From assembly GCF_949628265.1 (NCBI RefSeq), contig NC_088788.1:9672001-9736000 (forward strand): a stretch of DNA of 64,000 nucleotides, written 5' to 3'. The stretch is from Cloeon dipterum (taxonomy: Eukaryota; Arthropoda; Insecta; Ephemeroptera; Baetidae). Below the pieces are notes generated by a model. The model saw only the letters and a list, made by a program, of their open reading frames with translations. It was not told where the DNA came from and searched no databases. Shown here in pieces: positions 1 through 64,000 of this stretch. Both the position numbers and the translations under genes were made by a program. Within the stretch, counting starts at the first letter, position 1. Every line of letters begins with the position of its first letter.

Positions 1-39
1 GTCTTCATTTTTTCCTAACGAGATGTATTCTTCTTCCAG

Positions 40-2583
40 CCTCCAAGTGTGCCATGGGGCAAGATGCTGACCTCTCTGCCCGTGTGGGCCATCATCATCA
101 CTCACGCTGCCAGCGTGTTCGGCTACTTCACCGTCGTCAACCAGCTGCCTACCTACATGAAAAATATTCTCGGCTTCAACATCAAGGAGGTGATTAATCG
201 CTGCGTTCTCTGTGATTGTTTGCGTTATGGTCTAAATCCACAATCTCGGTCCTCAGAACGGTTTGCTGTCCAGCTTGCCCTACTTTGGAAAGTACTTCTT
301 CGCCATCACCACCAGCTACATCGCTGACTACCTCCGCAAATCGGGAACACTCAGCACCACCGCCGCCAGGAAACTCTTCACAGGATTTGGTAAATTTCAA
401 TTTCTGATTTTATCCTCGATAAAATCTAATGATTAAAATATTTTTTAACGAAATATGGCAAAGTTCAAAATATAGAGAGCAAATTTTATATTTTTTAAAG
501 ATAATTTCTGATCTTCTTAAATCAAAATTTTGCTTTGCTCACAAATAATCAGTGTTCATAAATTTTGCAATGCACAATAATGCACCACTGTTTTTTTTTG
601 CGTAAAAATCAGCTGGAAAAAAACACCGCATTTTCCGAATTAAACTCCGTAAAGGTCACATTTCGCGCCAAAATATTCATAAATTTTGGAAAATTGCGAC
701 GAAAGTTAAAATTCGCGGTCTTTTTTTGAAATCAGGACTTTTTTTACTGATTTTGTAAAAATCCCTATGGGCATTCATATAAGAATTTTATTTACAATAA
801 AAATTCATGCTTCGGAAAAATGTGCAAAATTGCAGGAAAACAGTTGCGGTTTTCCGGAAAAATGCAGGTTTTTGAAAACCCATTAAATAATAGAAATTTA
901 CCAGCATTTTTATATTTGGTTAAAATGCTTTTTTACCTCAGGTTGCTCATGCCTATTTACGCGGTTTAAAATATTCATATCTTAGCAAAAATTTTTTGTT
1001 CTTAAAATTAATTGAATTCATATTATCTCTTTTCAGCCGTGGGTGTGCCAGGTCTGTTCATGATGTCGCTGGTGTTCTTCGGCTGCGACCGCTTCTGGTC
1101 CGTCTTCTTCTTCACGGCGGCGCTGACCATCAACGGCGCCGTCACCGCTGGCTACCTTGGCAACGGCCTCGACATCGCACCTAATTTCTCTGGCACCATC
1201 TTCGGCCTGGCTAACACCCTGTCCTCCTCTGGTGGCTACATCTCCACCTTCATGGTCGGCGTTTTCACCAATAACAACGTAAGCCAAATAAGATTTATGA
1301 TTTAAAAACTAAAATTATTTAATCTTAATAAGTTGCTATATATTTATTTTTATTGTAAAAAATAATTGAAACATTATTTCTATTCCAATATGTATAACAA
1401 AATATTTTTGTTTTTTAATAATATATATTTCAAGTGCTTCATCAATTTACTTCAGGAATTATTTCAGAATGAAAAATTTTTAATTACCTTCCACATCTCT
1501 GAATCACGTTAATTATATCTATTTTCTAATAATTCTTATGAAATAAGGGTTTTTAAATAAGGAAATAAGTCTCAATATGGAAACTTTGCGTTCAGTTCAT
1601 TGAGGTCATTTTGAACCTAAAACTAAAGGGTTAAAATTGCCTAGAGCATTAATTCTGAGACAAAGAATCAAGATTAATAATTTAAACAAATTTCTTACTC
1701 TTTGAATTACGCAATTTTAAGCCATTTTGACCTCATTTAAACCGTCCAAATCGTCTGGAAGTCTAAGGAAATATGCATAATTATGTTTCACATGTGAGGA
1801 AAATATTTCTAGATTTTATTTTTGGTCGAATTTTTAACCAGATCGGTTTTCCAGTCTAATTGTGATTATTTTTTTAACCATATTTTTGGGTTTAATCATT
1901 AGATGCATAACTTTCTAAAAAATTTCATTTTTTTTAAATTTCCACAAAAATGTAGGACTTTCACAGAAGGATTGCCATTTAAATTGAAAAAAGTTTAAAT
2001 TTCATTTCTAAATTGTGAGCCAAAATAAGTCTTAAATCATATCTTTTGCAAAATATATTTAATTAAACAAATTTTACAAATTCTACATTATACGTGAAAA
2101 CAAAATAAACTGATATGTATTTAATATAAATTTTATGTTTTCTTTTATTTGGTTATTTTTTTTTTAATGTTTATTTTATTTTTTAATTAAAAACACTATA
2201 AATCATAATTATATACTCCCCAATTTTTGTGTTACATATATTTCCTTAATTAAACACTTAAATTATAACAATTTTAAGAAACTTATGTAAAACCTTTGTG
2301 AGTTCCATATGAATTCACAAATACTTTGAAAAAATATTGAGCTTTTGGTTTCTGATCAAATTTAAATCTAGCAAGAAGTAACCACTTTATATGATTTCTC
2401 CAGCAAACATTCAACCAGTGGAGCAAGGTGTTTGGCGTGCTGGCCGGCACGTACACGACAGGCGCGCTGATGTTCCTGATCTTCGGCTCTGGCGATATGC
2501 AGGAGTGGAATAACCCGAAGAAGGAGACCAAGGAGGACCCCGAGGCGCAGCAGGAGATGCTGCCCGTGCGCACCAAGCACTGA
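40..2583 (+). CDS. SLC17-family anion transporter (sialin / vesicular glutamate transporter-like), C-terminal half
   Basis: Membrane carrier of the major facilitator superfamily, SLC17 branch, which moves organic anions or phosphate across plasma or vesicle membranes. Visible exons are 40-189, 257-389, 1037-1278 and 2404-2583, all with AG/GT borders and matching phases; they give 235 residues ending in a TGA at 2581. The 5' exons lie outside the window. SLC17 features include the start PWGKMLTSLPVWAII, the helix with THAASVFGYFTVVNQLPTYM, the loop LPYFGKYFF, and LSSSGGYISTFMVG with the QTFNQW stretch of the last helices. About six membrane helices are visible, matching the C-terminal half of a 12-helix carrier. 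The tail is acidic and polar (KKETKEDPEAQQEM). The family is clear; the substrate and exact paralogue (sialin, VGLUT or insect inorganic-phosphate-cotransporter type) are not. Confidence 0.9.
555..895. repeat. Degenerate copy of the 50377-50698 element
   Basis: Intron sequence in the SLC17-type gene that matches, in the same order but opposite orientation, several blocks of the CAGGG-ended element at 50377. The CAGGG termini are no longer recognisable, so this is an older or truncated copy. Confidence 0.45.
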
Positions 2584-3411
2584 GCGAGCCCCGAGGAGTC
2601 GTTGGCTCGGCCCGGCCCGGCCGCCTCCGCACGCAGCAGCCAGAGAGAAGCATTTCATCGACGCCCTGTTTGCTTCCTATATACCCACGCCGTAAATCAC
2701 AACAAAAAATATTATTCGAATGCGAATTCAAATCTGTTCCATATTAGTGAGAGAGAAAGAGCACCGAAACAATTATGAGATACATATTCGTGTCAATTGC
2801 CGCAAATTAATTATTCTATCTATACAACTCAAAGTACATAATGAAAAGTGTCTTAAATGTCAAATTCCATGCTTTTTTTGTGCCATTTTTCAGCCGTTTT
2901 CACTCTTAAGAGCACAAAAGCGAGTTTTCGAGCTGCTTTTGCTGAATCATTTTCAACATGGGTTGTGAGAGTGAGTGCAGAACTAGAACGAATGAGAGAG
3001 AGAGAGAGAGCATATATATATTTTGTAGTCCGTAAGTGTATAACTGTTTTCTGCCGACTCTTCAGTGGCAGCAGGTCCGTGTCAATCTTGGCAGCAATAA
3101 TATTCAGGTTTAGAAAACTAGTGAGTGTGTGTCAGTGACGCAGAATTTTAAGCAAAGTGTTGAGATAGAGAATTAAGAAAAGTGTCGGTAGGACGTTTGT
3201 TACCAAAATTAGACACTGTATTTTGAACCGGCTGGCGGGAAGCGCCAAAGTGAGAAATTATCAATTATTGTAATACATACACGCTTCCACCGCGAATTTC
3301 ATATACAATTTAAATCCTTTTGCTTTTTACTCTTTAAGCGACGACGATATGTATTCTGTTATATACGTAAAATCTTCGTTTTGTAGCAGCTGTGAAATAA
3401 AATTAAATAAA
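2584..3411 (+). other. Probable 3' UTR of the SLC17-type gene with poly(A) signals
   Basis: The sequence after the TGA stop at 2581 is non-coding. It carries a short GA run near 2994-3010 and two AATAAA hexamers at 3396-3401 and 3406-3411, followed by an AT-rich T-containing stretch. This fits a UTR of about 830 bases. The extent is inferred from the hexamers only. Confidence 0.5.
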
Positions 3412-4345
3412 AACTTGAAATTTTATGTTTTTGCTCTTTAATTCCTTACACTGTTTGATGATTGATGTTGGCCAAATAGAATTAAAAAATAGTTAAACTG
3501 TGGCCATATAATAGCAACAGCACTTATAAATGTGTTAAAAGAAATCAGCCACGTTCGCTAGTTTTAAGACATTAATTAAAAAAGTGTTCTCTTTTTCATA
3601 GCTGCACTGATGTTATTAATTAAACTAAGTCAACATATTAATCAAAATACAATCATTTCCCAAAGTCAATATTGGTAAAAACTTGACAAATATCTCGAGT
3701 TATGTGGCAGTTTGTTGACAAACCTTTGAAAAAATTGCGCTAAAACAAAGGAACAAATTTTTAACAGTTGCTCGAGATTTCTCATACCCTTCAGTGAATT
3801 GGACTAACAATAAATTCAGAGTAAGGAAACCTCGTATATGATTCTCCAAACAATGAACTCCAAAGGTCGTTTGCCTTTCAAAATTAAATTTATATTCTTT
3901 TACTCAATCTAAAATAATCAATATTCAAGAGGAGTGTAGCTTACAATAAAATTGTTTCGCCAAAAATATTCTTTTCAAATTCACATTCTTTATTTTACAA
4001 AGTTTTTTTTAAATATGATTACAATTTCGAATGACGCTTTATTTTAGAAATTTATTCCGACTGATCTCTTTGAAAAAAATTTAATTTTCACGACGATTTT
4101 GAAATCATTCACACGAATGAGGTAATGAGACTTCTATTCCAGCCTCTTTATTTCAAATTTGTGTCAAAAATGACGATCATGACTTAATTTCTATTTTAAC
4201 ATTATTTTTAAACAGAATAATTAGTTTTAAATCCAAAAGTACTTATTTGTTTACATTCCTTGATTGAAAGTTTTTGTTCATTAATTAGTTTTAATTGTTT
4301 TTTTCATTTTACTACAGTAGAATTTTAAAGATTGCATTGACGACG
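3412..4345. other. Intergenic AT-rich spacer
   Basis: Spacer between the end of the SLC17-type gene and the stop codon of the LRR-like gene on the other strand. It is AT-rich with no long open frame, RNA gene or clear repeat. The right part should include the 3' UTR of the minus-strand gene. Confidence 0.5.
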
Positions 4346-7300
4346 CTAAACCATGCTCATGACCTTAAACTTGAAAAAAGCTTCAGGCCGATATTCCTGC
4401 ATCACATTTCTCAACCGACAACCAGCAACACTCAACTTTTTTTCATTATCGGACCTTACTGGATTGATGATCAAAATAAACGAAACGATATGCCTCAAAA
4501 TGCTGCCGTTTTCAATCATATCGGACACTTTTTGCAACTGCTCCTCGCTCACGTGAAGGGAACACAGAATCACTTTTCTGAGATTTGGTGCCATCAGGAT
4601 GTCGGAGAGACGGACAGGCACGTCATTCCAGCTGGAGAAATGCATAAATATATATAATTTTAAAACTATTTACTAAAATTCCTGATTCAAACCTGCACTC
4701 CACGTCCAAATAGAGCGCGTGAAGGTGTGCAAATTGGGAAAACGACCAGACAGAGTCGTCGACAGGATTGGCGATTTTGGTCATGACGAGCGTTTGCAGT
4801 TTCGGGCAGAGAATTCGAATCATCGAAAAGCGTACGTTCCTCACGTGGTTTGTGGTTCGCGGATTCAGCTCCACGTTCAGCATTTCCAGTTGGTGCCCGT
4901 AGTGTTCCAGGAAAAATTCCAAGGTGGCGAGTGAGGTCAGATTAAAAAACTGCAGTTTTGTCAGCATTGGGAAGCTTAACAGCGGTTTAAAATAAAACTC
5001 CTGAATCGGCGGGCAGTTTACAGGGTCATCCCATTTGATCTGAAAGTGGAACAATATTTAAGGCTATGCTTTTTATATTTCATTTTATTTACATTTAATT
5101 ACGAAGAGGGCTGTGAATTTATGAGTTTTTTGTATAGCCATTTTATTTGGAGATAATAGACAGTTTATTCACGTAATTTGGGCTTTAATTGTCAAACGTT
5201 TTTAGGTTACATGGTTATTCTCATAATTTTTAACTTTCATTTAGAATTTCGTTTGAGTAAAATATATACGTGAACATTTCATTTAGCTACGCATGCAACG
5301 CTTACCAAACATTTATGATTTGATTTAAATTTCTCATTAGTTAATGAAAAGCAGTACTAATATATGTATTCAAAATTCTTGCAACGCAAGCACAAGTGAA
5401 GGTTTGCATAGTAAACTCTCAATTTTTTTCTAAATATAATTGAATTGTCCGACCTGCATTTAATTTATTTAAAAATATTTAATATCATAATTTTAAAAAA
5501 CATAAATAAACAAAAAAATTAACATTGTAAAAATTTGTACACTTCTCAAGTTTTGCTTTTTCTGCAATGCCAAGAAGTGGTGCAAAGAAGCAGTCTCGTT
5601 CGTTGGATTATTCCCGAAAGGTCTGAAGAGTTGCGCAAGTCGAATTTCAAGTACGCTCTTTCTTGGCTGCGGCACTAATTTTTTTAAAAAAAGATTCAAA
5701 CCTAGCTTTTAAATATCAATTTCAAGGCTAACGTTAAAACAATTGTCGCAGTGGCACATTCTTACAAAAATTAATCACGAAAGTGGAGCAATTTTCCAAC
5801 TTACACATCCTTTTCATTCTAAACGGCTGCGTCAAAATTCCATTTTTTCCCACGCGAACGGGCAAAATTGAACTTCTATTCAACAAGAATTAATAAAATG
5901 AGTTGTTCTAAAAAAAATGTTAAATTTAATAAAAAAATATGACAAATTTGTGTTGCATTTCCTTGTTCTCATCCAAGAAGATATTAATATTATAGGGTGA
6001 AAAATTGTGATGGAACCGATTTTCACACACAAAAATATTTTCAGACTGTAAAATGGATAAAAATATAATTCTGAACCTCGAATTAAAAGAAATGGAAAAT
6101 GTTTCACATGAGGAACTAAAAATTGCACTGTGTTTTACGGACTTTAAGAAAGTCCAGATGGTTCTAGACTGTTTTTAGATTATAAATAGTGTTCATATAG
6201 CTTAAAATTGTATGATTCGTGCTCAAAAGATAGCCCCGTGATAATTTAAAGACTAGAAAAATATTCAATAACAAACTTGACAGCCCTTTCAGTAAAATAA
6301 TTCAAAATTTTAGCAGTTTTTACAAACTAAAATTTATCAGATGAAAAAAAAACACTCCCTAAATTTTAATTGAAATTTTTTCCTTTCGAATATAATGCAA
6401 AAGATATCAATTACGTACATTGAGATGTTCGATGTAGGGAAACATTCTAAAATTGTTGCTTGGAATCCGTTTTGTGCTGTCCAAAAGAACAGACACGTTA
6501 TGCAGGCGAGAAATTTCCCTCTGTCGCTGGCAAGCCATCGTCATGTCCGCGAAGCAATGGCGGTCCCCTAATTCCTCCAAATTTGGCCGGTGCTGGACGA
6601 AGAATTGCACCATTGCTTGATGGAATTCGGAGCTGCGATTCTCAATGCTCGGCACTGTCGAGAAATTGAAGACGCGCAAACGCCCCAAGCACATTTTCAA
6701 CAGTTCCAGGAACGACTTTCCTGGGACGTCCTGGAACGGATGCGGATGTTGAGGAGAGACTTTGACTTCTACGTGTTTCAAACACTCCAGGCGCCAACAA
6801 AGGCTCAGTATTTGGTCCAGGCTGAAAGAGTATTTGTTAACTTTCAGCAGGACCAGCTTCTCCATCGTGCAGAGTGTTTCCCACATTTTTTCTTCCAGTT
6901 CAAGAGGACAGAAAAAAGCTTCGAATTTGTTAAATTCAATAGTCAACGTAGAAGTATTCGTTGGCCCCAAATCTAGCACCTGCAAGAAAAGGCTAAAATA
7001 ACAGCGTACACAAATTAAATTATTTTTTTTCTCACCTCATAGACAAAATTTGGCTCTTTTTTGTGTAAATTCGTAATTGGTCCTAGATGAAATTCTTTTA
7101 TCGCATTTTCAGCTGTTAATAGTAGATTTTTCAGCATTGCTTTTGTTTGGTTATACGAAACAGGATTACAATAAAATTTTCGGATAAATGCATAAAAAGC
7201 CTGCTGCGTCGATGACTCATCTGCAAATGCAACAATTTCAAGACTAAAAAAATCCTGCAGGAATTTACACTTGCTTTTGTCTGTTAGAATTTTAAAAGGA

Positions 7301-7362
7301 AATTTTTCGATGGAAACAGTTCCATCAGGTTCACTGGTCAAAAGTTTTGATGTAATTTGCAT
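4346..7362 (-). CDS. Uncharacterised leucine-rich-repeat-like protein
   Basis: Not recognised by name. Minus-strand exons are 7362-7036 (start ATG), 6979-6419, a short tentative one 6163-6129, 5875-5805, 5674-5541, 5039-4693 and 4631-4346 (TAG). All phases agree and the sum is 586 residues. The 6163-6129 exon rests on a weak donor (GTGCAA) and is the least certain part. The protein shows spaced leucine patterns typical of degenerate LRRs, for example FPMLTKLQFFNLTSLATLEFF, CPKLQTLVMTKIAN, APNLRKVILCSLHVSEEQ and NLEELGDRH. No signal peptide, membrane helix or catalytic motif is evident. The first exon is not leucine-patterned, and I cannot see a clear F-box. It resembles the F-box/LRR-like or orphan LRR proteins that expand in arthropod lineages; that parallel is inference. 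Confidence 0.65.
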
Positions 7363-8583
7363 TTCAATCGTTGGAGAATGGGAGCGCTCGGCTCTTGTTC
7401 CTGGTTTGAAATATTATTTGTAGATTGCGAGGAAGTCACCTTCAGCACCTATACAAGTAATGATTTAAATACGTAATAAAATTAATTAAAATATCCACTT
7501 TGCCCTACCTCCACGGTGAACGCAGGTTAATTTTCACTTATATTAGCAAAAATTACCCCGATTCAATTATCGAATTATTGATGATGGCTTTCATAAAAAA
7601 TGAGACAGTTTGGGAGTAATAAATTTTGACTTTTTGCTACGAGGTGTGCTACGAATTGAAGAATGGACGGTATTTTCTCGGTGAGCTCCATTAACAATGC
7701 CGACAATTTATTGAATTTCTTTCCTTGTGGAAGAAGCACATGTCATGCTTCGAGAATAAAGAATTTGTGATCAGATCAAGGTTTAGTCTTGTCGGTCTGT
7801 GCCTTTTTCTAGTGCCCAATTTTATTTTCAAATTAGGTTTTATTGGTTTTGATCATATTATATATTGTCTCATAAAATAGAGCGTACTGGACCTAGAATA
7901 GCCACCATAAAACTGGTCAAGTTAATTAAAAAAATTAACCAGGACGAAGAATTTTTTTAATTTTCATTCGTTTATATACCAGCAATTTAAATAAATCCTA
8001 TGCATGTTCACATTTCCAGACTATTTAATTTATTAAGCCTTTCCTATTGTTTATATTTTATGCATTCTGAATTCAGGAATCAGCCTGCAACGGGGTGTAA
8101 TATTTACGATATTAACCATCATTCCCGAGATTTTCAAGGACTTTCATCGTAATTTTTTTAATTTTTGAATCATGCTCGTTTAATTGAAAAATTTTGATAT
8201 TTTTCAAACTAAAAACCATGATGGGTACATCCAAATAATGTCCCAAAATAATTTCAGGCATTTCAATTTCATATGGAACGAATTTTCATGAATAATTGAC
8301 TTGACATCTAAAGTTATGCAACGTGGTTCACTCTCGAGTCGAGCAAGTTGCATAATGATACATTTTTTCAAGAGATGCAGAGAATCAGTCTCTAAACGTA
8401 CGCAACAGTGCGCATGCGCCAAGCACACATGGGATGCTGTTTATGTTAATTTTTTGAGTTTGTTGTCGTTTATTGTTATTAATATGGGCTTGCCGGCAAT
8501 TGTATAAAAACTTGATGTCATTTCGTATAAATTTGAGAGAGATGGTCTTATATTATTTCTAGTCAGTCAAATAAATTTCAATA
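7363..8583. other. Intergenic region between LRR-like gene and FANCA-like gene
   Basis: AT-rich spacer between divergent starts (7362 minus, 8584 plus). No long open frame. The part near 8500-8570 looks like a core promoter for the FANCA-like gene. A possible upstream non-coding exon of the LRR-like gene near 7370-7500 cannot be verified. Confidence 0.4.
8503..8568 (+). promoter_or_regulatory. Possible core promoter of the FANCA-like gene
   Basis: TATA-like motifs lie at 8503-8509 (TATAAAA) and 8526-8531 (TATAAA). An arthropod-type initiator TCAGT is at 8563-8567. The proposed ATG at 8584 follows 17 bases later. Spacing from the second TATA box to the initiator is about 37 bases, slightly long, so this is a weak call. 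Confidence 0.3.
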
Positions 8584-11500
8584 ATGTTTCTGTCGCAAAA
8601 CATGACACAATCTGGATCCAAAAAGGTATGTATGTATTTTCCGTATTTTCAAAACTTAAATCTTCTTGTGAATTCCTTTCATTAATGTACCAATCTTACA
8701 GCGTCTATTCAGCGAAGCTTTCGGTACAACTCAAAGCAGCGCAAGTCAATGTGCGGAGAACTTCCCAACCAGGTTCAAAAGTCTTCTGCAGGAGCAGCAG
8801 GTTGCCCTGCAGCAGACGAGACAGGACCTTTTGGACCCTGTAAAGAAAAACAGCGTCAAGTCCATGGTTTTCCTTGCCAATCAGCTCGTTTCTAAAGGCT
8901 CGTTGTCCAAAGTTTCCCTTGGCAAGCTGATTAGAAGCTTTGTAAGTTCAAATTTAATTTTTTATTATTTATTATTTGATTTTTCTTGAAATTCAGCGGC
9001 TTCCTTTGGAGCTGGTTTGGATGCTGCATTGTGCTGAACTCCTTCACTGCACCTTGTACCTGGAATCGTCAGTATATTTTGCTAATTTTACTCTTGATAA
9101 AATAAAGAATAAAGTAAATTAAAAAATTCTTTAATTTTAAATAAATGTTATCATATAATTTATTTCCTGTTAGATTGGATGAGGCAAACCTGGCGTCCGT
9201 GGGCGTCCGTCTCGCCAAGTTGGTGCAGGATGGCGCCGTCGTGTCTGTGGACCTGATCAAGAGCTGCGCCGCCTTGGCGCACGGCCCTGAGCCTCCCGCC
9301 AACCTGGCGCCTGTGGTCCGGACGTGCCACGCCCTGCTGGCTCAGGTGGAGCGCCGGCTGCCCTTCGAGGAGGAGGACAGTGCCGAGAAGGGGCCCTGGT
9401 GGCTGGCGCATTTGCAGCAGTCACTCAGTCCGGGCGTCTTTGCCAGGCTAGCCGGAAGCCTGCTCGAGGTGCGGCTGACGTCACCGCCGTTCATCAGCGT
9501 CCACCAGGCCCTCGCCAGGCAGCATGAGTGGAAATACCCTTTGCCTGCCTTCAAAATGGTACTTAGCAATTTTAAACTAAAATATTGAGTACAAAAAGGA
9601 AGTGTTTTTTTTAGCAATTTTATATAATTACAATATTTAAAATTTTGCACCAACTCGTCAAAAATCCCATTAAAATTTTGGCCAAAAGCGTAACGTAACA
9701 AAGGAAATGAAAAGCCGCACCAATAATTCCTGTCTTAAAAGTGGACTTACTTAGACTAAAAAATTATAAAACTCCCATATTTCCCATTCCTTAAAATTCC
9801 CTCTAACAATTGTAAGAGCTGAAATTTGCCAAGAAAAAAGTTAGCATCCCAATCAAGCGACGAATTATGCTATCTCCCAATTGAAAATCAAGATTCTTTC
9901 ACAATTCACCAGTTGCGTTAGCCCTTTATTGTTAGTGTCCAAATCCACTAATAGATTACGCCAGTGGTATGTTTAAATTTTAATTATTTTTGTGGCTCTA
10001 GCTATTGGAGAGTCAGGGTTCGTCGACAAGTGCTCTAAACCTGCTGACCAGAGTGATCAACGAGGCACGCGAAGTGAACTGGAAGTCCGCGCTGATCTGT
10101 GTCTCGTCCTTTGTTTCACTATACTCTGATGCCGACCAGAAGCTCTCAGGTTGGGAATAACTTTTAAATATTTTAATAGAGATGACTGACTCAGTAAAAA
10201 ATTAAAGTTCATAAAAAAATAATGATAACAGATGTGACTAATATATATTTGAAGCTAAAGATCAGCGATAGTAATTATTAATTCACAAAGACAAACTTTA
10301 AAATTATAAATTTTTCTTGTCGATTTAGATTTGGTGCGTGCGTGGTTGAGTCAGGCGCTGGAGCATCAGGAGCCAGAGACGCTTCTTCTGTGCTTCGTGC
10401 TGATTCGGCAGCTGGGCCACGCGAGCCCCACGGCGCCCTACGCCTCCTGGTTCAGAAACACGTTTGGCAGCAAACACAACACGCCGTGCAGGACGCCAGC
10501 TCACTTTTCCTATCTTCTTTCCTTCCTGAACCAACTGGTGCAGCACGAGCCACTCCACTGCCTCAAAACCCACCATGAAATGGTACCAAAATTTATATTT
10601 TTCAAGTATTTTCTTATTATTGAAGTAAACAAGAATCTCTCAGGCAATGTTATTTACTGCTGCTTAAAATCTGTTTTTTACCTAATTTGTTTTTTTAACC
10701 TATTTAATGCTTAATTTTCCATTCAGCCGCCATACGTGCCTGAGAAGCTTAGAAGTGAGCTGTCCGATTGGCGGACGATGCTGTTCACTCGGATAAAAGA
10801 TCTGAGTGACAGCAACCCTGGCGGCATCTTCCCAAGCGAGCAAGGCACCAGAACTCAGGTTCGTTGGGCGCTCTTTTGTTAGAAAAAACGCGTTGAGTTA
10901 CGATTGCTTCTCATAATCAAAAGCAGCAGGTGCAGAGCGACGTGGAAAAGGCGATTGCTCACTTTGAAAGTAGCAAAAAGGTGCACGAGTTGGTGATGAA
11001 GGCTGCGATATGCAGGAAGAAGTACTTTGACTCGAATTTTCTTCCGGCCCTGCTCATTCCAAGGTTTGAAAATTTCTTATTTTTATTTATTTAATGAAGT
11101 CAGTTCTGAATTTTATAAAATAATTGGTACAAAAATTCATTTTTAATGGAGCAATACCAAAAATAGGTGTAAAATAATTAAAAGTGAGAATAAGTGATGA
11201 AATGTCTTTTCCCAAGACAAAAACCTTCAGAAAATCGTTAGGGAAAAGGATTGACCCCATACTTTGCCGCCTAGATTTGCAGCTCTTTTCTGAAGAAAAT
11301 TAAAGAAACCTTTATTTCAAATACAAATTTTAACTTTTTCACTGTAAAGATCGTGAATCCAGTCTCCGGAATGAGTTGAAAAGCCTCTTGATTTTAGGGC
11401 TTTGAATTTTAGACGTTTGTACGCAAGAAAGGAGACAATTTTTGCTGTTTTTAGTCCATATTAGATGATTTATGAGCCGATTTAAACGGGTTTTTGACTC

Positions 11501-12436
11501 TTCATCATCTCTTCAGCTAAATTCATACGTCTCTCTAATAAAATTAACTATTCTGAAAACATTTTTGCTGGAAAAGTGCCATTTTCTAAAAAGAATTTGT
11601 TTGAAGAATGCTCAAACTAACAAATTATATTTTAATTGAGGTCGATTATTGAAGTTATATTATTTTAAAAATATAACGATTTATTCGCTTCCAAATTGCA
11701 CAATTGCAACTAACAATAAGAAAACTCTTTGTGATTTGTTTAACACAAATTAAATTAATTTTTTTTTAATCCTAATTTTTAATTTCTTAACCTTATTTAT
11801 TTGGCCTTTTCAAAATACTTCTCGTGTACCATCTAAACATGAGTTTTTCATGCTGGAAAGATGAGTAAAAATTTAAAATTAATGTCAAGCATTTTCTTCA
11901 CTGAATTTTTAGCATCAAGCTAAATTTTGCATATATGTGGACTAAAAAAGTTTTACTGGAAACCAGATTAAAAATAATTTCGAGCTAGAAAATTCGACCA
12001 AAAAATTGTACGAGAAAAATTTCGGGACGCGAATTATAACAATTATTTACTTTTTCTGGGAACCATAGCCCATTTTAACGGTTGTAGGTTGTATAGGAAG
12101 ATTTAAAGTGGTTTAAATAGCTCAAAATATAATGATTCGTGCTCATTGGATCGAAAAAAAATAATCGTCTAAAATTCATAACCCTATAACCCTGCTTTTG
12201 ACCATTCAAAGCCTTCTAGCCTGCGTAAATTTTAATGAAAAATCAGAATTAAAGAAGTATGACTTTTTCTCACAAGTTGCGTGTGAAATTGACAATATTC
12301 TGGGCGTTGCAGGAGTGGGTGGAGGGCGAACGACGCGCAAACACGCCTCATAGACAGCCTGCTGAAGGTGGGGAAGGTGAGTGTGGGGCAGTTCGAGGCG
12401 TTCCACGCGCTGTGTCTCGAAAGAAAGTACACGTGA
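8584..12436 (+). CDS. FANCA: Fanconi anaemia group A-like protein, short form (N-terminal part only)
   Basis: FANCA is a scaffold subunit of the nuclear Fanconi core complex that promotes FANCD2-FANCI ubiquitination at DNA crosslinks. Exons 8584-8625, 8702-8941, 8997-9067, 9174-9558, 10002-10149, 10329-10582, 10727-10858, 10927-11063 and 12313-12436 join in phase to 510 residues. Recognisable FANCA stretches include PPYVPEKLRSELSDW, QSDVEKAIAHFESS, FLPALLIPR, and the last exon's RLIDSLLKVGKVSVGQF. In human FANCA (about 1455 residues) these lie in order in roughly the 500-620 part of the chain. The frame then stops at TGA 12434, with AATAAA at 12542-12547, so the C-terminal half is absent from this model. 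The intron before the last exon is the longest (11064-12312). Start: first ATG of an exon with a good donor and a promoter-like region just upstream. Family assignment is firm; completeness is uncertain. Confidence 0.82.
9902..9937 (+). repeat. Fragment of an inverted-repeat element end
   Basis: CAATTCACCAGTTGCG followed by a TTAGCCCTTTA-like stretch matches the left end of the element at 18999-19400. Only one end is seen here, in an intron of the FANCA-like gene, so it is a relic or solo end. Confidence 0.45.
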
Positions 12437-15400
12437 ACGCTGGTTACTCTCAGATATCCCTTTATTTTGAAGAAACGTCATTATAAATCAGAGTATCATT
12501 CATCGTGGCGTGAATATACATTTCAAAAAACGAGGATGCTCAATAAAAACAGCGTTTGTTGATTACTTTGGTTTTTGAGTTACACGACGGCGTCCACCCT
12601 TTTCTTTTGACATGTTTGTGTGTGTTTGCTTGTGTGTGAATGAAACACGTATTTATACAGCACGACTGCTAGGCCTTCTTGGAAACACGGCGGCCCTACC
12701 GGCGGCACTTTCGTAAGTAACAAAAGCTGGAGCGAGAGGTAGCAGCCTCCCGCTCTCACTCTCAAATGGCCATCAGACAGACGCACTCAAACGCACACAC
12801 AGCTCCAAGTTCGCCCCAGAAAACCAAAGTCGGCGGAGACACAAAAACTAAAATAACGCGTGTATTTAATTATGTTCTCTCTGCTTCCCTCGCTCGTTTT
12901 TCTCGTCTTTCAATAATAAACTTTTCCAAGGTATAAAAAGTAACAACAATTCAACATGTAATATCCAAAATTCAACGCTGGAACAAGCATTTTCTTACAT
13001 TGAAGCATGTGGGATGCTTGCTATAGTTCAAAACGAAATACACAAACGTATGTTTAGTGCTAACAGCCTCCACTGGCTGGCGCCACTGCCTGATTTTAGA
13101 GACAATAAAGGAGTTGAATAGGTTCTGCGACCATCTCCACACAGATTTAATATTTTTTATTGGCTTTGCTGCAAAATTTCATGTCGGATTGAAGTTTGTT
13201 TGAAATAAATTCACCATTTGTGAAAGCTCTCTGAAGTTTGAAGCTTCCAAATGATGGCGTCACTGTAAAAATACAAAATCAACACAATTTCTGCCGCTTA
13301 TTTCCAACCCATTCTGCTCTTAAAATTAATTCTGTAGATGTGCTTAAACCAAACGTTGGTTCGGCCAATTGTTGTAGAAACTTTAAACAATTTTTAAGCT
13401 TTTACGACGCGATTGGTTGAACTAATTTTTGTTTATAGCACAAATAAGAAATGATTTTAAACGCAGAATTCATTGTGGTATTTAGTCTGAAATTGGAGGC
13501 GGCGTGCCTTGAAATCGGAAGTAACCGGTGGCGCCATCTATATTTGCTGCTTTGTACACTTATGGCTTTTAAATGGTGAATTGAAATCATCTGCCCAAAA
13601 AGAAAAGACCGACAAGACATTGGTCTGACCAAAAACCATTAGAAGTTCAAATTTGGCCTTTAATACCCACCGAATTAGGTGGAATGCTGCATGAACGACG
13701 CCTTTTTCTTTTGAAGCCTCAAAATCAAACAGAGGGTCTACATATATTTTGTCTAGAATGCACAAAATTCCTAATCAAAAAACACAATTTGCCATCAGCT
13801 TGCAGCTGCCAACACTAATTAAATAACAGAGAATTATTATTAAAATAAAATCGAAGCCGCTTGCTTGGACAGTGCTCTTTGGCTGCCGGAAAATGCTTGT
13901 TGCGCTGCGTTGCTTTCGTTTCGCGTGGTGGTGCGCTAGTTATTAAAAATATGGAATGACTACGTGAGTGTGAGTGTGTGTTTACAAAACGGGCTTAAAA
14001 TAATTACTTTATATTCAGTCTGGAACATGAACGCTGTGGCTAATGAAACCGACACCAATTTTTCTTTCTTTTGCGGAGACACAGAGTGCAATTGACAACT
14101 ACTTGATCGATCGATTCGATATATATACTTTGAAGTTTGTTTTCTTTTTCATATACAGTATATATATCCTGTAAGCAGACACATTGAGAGATTTTTTGTT
14201 ACATTATTTTCTTTTATACACGCACTGTTCGCTCTACAATTACATATTATACATTATGAACGATCGATTCAGGGGTTTCGCTACGATGATTAGGAGATAT
14301 CACATTATTGAGCCAACAATCAATCAATAAAAATGATTACACTATAAGGCAACTGCTGCTTGAACGACGCTTTTTCTTACTTTTCTTGCTTGCTTGCTTG
14401 CTTTTGCTTCTCTCGTGTGTTAGGATATTCTCTCGTGTTTCCGCGACGCGAAAACACACACTTGTTGAGCCTAAATTTTTTTTATGTTTGCTGCTGACTG
14501 CGCTTAACTCTGCTTGTTTTAATTAATCAAATTTTTTTTCCTTGTCTTGTATTGGTGGAACACGACAACAATGCAAATGAAAACACTCACTTTTCTCCAA
14601 ACGGCTAATTTGGCGCCACATTCAGGGGGGGATCACACGCACTAATTTTTCGTATGTATATAATTGCATATATGTGTTATTTATATCAGGAGGATTGGTG
14701 TTTTTGATTACACGAGATGATTTCGCCGCTCCCCGCGCGTGACTCAGCAGCAATTATTATTATTCTTTTTCTTTTCACCTGCTCACGGCCACGACCTGCG
14801 TTTTCCGTGACGAAATCGGAATTTTTGCGCCCTTTTAGAAAGAGGGGAAGTCGTAACGAGAGCTCTGATTAGCAGTTGCTTCCCTTTCCAAAACTTCCAG
14901 AAATTTAAATCCAATATCAGATAACAAGAATGAAAATTTTAAAAGGAAGTGCATTCTGGCTGACGGAGAAATTGGCAAATTAATTTGCACGCCTCATTTT
15001 GATCGAGTTTTCTGTTATTCAACCCAAATTCAAGTAGGCCCGGCGCTTTTCCGCCAATCACCAAAAAACAAAGGTCGATTTCCCGTGTAAACTGCGTCGT
15101 TTTATTTTGTATTGCTCAACTGCGTAGTTTCGGTTTTCCCTCTAATTTTATCGAGGAAATAAAGGAACCAATTGCTTGAGCAACAAGGATATTTTTCTGA
15201 GGTGAAACGACTCGTATTATATATTTAAGTATCGGATTGCCCCGCCACGTTAGATTTACTTTATTTTATCGAATACACAGTGTAATAATAGATATATTTA
15301 TCAAAAACCTACGCGCCTTTCAACGAACGAACGAACGGATGCTATAATACACTTGGGAGTACAGAGAGAGAGTGAGAGAGATAGTTAGAGAGAGATGAGA

Positions 15401-16491
15401 GTTTTAATTATAATTAATTGTCTCTCGCGGCGCGGGGGGCAATTCCGCTGGCTGCTGAGCGGCGAAGAGAGTTTTTCTTGATATAACAATCGAGTACATT
15501 GGAACACACACACCGATATTAGTGTAAATATTCGCTTCTGCTACAATTTTCCCTCGCACGTATTGTCTCTGCTGCTGCTGCTGCTGCTGCTATAAATATA
15601 ATTACACGACGCGTTGCAAGTAACAATTGTGTCTGCTTTTTTTCGATAGTTCCTCTCTCGCGCGCTACGCCACTTTTAACAGTGATTCTTTTTGTTTAGC
15701 TTCCGTAAGTATATGTATAATTATGTATATTTGATTATACGACATGATTGCTAAAAATATCGTTTTCTCCGATTCGCCGCGCGACATTACGTGAGAGTTG
15801 GAAATAATTCGTCCGCTGCTTTCCTAGGTAACACACTGAATTATATGTAGTATATCAAAAAGCCTAACATCAAGATTTTAAAAGGTTCACAATTTTATAC
15901 CGCTTTGCTGCACTTTGATCACTCTTCTGGACAAGAATAACGCGCGCGTTTGTTTCAATTTTAGTATAATATTCGCTCGGGAAAGCTCGTTCGATCCTTC
16001 TAATTTTTACTCAACAATTGTGCAATAATCGAAAAGTAATAAATGGAAAATGATTGTGTCGCGTCGCCCATGCTTTTTTGATCTCTCGCTAGAAACTCAA
16101 AATCGCGCCACCCCTTGCTTCTCCCCCTCGGAATGGCGACGGTCGATTATTCATCCTCTGCGTGTGGTTCGTAAAATTATTGCTGCATTAAATGCTATTC
16201 TTAATTTCCACTTTTCCATTCGAGAGGTCGAAGTGCGTTCAAATGAGTTGTATCTCTATTATTTATAGTAATTGCCGATGAAAGCCCGCTAGACAGTTTT
16301 CCTGCTCTCTGACATTGACTTCTGCACATTTAGAACAAGCCCCGGAGGGAAATCGCTCTCCAAAGTTTCGTCGCCGCCGTTTCTTTCTTTCGTCTGAGAG
16401 CGCGAGGATTTATTTTGTTTCTATCTCTCTCGCGTGGTCGGCTGGGAGGATGGCGTCGGCGGCGGCTACAACAATTTTACAACAACAGCAG
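12437..16491. other. Long gene-poor stretch, probably 3' UTR and flank of the GPCR gene plus FANCA 3' UTR
   Basis: The first about 110 bases are FANCA 3' UTR with the AATAAA at 12542. The rest lies downstream of the receptor stop codon (16492, minus strand) and has no credible coding exon. It contains simple repeats: TTGC-type around 14388-14404, (CTG)7 at 15569-15590, and GA-rich 15361-15400. AATAAA on the minus strand near 13161-13156 is one candidate receptor polyadenylation signal, which would imply a 3' UTR of about 3.3 kb. That extent is inference. Confidence 0.4.
15569..15590 (+). repeat. CTG/CAG trinucleotide microsatellite
   Basis: About seven consecutive CTG units (CAG on the minus strand) in the presumed 3' UTR of the receptor gene. 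Not in a coding frame. Confidence 0.85.
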
Positions 16492-19400
16492 CTACTCGTC
16501 GTCGGAGAGGTCGTCCCTGCGACCCTTGTACCTGCAGCACAGGCTGAGGCAGAAGATGCGCATGCCGACGCGGAACGACGGACTCATCGTCACGTAGATC
16601 AGCGACTTCCAGAACGAGTTGAGCACGCCCACCCACACGATCGTGAAGTGCAGCATCGGCACCTGCAATTATCACAAATTGATCGATCATTAATTTATCA
16701 ATAGCAGCAGGGAAACTTTATTGAGGTCAAACATAATATTAAATATTCATAATTTAAAACTGATTGATATTGCAAATCTCCGAATGTTTCCAGTTTGGTT
16801 CTGAAAAATTTTAGTTAAATAAATTAATCTGAATTTTTCTTTCCTTTCTTCAAATGTACCTGCTAGATAACTAAATTATTAAAATTTATAACATGTAATC
16901 TGTCTATTGAATATGATATTTTTGTTACTATTTAAATTAATAAATATTCTAATTTTGAGGGAACGGCTTATATTATAAATTGCAAAAAAAATTTGTAGTA
17001 TCATATTAGGATTGTTTTGGTATGTATTAAATAGTGTTCAAAAACAGCTTACAATTAGTGAGGATGAAACGGAACAACGATCGAAATTGTTCTTCCTATG
17101 CAATGTGTAATACTCAAAAGAGGATTTTGCTACAGTAAAACTTCAAACTTTGCCAATTTTACCGAATATTTCCAGGACAGATTTCGATTCCTCTCGTCGA
17201 AATCTTCCAACGGTGTATATTTGGGGACACTTTGTTGTAAAATAAAATAATAATTCAAGCAGGGAGACAGCCATCATCATCACTATTTGAAAGAATGTTA
17301 ATTTTGAGCCACTCTTTTAAAACGTTTATAGCGTTCATTTAAGTTTGTACATTGGCAACAAAGATTTTCCTGATTTCCCGGGGTTTTACAGTACCAAAAT
17401 CCATATTTTAGAGAAATTTTGATGAAATTGTTACAATTAACTGTAAAAGTTTAAGGAATGGCAAAATTGGCTAGCACGTAAGTGTGTAAACTAATTAATA
17501 TATTTTAATTCTTGAATAAAATATAAATTTAAACATGTGTTCAGAGGCAGCGGGGTCCAGATGTGCGTTAAAATTGGTTCCCACTGCGCAGATCCAAGAT
17601 GGCGTCTGAATGTGGAAAACAAAAAGCTCTCTTTGGATTTCCGTGCGAATGTCAAGAGTTTGTTTTTACGATCCAAAAGACACAATTAATAAGTAATAAT
17701 TAAGTAATGCAAATTATGTCACAATATTGACGAAAACTTGGTTATTTTCGTGCATTTTCACGTGACCGTTTTTGTTTTTGCGCCATACTCCACCGGACGC
17801 CATATCTACGCGTCGCATGAATCTGGCCCATTGCTTCAGTGGCTCCTCGATTTCCGTGTTCTCCTTTTCACCACTAGCAAAAAGTGTGTGCTCAGCTTTG
17901 AGCTCGTCTCGCAGGATTTTTTGACAAAAATAAATAATTATTTTACACAGTTACGTGCTAGCCAATTTTGCCATTGCTTCTCAATTTAAAACTGTCCCAA
18001 AGTGTATGGAAAACATTACACTAGGAATTCTCAGCAAAAATCAGTAAAAAATGCTAGAGTGGTAAAAAATTGATTTAGTTTTTACCTGAAACCTGAGGCC
18101 GGTGCAGTACTCGTAGAGCCTGACGCCAGCGTAGGGCGCCCAGGAGAGCCAGAAGGAGCAGATGAGGACGAAGGACATGACGTGGCTGGGGTTGGACAGG
18201 TTCTCTGCGAGCGCTGTGGCGTACTCGCGGTCGTGGATGGGCACGCCGGATCGCACGCGTCGCATCACGGTGAAGATGTAGCCGTAGGTGTAGAAGATGG
18301 TGATGAGCGAAGGGCCGAGCACGAGGATGGCCATGGTGACCGAGTAGGCCATCATGTTGTCCCAGTCGAGCTGGCAGACGTAGGCCTCAGGGTCAAAGTG
18401 CGGCGTGCTGTAGTTGAGCAGCGGCGGGCAGCACAGCATGCACGACGAGATCCACGTGAACGCCATCCAGCACTGGCAGCGCGTCTTCGTCTGCACCGTG
18501 TCGTAGCGCAGCGGCTTGCGGATCGCCAGGTACCGGTCCACGCTTATCCACATGAACGTGTACACACTCACGCTCCACAGAGTCACTTCCACGTAGCCGG
18601 TCAGCCGACACACCATGTCGCCGTACACCCAGTGCTGCACGATCGCCGGGTACACCGACAGAGGCACCACCAGCAGCCCGCATAGCAGGTCGGCTACCGC
18701 CAGCGACAGCAGGTAGTAGTTGATCACCTCCTTCGGCCCTACGGGTCCACACCGAAATCACAGAGCATATATATCAGTTTCAATCAATTTTCAGTGTCAA
18801 AGGTAAAATGAAGTACGTATAATAAGACACTTTAGAGCAAAATCATATTGAATTAATTATTAAGATATGCTATAAAACATGAAAATGATTACTTATTGTT
18901 AGATGGAATGATAAAAATCAAGATTATATGGATAGTAATGAACATTAATTGGAAAATTCAAAATATTTTCGGAAACCTCTGTAAAAAATTTCGTTTTTCA
19001 ATTCACCAGTTGCGCAAGCCCTTAGTGTTCGAAGCGCCACCGTATACTTTCGATTTTAAGGCACTTTTCCGCTGGAATTTCAGACTCAATTAATCCTGCC
19101 ACTTTGCATTCTTCACTTAATATTTTTTTCTCTTGACGTGCTGAAAACCAAAATCGGTTAAGCCAATCACCGTAGAATCGTGAAAAACTGTTTTTTGAAA
19201 TAATAAATAATATTTTCCGACGTTTCTGGCTGAACTGATTTTTGTTCTCTCATGTCTAAAGAAATAACTCTAGAAGCTGAATGCACAACAGCAGGGTTGA
19301 GTCTGAAATCACAACAGAAGTTCATTAAAATCTAAAAGAACCATGAGTGCCATCTCTATCCGCGGATTCAAACACTAAGGGCTTACCCAACTGGTGAATT

Positions 19401-22063
19401 ATATATTTGTTTTCCTGTTTAGCATCTTTAAAAAATTTGGTCTTTATTCCACAAATCCTGTTACGGATAGAATTAGTAGTTTTAAGCTTCAATTTTAAAG
19501 ATTTTGGTTTTGGTCAAATTTAGCTCTAAATTTATATCTTTTCTGTTAGATTCAAAATGGTGAAGAGCAAATGGCGAAATGACATGGTATTTTTGGAGTT
19601 TTTTTTTTAGGAAAGTTTAGGGCAGTTTCAGGTTGGGTTCCGGGACCAGAAATCATAAAGCCAGATGGTAAAAATGATCCACCTTTGCAGGTTTTTTTTG
19701 TTAATAAATATTGCACAAGCCCAAATGAAAATATACAAAAATTGACGAGTTAAATTGCGTTCAATGTTTATTGTATTGGCGCTTCGAATGGTGTTCTTGT
19801 TAAATTGTTTAATTTTGATACTAAAAATAATTGGAAGAAAATTAATAATAGACAAAAACACATTTATCTAATCGGATTGCTTGTTTTGAATTTTGATTAA
19901 ATAATATGCAAACAAACATTAACTGTACAATAGAGCGAATTGACCTCCTAAGAGGTCAGCATGCGTCTGGCAATCAATAATTATTGTAATATTTATTTTA
20001 ATATTCTGCTTCTGAAGACAAAATTTTAAATTATAAATTCCATGTTTGTGGAAGAAAACACCGTTATGGCATTGAACTAAATTTTGCCCTGTGATCCTTC
20101 TAAATAACCTGTATTTTTTATTAAAAAATTTGAGAGATAGTAAAAAATTTAAATAAATCATTCATAAAACCTGAATTTCCATGTTTTTTCCATGATGTTT
20201 AATGGTAAAAAACTGTTTTTAGTCACAGCTAAATAAAATATCCGCTCTCTCAGAGCAGTCAAAACGAAACCACTTGACTCGGAACAGTAAAATTAATTCT
20301 TAAAGAGCGACGATTAGATTTTCAACAGGGAAATAATACTGCTTGGCACAAGTTCGCAACATTTCCGTTCGATGGTTAGCGTCGGTTTCGGAGGAAATTG
20401 TAGCGTGAGTGTCGAGCGGGTTGCATCGGGGCCGTGCTGTGTGTTTACCCGGCGGCGGCGGCGGGCTGGCTGGTGGCGGAGGGGGTGCGGGAGGGGAGCA
20501 CCAGCCGCAAATAGCGCCGTGGCTCGCCGACCTTTAACTTGATTAATCCGAGTGCTGCCAGCTGCCTTTTGTCTCTCTTTACTCCTTTCTGCGCCAAATC
20601 GCGAGATTGCCGAGCAAAACACGAATTGCACACCTTTTGACAATGAGTGTAAAGATATTTTCGGTCTCGCAACCCTGCCGTCATCTGTCGAAATAGTTTT
20701 TGAATTCTTAATATAATCGCACCTGTCCTCTGATTCTATTGATCAACTTGCGAAGAGGAGGAGGAGGAGGAGGGAATTATTTATTTGTGTTGCCTTTTGA
20801 TGAACTTGTCTACGATCCAAGGCATCGGATTGTAACAAATTTAAAAAAAAAAATTGTTTCATATTTTCCATTTCGCGATTTTTTTAAAAAAAAAAAATTG
20901 ATATTAAACGGATTTTTACCTCACTGATTTTTTTAATCAATATTAAACGCACTCCTCCCTGCTGTTCATCCCCGCTACCCCTCTCGTTAACATAATGAGC
21001 ATAACAAGTAAGACCGAAATAAAACTCTGACCGGCCGGTGTTTTGCTCTGCTTCGCCCCAAAAGCGTTCTCTGCCTGCTCTCACGCCGCAAACCGAAATC
21101 GCAGACGCCGAGAAACGCTCCGATATTTCAATATTGCATAATTCGCTGCGTCTTTTGACATCACGCGACACGTAAATAAATAAGATGTTTTCCCTTTTCG
21201 TCTCTCTTTTTGTCCGTGGGCAGGGCACGATCGAAACTCCAGACCGGTTCTTGGAAAATGGTAATACCTATTCCGCGTTTTTTATTTTCTTCGCCAGGTT
21301 CGTGCCTGAGAAACTTTTCCTCCTCAACAAAAATCAATTTTTGCGCCGAGAAAGCCGGATTTACAACAAGAATGAAGTTTCAGGAATGAAAATATCAACT
21401 TCCTAACATTAAAAATACAAAAAAGGGGACTCTCTGTGATTTTGTATTAAACTGAAGAAAATTTATTGTGAATTAAATAGAGCTGCGAATTTCAAACGAT
21501 CCGGGACCATCAATCAAGTTTAAATCAGGCGATTTAAAGTCATGTGAAACACACTTAAAATCCTTTTTGTTTGCCAAGACCGTATATAAACAGCCTAAAA
21601 CCGTCTAAATCGCTCAAATTCTGAGCAAAACGATAGCAAATTTTGTGTGCATGTGAGAGGATATTCCCAAACTTTAATATTTCCATGCCAAAAAATATTT
21701 ATTGATCAGTTATCAGATTCAAGAAATATTTTTTTAAGTTTATGAAAAATCCCTTAAATTTAGGATATATTTAGAAATTTTAATTTCTTTGTGATGAGAA
21801 AAAGGAATAAACTTTTCTTTCTTTCAATAATTATTAATTCTATATTATTTTTTTTTTAAATTAAATAAAAAGCAATTGTTTTGGGAAAAGGTAAAGGTAC
21901 CGTGGGCCGTGAGGAAGGTGGCGATGACGAGGACATTGGAGACGACGATGGCGACCCCCAGCGAGAAGATGATGGCCGCCTGCGTGAGGGCCTCCAGGGT
22001 GAAGGCGATTTCCTGCTCAGGGTTGTGGCTTAGGATGATCAGGGCGCCGTCCCGCTCGAACAT
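16492..22063 (-). CDS. Class A orphan G-protein coupled receptor, GPR21/GPR52-like
   Basis: Seven-helix receptor at the plasma membrane that couples to G proteins; the ligand is unknown. Three coding exons, 22063-21901, 18738-18086 and 16662-16492, join in phase to 328 residues. TM1 contains VVSNVLVIATFLTAHG. TM2 has LLSLAVADLLCG with the conserved Asp. The TM3 end has DRY in WISVDRYLAIRKPLRYD. Extracellular Cys pairs are C (GDMVCRL) and C (EAYVCQLDW). TM6 ends SFWLSWAPYAG in place of CWxP. TM7 reads VLNSFWKSLIYV, so the usual NPxxY is replaced by the NSF...IY form that human GPR21 and GPR52 also carry. The N-terminus is short (about 20 residues before TM1) and the tail is short, ending RRDDLSDDE. 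The GPR21/52 assignment rests on the TM7 pattern and overall layout; another amine-like orphan receptor clade is the alternative. The large introns carry two inverted-repeat elements. Confidence 0.82.
17457..17975. mobile_element. Short non-autonomous element with about 43-bp terminal inverted repeats
   Basis: The left end 17457-17499 begins AATGGCAAAATTGGCTAGCA. The right end 17933-17975 is its reverse complement with only about three mismatches. Total length is 519 bp, inside intron 2 of the receptor gene. The interior has no transposase frame. No target-site duplication is obvious, so the superfamily is not assigned. It fits a miniature inverted-repeat transposable element. Confidence 0.65.
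18999..19400. mobile_element. Short inverted-repeat element (MITE-like), about 400 bp
   Basis: The left end (18999-19027) starts CAATTCACCAGTTG and runs to CCCTTAGTG. The right end (19373-19400) is its reverse complement, about 25 of 28 bases matching. The interior is non-coding. A related single end occurs at 9902. It lies in the first large intron of the receptor gene. No clear target duplication. Confidence 0.6.
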
Positions 22064-23260
22064 GGCGCGCGCCCTGCGTCGACTGCTCGCTCAGGTCACT
22101 TCTCAACGTGATGTCAACAGCCAAAGGCACCATCCTTCAGGGCCGACACCTTCCACCAACTTCGTTAGCCCTGCGAAAAAAGTAATTTTGAAGAAATTAA
22201 TATTTCTGCTGGTTTGTTTCAATAAAAAATGAGGAAAAATGGTAAAAAGGTTATATATTTTTTTTTCAAAATATAATTTCTGAAAAATCGAAACATTAAA
22301 TTGAATTATTTTCTTAAAACTTTTGGTCTGGAAAAACGGACCATTTCTTTTTTCATGCATGAGATCTTACAAAAACCTCACGGTTTAGTGCAATTCCTGC
22401 CTTTTAGCCAAAAGCAAAACGAGATAATCAAAGACGATCAAGAGAAACGAGCGAATCGTTTACTATTTCTGCGCGCGCTAATAAATTGGCGGCAACGAAC
22501 GACGTTGTTTTGCTCGAGACAAGGCGCCCACAAAGCCTGATTAATGCGCGCGAGAACCGAAAATTCCACCGGGCGTCTTTTGATCAATCGTTTTTCACAT
22601 CCGGGGTGATCCGCAAGCAGTCTAAACTCGGCTCATTCGCATTCTCGTGTCAGACTTGACGACGAACACAGACCAATAACACGCTCCTGCTCGATAGATT
22701 CAATCAACTCGGATTAGTCCGTTGTTAAATGCTAATTTGATGTGGGCTTCGTTCAACTCCTTAACGAGAGGAAACATCTTTTATCTACATCGTATATTCC
22801 GGAGAATTTTATTTAAATGTCCGAATTTTCAATTCAGTTTAATTCTAGCTTGAAATTTAATTAATATCTAAATTTTTATATTTATATGCGATTCGAGGTA
22901 ATGAAAAAAATTATCGAGAAATAAATATTGTTTCCAACTAGGCAAACATATTGCATTGGTATTAAATTTATTTATTTTAAAACTACTGAAATAATAAGTA
23001 AAAAAAATAAAATGTAAAAACCATATTATCATATTTAAAAATAAAATCTGTTTAAAAAAATTAATATTATTTAAATAAAATAAAAATAAAATTTTGTTAT
23101 AAACAATTATTTAACTCTCTGTTATTAAGAAATGATAAAATAATGTTTTTATAAATTATTCTGCTTAAAATTAGCAATTTAAACTAGAAAATGTAGCAGT
23201 AAACCCAGTCAAGCAGACATAAAATACTTAAATAAAAAAACTGTGCCTGGTTTTGTTAGC
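22064..23260. other. Upstream region of the receptor gene, no coding sequence
   Basis: 5' flank or 5' UTR region of the GPCR on the minus strand. The part 22440-22700 is GC-richer with CpG and could contain the promoter; 22800-23250 is very AT-rich. No supported gene. Confidence 0.35.
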
Positions 23261-23321
23261 TGTCAGATGGGAGCACGTGTTTCACCAATGATAAATATTG
23301 CAGGCGAGTGACGTCACTGGT

Positions 23322-23322
<1 letters not shown>

Positions 23323-23354
<32 letters not shown>
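23323..23354 (+). repeat. GA dinucleotide microsatellite
   Basis: Roughly sixteen GA units at the edge of a GC-rich island (23290-23530), next to a palindromic TGACGTCA cAMP-response-type motif at about 23310-23317. GA runs near promoters can bind GAGA-type factors in insects; that role is inference. Confidence 0.8.
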
Positions 23355-23360
<6 letters not shown>

Positions 23361-25624
23361 CGTTATGTGGGACAGCCACCCTCGCGCCGCGCCGCACCGC
23401 TCCGCAAGTTTAGTCCGCACCGCACTGAAACGAGATCCATACTGGGTTCGCCGAATTCGCGCCCCAACCCGGCCGGACTCGATTGGCGGGGCTTCGATTT
23501 GCTTCGTCCGACGGCCGATTAGTGCGCAAATCCAATAATACACATCAGTCGAACGTTTTGTCGACTGCGACGCCGTCAAAGTGACGCCTCGAAAAACGTC
23601 AGTTTGATACGGCTGCCGTGTCCGTTTATTGCACAATATCCGGAGAAACGAGGGAAATTCCACAAAACGGGGAAAATTTGTACTGTAATATTGGTTTAGC
23701 ACCATTAAATGTACTCATAGTAGCAAAATATTATTTGATTGATCCTTTTTAAAATAATTAATGTTTCCTGCCTATTTAGTATTTTCATCAACGCACGCCC
23801 TAACATTAAAGCTATTGAAATTTAAACGTGTTACAAACAATTTAAGCAGGTAAAATGATAAAAAATTTTCAGCATTTTATTTATATTTGTGTAAGTTTTT
23901 TATTATACTAAAAATATGCTGGGTTGATTTTTGTTTGCCATTTTGAATGCTTTGTCACTGAAGTTAGCGACAAAGGAAAATAAAAATTTATTAAACAATA
24001 AGGTTGTAACTTACAATTATTAGTGTTCGAAATAGCGTTAAGAATAAGAAATTGATATGCTCAGAGTTAATTTTGAACAGAGTCACAGCACAGTAAAATA
24101 TATTTAATAATAATTGATAGTTGGTTTCTTAACACGCTTAACGATTAATAAATTTTGCCAATTGCTGCCTATCTTCAGTAAGCTAGATAATTGTTTCTCA
24201 TCCACTTGTAACGATAAATAATTTATTTCATGACGAGTTACTTGTAGCATTTAGGACTGATTTCAATACAACTTTGCAATTTTGATATTGATAAACAAGT
24301 CTACCGGATACTCTGACAAGAACAACCAAGAGGGCGTAACTCGTAGAAATTTCCCGGAAAATTAAGATAATAATGCGTGGAACGTGTCGCAAAGCATAAA
24401 AAATCATTAATTTTGACCTTTTCTGAGCTTTTTTATTAACTTAAATAATTGATTTACAAGGTTTGCCGGAATAATCGAAAAATGTTTAAAAATGCATCAA
24501 AGTGATTCTATTGAGGGTGGTCACAGAAATAAATATTCCAGTCGATTTTGCATTATCTCTAGCTGAGAAATTAACTTGAACCAGTGCAAATGAACTCTTA
24601 GACTTGAAAATTACTCATTTATGCAATTGAAAAATTCTGGTGATCATAATCATATAATTTAGATTTTTTTAAATTAATTGAAAATCCTGTTTGGCATTTA
24701 AAAATTCAAATAAAAAAATATGTTGTGACGGAAAAACAATTACTTTAAAACAAAAATGATTTATCAGCGTAAATTGGTTTAAAAATCAAGTCCACAAACA
24801 TCAGTTTAAAAATATTCTTTTTTTCTCTGTAATCTTTTGCTAATTAAGTTTTTGGGCTTCTCATGTAGGATACAAGGTGTTTAATTTAAACTGAAAGGAT
24901 TTAATTCACTAAGATTTAGGGGTGGGAAAGTTTCTTAAATTGAAAGAAAAAGATGGATTTTTTGTTTGAGTACTAAAAAAATTCATAAACTGTAAAAAGG
25001 AGCAGCTATATTTCCGTAAATATCTTGTAAAAACACTGGACAATCTTTTTGTCAATTTCCCGCCATTTTAAAATCATCTTTTGAATATGCAAAACTGGCA
25101 CTGCGCAATTACAGAAAAGTTTGCGTTTCAGGGGCTGAAGAAGGCTTCAATGACGTATTTTCGAAAATATTTAATAAATTTTTGATGTCGCTTGGGGTTT
25201 GCCGAAATTGATGGATCAAATTTTTTTATTAGTCTCTCTCTAATTCCCATTAATTTTGTTAAATATTGTAAATTTCCTGTAGTCTTAAAAACTTGGAAAA
25301 ATATTTAAAATTTAATGTTCCCAATTGACATCTCATCAATATTTAAATATATTCGTTAGCAATTTTAAATAAAGAAGTGAGGTCAAAGGTCACATTTTTA
25401 TTGTTTTATGGCCTAGAATGATTTGCTTTTGACCTCGGCATCGATTCGATAGAAACAGCAGCGAGATGGTAACTAGAAGACTCGAACCAGAAAGAGGGAT
25501 CGAGAGATTCGCCTGCAGGCGGCGAGTGTAGGCTTTGCGCGCGGCGTGTGCGTCACGCGGGTTGCATACGTCGCAAAAGCAAACATGCGCGGAGGAAGAA
25601 AGAAAGAAAGAGAGAGAAGTGTGC

Positions 25625-25646
25625 ATCCATCCATCCATCCATCCAG
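25625..25646 (+). repeat. CATC tetranucleotide repeat
   Basis: Five to six consecutive CATC units within a GC-rich island; a GCGA repeat follows at about 25730-25758. Confidence 0.8.
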
Positions 25647-28600
25647 CATCGGAGAATGGAAGCAGGTTATTGCTTTGATGTGCCCTTACGGGCTGGCTCG
25701 ATGCATGTAGCGAGCGAGCGGGACGTCGAGTGGCTCGCGAGCGAGCGAGCGAGCGAGGTTAAGAAAGACAATCCGGCGACATGGAGGAAACACTGAATGT
25801 TCTTTTCATTCTTAATGCAAGCAGCAGGCACGCTGCTTTCACCGGCGACGAGCGCCCGCCTGCAGCTCTCTCGCCCTAATTGCGCTGCAAAAATAGTCCA
25901 CTTCTTGCCTGCCTTCAAAGCGAACTCGCCGCCTCCCATTCTGCCTCTCGTTCTCTGCTTCGGTCACTTCAATTACGCGATTGGTCAATTTGTCTGTTAA
26001 TGGAGGCAGGAGAAAATTAGCTATTTTCACGGGATTCACAAAAATTCACATTTTTTGGAAAGATTTTTAGAACACAGGATTTAGAAGTTCATGCTGGTCA
26101 ACTGAAATTAAAATTTAAAAATCCAAATGATTAAAAAATGCCAATTTTATACACTCAGTCATAATTATCTCAAAATATAAATTTCTCATGTGAAATTAGG
26201 GCCTATTTATTTTTTAGATCACCAGCAGTGCATTTTTTGCGTATCAAATTTATCAAAGCCATGTATGTGTTTCGGCCCCAGGCGTGGGTAGAGGGAGGGG
26301 CACTTCCGCACTCTCATCAATCACCGCGTTCGTATTTGCACCGATCAATTGCGCGCGCAAATTTGGGTTAGTAGGACTAAGTTGCCGCAGTGCTTCGCTC
26401 TCCACTCGCACCAATTATGCCAATTCCACTCGCCATGAAAGCCAATTAACGCTTGTCACCGGCAAATTTGCACAATAGATTAAATGCGCAATTGGTGAAT
26501 CAACTCTAATCTTCACTTTAGAACTTGCCCAATCATTTTGGTTTAAATTATTTTAGTCGATTAAATAAAGGGATCAAAAGGATTAAAAGGCTTTCCCGTG
26601 TGTTAACAGTGTACAAAAATAGTTTTCTCCTGGTTTTTCTCTGTCCACGGTTGGCTGATCGATTTCTAATGAGACTGGCTGGTTACGTAACGAATTTTGA
26701 CGCTCTTTGGAGTCGTAATGCAATTCTAATCGATTCTTTAGGTGTCCGCAATAAAATGAATGAAAATTGTAAAGTGTGAAATAGACCATAAGAGTTAAAA
26801 TTTGAATTATTAATTATATTCCAAAAAATTGGCAACTTAAAAATATTTTGGAAAAAAAGAATTCCATAAAACGTGACATTGAAATTCTAATATAAAAGCC
26901 TCCATTTTTAAAATGAGATTTTCACTATAGTTTTACCAATTTTTGGTCAAAATTAAAAGCTGCTGAAAACTGAAAACTAAAATTTTGTAACTTTAAATTT
27001 AAAACAAATTTTTGGGGTTGATATTTGAATAAAATAACTACTCCAGGGATTAAATTATTGGCGATAGCTGACATTCAAATGGCAACAAGCGTTTTCAAGC
27101 TTCAAAAAGCAGACAAAAAGTTCACCGTCACGGGGGCATTTATCATTCACACAGATAATTTTTCATTTATTGATTTATTTCCTGATTTTTTTGTCGCGGT
27201 AGCACTGAAATTGCGCATTGCTCTACAAACAAACAACCAAATTTTCACTGCCCCTTTCTTGAAACAAGGAAATTCGCGTTTGGTTGATGAGCTATGCGCC
27301 ATTTTTCCACTACCTAGATGAATTTCTATTTTTTAGCCTTATTTTTGTCACGCTATTGTTAAATCTAATTGTTATTTTCTCTATTTAAATTTAAAACTGT
27401 TAAATCACCTGCTGAGTGCCTTCTCATTTATTAAAAATTATCGTGAGCGAGAGATTTCGGCGCACAATGAGGAGAGTGGAGCGCTAAATTTCCATCTTCC
27501 GCAAGACGAAGCACCGGCGGCGCCAACGAAGACGGTGGGTGTTCTGCCTTATCTGCGGTCTCACCTGCGAATCAATAGCGCGGCGCGTAACAATGGCTTC
27601 ATTGTTGCGCGAGCGGGATCGATGCACGAGATGTGAACGTACAGGCGGGCCCGCAATCACGCTGCCTCTCTCGGCGTGGACGCATTTAATTTGAATTCGC
27701 ACGAGAGAGAGTGAAGCGAGGAGAGGCTCTCGAGCGGAAAGAGAGCGGCAAGTGCCACTCGGCCAGGCCAAGACTCGACTCTCGAAAAGCCCTTGCACGC
27801 GCCGAATAATAATTGACAGCCCCGGGTAAACTTTGCAAACTTTGATCGACTGCCCGTGCGTGTTCCGACGCACGAAATTCAAATCGGTCTCGTCGGGAAG
27901 GAAGAACGGCCCAAACTTTGGCAATAAGTACTTGTCGAGTGCCCGCTGCTGGAAGATTCTCTTGGTTCTGCACGGTTTGGACTTCAACCACCCTCTAGGA
28001 CTGGGAAACTGTGAAACTTTCGGATTGTATTGCTGGGTCTTGAATGACGAATTGTGCTTTATTAATTTCTCTAAAACCAATTGACATGGTTTAAAATATT
28101 CTGGATATAGCAAAAAAATCTAGGTTAAAAATAAATTCATAATTAAAAAAAGCAACATTAAAAGTTTTTCAACCCTCGTAGAAAATAACCACAACAATTT
28201 ACACCCATCATAATATAATATAAAATTTAATAACGTCAGAATTTCACTTACAGACTATGAAAGGACGAATACTAATTTAATATAGTTTACATGCATAAAA
28301 TTAAATTTAAATCAGAAAATTTAATTTATCTGAAAAAATATCAATGATAAAAATAAAATTTTGTGATAATGAAAGTAAATATTAAAATAAAAAAAAAATG
28401 TACTTATAAAATTGTTTACACTCGTTTAATTTCACAGGTAATTTCATATTACCAGTAAAAAATTGAAATATTAGAAAAAGTTTATTTTATAATTAACATT
28501 GACAGTCTAATCTAATTTTATAAAATCAGGAGCTGCAGGAGGACACAAAATTGAGAAACAGAACGAAGAAAAATAGGATTTGAGTGGACACAAAACGGTC

Positions 28601-31600
28601 CGCATGCGTCATCAGTGACGTCTTTAATGCTTAAATTTTTTATCACGCCTTAAATTTTTATGCACCGTCTGCCCTACTTCTTTGGAGCCGGATTGTTTTC
28701 ATTGCAACCGCCGCACAGAATGCAATTTTTAGAAGAGAGCGATCACAGCGTCACCGATGACGTAACAAGGCAACAACGGTCTGGAGTATAATAGACCTGC
28801 GGATTTGTGTCAACCACATCTTAACTTGTCAGCTCCTATGATGACAAAAACTCAACAGTATGAAAATTAGCTCAAAAAAGGTGGCATTTTAAAAAATAAA
28901 ATTAAGTTATTTATTCCAATAAAAAGAGTAAGTTCTAAATTTATTAATATTTAATTTTAGCTGCAACGCTGTACTGAATTCGATGCATAAAATAGTTTTT
29001 AAGAGAAAGTAACCAAACATTACTCACATTAAAAGTGACTTTATATGGTTTTGGTTCCAGAGCTCAAACTAAAAGAAAATAAATTGTATATATTTTCTTA
29101 TTTGCAAAAATCAATGATTTAAATTTTAAATATTATTATTTATGATTTTCAAGCCCTTTAGTACTCTGTAATTATAATATCCTACTTTTATTTTTGTTTT
29201 ATTTGTTATTTTAGTATAGGCCGTGTATGATATGTGCTTACATCTTTTGATTTGCTGACGTTTCACTGATTTGATCGCATAGCATTCATATTTCTTATGC
29301 TCTTTTATCTGCTATATGTATAATGTATTTTAAAATAAAGATAGAAATACACGCACAGGTTTAATTTTTAAATATAATATAAGAAAAACTTTATCTTTCC
29401 CAAATTGAAAATCCAATCAGTTTTTCTCAAATATAATAATTAAAGTGTATTTTTAATCCTGTTAAATAAATATGGAATTATTTTTTGTAATTAGTTTCGT
29501 CCGACATAAAAAAAAAATATAAATCTTGGCAGTGTGTTGTCGATCTTTGTCACTGTAATTAGGGAATTTGACATATTTTTTTGAGATTTTGCCTTTAAAA
29601 TACAAGGAAATAGAAGAGCCGTAGGTGATACGACCTGACACCTTCTCTTTTAGGTAATTAAAGGCTGAGCTTACGTTACAAATTAATGAGGGGGCTAGTA
29701 CGTCCATTTAACGCTTCCCGCACGCAATATAATAACAAGCATTTCGCTGGAAAAATTCAAGAGAGCATTTAAACTATATAATATATTGTAAAATAATACT
29801 TATTTATTAGAAAATCGGATTAATCCGATTATTCTAAAAATGATGCAAACAAATAAATAGCAAATATTGTTGTAACATTATTTTAACATATTACATAATT
29901 TATTTAATTAATATAAATAAAATAGTTTACTAAAATATTTATTTGTTAGATAAAATATAGTAAATAGCATCGTATTTTAAAATAAAATCTGACTGCGGCT
30001 ATCAATAAGGATTGCAAGTAATGCAAGTTATGATATATAAACTTAAAATTCGGAATGCGAATTTGCTTCAATGTGTATATTATCATATAATTATTTTGAA
30101 TTGTATATTGTTGAAATAGAGAGATATGAAAACAGTTAGAAAAATTAAAAATGCGGTATTCATTACGATTTTATTATGGAATCTAATAAAAAAATATTTC
30201 AAAGGAAATTGCTGCAATACTAATACCAGTTTAATGTTATTTTTAAATTTATTAAGTCAACCCTTAACCCCTTTGTCAATTTCAGTTTTTTAATTTTTCA
30301 AATTCCATTTTAATACCTAGAAAATGTGAAAAAAAATAATATTCCCTTATATTCTCTAGTTAATCAATCCCTCACTCTCACAATAATTCATACTTCCACC
30401 AAACATGTTTAAATTCAAATAAAATATATAGCAAACTGTTTAAAAATCTAATTTCCAACCGAATGGACTTGAAACATTTTCGTATTGAAAGAGGTAAAAA
30501 TCAAATCGAAAGTTCACCGAGTTAAAGAGCATCATCTACGAATTGCCTTTGATGTTCTCTTTCTCCGTGCAGCTTTCCCTGGGCGACGGTATATCTAATC
30601 TTGTGACTGTGCTGAGAATGCATTGCACTTGGCGGCGGGCGAGCAAGCAAGCAAGCGGAGAGAGCAATTGCACGGCGGCGCTAATTAGACGAACAAAAAG
30701 CGGGCGGTGGCGGTGGCAGCAGCAGCGTTTGGCTTTCCGCCGCTTTAAAAAGCAGAGCTCGCCGGATTCGAGTGGCTGAAATCGGATTAATTGAGTTTTA
30801 CACGGCCGAAAATGAACTGCCGGCGAGCGACGGCAGTGGCAGCGGCAGCGGCAGCAGCGCAGCAGAGATGTCACGGGCCAACACGCTGCCATTGATCGCG
30901 CAAAAATTACCGCAGACCCGGCTTGTAATTTTTCCCCGAGGTACTTTCAACACGCGCAATGTGCAGTTCGCTTTTTCGCCCCGCGCCGACACCGCTCCGA
31001 TGGCCATTTGAAGACGGCTGCAAACCGGCGCCTAATTGCCGCGGGGAAAGGGGCGGGAAGGGAAGGGAGTTGTGCTCCCGCTCCCACGAAATCGGAAATT
31101 CATTACATCGGCGCCATTCTGACCAACCATTTCGTCAATTTCTGTCAAATAAATTTCTGGCCTCTTTTTTGAATGCTTCTTTTACGTATACCCTTTTAGA
31201 GCTTTAAAAATTAAAACTTTGATTAAATTTTAACATATTTCAGTCTATTTGTAAACTGTTTAGATATTCCGATACTTTTCTGAAATAGTTTGCAAAAATC
31301 ATGTCGTAAGGAGTAATTATTTAAAATTAAAAATTTGTAAAATGCGCAAATTTGTTAAAAAAATTTCAGCAGTTGTAGGATTTCTTTAGAAATAAATATT
31401 TACCCCGAAAATAATATTAGTAAAGATAAAAATACGCTATTTTAGGGAAAGTATTTGCTAAAATATTTTTTATATAGATCCATGCAATTTTGCAAAAAAT
31501 AAAAACACGATTTTCCCTCTAAAATATCATGCATGTGAGTTTCTTGTCTTGGCAATAAGGGATTTAATTTAAACGTCTATTTCAAACTTTTAGGTCTGTT

Positions 31601-32029
31601 ATATAAGCTTTTTAAATGGAAAACATAATTTTGTTTAAATATATCGGTCATCGAGCAGCTCCAGAAAAAAATACGGAAGTAAAAATTTATTAGATTTCAC
31701 AATTGATGCAGTGATTTATTTTATTTCCTGATTTTTCACCTCTCTCTCATTTCACAGGGAAATTCCTGCATTAAAATTAAAAATTGAAATTGATTGAAAA
31801 CGATAAAGAGAGGGATTCAATGCCTTTCAATTTGTTTTCAAGATTTCATTATTGGAATGCTTTGTGCTCATTTGACGTTTTCGTAAAAAATGGCTGCTGA
31901 GAAATGCCTCAATTTCCCAACCCTAACGACGTCTGTGTTAATTTCAGAAGACACAAGAAAAGAACAAATTGCATGTCTCGAAAGCCGCGTTGTGGCGTTC
32001 GAATTGGGCTGAAAAATCGGCTTCCGTGC

Positions 32030-32930
32030 TCATTTTGAACGGCATAGCACGCCCGCGGCTCGGGCCATGAGAGGTAATCGCTCAGGCCTAATGACCGCGG
32101 TGAGGGGCAAGAAAGCGGCGGATTCGGCCGAGTGGCAAAATCGTCGAAATCGCGTGTGTGAGCGAGCGAGCGAGAGAGTGAATGTCGCAGCAGGGAGAGC
32201 CGAACATCGGGCCGTATTGATTGGGCGCATTGCAAGGCGCACACACACACAGCACACAGACGAGAAAGCAAAGAAATTCGCTCGCTCTCTATCTCTTTCT
32301 CTCTCGCCCCCGTGCGCGCCTTCCGGGCTTCCAGGGCAGGACAGCCCGCAGGGGTGAAAGGGGGTCAGGGTGTCTGCTCACCTGGCGGGCCGTGCAGCGA
32401 CGGGCTCGGATTCTGCGGTGCTGCAGCGACGGCGGCGGCGGCGGCGCGGCGGCGGAGCTGCTGGCTGCCCGGGCTCACCGCCGACCCATGCCCCTTCGGC
32501 CCCCGGCTGCAGGCGAAGCTGCGGTTGGCCCCGCCGAATGAGGATTCGGCCGGCGACTCGTTACGCGAGTGTGAGAGTGCGGCTTCGGCCCGGTCGATTC
32601 CCGGTGGCGGGCGGGCGGGCGAATCTTGGTCGTCGTCGTCGCTGCTTTGCTCGCTCGCTGTCTGCCTGGCCCGATGCACACACACTCACACACACATACA
32701 CGGCGGCGGCGGCAGCAGTCACTCGCGCGCGGAGAGCGAGCACAGCACCACCAGCCAGCCTGCCAGCGGCGCCGAGTGCGCCGCCGCCGCCGCCGCCACC
32801 GAACGGCTTATCGCGCTCATCGACCACCCTTTCTACCCATCCCGCCGCCGCCGCCGCACTCCGCCAGCTCCGGCCCCGCGACGCGTACCACCCTTTCCCG
32901 ACCTCCGAAAACAGGGTTCGCGTCAAGGCT
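32030..32930. promoter_or_regulatory. CpG-rich island, candidate promoter or 5' exon region
   Basis: This is the strongest GC island of the window, with CGG/CCG runs (32425-32455, 32700-32720, 32778-32800, 32842-32856), a CA-repeat tract at 32678-32700 and very dense CpG. Open frames on both strands simply reflect stop-codon depletion by GC content. No splice-linked coding exon was found, so a promoter/5' UTR or enhancer role is the most I can propose. Confidence 0.35.
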
Positions 32931-33936
32931 GGATCCAAACTCAAATCGCCACTGTAAAAGAAAAAGTTATTGGAAAATTTATGATTCACTTGCAACATTC
33001 AATTTTAACTCCCCAAAGAGTGTTTCTACTCTATTTCCGAAACGACTGCTTTTTATACAAAAAGCAATCTTGTTGAGTGGAACACTTTTTTACGGAGCCA
33101 CGTAGAGACTTGATACACCAATCACGAAAGCTTGAATATAAAATAAAACGTCTCAGAGCTTCTGAGGAAAATTTCCATCAAAAATGCTCCCCCTTGGAAA
33201 ACAAACCTCTTTAAATTTAATATGAATTTCAATAAAACAATTTTATACAAATTTAACAAGACATTATTTTTTGTAACAGCCCTCCGCAGATGAATAATTA
33301 AATCTGCGGTAAATACTTAAGCTTGTATACAGAATCCGAGAAGACCAACAACCAACAAAGGCTTCTACAGTCTCTGGCACGAGGGGCTTCTTTATTTTCT
33401 GTCTTTAACTCGTTCGTCGTAATGGTTCATGTACGGCACAGAATATAAACTCTCTCTCGCACGTTGCGACACTTTTTTTGCCGCATTTCTCTGCGACCAT
33501 CGCGTGTCCGACGACGCTTCAATTTTTAGATTCTCTCTCGGTGCCTCGTCTTACGGGATAATGATAAAAAAATCCTCCCTTTTAAACGCTGTCGTGACAA
33601 ACTAATCTGGCGAAAATCTTGCGGTTTGTCAAGTAGTGCGGCGGCGATTTACGCGAGAAGAAGAAAGAGTGGGAGAGCTATAGGCGCGCAGGGGAAGAAA
33701 ACGCACGCCGTCTTATTTTTAGACAGAAATAAAATTTTCCTGCTCATAATTACCTGCGCGCATCAAAGCTTGAATATCTTGTATCTAGTCCAAAAATGCT
33801 CCCTTGCCAATTTTTGAGACACTTCATGACCAGACGGTTTCACTCACGCCGCCAACTCGGACTAAAAAATGAATAAAATTAGACAAATCAAGCTGTAGGG
33901 GGTGATGTAACAGTATCAGTGCAAAAAGCAAAAAGT

Positions 33937-34007
33937 GCGATGGCCGGGAATCGAACCCGGATCAACTGCTTGGAAGGCAACTATGCTCACCATTACACCA
34001 CCATCGC
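33937..34007 (-). tRNA. tRNA-Gly (anticodon UCC)
   Basis: Glycine tRNA that reads GGA/GGG codons. On the minus strand the gene starts GCGATGG and ends CCATCGC, a perfect 7-bp acceptor stem. The anticodon loop is CTTCCAA (anticodon TCC) on a 5-bp stem with one extra T-G wobble. The T arm CCGGG-TTCGATT-CCCGG is perfect and supplies the B box; the D arm GGTGTAATGGTGAGC supplies the A box. There is no intron. TTTTT follows within ten bases of the 3' end, a Pol III terminator. CCA is not encoded, as usual in eukaryotes. Confidence 0.97.
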
Positions 34008-34950
34008 CTTCTTATCAAACGTCGAACGGTAATGCTACTTAATTGGACGGTCCTAGATCGTGCGCAGCGACATCATGCGGATATTTCTCTGTACTAATTT
34101 CAGCAAACTACCATTTGTGTAGAAAAGGGTTTTTCACTCAATTAAATTTATTTTAGCCACTTTAAATAGTATTTTAATAATTGATAGCGACTTTATTGGT
34201 TTAAAATTTGTCTATCCTAGCAATTTATGAACATTTCAGAACTACAATTTGCTTAAAACATATTTTTATTTAAAAAAAACACTGTCGCGGCTTTTGTCGG
34301 TACAATAATAATTTCTCCCAGATTTGGACGAAATTTATAGGAGTTGTACTAGAATTTCAATGCAGAACTTTTATAAATTGGGTTTAAATTCCTAAAATTG
34401 TCTATTTTACGGAGTCTGAAATCCAGATTATTTAAAACCCAATATATTTAGAATAATTTTATTTTAACTTTGATCAAGGCTAAATAAAAAAGGTTTATAT
34501 TTGAAAAATAGGTTTTTTTAGTCCTGCAGATTTCGAGCGGCTGTTAAGATTGAAAATAATTAATTTTTACTTTGTTAGGTCATGATCGGAGGCTGAGACT
34601 CACCCCTGCCCGCGCGGTAGGAGATATTTTTGAGTTAGATTATTTTGTTTCAATTCATGGATTTAAATTTCATATCATAGCGTACTCCCTCTGATCGTAA
34701 AACCAATAGATAAACATCGTTTCAACTAACTGTCATACAAATGAATAAATTATAGTTCATTAATAATTATTGGGGTAAGTAGTTCATGGAATCAGAATAA
34801 AAAGCTCAAGTCTAACTGTGATATAAGCCAGATAAAAGAATTTATTTGATTGAATTTTTTACCGTCTAGACGAGTATTACAATCTTTTGTGAGTGAACAT
34901 ATTCTGGGCTTAATTAAAAACTTGCATGACGAAAGCTAATTAAAAAGAGA

Positions 34951-36179
34951 TAATTCGTTGTGGTAGCGGCTAATGACTGTAACTACACTTGGTAGCGAGC
35001 GGCGAATGACTGGTAATTCAAATACCTCGGCGTTTTTTACCTTTAACTGCACTTCGTTACCAAACACGGTTTCGTGCGTCTTTTGTTTTTTTTTACAATG
35101 ATCTACACCAGGACAAAATTTTACACCATTATGATGGTTAGAAGCGTGATTTTTATGCCATCTAGTGTATGCGATGACAATACATGCAGCAATCGCAGAA
35201 ATCAAAACTCAATAATCGCCGACATTGTCATCGCCAAATCTCGGGTTTAAGACATCAGAATTACAAGAACAGCACACCGTTCAACTCGTCTAAACCTTCC
35301 CTAGATAGCCGAAGGGTTTGGAAGGTGATCAACCCTCATCCCCCTTCCACCCTGTGCACTACAGATAAGATAAAAATCGCGTTGCTTAGCACTTTCAGAC
35401 ACTTTTTCTCTACAAAACAAGTCTCTTAAATTAAAAAAATACTACCCTAAATTGCATTGGCTATCTATAGGAAATTGAGATGAGTCGAACGGTGTGCAGT
35501 TTTTACATTTTTTTATAATTAGAACCCAAGATTTGGCGGTGGCAATGTTAGCAAAAATGCATGCACGCGCTCATAATATAACGTTAAACTTGATCTTTGC
35601 CGACATAGTCATCCCTAAATCTCGTATTCTAAGCTCTAGACGAGTCGAACGGTGTGCCGTTTTTGCATTTCTGACACTTTGAACCCGAGATTTAGCGATG
35701 ACAATGTTGGCAAAAATCAAATTTTATGTATGCGTGTATGGTATGTATTTTTGCTAATATTTTTTGTCAAATTATCACATAATTACGATAATAACCATAA
35801 TAAATATCAAATTGCATAGCTGTATCTTTAATTATTTGCACAAATCAATGTCTTAAGGCAGCATAATCACTTGGTAATCAAACTCAAATGTTTAATACCA
35901 CCTTCAGGGTCAAGTTTTGGCTATAAAATAAATTAGTGAGACGAAGATTTCTTATGGTGTGACGGTATGAAAATAGCTTCACGATAATGCAGATTTTAAA
36001 TATCGATATCGATTCTACCAACTCATAACGCAAATTTAATAAACTCGTTTTAAGTCTCTCCTGTAAAATCGGTATCGATGTAAATAAAGGTAAAAAACGC
36101 CGAGGTATTTGAATTACCAGTCATTCGCCGCTCGCTACCAAGTGTAGTTACAGTCATTAGCCGCTACCGCAACGAATTA
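34951..36179. mobile_element. 1.23-kb foldback-type element with 95-bp near-identical terminal inverted repeats
   Basis: Bases 34951-35045 and 36085-36179 are reverse complements of each other with a single mismatch over 95 bp. Within each arm a GGTAGCG...AATGACTG unit occurs twice in tandem. The interior holds further nested inverted copies of one motif (35218-35292 against 35481-35553; 35599-35625 against 35640-35713), each with an ACGGTGTGC core. No transposase frame is present. The arms are bounded by TA on both sides, which would fit a TA target but is not proof because TA also belongs to the palindrome. This looks like a young non-autonomous DNA element. Confidence 0.75.
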
Positions 36180-36827
36180 CACACTGAATGTAAATGAAAA
36201 TTACACATTTAGTCACGCTGACCTTGAGATATGCCCTGCAAATCACACATTATATTTAAAACTCATCAACAAACATAAATATGTATTTATATATATGCTG
36301 CTGCTTCTTGTTCCACTGCATTTTAATAATATCAGTTTATGTCAGCTGCCTCTCTTCTGTCATGATTGCGTTTCATGCAAAAGCAGTCTATGAAAGTCGA
36401 TTGCAAATCTTCAATGTCTTACACGCCAGCTTCGGTACAAACGCTTTTATCGAGTGGGAATAAATGAAAAGCTATCTGTCGACTGCTATAAAAGCTCTCT
36501 TCAACTTCTCAACGAGACTTCTCTCCTAATTTTAAATATGTTACATTATAAAATGCAATGTGTATTGCACATTTTTCGTCCTTGTTCTTGTTCCACGGCA
36601 ATATCAGACACGTCCATCATCAAATCTGTCGAAATTTTTAATTTAAAAAAGAATTTCATCTATTAAAAACACTGACGCGGCATTCAAATTGAAATATAGG
36701 CAAATAATTTGGCACCAAAAAGCCTCTTTCTTAATTCGTTATATATTTGAAAAGAAAAATAAATGCTAAAAAATTCCATTGCATCAAATCAGCCGTGGAA
36801 TTTGACAAATTTTTCAAAGACGAGAGA
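36180..36827. other. 3' flank of the ENT4-like gene
   Basis: AT-rich sequence downstream of the ENT4 stop codon on the minus strand; it probably contains that gene's 3' UTR. No separate gene seen. Confidence 0.4.
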
Positions 36828-39800
36828 TCAATCGGAAAGGGAGGCGGCGGTTGCGTTGAGCGGCGCCGCGGACGCAATGAGCGACGAGGCGGTCGGCGCC
36901 AGCGTCGACGCTACCAGCGTCGTCAGCAGAGTCGTGGCCGCGCTCGTGGTGCTGGTGGCGGTGGCGACGATGGCTGCGGCGGTGGTGGTTGTCGGCAGGA
37001 CCGTCGTCGGCAGCGTGCGCAGCAGCGTGGGCAGCGGCCCGCCGGCGCACAGGCCCGCCACCGGGGGGCCCAGCAGCTCGTCCAGCAGGTAAGCCACCGA
37101 CGAACCAAGCGCCAGGCCCAGATTGTAAGACAGCGTCATTATGTTTCCTGACGAAAAGAATTCGGAAATCGAGTTCATATACACAAAATTGCGGAAAACA
37201 GGAGAAATTTTTGCAATTATTATTTACTCAATTCAGTTTCTAGCTATTTTAATAAAATTTAAAAAATATAAAAAAAACGAAAAGTATTTTGCTTTAATTT
37301 TAAATGAACTACCGATTTGATTATTTTAAAAATATAGTGTTATCTATTCTTTTTTTAAATTGCAATTCAACGTTCAAAAAGTTGAAATTTAAATCTGATT
37401 TCTGAGAATATATAGGCTCTAAAATAAAGATTTATGAAGTATTTGCACAAGATCAATCCCAAAAGGAAAAAATAATTTTCCCCAAAACTCAAGAAGCTAA
37501 AAATTGAATTTTACTAAAAGGTAGATTCTCAATTCGTTTGGACAATATGTTGTTTCTCATTTCATTTAATGCTATAAATTCTCCATTGATGAAAATTCGT
37601 TCAATTTTTTCTAAAAGTAAAAATTTTCCCGTTTAAACATTATTTATTATGCAATATTTTGGTCTGTGGTTTCAATAAAGCACTGTAAATCACCAAAATA
37701 GTCGAATCGAAAATTTTCTACCACTGAAATTAGTCCGACCAACATGGAATCCGTAGAATTCAAGCATTTTTGCGAAAAATCTGTGATTTGACGGTGTGAA
37801 AACAAGATTCAGAATCAATTGGTCCCTCAGAATACACAAAAACAATTTAAAAATCAAGAAAATTGCTCCATCCTGCAACTTTATTTCATATTTAGCTGGA
37901 AAAGAGAACTGCAGCGAGCCTTATATCTTTTAATGCAGATTGTTTTTCCGAAAGTGGGTTTAGATCACATGCATTATTATTTTATACCTTTTGTATAGTT
38001 TGCCTTTAGCGGGTACGATTTTGTAAAGAATATAGCATAAAAACTAAAATAAAAACAAACCTGTGAGCTCTTTGAACTCTTCCGGCACCTTGCTCGGCGC
38101 TTGGATCATGGGCACGCTGCCGATGACGCCGTTGGTCAGTCCGAGCAGGCCCGAGAAGAATATGGGCAGCCCGTCTCCAGGGATAAGAGGTGCGTGCCGC
38201 GGCGCCGCGCACAACAACAGCAGCGGGATCAGGAGGAAGCGCAGGCCGGCGCACCCGAGCAGCTCGCCACGCGACCACTGCCACGGCACTGACGCCAAAA
38301 TCTGAAATTCAAACAGTGGCAAAACCAATTATGTAGGATTTTAGATCAATTTCATCACAATTTTAAATCATATTCCATCAAGGCTGTTTCATAATTTCAG
38401 AATTCCGATTTACTATTCTAAAATATCACCAAAAACGCAATAAATGCGTGCCGCGGAAATTTGGCCGATCCTTCACCTTAACATCCCTAGTGCCCGCGAA
38501 GCAGAGGGATATATAAAGGTGTGCTGGGCGAGGGATCGGTCAAATTTCCGCGGCACGAGAGATTTTTCGTTCATTCACGGTAGTGAAAAACATCAAATTA
38601 AAAAAATCTGCATTTTGACAAACGCGGGAAAATATTCAATGAATTTTTCAGCATTTCTTTTTTGCTAACCTTTCCAAGGAGGTCGGCGCCGTTGAACACA
38701 GCCATGATGAGCACGGGCATCCACGAGCCAAAGTTGCAGCTGGTGATTTCAGCCTCGATGCCCGGGTAGAGGCAGAGCGTGACAAAGTAGGCAAGCCCGA
38801 TGGACAACATGTACGGCCACACGAGCCGGGCCACCTTCAATCGGTCCTCCAGTCCCTCTGCAACCCCGATTAAATGAGGACAAACCTGGCTTGAACGTCT
38901 CGCGACACTCACTGCGTAGTCCGCCGAAGCGCCGGTGCGGTTTGTAGGCGCCGGCGTGCGTGCTGCCGAGACGCACCACCACGTCCTCCACCTTGAAGGT
39001 TGGACCTGACGTCTGCTCCGTCCCACCGTCTTCCTCCGAAATTCTCATTGGGGCCTGTGTAATCGATTTTTAAATGGATTTGATTGGGAAAGTTGCAACA
39101 TGCTGTGCAATAACTACGCGGGATTTTATTAAATAATTACATTTGGTTCGTAGACAGGATTAGAAAAGCTGAAGCCTGACTCGGCAGGGTAGTCGACCAA
39201 CGGAGGTGGACTTTGCAGCTTCAGAACGCCGAACTGCCCACCAGGCTGCTCGTGCGGCTCCATCTGCGCAATTAATTAAAACGCGTTTGTATTTTTTTTG
39301 CTAATCAAGAAAAATCAGTACCAAGCCCATGTCCTCAGCAGGCTCGAGCACGATGCGATTGTTGCTGGCACTAGCGTCGCACAGCGCGATATAATAGTTG
39401 ACAAAGTCGGACTCGCGCACAATTGAGTGCAGGGCCGAGCACACGGTCACTGTCAGCAGTGACAGACCGAAGAAGAGCGTCGTGTTGGCGCGCTGGTCGT
39501 CAAAAACCAGCTTAGTAACAATCCGGTTTGCTGATACCAAAAAACCAGCCGCACCTGAAAATTCAAAATTAATATAATTTAAAATAAATTTGTAAAAATT
39601 CTCACTTTCTCCGGTCATAACAGCCTGCGTGTATCTACTTGGCAACATACTGGTGTAGCCGTAGAAGCTGCTTTGCTGGACTGAAAATAAAGTTATTAAA
39701 TTTAAAAAGTCTAAAAAAGGTAATACCTGTGCAGCCCAGGGCGACGACAGCAACCGCGATCAGGTTCGCTTTGTAAGCGAGCTCCGGGCCAAAGATGTTC

Positions 39801-40297
39801 CACCAGATTTCGCAGGTAGCCACGAAGAGCAGCGTGATGAAGGAGACGGCGTAGCCGAAATTGATTCTGGTGTTGAGTGACAGCGTCTCGACCAGCAGGT
39901 TGTTGAGCAGCACGGCCACGAAGGCTGTCAGGATATAAACGAGGGACATGTCGAAGACGATGGTCGAGCCAGGGAACCTGGTCTGGAAGTAGTCGACGGC
40001 GATGATGAAGCTATACGAAAAGCAAATAAGCGAAATAAGTATTTTTTATATATCTAATTTAAATAAAAATGCCGAATAAAACCTATTTAAACAGCCTGAA
40101 TTTATCCTATTTTTCCATAGCGAATTATTTATTAGTGTTTACCTGTTGTAGGGCAGCAAGAATCCGACTCCAGCCAGCATCAGTGCCGTATATATAAAAT
40201 TGCAGTGGTCCACGGGCGACTCGTGCACGTTACCCCGCGTCTTACCGCCCAATTGGAAGTAGCCCCGGCTGGGGCTCGTCTCCTCCATCTCAATCAT
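36828..40297 (-). CDS. Equilibrative nucleoside transporter 4-like / plasma membrane monoamine transporter
   Basis: SLC29A4-type (ENT4/PMAT) carrier that moves monoamines or nucleosides down their gradient across the plasma membrane. Nine exons, 40297-40143, 40010-39727, 39680-39606, 39554-39322, 39263-39141, 39054-38913, 38857-38670, 38301-38061 and 37147-36828, join in phase to 586 residues. ENT4 hallmarks include GFLLPYNSFIIAVDYF, STIVFDMSLVYIL, VQQSSFYGYTSMLPSRYTQ followed by VMTGES, and GNIMTLSYNLGLALGS near the end. A hydrophilic loop of about 90 residues between helices 6 and 7 is encoded by exons 5-6. The C-terminus is unusual: after the last recognisable helix there is a long Ala/Thr/Ser-rich stretch (about 70 residues) not found in the mammalian protein. 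Start: the first in-frame ATG, followed by an acidic tail before TM1. The gene is divergent from WBP2 across a 664-bp spacer. Confidence 0.9.
38448..38556. repeat. 109-bp perfect-ended hairpin in an ENT4 intron
   Basis: The ends 38448-38471 and 38533-38556 (GTGCCGCGGAAATTTGGCC...) are reverse complements with one mismatch. Pairing continues inward (CACCTT/AAAGGTG, ATCCCT/AGGGAT) to a loop near 38490-38510, so nearly the whole unit can fold back. It is GC-rich in an AT-rich intron. Likely a tiny MITE; a small-RNA hairpin is the alternative. Confidence 0.65.
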
Positions 40298-40961
40298 GGT
40301 TCATGCTGCACCGCGCGCCAAAACACGTAATATTGTCCGCCGACATTTTTCAGCTCGCCCGTGCCCGTGAATTCGCTCTCAGTCAGCCAAAATCGATCGC
40401 ATTGCCATCGTACTCGGAGAACGCGCGCGCCACTCGTGACGTCATGAGCACCGTAGCAAAATTGCCAACGGCAGCCAGAGGCGTAGCAAAAACCGCGAAA
40501 ATTCTTGAGCTCTAATTATGATATTAATATAACTGTAAATATTTTTTATATTTTAATTTTAATATAACAGTTGTTGCCATAACTAACTATTTTTTAAAAA
40601 AGGATCAGATTAAAATAAAACAATTTTAGTGAGAAAAAGTGCTTTATATTTAGTATAAAAGTCTTTCCTCTGCAAGTAAATGGTCTTCAAAAAAAGGTTC
40701 AAGAGCTTGTTTAAAGAATTCAAATTATTTTTATTCCAATTTTGCCAGCTGCTGTTAGTTTTGTTAAAAACATAATTTTTCTTTAATTTTTCTATTTTCC
40801 TGTCTCTGTTATGTTGGCTGCATGCTGTCATGTGACCACAGCTGATGTTATTGTAGTCCATTATTGTCGCGACGCACACTTTCCAGAAACTTTCATTCTC
40901 AATACCCGTCGCGTCGCTTAACTACAGTTCACGGGACGAGCGTGCGAATTTCGGCAACGAG
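40298..40961. promoter_or_regulatory. Divergent promoter region between ENT4-like gene and WBP2
   Basis: 664 bp separate the two start codons on opposite strands. Both edges are GC- and CpG-richer (40300-40510, 40865-40960) with an AT-rich centre, consistent with two promoters or one shared one. No discrete core element is certain. Confidence 0.45.
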
Positions 40962-43900
40962 ATGTCCTTGAACACGGCCCACGCGAACTCGGGCGTTTTG
41001 ATTCACGCAGGCGAATGGTGAGAAAATCGCATCCAACTCGAAATCCGGGGCTGATTCATACATAGACTTTTTCCTTATGTGTGATTGCAAAATAAATAAT
41101 GTTTTTGCGGATTTGCGCAGTCTCTTGCTAATGGCCAATAGACTCGGCAGGGCAATTAAGTCGTCAATGCATTGAAATGCGATCCGAATTATCCATGTCA
41201 TTATCGATTGAATGTAATTCCGGTTGCCTTGTATATACTTGCAGCATTCTGCTGTTTTGCAACAATGTGACCCTGGACTTCAGCGGCGGCCACCAGGCCG
41301 AGATGAAGGGCAACAAGACAGGCCGGCTCTTCCTCACCACGCACAGAATGATCTTCCTGAACAGCGACGCCAAAGACAAAATGCAGTCGTTCAGCTTTCC
41401 GTTCGTCACGATGAGTGAGGTGGAACTGGAGCAGCCCATTTTCGGCGCCAACTTCATCAAGGGCAAGGTCAGGGCTCAGGACAACGGCGGATGGGTCGGC
41501 GAGGCTAAGTTCAAACTGCATTTCAAGCACGGCGGCGCCATCGACTTCGGACAGGCCATGCTCAAGGCCTCCCAAATGGGTTAGTCGAATTTTTGTTCTG
41601 AGTAAACATTTCGTATAATTGAGTCACTACCTCAGTTATGTAATTTGTATAATTATTATTTGATTTTAAACAGTCATAAAACTTGAAAGAAAACGGAAAA
41701 ATATTCATTTTTTGCTATCGTCTTTTTCAATAATATTTTAAATCTCTAATTTTAACCAATTTGTTTTCGAGATTTGTTGCAAAAAATTTGAACAGGATTT
41801 TTGTTAGATATAGATGTGATTTTTCCAGCTTTTTTACGTTTGGTACAGCATGATTTCACTACTAAAATATTTTAACTTAAAATTTAGGAAACTAGACAAG
41901 CAATTAACCGGTTTGTTTTTTTCTGGAAGTTTTTTCTTTGCTTTTTTTTAGTGACTTTTATTTAGTAACAATTCAGTGAAATTTTTAACCCTGCTACAAT
42001 TTTATTTTCCAGCGTCTCGGAACGGTCCTCCGTCAGCGCCACCGGCCTATGTGGCGCCGAACGGCGGCTTCTACCCGGCGCCGCCACCCGCGTACACGCC
42101 ACCCCCGAACGGCTACTATGGCTGGACGCCACCAACGAACGTATTCCCCGACCAGCCGGCTGCTAACTCTGTCTTTATGACCGACATGCCGCCGCCCTAC
42201 CCGGGCATCAACGGATACAACGGCTACGCGTCGGCCTCGGCGCCGCCCCAGCAGGCCATGCAGCCGACGGCCGCGCAGGCGAAGGCCATGGAGGCTGCCC
42301 AGAGTGCATACTACGACCCAAACCGACCTCAGTGCGCTTACGTGCCGCCTCCGGCCTACTATGTGAGTACTTTTGGCTTTAGTTTTTCTCTGGGAACTGG
42401 GATTAAGAAAGAGTTGCAAAAAAACGCTATTGAAAAAATATCATTATAGTTTTTTCCAAATTTGCCGTTATTTCTGGGCACGTGAAAATTTGTCTACCGA
42501 AAGCAGGGTTGCAAGAAATGCAGTAAAGTGGTATTAAGCGTTTTCAATTTTAACCAGGCTATGTTTGCACCTCAGTGTTTGATAAAATTCCAATTATTAA
42601 TAGCTCTTAACCTTGACTTGAAAAATTGTCAGAGAAAAATAATTGGAGAAATTGAGGCAGCATATAATGGCAATTTAAAAGATAAAATCTGCACAGCAGA
42701 GAAAATTTTGACAACACTGACCGCAAATTTTAGATTTTCACAGAGGAAAAATGGAATAAAAAACTTATTTTTTGCACATCTTGCACAAGAAATTAGTAAA
42801 AGTTGAGTGGTAAAATCCAGTGGTGAAAAACCGGGTGGTAAGCAAATGCAACCCTGACCTAAAGATAAATAACACCCTAAATGTCATCTCTGCGTCTCTG
42901 AGTGCCCTGGGAGCTCCCTAAAGTTCAAATTGAACATATCCTGTTCGCTCTCAACTCGGCCGTTGCAACGGTGTGCAGATCTTGCAGATCAAACCAAAAA
43001 AGGGGGTCTTTAAAGTGGCCATTTATGAGAATTGAATGATTCAATGTTCTAGGGCTTTCCTGACGTCAGCGTTTAATTTCTTTCCTGTTGTGAGAACCTT
43101 ATCTGACCTCAGAAATAATATGAGAACGTTTAGCCAAAAAAATACACTAATTTGAAAATTCCAAAGAAATGTGGTTTGAATTTAAAAGTTGTTGACCGTC
43201 TAAATAGGCATCTTTTGGGCATAAAGTTTGATTTTCTAGCTTCTTAGAAATATATATAATCTCCGAGGGGCTGATTTTCCCAGATTTCTCCCTGATTTTC
43301 CGGGAAAACGGCCTCAATTTTTTCTGATATTTTGGCACCCTAACAACATACCTAAAAATCAAAACGACGCTCAACATAATGTTGGAAAATTGTAGACGTT
43401 ATCGAAACTCTCGCCAAAACACCAATTTTTCCGAGACGTGATATTTTTTTTCAAGTGACGTTGAAAGCCGTCAATAAGTGGTGCCCTTGTCCATTAAAAA
43501 TACTTCCATGCTTAAACGAATTTTTAATTTCAATTATTGCTGGTCTTAAAATCGCAATTAAAATATATTTCATCTTTACCTAAAAAGTCGATCAAAAATA
43601 ATTCGTGAATTATTTTTATGGGCTCCACAAATTCCAATGAAACTGAAACTGTTTGAAAATGTAATAAATATGCACTCTTTCATTAATTTTATGCTGATCC
43701 AGATAGATTTAGACTATTTAGAGCCACATTAGATGGTTTTGGCAATATTTGACAGTTTTTAAATGACTTAAAATTGTTTGGTTTGTGATTCGTGCACTTT
43801 TGATGGTCCCGCAATGATTTAAAGCTAAGATTATAGAAGTCGATCGTTTAAGTTTCACAATCCTAGGAATCATGGTCATAGTAGAAAGCTGATTAACTTG

Positions 43901-43964
43901 GATTCTATTTTAATTGCAGGAACCGCCGCCGGCCTACCACGACGCGAGCAAGAAGGACCAGTGA
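40962..43964 (+). CDS. WBP2: WW domain-binding protein 2
   Basis: Adaptor and transcriptional co-activator that binds WW-domain proteins such as YAP/Yorkie and NEDD4-type ligases through PPxY motifs. Exons 40962-41017, 41245-41579, 42013-42362 and 43920-43964 join in phase to 261 residues, the same length as the human protein. Residues 1-130 form a GRAM/PH-like domain: MSLNTAHANSGV, GRLFLTTHRMIFLNS, DKMQSFSFPF and QPIFGANFIKG, ending GGAIDFGQAML. The rest is Pro/Tyr/Ala-rich with PPAY at several places (SAPPAYVAP, PPPAYTPP, PPPAYY) and the final EPPPAYHD encoded by the last exon. AATAAA at 44068-44073 follows the stop by about 100 bases. The intron before the last exon carries a small hAT-type element. 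It is convergent with SELENOM. Confidence 0.95.
42504..42856. mobile_element. hAT-type MITE with 8-bp target duplication
   Basis: 353-bp element in the last intron of WBP2. Termini are CAGGGTTGCA and its exact reverse complement TGCAACCCTG, the CAGGG-type ends common to hAT elements. It is flanked by ACCGAAAG (42496-42503) and ACCTAAAG (42857-42864), an 8-bp target duplication with one mismatch, the hAT length. No transposase is encoded. Confidence 0.75.
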
Positions 43965-44176
43965 GTCTGAACAACGCATTCCTGCTTATTACCATCCCAA
44001 TATAAATTTAAATATTATGTATCGTTACTAAAGATGGACAGCACTCTGAAAGCTTCTCTAAACTGCAAATAAAGAGATTGTATATACTATATATTCTCTA
44101 ATCATGTGGTACGTGTGCTTTTCTTTTTGAATCTTGAATGCAAATGACTGATGTTAGTAATTGGTACTCTGTTGTT

Positions 44177-44182
44177 TTTATT
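44177..44182 (-). terminator. Candidate poly(A) signal of SELENOM
   Basis: AATAAA on the minus strand downstream of the SECIS hairpin and about 350 bases past the stop codon. It lies just beyond the poly(A) signal of the convergent WBP2 gene. Confidence 0.5.
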
Positions 44183-44416
44183 TGGTCGTATATAGTCTAT
44201 TAAATTTGAAGAAAATGCCTCTGATGCTTTTGTCCAAATTTGAGGTTGTAGACACGCTTGTACATTTGTATGAAAATAAACGCGCGCTTCATCACCTCAA
44301 ACGGGTTTCTCTGTCCTTTAATAAAACCACTTTCACTTATAAATTTCACAAACAAAAAATAAAAAAATTTATTTGTGTAGAAAAGGGAATAGTTTTAAAG
44401 CGAACGGAGCGACAGG

Positions 44417-44487
44417 CCAGGCGTAGAGAGCGTCGGCAGGCAACCACCTTTCTCAGGTTTTAGTTGTCCACGTCATAGGTCGTCTGG
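44417..44487 (-). promoter_or_regulatory. SECIS element (selenocysteine insertion hairpin) in the SELENOM 3' UTR
   Basis: RNA hairpin that recruits SBP2/eEFSec so that the UGA is read as selenocysteine. On the minus strand, ATGA (44476-44473) is followed after 11 bases by AAAA (44461-44458), and the partner GA lies in CGA (44435-44433). This is the SECIS core: an ATGA...GA quartet with an A-rich bulge at the canonical spacing. GTGGACAAC pairs with the GTTGCCTGC side (helix II, one A-C mismatch plus wobbles). CCAGACG pairs with CGCCTGG (helix I, one mismatch). A small CCT/AGG stem above the A bulge makes it form-2-like. The hairpin lies about 50 bases past the TAA. Confidence 0.85.
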
Positions 44488-44533
44488 TCCAGCACTCGCG
44501 TTTGCTCACAACTGGGAAGGGCAAAAGGGCGTT

Positions 44534-45044
44534 TTACAATTCATGCCGCTTTTCTTCGGACTTCTTATGGAAGCCGTGCTCAGCCAGCAGCTGCAAACAC
44601 TCCTCTCTACTCTTCTCCGACAGGGACACCCTGGACAGCTCCTGAAAGGTCACCTTTAGGACTGCTGTTCAGATCAAGTCAATATTATGCAGTACCTTAT
44701 CATCTTTGTTAAAGAAAACCGCCTCTGGAGGCGCCCCTGGAACACTTCTGAAGATGGCTTCGCTTCTGTAATAATTTAAAATGCCATTAAGTTTAAGTAG
44801 AAATTAAGTTTTTATCTTACATTTGAGGAATGTCTTCGTGAATGAAGGCTTTGACCTCCGGAAGCCGGTTCAAACGTCATCCACCACAACTCTGCAATTA
44901 TTAGCAAAAAACTCAGATTAGAATCACTAGTTGCACAGGTATTGCAACCTCTATGGTGACCCTGACAGCTTTGTCGTCCTCCTCGGGCTTCTCGATGGCC
45001 ACGGCCACCGCAAGTAAAAGGCAAAGTGCAGACAAAGTCCTCAT
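44534..45044 (-). CDS. SELENOM: Selenoprotein M (UGA-encoded selenocysteine)
   Basis: Thioredoxin-fold redox protein of the ER lumen. Exons 45044-44949, 44891-44821, 44765-44696 and 44641-44534 join in phase to 114 residues. Residues 1-16 form a signal peptide (MRTLSALCLLLAVAVA). Exon 2 reads Ser-Cys-Gly-Gly-TGA-Arg-Leu-Asn-Arg-Leu; the TGA at 44879-44877 sits where vertebrate SelM has Sec in CGGU, followed by the conserved LNRL and EVKAFIHEDIP. Then come RSVPGAPPEAVFFN (family pattern PGADPELV) and ELSRVSLSEKSREE (family LERIPLSEMTREE). The protein ends in RHEL, an ER-retrieval-like tail. The TAA stop is at 44536-44534, with a SECIS hairpin downstream. It is shorter than mammalian SelM (about 145) because the C-terminal extension is missing. 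Reading TGA as stop would leave a meaningless 36-residue product. Confidence 0.93.
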
Positions 45045-45796
45045 CGTAGCTGAAAGAAATGACTTAGGTCAGTCACGTCCATCATTATACCCTGAGAAAG
45101 TTTTACAAAATCAACTAAAAGCACGATCCTCGAAACTGATAAGAATTTAATTGCTCGAATGCAAACGTGTCAGCCTGCTCCTGCTTTAAATTTTTATGCT
45201 GAAACGTCAGAAAGAGGTACTCAGCGCAAAACACAATAAAACACAGTCACAGTGTACAGTAAGGTGTTTATCAGCCACCAGCCAGCCAATCAGGAGCCAG
45301 GAATATACTATTAGTCAGCACACAGTCACTGATGCCAACGTAATAAATGAAACGGATTGGACAAAAAATAAGCTATTAGTTACGTAATTAGAAAAATCAC
45401 CCATTAAATATTTTTAAAATGAATCGAATTATTCTTTTATAAAAAAGATTCTTCTTTCTGATTCCTAATACAATCAACAAGAGGAAAATCAATAACTCTA
45501 TTTTTTTGTACCAAGAACAAGGCTACCAATTGGAGAGAGAAGTGCGAAAAAGAGATAGTTTATATTCTTAGGGAAAATAAACCCCATGAGCCAGTTTAGG
45601 CTGATCTTAGGTTGAAAAATGATTGATTTAATAGCATTAAAAATATAATGAAAAGTCTTGCAGCTAATAAACCTTAAAATACCACAAGAGTGTTACAAGT
45701 ACTCTACTCCTTTGGTTACTCCCGTCAACTTGATGACCGTAAAAACTAACCTAACCATCAATTCATCGACTAGTAGCAACAAGAGCCACCGAAAAG
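45045..45796. promoter_or_regulatory. Divergent spacer between SELENOM and UBFD1
   Basis: About 750 bp between opposite start codons that must contain both promoters and 5' UTRs. No clear TATA or initiator is evident; nothing else is recognisable. Confidence 0.4.
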
Positions 45797-48093
45797 ATGG
45801 CAACAAAAGGAGAAGAAAAGGAAGAAATTCCTCAGAAAATGGAGGAAGCAGGTACTGATTGAATTTATAAGGAGAGCTCATAAATACTGAAGCACGAGGA
45901 AGTTGAAATTTGTTTGCGTTGGGTGGATTTTTGTCATGGAACGTCAAATATTTTTCTCGAAAAATCGACGAGGGCAGCGTGCGATGCAAATATTTCTGCA
46001 AGTAATGCAATGGTGACAATTTTGCAGCGAGCGAAGCTACGAGCGAGTCTAAGACTGACTTTTTGGCGACCGTGAACGAGATACTGAAAAGCCAGGAAGA
46101 CCCTGAGGAGGAGGAGGAGGAATCAGGCGAAACAGTCAGCTTCAAAGTGATCTTCTGCAAAACCAAGCACGAGGTCGAGTTTGGCTTGGATAAAACAATC
46201 CTCAAACTTAAAAATCACCTTCAAGATATCATTGGTAAGCAAGACGCTTGCTCTCCAGTCGCGAAGACTTTTTACTGAAAAGCCCTGTGTCTGTTCAGGC
46301 GTTCCAGCCTCCATGCAGAAGTTGATGATCAAAGGTCTGGCGCAGGACGAGCAGACCCTGCGAAGCCTCGGAGTGAGCAAGGGCGCCAAGGTTCTGGTGG
46401 TCGGCTCAAAGCTGGACGACGTCATCGCAGTGTCAGCGGCGTCGCCGCGGGACATAGCAGCCTCCGAGGGCAATGTCAAAGAGAAAGAGTCCTATTGCTC
46501 CATGGCGATTCACAAAAAGGTGCTCGACAAGGGCATTCCTGACGAGGCCATGCCCGGCATTAAAGGAGTAAAGGTGCGGTGATTAATTTTCTTACAGGTT
46601 CCAAAAATCCGCAGTTATGTAAGGGATTATCATTGAAATTATTTTGTTTAAGGGAACAATATTAATTGGACGGTGTTTTGCTTCAATTATTGCAATAGGT
46701 TGTTACACGTGAAATACTTAAAAGCCAGTTTGTCCTTCAAATCTGATAATATTTTGAATGTACACCAATTGACAAGGTAGGTCAATCAATAGATCATTTT
46801 AAACTTTCCGGAAAGTTCCTATTTTTTAAGTCATGTCTGTGAAAACCTCGTGTTGCTTATTCCAAAATTTTTGAACTGATTAACAACAAATACAGTTTAT
46901 TTGTTGTTACTTGAAAACTTAAAACACATTCAAAATTGGTGTAACTTTCTAATCTTAATAATTTAATTTTACGGAAACTTAAAGAAATGCAAAAATTACA
47001 AGAACATTTTGATAAACAAGGATCAATGTTCTAAATTTCAGCTTTATGGGGTGTTTTAGTTTGCAATTAAATTTTTCAAAAAATAATGAGCCTAAAAAAC
47101 CTGAAGGGAAAGCTTAATTAATTTTTTATCGCTAAAATGCCCATGTTGGTGACATGGAAAATGATTTTTAAACAATTTTAATTTAAACTAAAGATAATGA
47201 ATATGTTGTAAATCAATTTATAAATATTTAACAATTTTTCCGTCCTCCTGAGAGTTCCCTTGTAAGCCTTTCTCTTTAAAATATATTAATTTTTCTTCGT
47301 TGTTTTTGTCAAAAATTAAAAATATACATTGGGAAACAGAAAAGACCTTAAAATAAATATATAAAATTCCAATTTGAAATGATCAATAGTATGATATTAT
47401 TAAAAAGAGAAAAACATTGGAATCAGATTTACCTTTCACCCTAAATTCCTGGAATAAAATAAATTTAAAGATTCGATGTGTCTTTTCAGGAGGCTCTGCC
47501 ATCCATTCCGCTGTACGGGATGCTCAACAAGCAGGGCAAGAAGGTGAGACTGACTTTCAAGATGGAGCTGGACCAGCTGTGGATCGGCACGCTGCAACGC
47601 ACTGACAGGGTGCCCATGAACTCAATCAAGGCCGTCGTTAGCGAACCTATTACAGGCTATGAGCAGTACCACATTTTGGTCAGTACAAATAATTAGAAAA
47701 ATAGGCAAAATTTCTGGAGAAAAATAACGAATTATTTAACCTAAAGTAATATTCAGTATTTGATTAATTTGCATATTAATTCCATCTGAGCTTCATATCC
47801 TACAAACTCCGTTGAATAAAAAATTTTGAATCCAAAGGCTCAAAATTTAATTTTTAAAAACAATATTTAAACTTTTTCATGAGGTAGTTACTTGAAAAAA
47901 ACGCAATTCGATAGAGTTAAATTAAAATTAACCTCCATAAAAATTCCACTAAACAAATTTCCCGTTCAAATTTGCGTTTCAGGCGCTTCAGTTGGGTCCG
48001 ACGGAGGCGTCTCGCTACTGGATCTACTGGGTGCCGGCGCAGTACGCGGACGCAATCAAGGACGCCATCCTGGGCAAGTGGCAGTACTTTTAG
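45797..48093 (+). CDS. UBFD1: Ubiquitin domain-containing protein UBFD1
   Basis: Ubiquitin-like-domain protein of poorly known function, linked in mammals to ubiquitin binding and NF-kB signalling. Exons 45797-45851, 46028-46234, 46299-46573, 47490-47678 and 47983-48093 join in phase to 278 residues (human about 309). An acidic N-terminus (EEEEEESGE) is followed by a ubiquitin-like fold at about residues 50-120 (VSFKVIFCKTKHEVEFGLD, MQKLMIKGLAQDEQTLRSLG). The conserved C-terminal domain follows: HKKVLDKGIPDEAMPGIKG, IPLYGMLNKQGKKVRLTFK, DQLWIGTLQRTDRVPM, and LGPTEASRYWIYWVPAQY ending LGKWQYF. AATAAA is at 48336-48341. The start ATG lies in a short first exon with a good donor. Confidence 0.95.
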
Positions 48094-49849
48094 GTTAGGT
48101 GCCACACACAGAAAGCAACAAACAGACTGTCTATTGGGAAGCAGCTGTGATCTTACGAGAAAAATCGCGAACTCTATTGTTACCCGCGGCTTGATGCATT
48201 CGAGTGCCCGCAAGACTCCTCCCGCGCCCCCTCCTACCACTGATTATGCGTTGTTTCGTGCCTGCAGCAGAGAGCAAAGTGTTGTTTGAATGCCATTTTT
48301 ATTTTACACAGTATGATTTTTGCAATGTGGAAAGTAATAAATTTTTTACTTCTTAAATGCAATCACCCAGAGTTTCAATGTCCTCTCTTCTGAGAACTAG
48401 CCAGGAATTTTGGTATCAAGTAGCTCCATGTCCTGAGGCTCCAAAATAACCCTTGTCTAGTTCCAACTCCTGAAGTGTGGAAGTGGCAGAATTTGAAAAA
48501 AATTGCTATTAAAACAGCAAACAACTTCGCCCTAGTTGGTACTCCTGGCTCCTTCCAAATACCGTTAGACTCATATTGACGAGAATTTTTGATTTGCCAT
48601 ACTAATGGTCTCCGAGGTCAGGGGTCAAGGACACTTTAGTGACGTCGTAACATTTAAATTAGACAAAGATCTAATGACTGGAGTCTGGAATCGTGATTAT
48701 TTGGGCCCAAAATGTAGCTTCTAACAATAAGTAGGCAAAACAGACAAAAATTTTCGCTGTCGTGTTTATAGTTTTTAATGTTAGTAATATTTTGAATAAT
48801 AAAAATGACTTTTTTTCACCTTTATAAATTTTTAACTATCAAAATGACTTATTTTTTAATCAGTTTTGGTCTTTTGCCTCACAAAAACACCGGCTAAATA
48901 GAATTCAATTATAAAATTGATATATTTCACCACCTCATTTCGAAGGGTAAGAGGGGGTTGAGTTAAAACCAAAATGTCAACTACTTACAGAAAAGCGAGT
49001 TTGGTGTCAAATTATGGGTAATCTAATATCAGAATGTCAATTTTAATCATATTATCTCACAAGCAAGATTAACTTATAATTAAATGATATAAGCAAACGT
49101 CCACATTATTTTTGTATTTTCTACCCCTAGGATTTCTTTTTTAAAAATGTCTTGAAAAGCAAACTTGGTCACTCGTAATTGTAAAGAACGTATCAAAATC
49201 GTCATTGTAGGGTTTTTTATCAGTTCATTACCAATAAATAGACACCAGTCACATTTCTTGACAATTTATCAATATTTTCCGACTTCACCCCTTCGAGATA
49301 AGGGCAGTGAAAACCCCCTCTTTAAATTAGGGATCACGAATGGTTAATTATGGCTGAAATGTGTGATGTAACATACCAAAACGGAGCAAACAAATCAAAT
49401 TTTATTCTAAAAATTAATAACTGTAAATATTTCACATTGAACAAACTCCAATGAATTTTAAAATAAAACAACCACATTGTAAATTTGAAACGGCGTTTTT
49501 ATTGTAGGCAACATCGAATGCGTTACACAAAAGATTACAAAAGTCTGATAAATGCACCGAAGACACAAAATCAACTCATGCACGTATTCATCTCAATTCG
49601 AAATCCATTCCCGAGCGTTTTGCTTATAAATAGAGCGTCCTTTCTCTATCTCATTCTCTCCTCTCGACTCTTATCGAGTCAACAGCGTTTAAAAATAAAT
49701 ATATATCCATGTATGTATGTATAGGTAGCAGTGGCGAGATGACGATATACTATAATATCAAGAGTAAAAAACAGCACAGGAACATCGTCCGGGGGTGGAG
49801 CAGAGCACCGCGGCGGCAGCCACTGTTTGTCCAGTCCGTCGTCACTGTA
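48094..49849. other. Intergenic region between convergent UBFD1 and ARHGEF10
   Basis: UBFD1 3' UTR up to about 48360, then AT-rich spacer without a coding exon. On the minus strand an AATAAA at 49503-49498 is a likely ARHGEF10 poly(A) signal about 350 bases past its stop codon. Confidence 0.5.
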
Positions 49850-52800
49850 TCACAACTTCATCTCCCACAGCACCATGTGCGCGTCCCTGCTGTTGAGCTC
49901 GACACCGACACCGCCGCCGGCCGCCTTGACGGCCGCCTTGTCGGCCGGCCGTCGGCAATTGATGTAGCCGCACCCGCCGACCAGCGTCATCACGGTGCGA
50001 GGCACGTCGACGACCACCTTCGGCCCGCCGACACCGCCGTCCGCCGGCCCTCCGGCCACTGGAACCGCGGCCGACGCGGCGGCCAGCTTGGTGCTCGAGG
50101 TGGCCAGCACCTGCACGCTGTCCTCCGAGCCCGACGACGTGTACAGTGACGATGAGCGCGAGTCCACCGACCAGTTGGACAGGTCGAGAGAGCGCGGCCG
50201 GCTGCTGTTGATCCGCAAACGACGGTCCAGGGTGTTCACCTGAGAACAAAATAAAAAGAAATTTTTATTCAGGAAATGAGGAAAATAGTGGTGACACATT
50301 GATAGAGCTTGTTAATTTCCATAACCAGCGGCTCGTTGGCTCGCATTGCTACGGCATTTTCAGGAGTGTCGAAAAACAGGGTTCGCCAAAACCCGCTTTT
50401 TCCCGGAAAAACCCACTGCATTGCAAAAAACTGTTTTTTGCGGGGGTTTCTGCGCATTTTTCCGAAACACATCTTATGGAAAATAAAAAATTCTAATGAT
50501 AAATGACAAAAAATAGAGATTTTTCAAAATCAGTATTAAAACCACTCCACCAAGAGACTGAAAATTTTAACTCTTCCGAAATTTCAGACTCTTTTGGAGC
50601 GAAAATTTACTATTAAATTCGGAAAAATGCGGAAAACTCCAAAATTTTTGGGCTTTTTCCAGCCGGATTTTTGCGCATTGCAAAATTGGTGAGCCCTGCA
50701 AAGAAACGGGAGATATTTGAGCTGTTCCGGGATCTAATACTGACTACCCATTGTCAGAGTTCGCAAAGTTATGGTTAGTTTAGTAGCTCGAAATTCTCAA
50801 AGAGCTCGATGGGCTGAGAGGCGCACCAGCGCTGACTGGCCGCTTGCCCCACTTGCTGTTTTTTGCACCTGTCCAGCGGCATTGTGGGTAAATGTCTGGA
50901 TGAGTTTCAATAAAAGACCTCGGTGAAAAGAGGCGTAAAGATGACCCCATTGCTCCCAAGCTTCTCTGCAGCCACTGCGGTCCCATGTTATCCGCTCGAC
51001 GGTGTTATAATTGGGGCCCGGTGAGCTCATAGCCGATGGGATGTGCTGAGCAGAGGTTAAAAAAAAATGAAAATAAAATATATGGTCAGTTTTCATGAGC
51101 TAGAACGTTTTGAAGATGAATAATAAATTTTAAATGAATATTCCTTACAATTTTCATCAAAACAATCAGGAAAACCTGTAAGAATACTATGCGAGAGTTA
51201 AAAAATCTATATTTTGCTAATGATAAAACTCTTCCTTAAAATAGAGGATCAGAAGAAGTAGCAACGCACTTATTTATTTTGTAAATTAGTTCTTAAACAT
51301 TATTTGGACAGTGAGGATAGCAAAAATTCGTATGTAAGTTTTTAAAAACAATTTAATCCGCTTGGCGATGTTAATGGGACTCCGCGAGCTCATTTCCCAC
51401 GGGATGCACTGAGCAGATATTTAAATGTTATGTCTCTTGAATTAGAGCAACGATCAGTACATCAGTAGCCAAAACTAGAGGTACAGTTGCTGAACAATCA
51501 GAACATACAATAGGTACAAATGTGATAAAATAAAATATATCTACGTAGAGCCACTCGTGGAACCAGTGATTTTTAATTCACCTTCATCATAACAGTGCAT
51601 CTGATTTCTTATTTAATATTATGACGAATTCAATTTGTAGCATTTAAATTGAAATAATTTCGTAAAGAGTAAAATTAATCCTAAATATTCAAGATAAAAT
51701 AAAATGAAATGAAATAAAATTTATATATTTTTAATTATTATTATGGAAAAATATATTAATGTTGTAAAATAATATGAACGAAAATTTAATGTTTTTTCCA
51801 TCAAATGAAAATAATTTGATTAATTAAAATGGTTTAATAAATTGTAAAGCGATTTTCATTATATTATTTTCAAGTTTAATTAAGAAGGCTACGAGTTTCA
51901 AAGGAAACGAAACTTATTGTTAGTCAGCTAAGAACTTCCACGTCTGAGGCATCAAAAAGGAGCCGAGAAATTGGCATGAAAAAGCTAGGAAAAATATTTT
52001 CCTATGAATGTAATTATAGGCTCGAAACAATAAAAATATATTGATAATTAAACGTGACTTAAAATTAAACAAAAAATTGGTTCAATGAACAATTTTCAAC
52101 CGGAAAAATAGATAAAAAGAGAAAATGAAGTTTTTGATGGCTCACCTTGCGAGGGATGGCAGCGAGCTCAGGGTCGCTTCCGCTCTTGCGCATGGCCGCT
52201 TCGAAGTCCGCGGCTGCTGCGGCCTTGGCGGGCGACTCCTCCTCATAGTCGCGAACGTTCATGAGCTCTCCGTAGAGGCCGTAGACGTCGCAGTCCTGGC
52301 TGGTGTTGAGGCCGGAGAAGGCGCCGCGGGGCAGCGTCTTGGAGGCGCGGCGGCCGGGGTCCTCGCGAGGGGCCCGCCGCCGCACCACCACGGGGCTGCT
52401 AAGCTGGTGACGCAGTTTGGGCCCGTGCTGGGCCGGCAGCTGGGCCGCCGGCAGGGCCCCTTCAGAGAGCTGCTTCTCCAGGCGGCCGCGTTCCGAGTCG
52501 GAGCTGGCGCTGCTCGAGCTGCTGCTCACCGACGGCCGGCCCGGCGCCGCTACGTCCGGCGGCGCCCGCGGCTGCAGCGCCAGCAGGAAGGTGACGGGGC
52601 CAAAGTGGGCGTGGTGCGAGAGGTTGGCCCTGCCGCTGATGATGGGCACTCCTTCCAGCCGCGGCAGCGGAATCGTCAGGCACACGCCCACATTGGTGCC
52701 CACCCAGAGCAGCCCTTTCGACGCCAGCAGCGCCGTCACGTGCACGTTCTTCGGTTTCATCTGGTTCTCTGTCAGTCCCCGCGTTATGTTCGACGCAACG

Positions 52801-55800
52801 TTGATGTCCTGCAGGTGCTTGAACGTCTCCGTGTGGTACAGGCAGATGGTCGATGAGTTCTTGTGCGAGATCCACAGCCCGATTCCAGAGTGCGCCATCA
52901 GGTTCACGTTGCCCACCTGCTCGTGCTGCACGCTGAAACTCTTCTGCAACAAAAAATTGAAATAAATAAAGATAAATTCAAATTTTTATTCAGATAAGCA
53001 AACACGATAATAATAAGAAAAATTTCTATCGCCATATTTTATAATGAAAACTAATTATTGAGATATATTGAGTAAAATCTGCTTGTTTGAATTGAATTTT
53101 GGGCAATTACCAACAACATGTAAAACAAATATGCGTTAAAGCAGTAGCAGTACTGCACGCTGTCAGGGATTTGCACGTAAATCAATGAAAGGAATAAGAG
53201 AAACAAATCAAAATTTAACAAAATCAAAATATAATTTCTCTCTCAAATGTCTCATGTTCCATCTCTTGAAGCATAGCATAAAATTTAAAATAAAATCTGT
53301 AAATTTAAAAGGGCACAAATTAAACTAAAAATAATTCTTTAAAAAGTTTAATATTTATTGTTTTCAGTAATTATAATTATGTGGCAGGACGATTTAAAAG
53401 AGGATTAAAAATATAAAATTCTTAAGTTAATGCAACTTAAAACTCTACACAGAATAAATTATCCTGCCATTTAAGCTATATAAGACTTTGAATATTTGCA
53501 ATTTGGCTATGTATTAATCCAGAGTAGATGGAACCGATAGGCTGTTTATAATTATAAGATACAAAAATATCAGGGATATAACATTTATAATTTAAACTCT
53601 ATTTTCAATGAATTCTAAATTTTATTTACCTGCATATCTCCATTGAGCGAGTTGATGACCCAGACCTTCTTCCCGCAGGCGGCGTACATGCAGATGTTAA
53701 TCGGCAGCAGGGCCGACACGGGTTCCGAGCCCAGCAGAAGGCTCTGCGGCTCTTGCAGGTTCCACTCGCCATTGGTGCCACGCCGGAACATCAACACCGA
53801 GCCGCTGGCCAACGCGATGAACGTCTGGTCGCAGTGGTAGCGCGCCTGCTGGATGGCGGCTGACGCGAAGCATTCACCAACTTCAATCTGTTTCTCTGGC
53901 TCCTGAGCTGCGTAAATGAGGATTCTGAAAGGAGAATTTAATAAAATTAGTCAAAATTGAGTGATTTTCAAGTCAAAATTGTCAAAAATGATGTTTTTGG
54001 TTATTTAAATATACTTTTTTAAATTAAATCGTCATAAAAATTAAGTTTGCATTGAATCTAGCTGCTCAAAACTTTATGATTTCAGCTGTTTTCTAGCTAG
54101 TGAATAATTTAATTCTTGGATTTCTTTAAAATTTAAATTTAGGTGCAGAAAAAAAGGGATGCTGTACCTTCCGCTCTCGGTTCCAAGCCATACGCTGTCG
54201 ACCGAGAGTCCTGTGCCCTGAGCGACGCCCGGCACAAACTCCATGGCGGTCACTTTGGTCTCGACTAGATGCAAACAACTGAGCTCCCGCAGCCCTGCCT
54301 GCTGCTGCAGGTAGACTGTGATGTAGCTGGAAGCTCCGTCTGTGGTGCACACCCACAGGTAACTCTGCGGCCTCGGTCGTCTCGTCGGCTTCATCGTTAT
54401 CACCGTGTAAAAACATCCGCAGCTTACCTAAACGGAAAATTTAAAATTCCTGGCGGTTTTTAAATTATTTTTCGGACTGTACCTCAGTTTGATACTGCGA
54501 TTTCGTGACTGGGATAGCCTTGACGAACAGAGGCATTTTGGTAGACGGCCGCCGCTCCTGCTCGGGAATGTCCCAAGCTGGCGAGTTACTTGGATCTAGA
54601 GCTAATTGCGCCAACCTCAATTCTAAAAACACAAATAATGGGTTTAATAAATTAAATTGAAATAAAATATTTTTTTAATTACCTGTGCTCCACTCTTTCT
54701 TGATGTTGGGCGTTTCAGTCTGGAATGTGAACTGCTCCTCCTTGCCTGGTTTGGTCTTGATGGTGAACTGCAGGCAGCACGAGTCGACCCAGGCGATCTC
54801 GTCATCCTTCTTCTGAATCGACGCCTGGATACTGTCCATGATTTGCCTGCAGTGCTCCACGGTCAGTCCTTTGTAGTTGCCCCTGAGGCTGCTGGCCACC
54901 TCAGCGATTCTGCTCACGGCCTCGTAGTCGTGCATCAAGTCGTTCATTTCTTGACACAAGTTCTCGACGCCACCCGTTCCCCCGCCGCTGTTGCTACTCC
55001 GATCAGACCTGCGTAAAGTAAAATATTAGTTTAAATTAAACTAATTAAAATAAACTAATTGTTTAATCTTTTTTACAATTTTGCAAATTACTGATGTTTT
55101 AAATGTTTGAATTTACTATTTTAAATTACATATATTTATTCTTCTTTGAATAATATGGTTAAACTTAAGATAATCATCCGTTTCGTATTCGCAGTTGGGT
55201 TCCAGAACACAAGAAATCTAAATTAGTAACTGGATCTTTTCAACACCTTAATTTTTATTCTTATTTTTATTTAACGAAACACCTACCTAAGACTTCCTCC
55301 TCGGTTGAGACTGGCGGTGAGCATTCTGCTGAGGGTGGGGGAGGTGCTGGTGTCCTGGACTTCGACGTCTGTGACCGGATAGGTCCACTTGAGGCTCAGT
55401 CTTTCGGTGCTGCTGAAATCGTCGGCGGCCTTTGGCGCCACGGACACACACACGAGCAGGTCATTGAGCAGCAGCAGCCGTCTGCTCTTGGACTTGGTGA
55501 TCAGGCCGGACTGGTTGAACTCGAGCTGCGTCACGTTGTCCTCGCGCAGCAGGTATCGGTTGCTATCCGACAGCGGACGCACCGAAAACTTGGAGCTCAC
55601 GTGTCGTAACATCTCACGGAAGGCCTGGAACTGCTCTGCCTCGCGCTTACGCTCATTCAGCATCTCGGCCAGTGACTCGAGTTGCGTCAGCGCTAGCTGC
55701 AGAGACATTCTGTCGTGGTGTCCGTGCGGTGTGTGCTTCAGGAGGTCCTGAAGACAAGCCACGGGTAAATATTACAAAAAGTGACAACGGATAATTTATA

Positions 55801-58518
55801 ATCCTTGAGAAATTCTAAGAATATATACAATATAAGGATGTCTATGAATATCTTGTAGAGTATTCTTTGATATCTAAGATATATCTTGCAGAAGATGTCT
55901 GGTCGCAGTTATTCTAGAAAGTCTTATTGCAGCCATTCATCATTCTTAGATGTTTGGACTAATTCCTATATTCCAGATTTTGTTCTTACCTGAAGGAAGA
56001 GAATAAACTGTGGAAAGCGTTGAACAGGTTTGACCATCAGGCCGAAGAAGGATAACCGATCGTGCGATTTAATTTGCTGGACCTGCGTGGTAAAAATACG
56101 TCAAAACCTGAGAAATCACCAGAAAACGCATCAAAATACCCTGAGAAAATCATTCAGTGTGGATTTTCGCTTCGATTCCTGCTTAGCCAAGTCCATGGCG
56201 ATGGAGAAGTTGTTGATGAAGTCGCTGTAGGCGTCGAGCACGACAGTCTTGGAGAAGGAGGCGACGAACACGTCGCCCAGCTTTTCATCGCGGTCCCAGT
56301 TCTTGACCGCGTCGGCAAGCGCGACGCGGAACAAGTTGTGGCACTGCAGAATCTCAGGGATTTTAAAGAAGAGAACGTTGATTTTGCTGGCACTTAGGAT
56401 GGTCGGGCTGCTTTCCTCCAAAGGCTTTTTAAAGTCCTGAAAATTGAGTTGATGGTAAGACCCTAAAATCATACCTGCATTCTGAGGAGGAGGGTTAAAG
56501 TTGTGTCAAACATTTAATTCATCCCCCTATCCACGAGTTTCACTAAAAAGACGCCATAACTCACATTGACAAGCCTCTGGAGGGTGGCCATGTACGAATT
56601 TTCGCTGTGGACAATGGCGGCGACGATGTGCCTGCGCTTGGTTTGCTCGCCGGAGAGGCCAGGCGGCGGGGGCGGCAGGGTGGGCGGCTGCATGCGTCGC
56701 TGGAAGGAGAAGCCAGCCGCCTCCTCCTCCTCGGGCAGCTGCGGCATCTTGGCCGCGGCGGCCGCCTGCAGCCTGTCCAGGTCATAGTGGTTGCCGCGGC
56801 GGATGGAGAACCAGCGCGACAGCCGGCTGCTTGTCGAGTCGGCCGTGCTGACGGTCTCCGAGGCGGGCAGCGTGCACGTTGACGACGCCAGCGACGCGGA
56901 GGACGCGTTGCGGCCTCCGCCGCCTCCCTCGCGCCACTTCTTCTCGCACAGCGTCAGCGCCTTGGTAAACGTCGATTTGATGTTGCCATTGCTGCGGCTG
57001 TCAAAACAGAAATAAATAATTGAGCAATCGTCTTCCAATTAAATTAATTGACGTGTTTTTATTTGGTTAAGCTTTGGAACTTGATAGACAGATTTCGTAT
57101 GACAACTTTTGATATCTCCGTACGATAACAGAAAATGTCACAGGGTCGGAAGGAGCGAATTGGCATGAGGTCAAATAATTTCAAGGAAGTCTATACCAAA
57201 AATTAGGCTTTATATACCATTAGAATGTGTCACGTAAATTGTGTTCGCCAAAATACTCAATTTTCAGGTTTTATGGGAAAATTTTGGAAAACTTTGAGGC
57301 CTCAGTATATCTCATCTTCCTGTTATGCAATTTAAAAAAATGAGTGCTTTGGATACCTTTCACCGAGCCTGATCGATCTACCACCAAATAGATGTCCCAG
57401 GTCGAGGTCATAAGTCACCACAATTAAATCTGGATTCTGATTAAAATTTTGGAAATGAGCTCACCATTTAAGAATTTGGAAAATGTGCTTCAAAGTTGTT
57501 CTTTGACACGTGTAAACTAGTGTGGAAATTTCACAGTGAAATCTTTTCCGTCTACGAGAAATTCCACTCCAAAAAACACGATTTTACCAACTCGTTTGTG
57601 GTTTCCTAATACTGTAAACTCCAAATCTCAGGTTCCAGCCGTCAGAATTGCAAAAACTGCACACCGTTAGACTTGCCTCGGCCTTTCCTGGCCCGCTGCC
57701 GAATCTCTCACAAAATGTAGAATGAAAAAATCCTCCGTGAATCGCATTTAAGATACAAAAAACGGTAGAAACAATTTTTGCTGCATTGTGCGCAAGTATA
57801 TGTTAAAAGAAAAATCGATTTTTAAGGACGATGGAAATCAAAAACTAATTTCTTTGAAAAGCGATTGTTATGCTACCGTTAGATCTGATATTAAATTTGT
57901 TTTGAGCGATGACAAACAGAAAAGGCCGTCTAGGAGAGGATGAGAGATTGACGTCACCACTGTTCTGGTCACGGCTCTGTTTACATTCTAGCAATTCATT
58001 TATCAATCGACGAAGAGCAAGAAAATTGTCATTTGCTTTTCAATGTCGTCATTTGACCAAATAGTAAAGAGCTCTTGGGATTTTCAACTCTTGATATATT
58101 TTCCGCCGGAAAAATTAAAGTTAAATGAATGAAATTCCTTTCGCAAGAATCTAATTTCGTTTCTCGAAGAAGCTCGAAAAAAGCACTTTCGGAGAGCAAC
58201 AGGTGGCAGTGGCTGGGGGCTGCCGAAAAGCGTTCAGTTCGGAGGGCAGAGATATACTGCTCCGTTAATTGAATTAATCAAGTTAAAAGGGAACTACTCA
58301 CTTGCTGCTGACGGAGCCGCGACTGCTGGGCGCCTTGGTGCTGCGTTCGCTCTCGTCGCCGGAGGAGACGTCAGAGGCGGCCGAGTCCCAGCTCTCCTCG
58401 GAGCTGCCCTGGCGCAGCACGGGGTTGGTGGCGGCGACGGGGCCGCCCGAGTCCACCCTGTCGGGGCCGCACAAGTGGGCCGCGTCGTCCCAAGAGCCCG
58501 ACCGAGCGCGAGGCTCAT
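49850..58518 (-). CDS. ARHGEF10: Rho guanine nucleotide exchange factor 10/10-like
   Basis: Activates Rho GTPases through a Dbl-homology domain. Minus-strand exons are 58518-58302, 56997-56565, 56436-56140, 56082-55990, 55747-55287, 55008-54683, 54622-54483, 54427-54168, 53924-53630, 52943-52146 and 50239-49850 (stop). Phases agree throughout, about 1230 residues. The first visible exon starts in phase 1, so at least one 5' exon is missing. The DH domain runs from [19 protein letters not shown] through [20 protein letters not shown] and [19 protein letters not shown] to [15 protein letters not shown], followed by a PH-like part ([14 protein letters not shown]). The C-terminal half is a WD40-like propeller ([57 protein letters not shown]). 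It ends [12 protein letters not shown]...HMVLWEMKL as in ARHGEF10L. The Ser-rich linker in the 52 kb exon and the Gly-rich one in exon 2 are lineage-specific. Confidence 0.92.
50240..52145. other. Last intron of ARHGEF10 with repeats
   Basis: 1.9-kb intron, longest within the 3' part of the gene. It holds the MITE at 50377-50698, an open frame of 99 codons (51096-50797, minus) without recognisable homology, and two related segments (51000-51058 and 51364-51422) sharing a GAGCTCAT...GGGATG...CTGAGCAGA pattern. Confidence 0.6.
50377..50698. mobile_element. CAGGG-ended MITE (hAT-like), second copy at about 555-895
   Basis: 322-bp element whose ends CAGGGTTCGCCAA and TTGGTGAGCCCTG are imperfect inverted repeats. 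A degenerate relative in the opposite orientation lies at about 555-895 in an SLC17 intron; it shares GCTGGAAAAA, TTTTCCGAATT, ACTGATTTTG and CTTCGGAAAAATG stretches in the same order. No clear 8-bp duplication is visible. It lies in the last intron of ARHGEF10. Confidence 0.6.
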
Positions 58519-61500
58519 CTGCAACACAGAGAAGAGACAAGTTTATATAAGCTGCGGGGCAATTCCAGTCGATCAGCAGCTCGTCGGCGAGAAGCGACGA
58601 CACTACTTGACCCCTGACCCCTGACCTCCGTTTGCGGACCAGATAATAAATGTACATATTTTTACGTGTAAAGTGGGGTCGGAGTGGACGGCAAGAAAGT
58701 GAGGCTAACCACCCTTAAAGGCGTCGTATGTAATGAGGAAATGAGTAGGAGAATGAACGAGGCTTGAAATTTCTTTGAATTTCTTTTGTAAATGTATTTA
58801 GGTTAATATCATTTTGGAATATATAAGTGAAGAATATTGTTTATGTGTGCATAAAGCTTCCAATTGGTTAAAAATTTAATGTTTTCCAATTTATATGGAA
58901 GTGAATCTAGTTCCCAAAATTAATTGATTTTTTTGTCCATATATTTTAGCAAAACAACTTTTATACGATTTAAAAAAAATTAAATTTGAATTTGTCCATA
59001 GTTTATTTTCAGATCATTAATATCATGAAAATTGGACTGAAATATAAGAAAATCGAATTCGTTTTGCTTCAAAAATAATAAAAAAATATTCTTTCAAACC
59101 CTAAAAACCCTAAAATTTAAAAAAATATAGATTCTGACCAGCAAAATCGAAATCATCATTATTAAAAAAATTGCCTTACTGGAATATCTTACAAAACAAA
59201 CGAAAAATAATTAAATATTCAAATCCAACCAAAATCAAAACTATCTCTAGCTGCTGCCACAGTCAAATCACTCCTTTGAGCACGGAGTTGTGCTACATAT
59301 ACTAACAGAGAAAGAGAAAAACCCCTGCGAGAATAATTAAACGGTGCTGAGTGAGTTGAATTTTACTTTTCCGACCTAGTCAGCAGCTGCATGTGTGTAT
59401 GTGTGTGTGTTTAAAAGGAATGCGCTGGCTTGGGTGCTGCAATCAGCCAGCCAGCGGTGCGTGGTATTTTTTATTGCTGCCTCGATAGTGAGTGTGCCGT
59501 GTTTGTTCGTTTGCTCAACGCTGGTGTAATTAAAATATCGTAGAGAAGAGGAGACGCACGCACGCACATAAACGCATTCACTCCCACTCTCTCGAGGGGT
59601 CAGAACGAATTTCAGAGCAGCAAAGCCCTCACTTTTCTGTCTCGCTCTGGGCTAGAGGAAAACGAAACCGATGTGAATGGAGTACTTCTGAGAAATGGGA
59701 GTCGTCGACTTTAACTGCGGTTGGCTCGTACCATGGGATTTTTTTATGCTAATTTATTCGTGTGAATTTAAAAAAAACGCATACTCTGATTTCTAGAATC
59801 GAGTGGGCTCGGAATTTTAATTAGTGGGTATTTTCGCGATAGGATTAGTATGTGAAATTCCTGAGGTTAAATCCAATCATAAACGGATCGGTAAATTTAG
59901 GAGAAAAATGTACAACTTACAACATGAACAGCACAATTTGATAACCATGAATGCAACATAATTCCTTTCGACTGCTTCATTTGGGAGCTAGTCAAACTTT
60001 AAATTTTTATTTTTAAACAGGTTAAATGTATTATGGGTTATACTTTTAAAAATAATCTAGAAATTGCTTTTAAATTTGTTTAGAACAGTTTTTGTTGAAC
60101 AAAAATAAAATTTAAACATTTAATTTAATGTTGAAATTTGTAAAAATTGAAAATGGCGCAAAACTTTTTAGCAAATCACGTTTTCCGGGAAAATAGAGCA
60201 CTATTATCATTTCGGAGCAGCAAATAGTAGACGATCATAGCAAAGCAGACCCGAAATAATCTCGTTTGAAGCTGCTCATGAGCTATACAACGCAGCGTGG
60301 GCGATTTTTTTCGCATGCGTGACGCCGAGTTAATTCAAAACGGCGGGATGGGAAAATCTAAAAGTGGTTGCCGGTGGCTGGCAGCTGTCGCCATGGCGAC
60401 GAGGACGCACTCGTCGGCACCCTGGCCGCCTGCTGACGACAGCCCAAATTGATTTTCTCGTCGTGCGTGCGTCGTCAGGGTGGCCTGCCAGGGCACGTGA
60501 AGGACCGGGCACGTGCCCCAAGCAGCCGAACGGAAGACAAAAATGCAGAAACATGTGTTTCAGTTCTGTGTGCCATAATGAGCTCTGCTCGCGAGCGGTT
60601 CACTCGCAGTCACAGCAGTCAGTCAGCGAATTTCGCAACGGTAGCAATGACAACGACAAGCAAGAAACGTACGTACGTGCATGTACGTGTGCGTGTGCCT
60701 TGCGAAATGAAATGCTCACGACGCCATTGAAATTCAATGCTGGAAATCCGAACGGCGCTAAATCGATTGTTAATAATAATAACGCTCGCTTGAGCGTGTG
60801 AAAATAATTTCACCCAGTTACACGGCAACTTCTTTATTCTGTGTGTCGATTAGAAAATCATCATGTCGCACACAGATGAGTCGCAAAATCGATAATTCTT
60901 CATTTAAGATCAATACAAAAAATTTAAAAATCGGGTTTAAATTATTTTATTTACACGCAAAATACAGATTTGTTGCTATATTTTTAAAATTTTTTACAGC
61001 TTTTGTTTCTTTGGTGGATTGGGGTGTTAAAAAATTCCAAGAAACTGTTCCAACTCTCAAATATTAAAAAAATAACAAACATTGATGGAGCATACGGAAA
61101 AATCTTTTGCTTTTTTCATTTCAAAGGCATGCAAGAAGTAATTTATAAAAATCAAATATATTGAAATTTGCCGGTAGTGCTCGGCTGCCAAGGCCACGGA
61201 GTATTTGCATTTGGTTTTGATTTAAAAAAGTCAAATATATGCAAAGAAATTAAAAAAAATACTTTCCAAAATTGTAATCATGTTATTTAAAGAGTAAACT
61301 CATCAAAAACTAAGTGTAAATATTGCTATTTGGAAAATATTGCAGCTTCAATTTCTGTATACCTCTTTAGTTTGTGTATTTAATACAATATTTACTCCCA
61401 AAACAATTTACATTTTCACTGAAATTTTGGAAAAAGAGAGGAATATTCTTTTCCGAAAAATGTTAAACGTGTAAATTTGGCTTAAGTGGTTTGTCAAAAA

Positions 61501-64000
61501 AAGCCATTTAAATCAGAACCATCTATATTTTAAAAAAATACAGCACAAAAACCATTTTAATAACGTCCAAAATTCAAAGCCAATTTAAGGCGCAAAATAG
61601 GTATAAAAAGAAATCAAGTTATTTAAATTTTGGCAATTCCTTTTGCGACAAGTAAGTGGCACAAGTGTTGTTGCAGTCCTGCTATGATTGCAAATTAAAT
61701 CGTGTTATTGTAAGGAAAAAAATCGTTGAAAGCCAAAGCAGCGATAATATCTCAAAAGTTTCACAGCAAAAAATGCTGCTGTCATTTCCACCGCGAAACA
61801 TGTGTCTCCTTTTATTTCTAGAGGCCCTTCACGAGCAGGTGACGTCACCCTTAAAAACATCAATCTTGATATGACATCTTGAAATTTCATTCATTTTCTT
61901 TGCTAAATTCCAAATCTCGATTTTTCTTTCCCCTCGTGCAACGGAAAATTAATTTTGCGGCTTCCTAAGCTGCCGGCGAAAGAATTGGCCAAAATCTCGA
62001 TTTTCTCCACCCCTATCTTTATAAAAAGAAGCGGGGGTGTCGCTTGCCTTCTTCGACCTCCTATCGATTGTGCACGCGGGCACTTATTTGGCTTCTTTTA
62101 AAGGAGCATAATCAGCGAAATTTGCGGCTTTTGCAGCCGGCACTGCGGCGTGCTGCAACGTGAACAAAAGACAAAAAAAATATGGCAGAATTTTCTTTAA
62201 AAAAAATGTATTTAAATAAAACAAAACTGTTAGTTCAGAATTTTCTAATTTGTCAAGTTTTCAAATTACGTACTCAATGGGCCCCTGTGTGCCGCAGGCT
62301 GCGGTTCGCTCACTCGAGTCGTCTCACTGACTCACTGACGCACTGTTCACCGTTCTGCTGCCTCCGAAACACTGACAGTGAGCATCGCGGGCGGAGACCA
62401 CGACCGCCGAGGATGCGCCGAACGACACCGAACGACCAGCGCGGCGCTTTCGATAAACAAATTAATTTGCGACTCTTGCCTAACCAAACCAAATACTCGC
62501 GTCTTTGTCCTGGGCTGTTTATTTTTTCGCTGTTTGCCCTTCCACCTTCAAGGCCTCAAACGCTGCCGTGCCTTCTCCTTGAATCTGACACCATATTTTT
62601 TTAAAATTTAATTTCACTGATTCAGGATTGGATTTGATAAAATTTTATTGTTTAAATAATTTAACCGTTAATTCCTTTGCAAAGTTTTTAATCTAAACAG
62701 AAGAATTTTAAATGAAAAGTTAAATACAAAAATTATATGAAGGAAAATTCAAACGCAGCCGCTTATTTTCATTTATTTAGTTTTAGTAGAACAAATTAAA
62801 AAAAAATTATGCATAGAAAACCTGTATTTAATCGTATGCAATTCGGTGATTTTTTCTTTTAAATATTGATCATTTTTTTCTCTTTCAAAAATTGATTTTT
62901 TTCTCATTATTATCATCATCTAAAAATAAATATGAATCTTCTTCACTACACTTACTTATTTTGATATACAAAAATCTCGTAATTATTTTTTCTTTCACAA
63001 AATTTTAGCTCAGTCAGAGAATTTTCATAACAAACCACAACAGAAAGCATGTGTGAAACGCAGACCTTTATTTTCTATAGAAGGGCGTTGATCGATCTGA
63101 AACACATGCTCCGCGAACCAGGAAGAGCATCAGAAATATGTGCAAACACATACACGGCAAGAGTAATTCGCGTGTCGCAAGCATTTTGCTCGAATTTATG
63201 CAAAGCGACTTGCGAGAGCGTGTAAGATGCAAGGTTGGCTGCCGGCAATGACGTCACTCCGTATTTTAAGCCGCACAACGCGCGCTGGCTGGCTGGTTGG
63301 CATTTCCAAGAGACCGGCACAAAGCTGATAAATCGGCTGCCCATCGCGCACAATGGGCGCTTTTCCCGTAATGAGGTGGTCCACGACCCGTGCTCCGTCA
63401 AAATTATCCTCTCAAAACGCTCGCTATTAACTCTCGGGGCGTTGCTGTTTGTCTATCCAAATGCGATTATCTAGCCGGTCATTTCGGGACTGGAATTACG
63501 CCCTGATCGAGTTTCATTCTTCGAAAATGACAAACGCGGCCTCACGTGGAGTTCGTTGCTTTTTTAATCTCCTGGAATTTAAAATGAATAAAAAAATTAT
63601 AATGAAAGAAATCGTGACAAGATTACTTCCTCTCGCATGAAAATGAGTCATGTTTGAAACAAAGGAGAGAGCTGCGGTTTTATTCAACATTGGCAAAAAA
63701 TTAATTTATTCAACGAACGCGATCATTTAATTTTTCTATTCTAAATGAGCACAAATCAAGTAATTTCAAATCTTGTAGGTCCCCAATAAAAATAACCATA
63801 AACCGATTAAAACGCATTAAAATTAAGCATATATGGCCTATTTACATATAGATAGTCTTAAAATCTTAAATTATAAAAAGACTTCATTTCAGTTTTTAAT
63901 TAAATTAAATTTATAGATTTTCCTTACATTCCCCTTTCGTTAAAAAATATTTTAATATTAGTTAAAAAGCCACTTTTAGACACCTCTTGGATTTATAAAC
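58519..64000. other. Region upstream of visible ARHGEF10 exons, no supported gene
   Basis: Should contain the 5' end or first introns of ARHGEF10, but no further coding exon can be tied in phase. The base is AT-rich with GC/CpG-rich islands at about 60340-60690, 62270-62580 and 63200-63560, which may be promoter or enhancer segments. A TG tract lies at 59390-59412. Confidence 0.4.

Follow-up and report, generated by a model that had tools for sequence, protein, structure and literature searches.

The window, as the 64-kb stretch of DNA analysed here is called, carries on its minus strand, from 45044 to 44534, a gene for selenoprotein M (SELENOM) whose four exons join into a frame of 114 codons (Table 1). 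The frame occupies 345 bases, made up of 36 codons, a TGA, a further 77 codons and a terminal TAA, and it is free of frameshifts, with the TGA at codon 37, in the context CGG-TGA-RLNRL, as its single internal stop. The three introns measure 57, 55 and 54 bases, lie in phases 0, 2 and 0, and are all of the GT-AG type. Read directly from the DNA, this structure agrees with the original prediction in its coordinates, in the count of four exons, in the reading of exon 2 across the TGA and in the agreement of the splice phases, and it adds the strand, which had not been given. The fraction of G+C at third codon positions is 0.61 in the 36 codons that precede the TGA and 0.61 in the 77 that follow it. 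A degenerate DNA motif for C-G-G-TGA-x-L-N-R, with A or G as the middle base of the x codon (TGYGGNGGNTGANRNYTNAAYMG), was found at a single place in the 64 kb; 100 shuffled sequences gave no instance of it. Furthermore, the window holds one copy of the gene, as the protein matches its own locus only at E below 0.1 (tblastn).

Table 1. Features of the SELENOM locus and of the remainder of the window (window positions)
Feature	Position	Strand	Remarks
SELENOM exon 1	44949..45044	-	ATG, hydrophobic N-terminus MRTLSALCLLLAVAVA, signal-peptide-like by eye, then short acidic stretch to ...VTIE; donor GTTGCA
SELENOM exon 2	44821..44891	-	S-C-G-G-U-R-L-N-R-L-P-E-V-K-A-F...; acceptor TTGCAG, donor GTAAGA
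In-frame TGA, codon 37	44877..44879	-	Aligned with the second Cys of the CGGC motif in selenoprotein M (PDB chain 2a2p_A)
SELENOM exon 3	44696..44765	-	Acceptor TTACAG, donor GTACTG
SELENOM exon 4	44534..44641	-	Stop included; C-terminus ...KSEEKRHEL, stop TAA; acceptor TTTCAG
SECIS-like element	44432..44476	-	AUGA, helix II, unpaired A's, small apical hairpin ACCU-GAGAA-AGGU, CGAC
AATAAA polyadenylation signal	44368..44373	-	3' of SECIS-like element
Three open frames	4623-7413	-	Leucine-rich by eye; Pfam match in none
Fanconi anaemia group A protein N-terminal domain	10310-10714	+	46.3 bits
Rhodopsin-family GPCR exon	18041-18757	-	7tm_1, E 3.4e-38
Nucleoside transporter stretches	38598-40045	-	39304-39759: 43.8 bits; 38601-39044: 19 bits, below cut-off 29.8
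GRAM-domain gene	about 41200-43964	+	54 bits; Pro/Tyr-rich tail; tail to tail with SELENOM; extent by eye
Ubiquitin-like-domain gene	45797-48093	+	Divergent from SELENOM; start and end by eye
RhoGEF, PH_19 and WD40_2 domains	52065-57038	-

The GRAM-domain gene on one side of SELENOM is presumably WBP2-like, and the ubiquitin-like-domain gene on the other, in which one exon stretch scores 23.4 bits against Pfam ubiquitin, just below the cut-off of 25.4, is taken by us to resemble UBFD1; we know of no bearing of either neighbour on selenium. Elsewhere in the window, the gene with RhoGEF, PH_19 and WD40_2 domains is presumably like ARHGEF10/17. No Pfam match was found for an open frame at 9145-9585, near the Fanconi anaemia group A stretch, or for positions 39638-40045 of the nucleoside transporter region.

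In the whole-protein searches, for which the TGA residue was written as C, the SELENOM product matches Pfam Sep15_SelM (PF08806) over its whole length, with an E-value of 2.9e-19 and 69.3 bits against a cut-off of 26, and the 77 residues beyond the TGA, taken alone, match the same family (E 9.9e-16). Because of these matches, including that of the post-TGA part by itself, the frame beyond the TGA is a conserved protein and not a random extension. A phmmer search of the PDB at E up to 10 gave two matches, selenoprotein M 2a2p (2.5e-19), which we take to be the mouse protein, and a ParB-C chain (0.93). The alignment with 2a2p runs over 81 residues without gaps, with 37 of them identical, the part beyond the TGA contributing 31 of 71, and it sets C34-G-G-U37 opposite CGGC, with the TGA in the active-site column. 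Thus both the assignment to the SELENOM family and the placing of the UGA at the selenocysteine position, as originally proposed, stand on the Pfam match, the 2a2p match and the CGGU motif. Like the mammalian protein, the window protein appears to have a short N-terminal extension, free of cysteine, between its hydrophobic N-terminus and C34; unlike it, the window protein is without a flexible C-terminal extension and ends 6 residues past the aligned part. KDEL-like C-terminal signals confer retention in the endoplasmic reticulum (ER), and by analogy the KRHEL C-terminus may serve the same purpose.

Between the stop codon and the AATAAA signal lies a SECIS-like element whose AUGA starts at base 58 past the stop. 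Its helix II contains a single A-C mismatch and comprises 9 to 10 pairs, 10 if the first A of AAAA is paired, as in our own scorer, and 9 if AAA is left unpaired, which is how the fold has it. The additional apical helix places the element in form 2, to which SelM is assigned in the available text of PMC3328465, and the element shows the AUGA_AA pattern that is described for almost all invertebrate SECIS elements, many sponge ones excepted (PMC3473315, in the text available). Compared to the SelM SECIS of placental mammals, which are reported as the only vertebrates among those examined to have CC where all the others have AA (PMC3316567, text seen in part), the window element has A's.

The original prediction had credited the gene with its own SECIS. 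The part of this claim that stands is the presence of a SECIS-like element in the 3' UTR; what falls short is its score, since Rfam SECIS_1 gives 17 bits in the 361-base stretch searched, against a cut-off of 35, and for that reason the element is a candidate only. The corresponding E-value is 1.5, reckoned over all 4227 Rfam families on the 361 bases, in which SECIS_1 is the sole family at E up to 10, and the match places AUGA, AAA and GA at the conserved positions of the model. At Rfam's own thresholds, a scan of the whole window reported no SECIS, and its single match was a tRNA. Our own SECIS scan, which scores pairing directly, allows one mismatch, and had its rules set with the element in view, gave two matches over both strands of the 64 kb, of which the element is the better. 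Four of ten shuffled windows held matches in the same scan (1, 2, 2 and 3, for a range of 0 to 3), so a lone match over 64 kb means little and it is the position in the 3' UTR that counts: when the 300 bases that follow the stop were shuffled 2000 times, one shuffle yielded a match. An earlier scan, based on constrained minimum-energy folds, found five matches in the window, the SECIS-like element not among them. In the minimum-energy fold the upper helix and the apical hairpin are retained, but the pairing in the lower part of helix II differs from that required of a SECIS. Free folding improves only slightly on shuffled sequence (z-score -1.09), 32 of 200 shuffles doing as well. Overall, support is moderate for regarding the 3' UTR element as a good, though uncertified, SECIS candidate.

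On this evidence, the locus is best explained, with a probability of roughly 0.93, as a functional animal SELENOM gene, probably of an invertebrate, and to judge from the sequence its UGA very probably encodes selenocysteine (Sec). The four exons would be spliced into a SELENOM mRNA, in whose 3' UTR SBP2 would bind the SECIS and bring in eEFSec with tRNA-Sec, so that the UGA at codon 37 would be read as Sec. The product is predicted to be small, to reside in the ER, to adopt a thioredoxin-like fold and, through the C-G-G-U pair of its CGGU active site, to act as a thiol-disulphide oxidoreductase. The working Sec machinery that the original prediction proposed for the genome would be implied by a conserved UGA together with a SECIS; within the window, both Rfam and ARAGORN find one tRNA gene, for tRNA-Gly.

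One alternative is readthrough, with a standard amino acid rather than Sec inserted at the UGA, as proposed for the SPS1-UGA genes of Hymenoptera. Readthrough of this kind has been put forward for insects (PMC2500217 and PMC4561486, in the text available), and the score of the SECIS-like element, below the Rfam cut-off, would fit it. However, the element has the right form and lies 3' of the stop, and the TGA is followed by CGTTTG, as against the GGG-UG[C/U] hexanucleotide given for SPS1-UGA in the accessible part of PMC4561486, which makes readthrough of this sort very improbable. We see a similarly slight chance that the gene is a recent pseudogene, or that a sequencing error made the TGA from a Cys or other codon. 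The sequence is known from one assembly, as either would allow, but the only in-frame stop falls on the Sec column of the family, the remainder is intact, and a SECIS-like element is present 3' of the gene.

The least probable alternative, and a practically negligible one, is that the gene encodes SELENOF (Sep15), which shares its Pfam family with SELENOM: SELENOF has CGU and a Cys-rich N-terminal extension that binds UGGT, both of which are absent here, and SELENOM is given CGGU and short N-terminal and flexible C-terminal extensions (PMC10668967, in the text available), whereas the window protein carries CGGU and its residues 17 to 33 are free of cysteine, and the sole family chain found by phmmer in the PDB is selenoprotein M. 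Because its product has the CGGU motif and no Cys-rich N-terminus, the window gene belongs to SELENOM and not to SELENOF. The C-terminal extension, which the same review gives as a contrast to SELENOF, was not treated as defining SELENOM, as invertebrate members may lack it.

Matches of the motif in three stretches of viral contigs (L001 to L003) were considered as relatives and rejected. In two of them (L001 and L002) there are stops on both sides of the motif, and in L003 the stops precede it and the frame then stays open as far as the sequence was read. All three are taken for chance, because the window protein matches them by tblastn with an E-value of 0.63 at best, over 16 residues. A scan of viral contigs at the protein level, with six peptide patterns that leave out the CGGU motif, matched 13 stretches, among which tblastn found no relative.

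Returning to SELENOM as the preferred reading, an arthropod host is plausible from the short introns and the gene content. The original prediction had treated a UGA-containing SELENOM in an arthropod as a surprise. For arthropods at large this does not hold, because SelM is named in ticks and in penaeid shrimp, and arthropod SELENOM as such is, according to the partial texts available, already known. PmSePM of the tiger shrimp Penaeus monodon is described as a full-length selenoprotein M precursor that matches its counterpart in Litopenaeus vannamei (PMC3036150, available in part); it combines a signal peptide with a Sep15_SelM domain, the latter shared with the window protein, and its 131 residues compare with 114 here, a comparison by description and not by sequence. 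SelM is likewise named for ticks, Amblyomma maculatum among them (PMC3840058, available in part). Furthermore, a centipede is reported to have 20 selenoproteins in total, and many selenoprotein genes are mentioned for shrimp, as unpublished data (PMC2375036), both in partial texts.

For insects the surprise is justified, as the sets reported in the texts available are small and do not list SelM. The selenoproteins named are SelH, SelK and SPS2 for Drosophila and mosquito (PMC2500217), and MSRB1, TR, SPS2, GPX and SelenoK for Paraneoptera (PMC7376646), and the presence of selenoproteins is described as variable even inside beetles (PMC5330540), each in the part of the source available. In what is available of a collembolan genome paper, four SECIS elements are reported, the genes unnamed in the text. 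Among the matches listed in the open-access literature, taken as main text exclusive of supplements and available in part, there was no report of SELENOM in insects. Two insect genome papers that contain the string 'selenoprotein m' were rejected, their actual wording being 'selenoprotein machinery'.

The correct gene model and the SECIS candidate are useful in themselves, because standard gene prediction takes the UGA as a stop and may truncate or drop such a gene. Beyond this, the family is known and the gene unremarkable within it, unless the host animal is an insect; in a crustacean, myriapod or chelicerate, SELENOM is expected. In an insect host the find would be more notable, given the selenoproteomes so far reported in the texts available. 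It is possible, although we hold it to be doubtful, that the host belongs to an early-branching insect order and keeps a Sec-containing SELENOM absent from reported insect selenoproteomes, in which case the large selenoprotein loss would postdate the base of Insecta. In a hexapod host, SELENOM would serve as a marker with which to date selenoprotein losses in the lineage.
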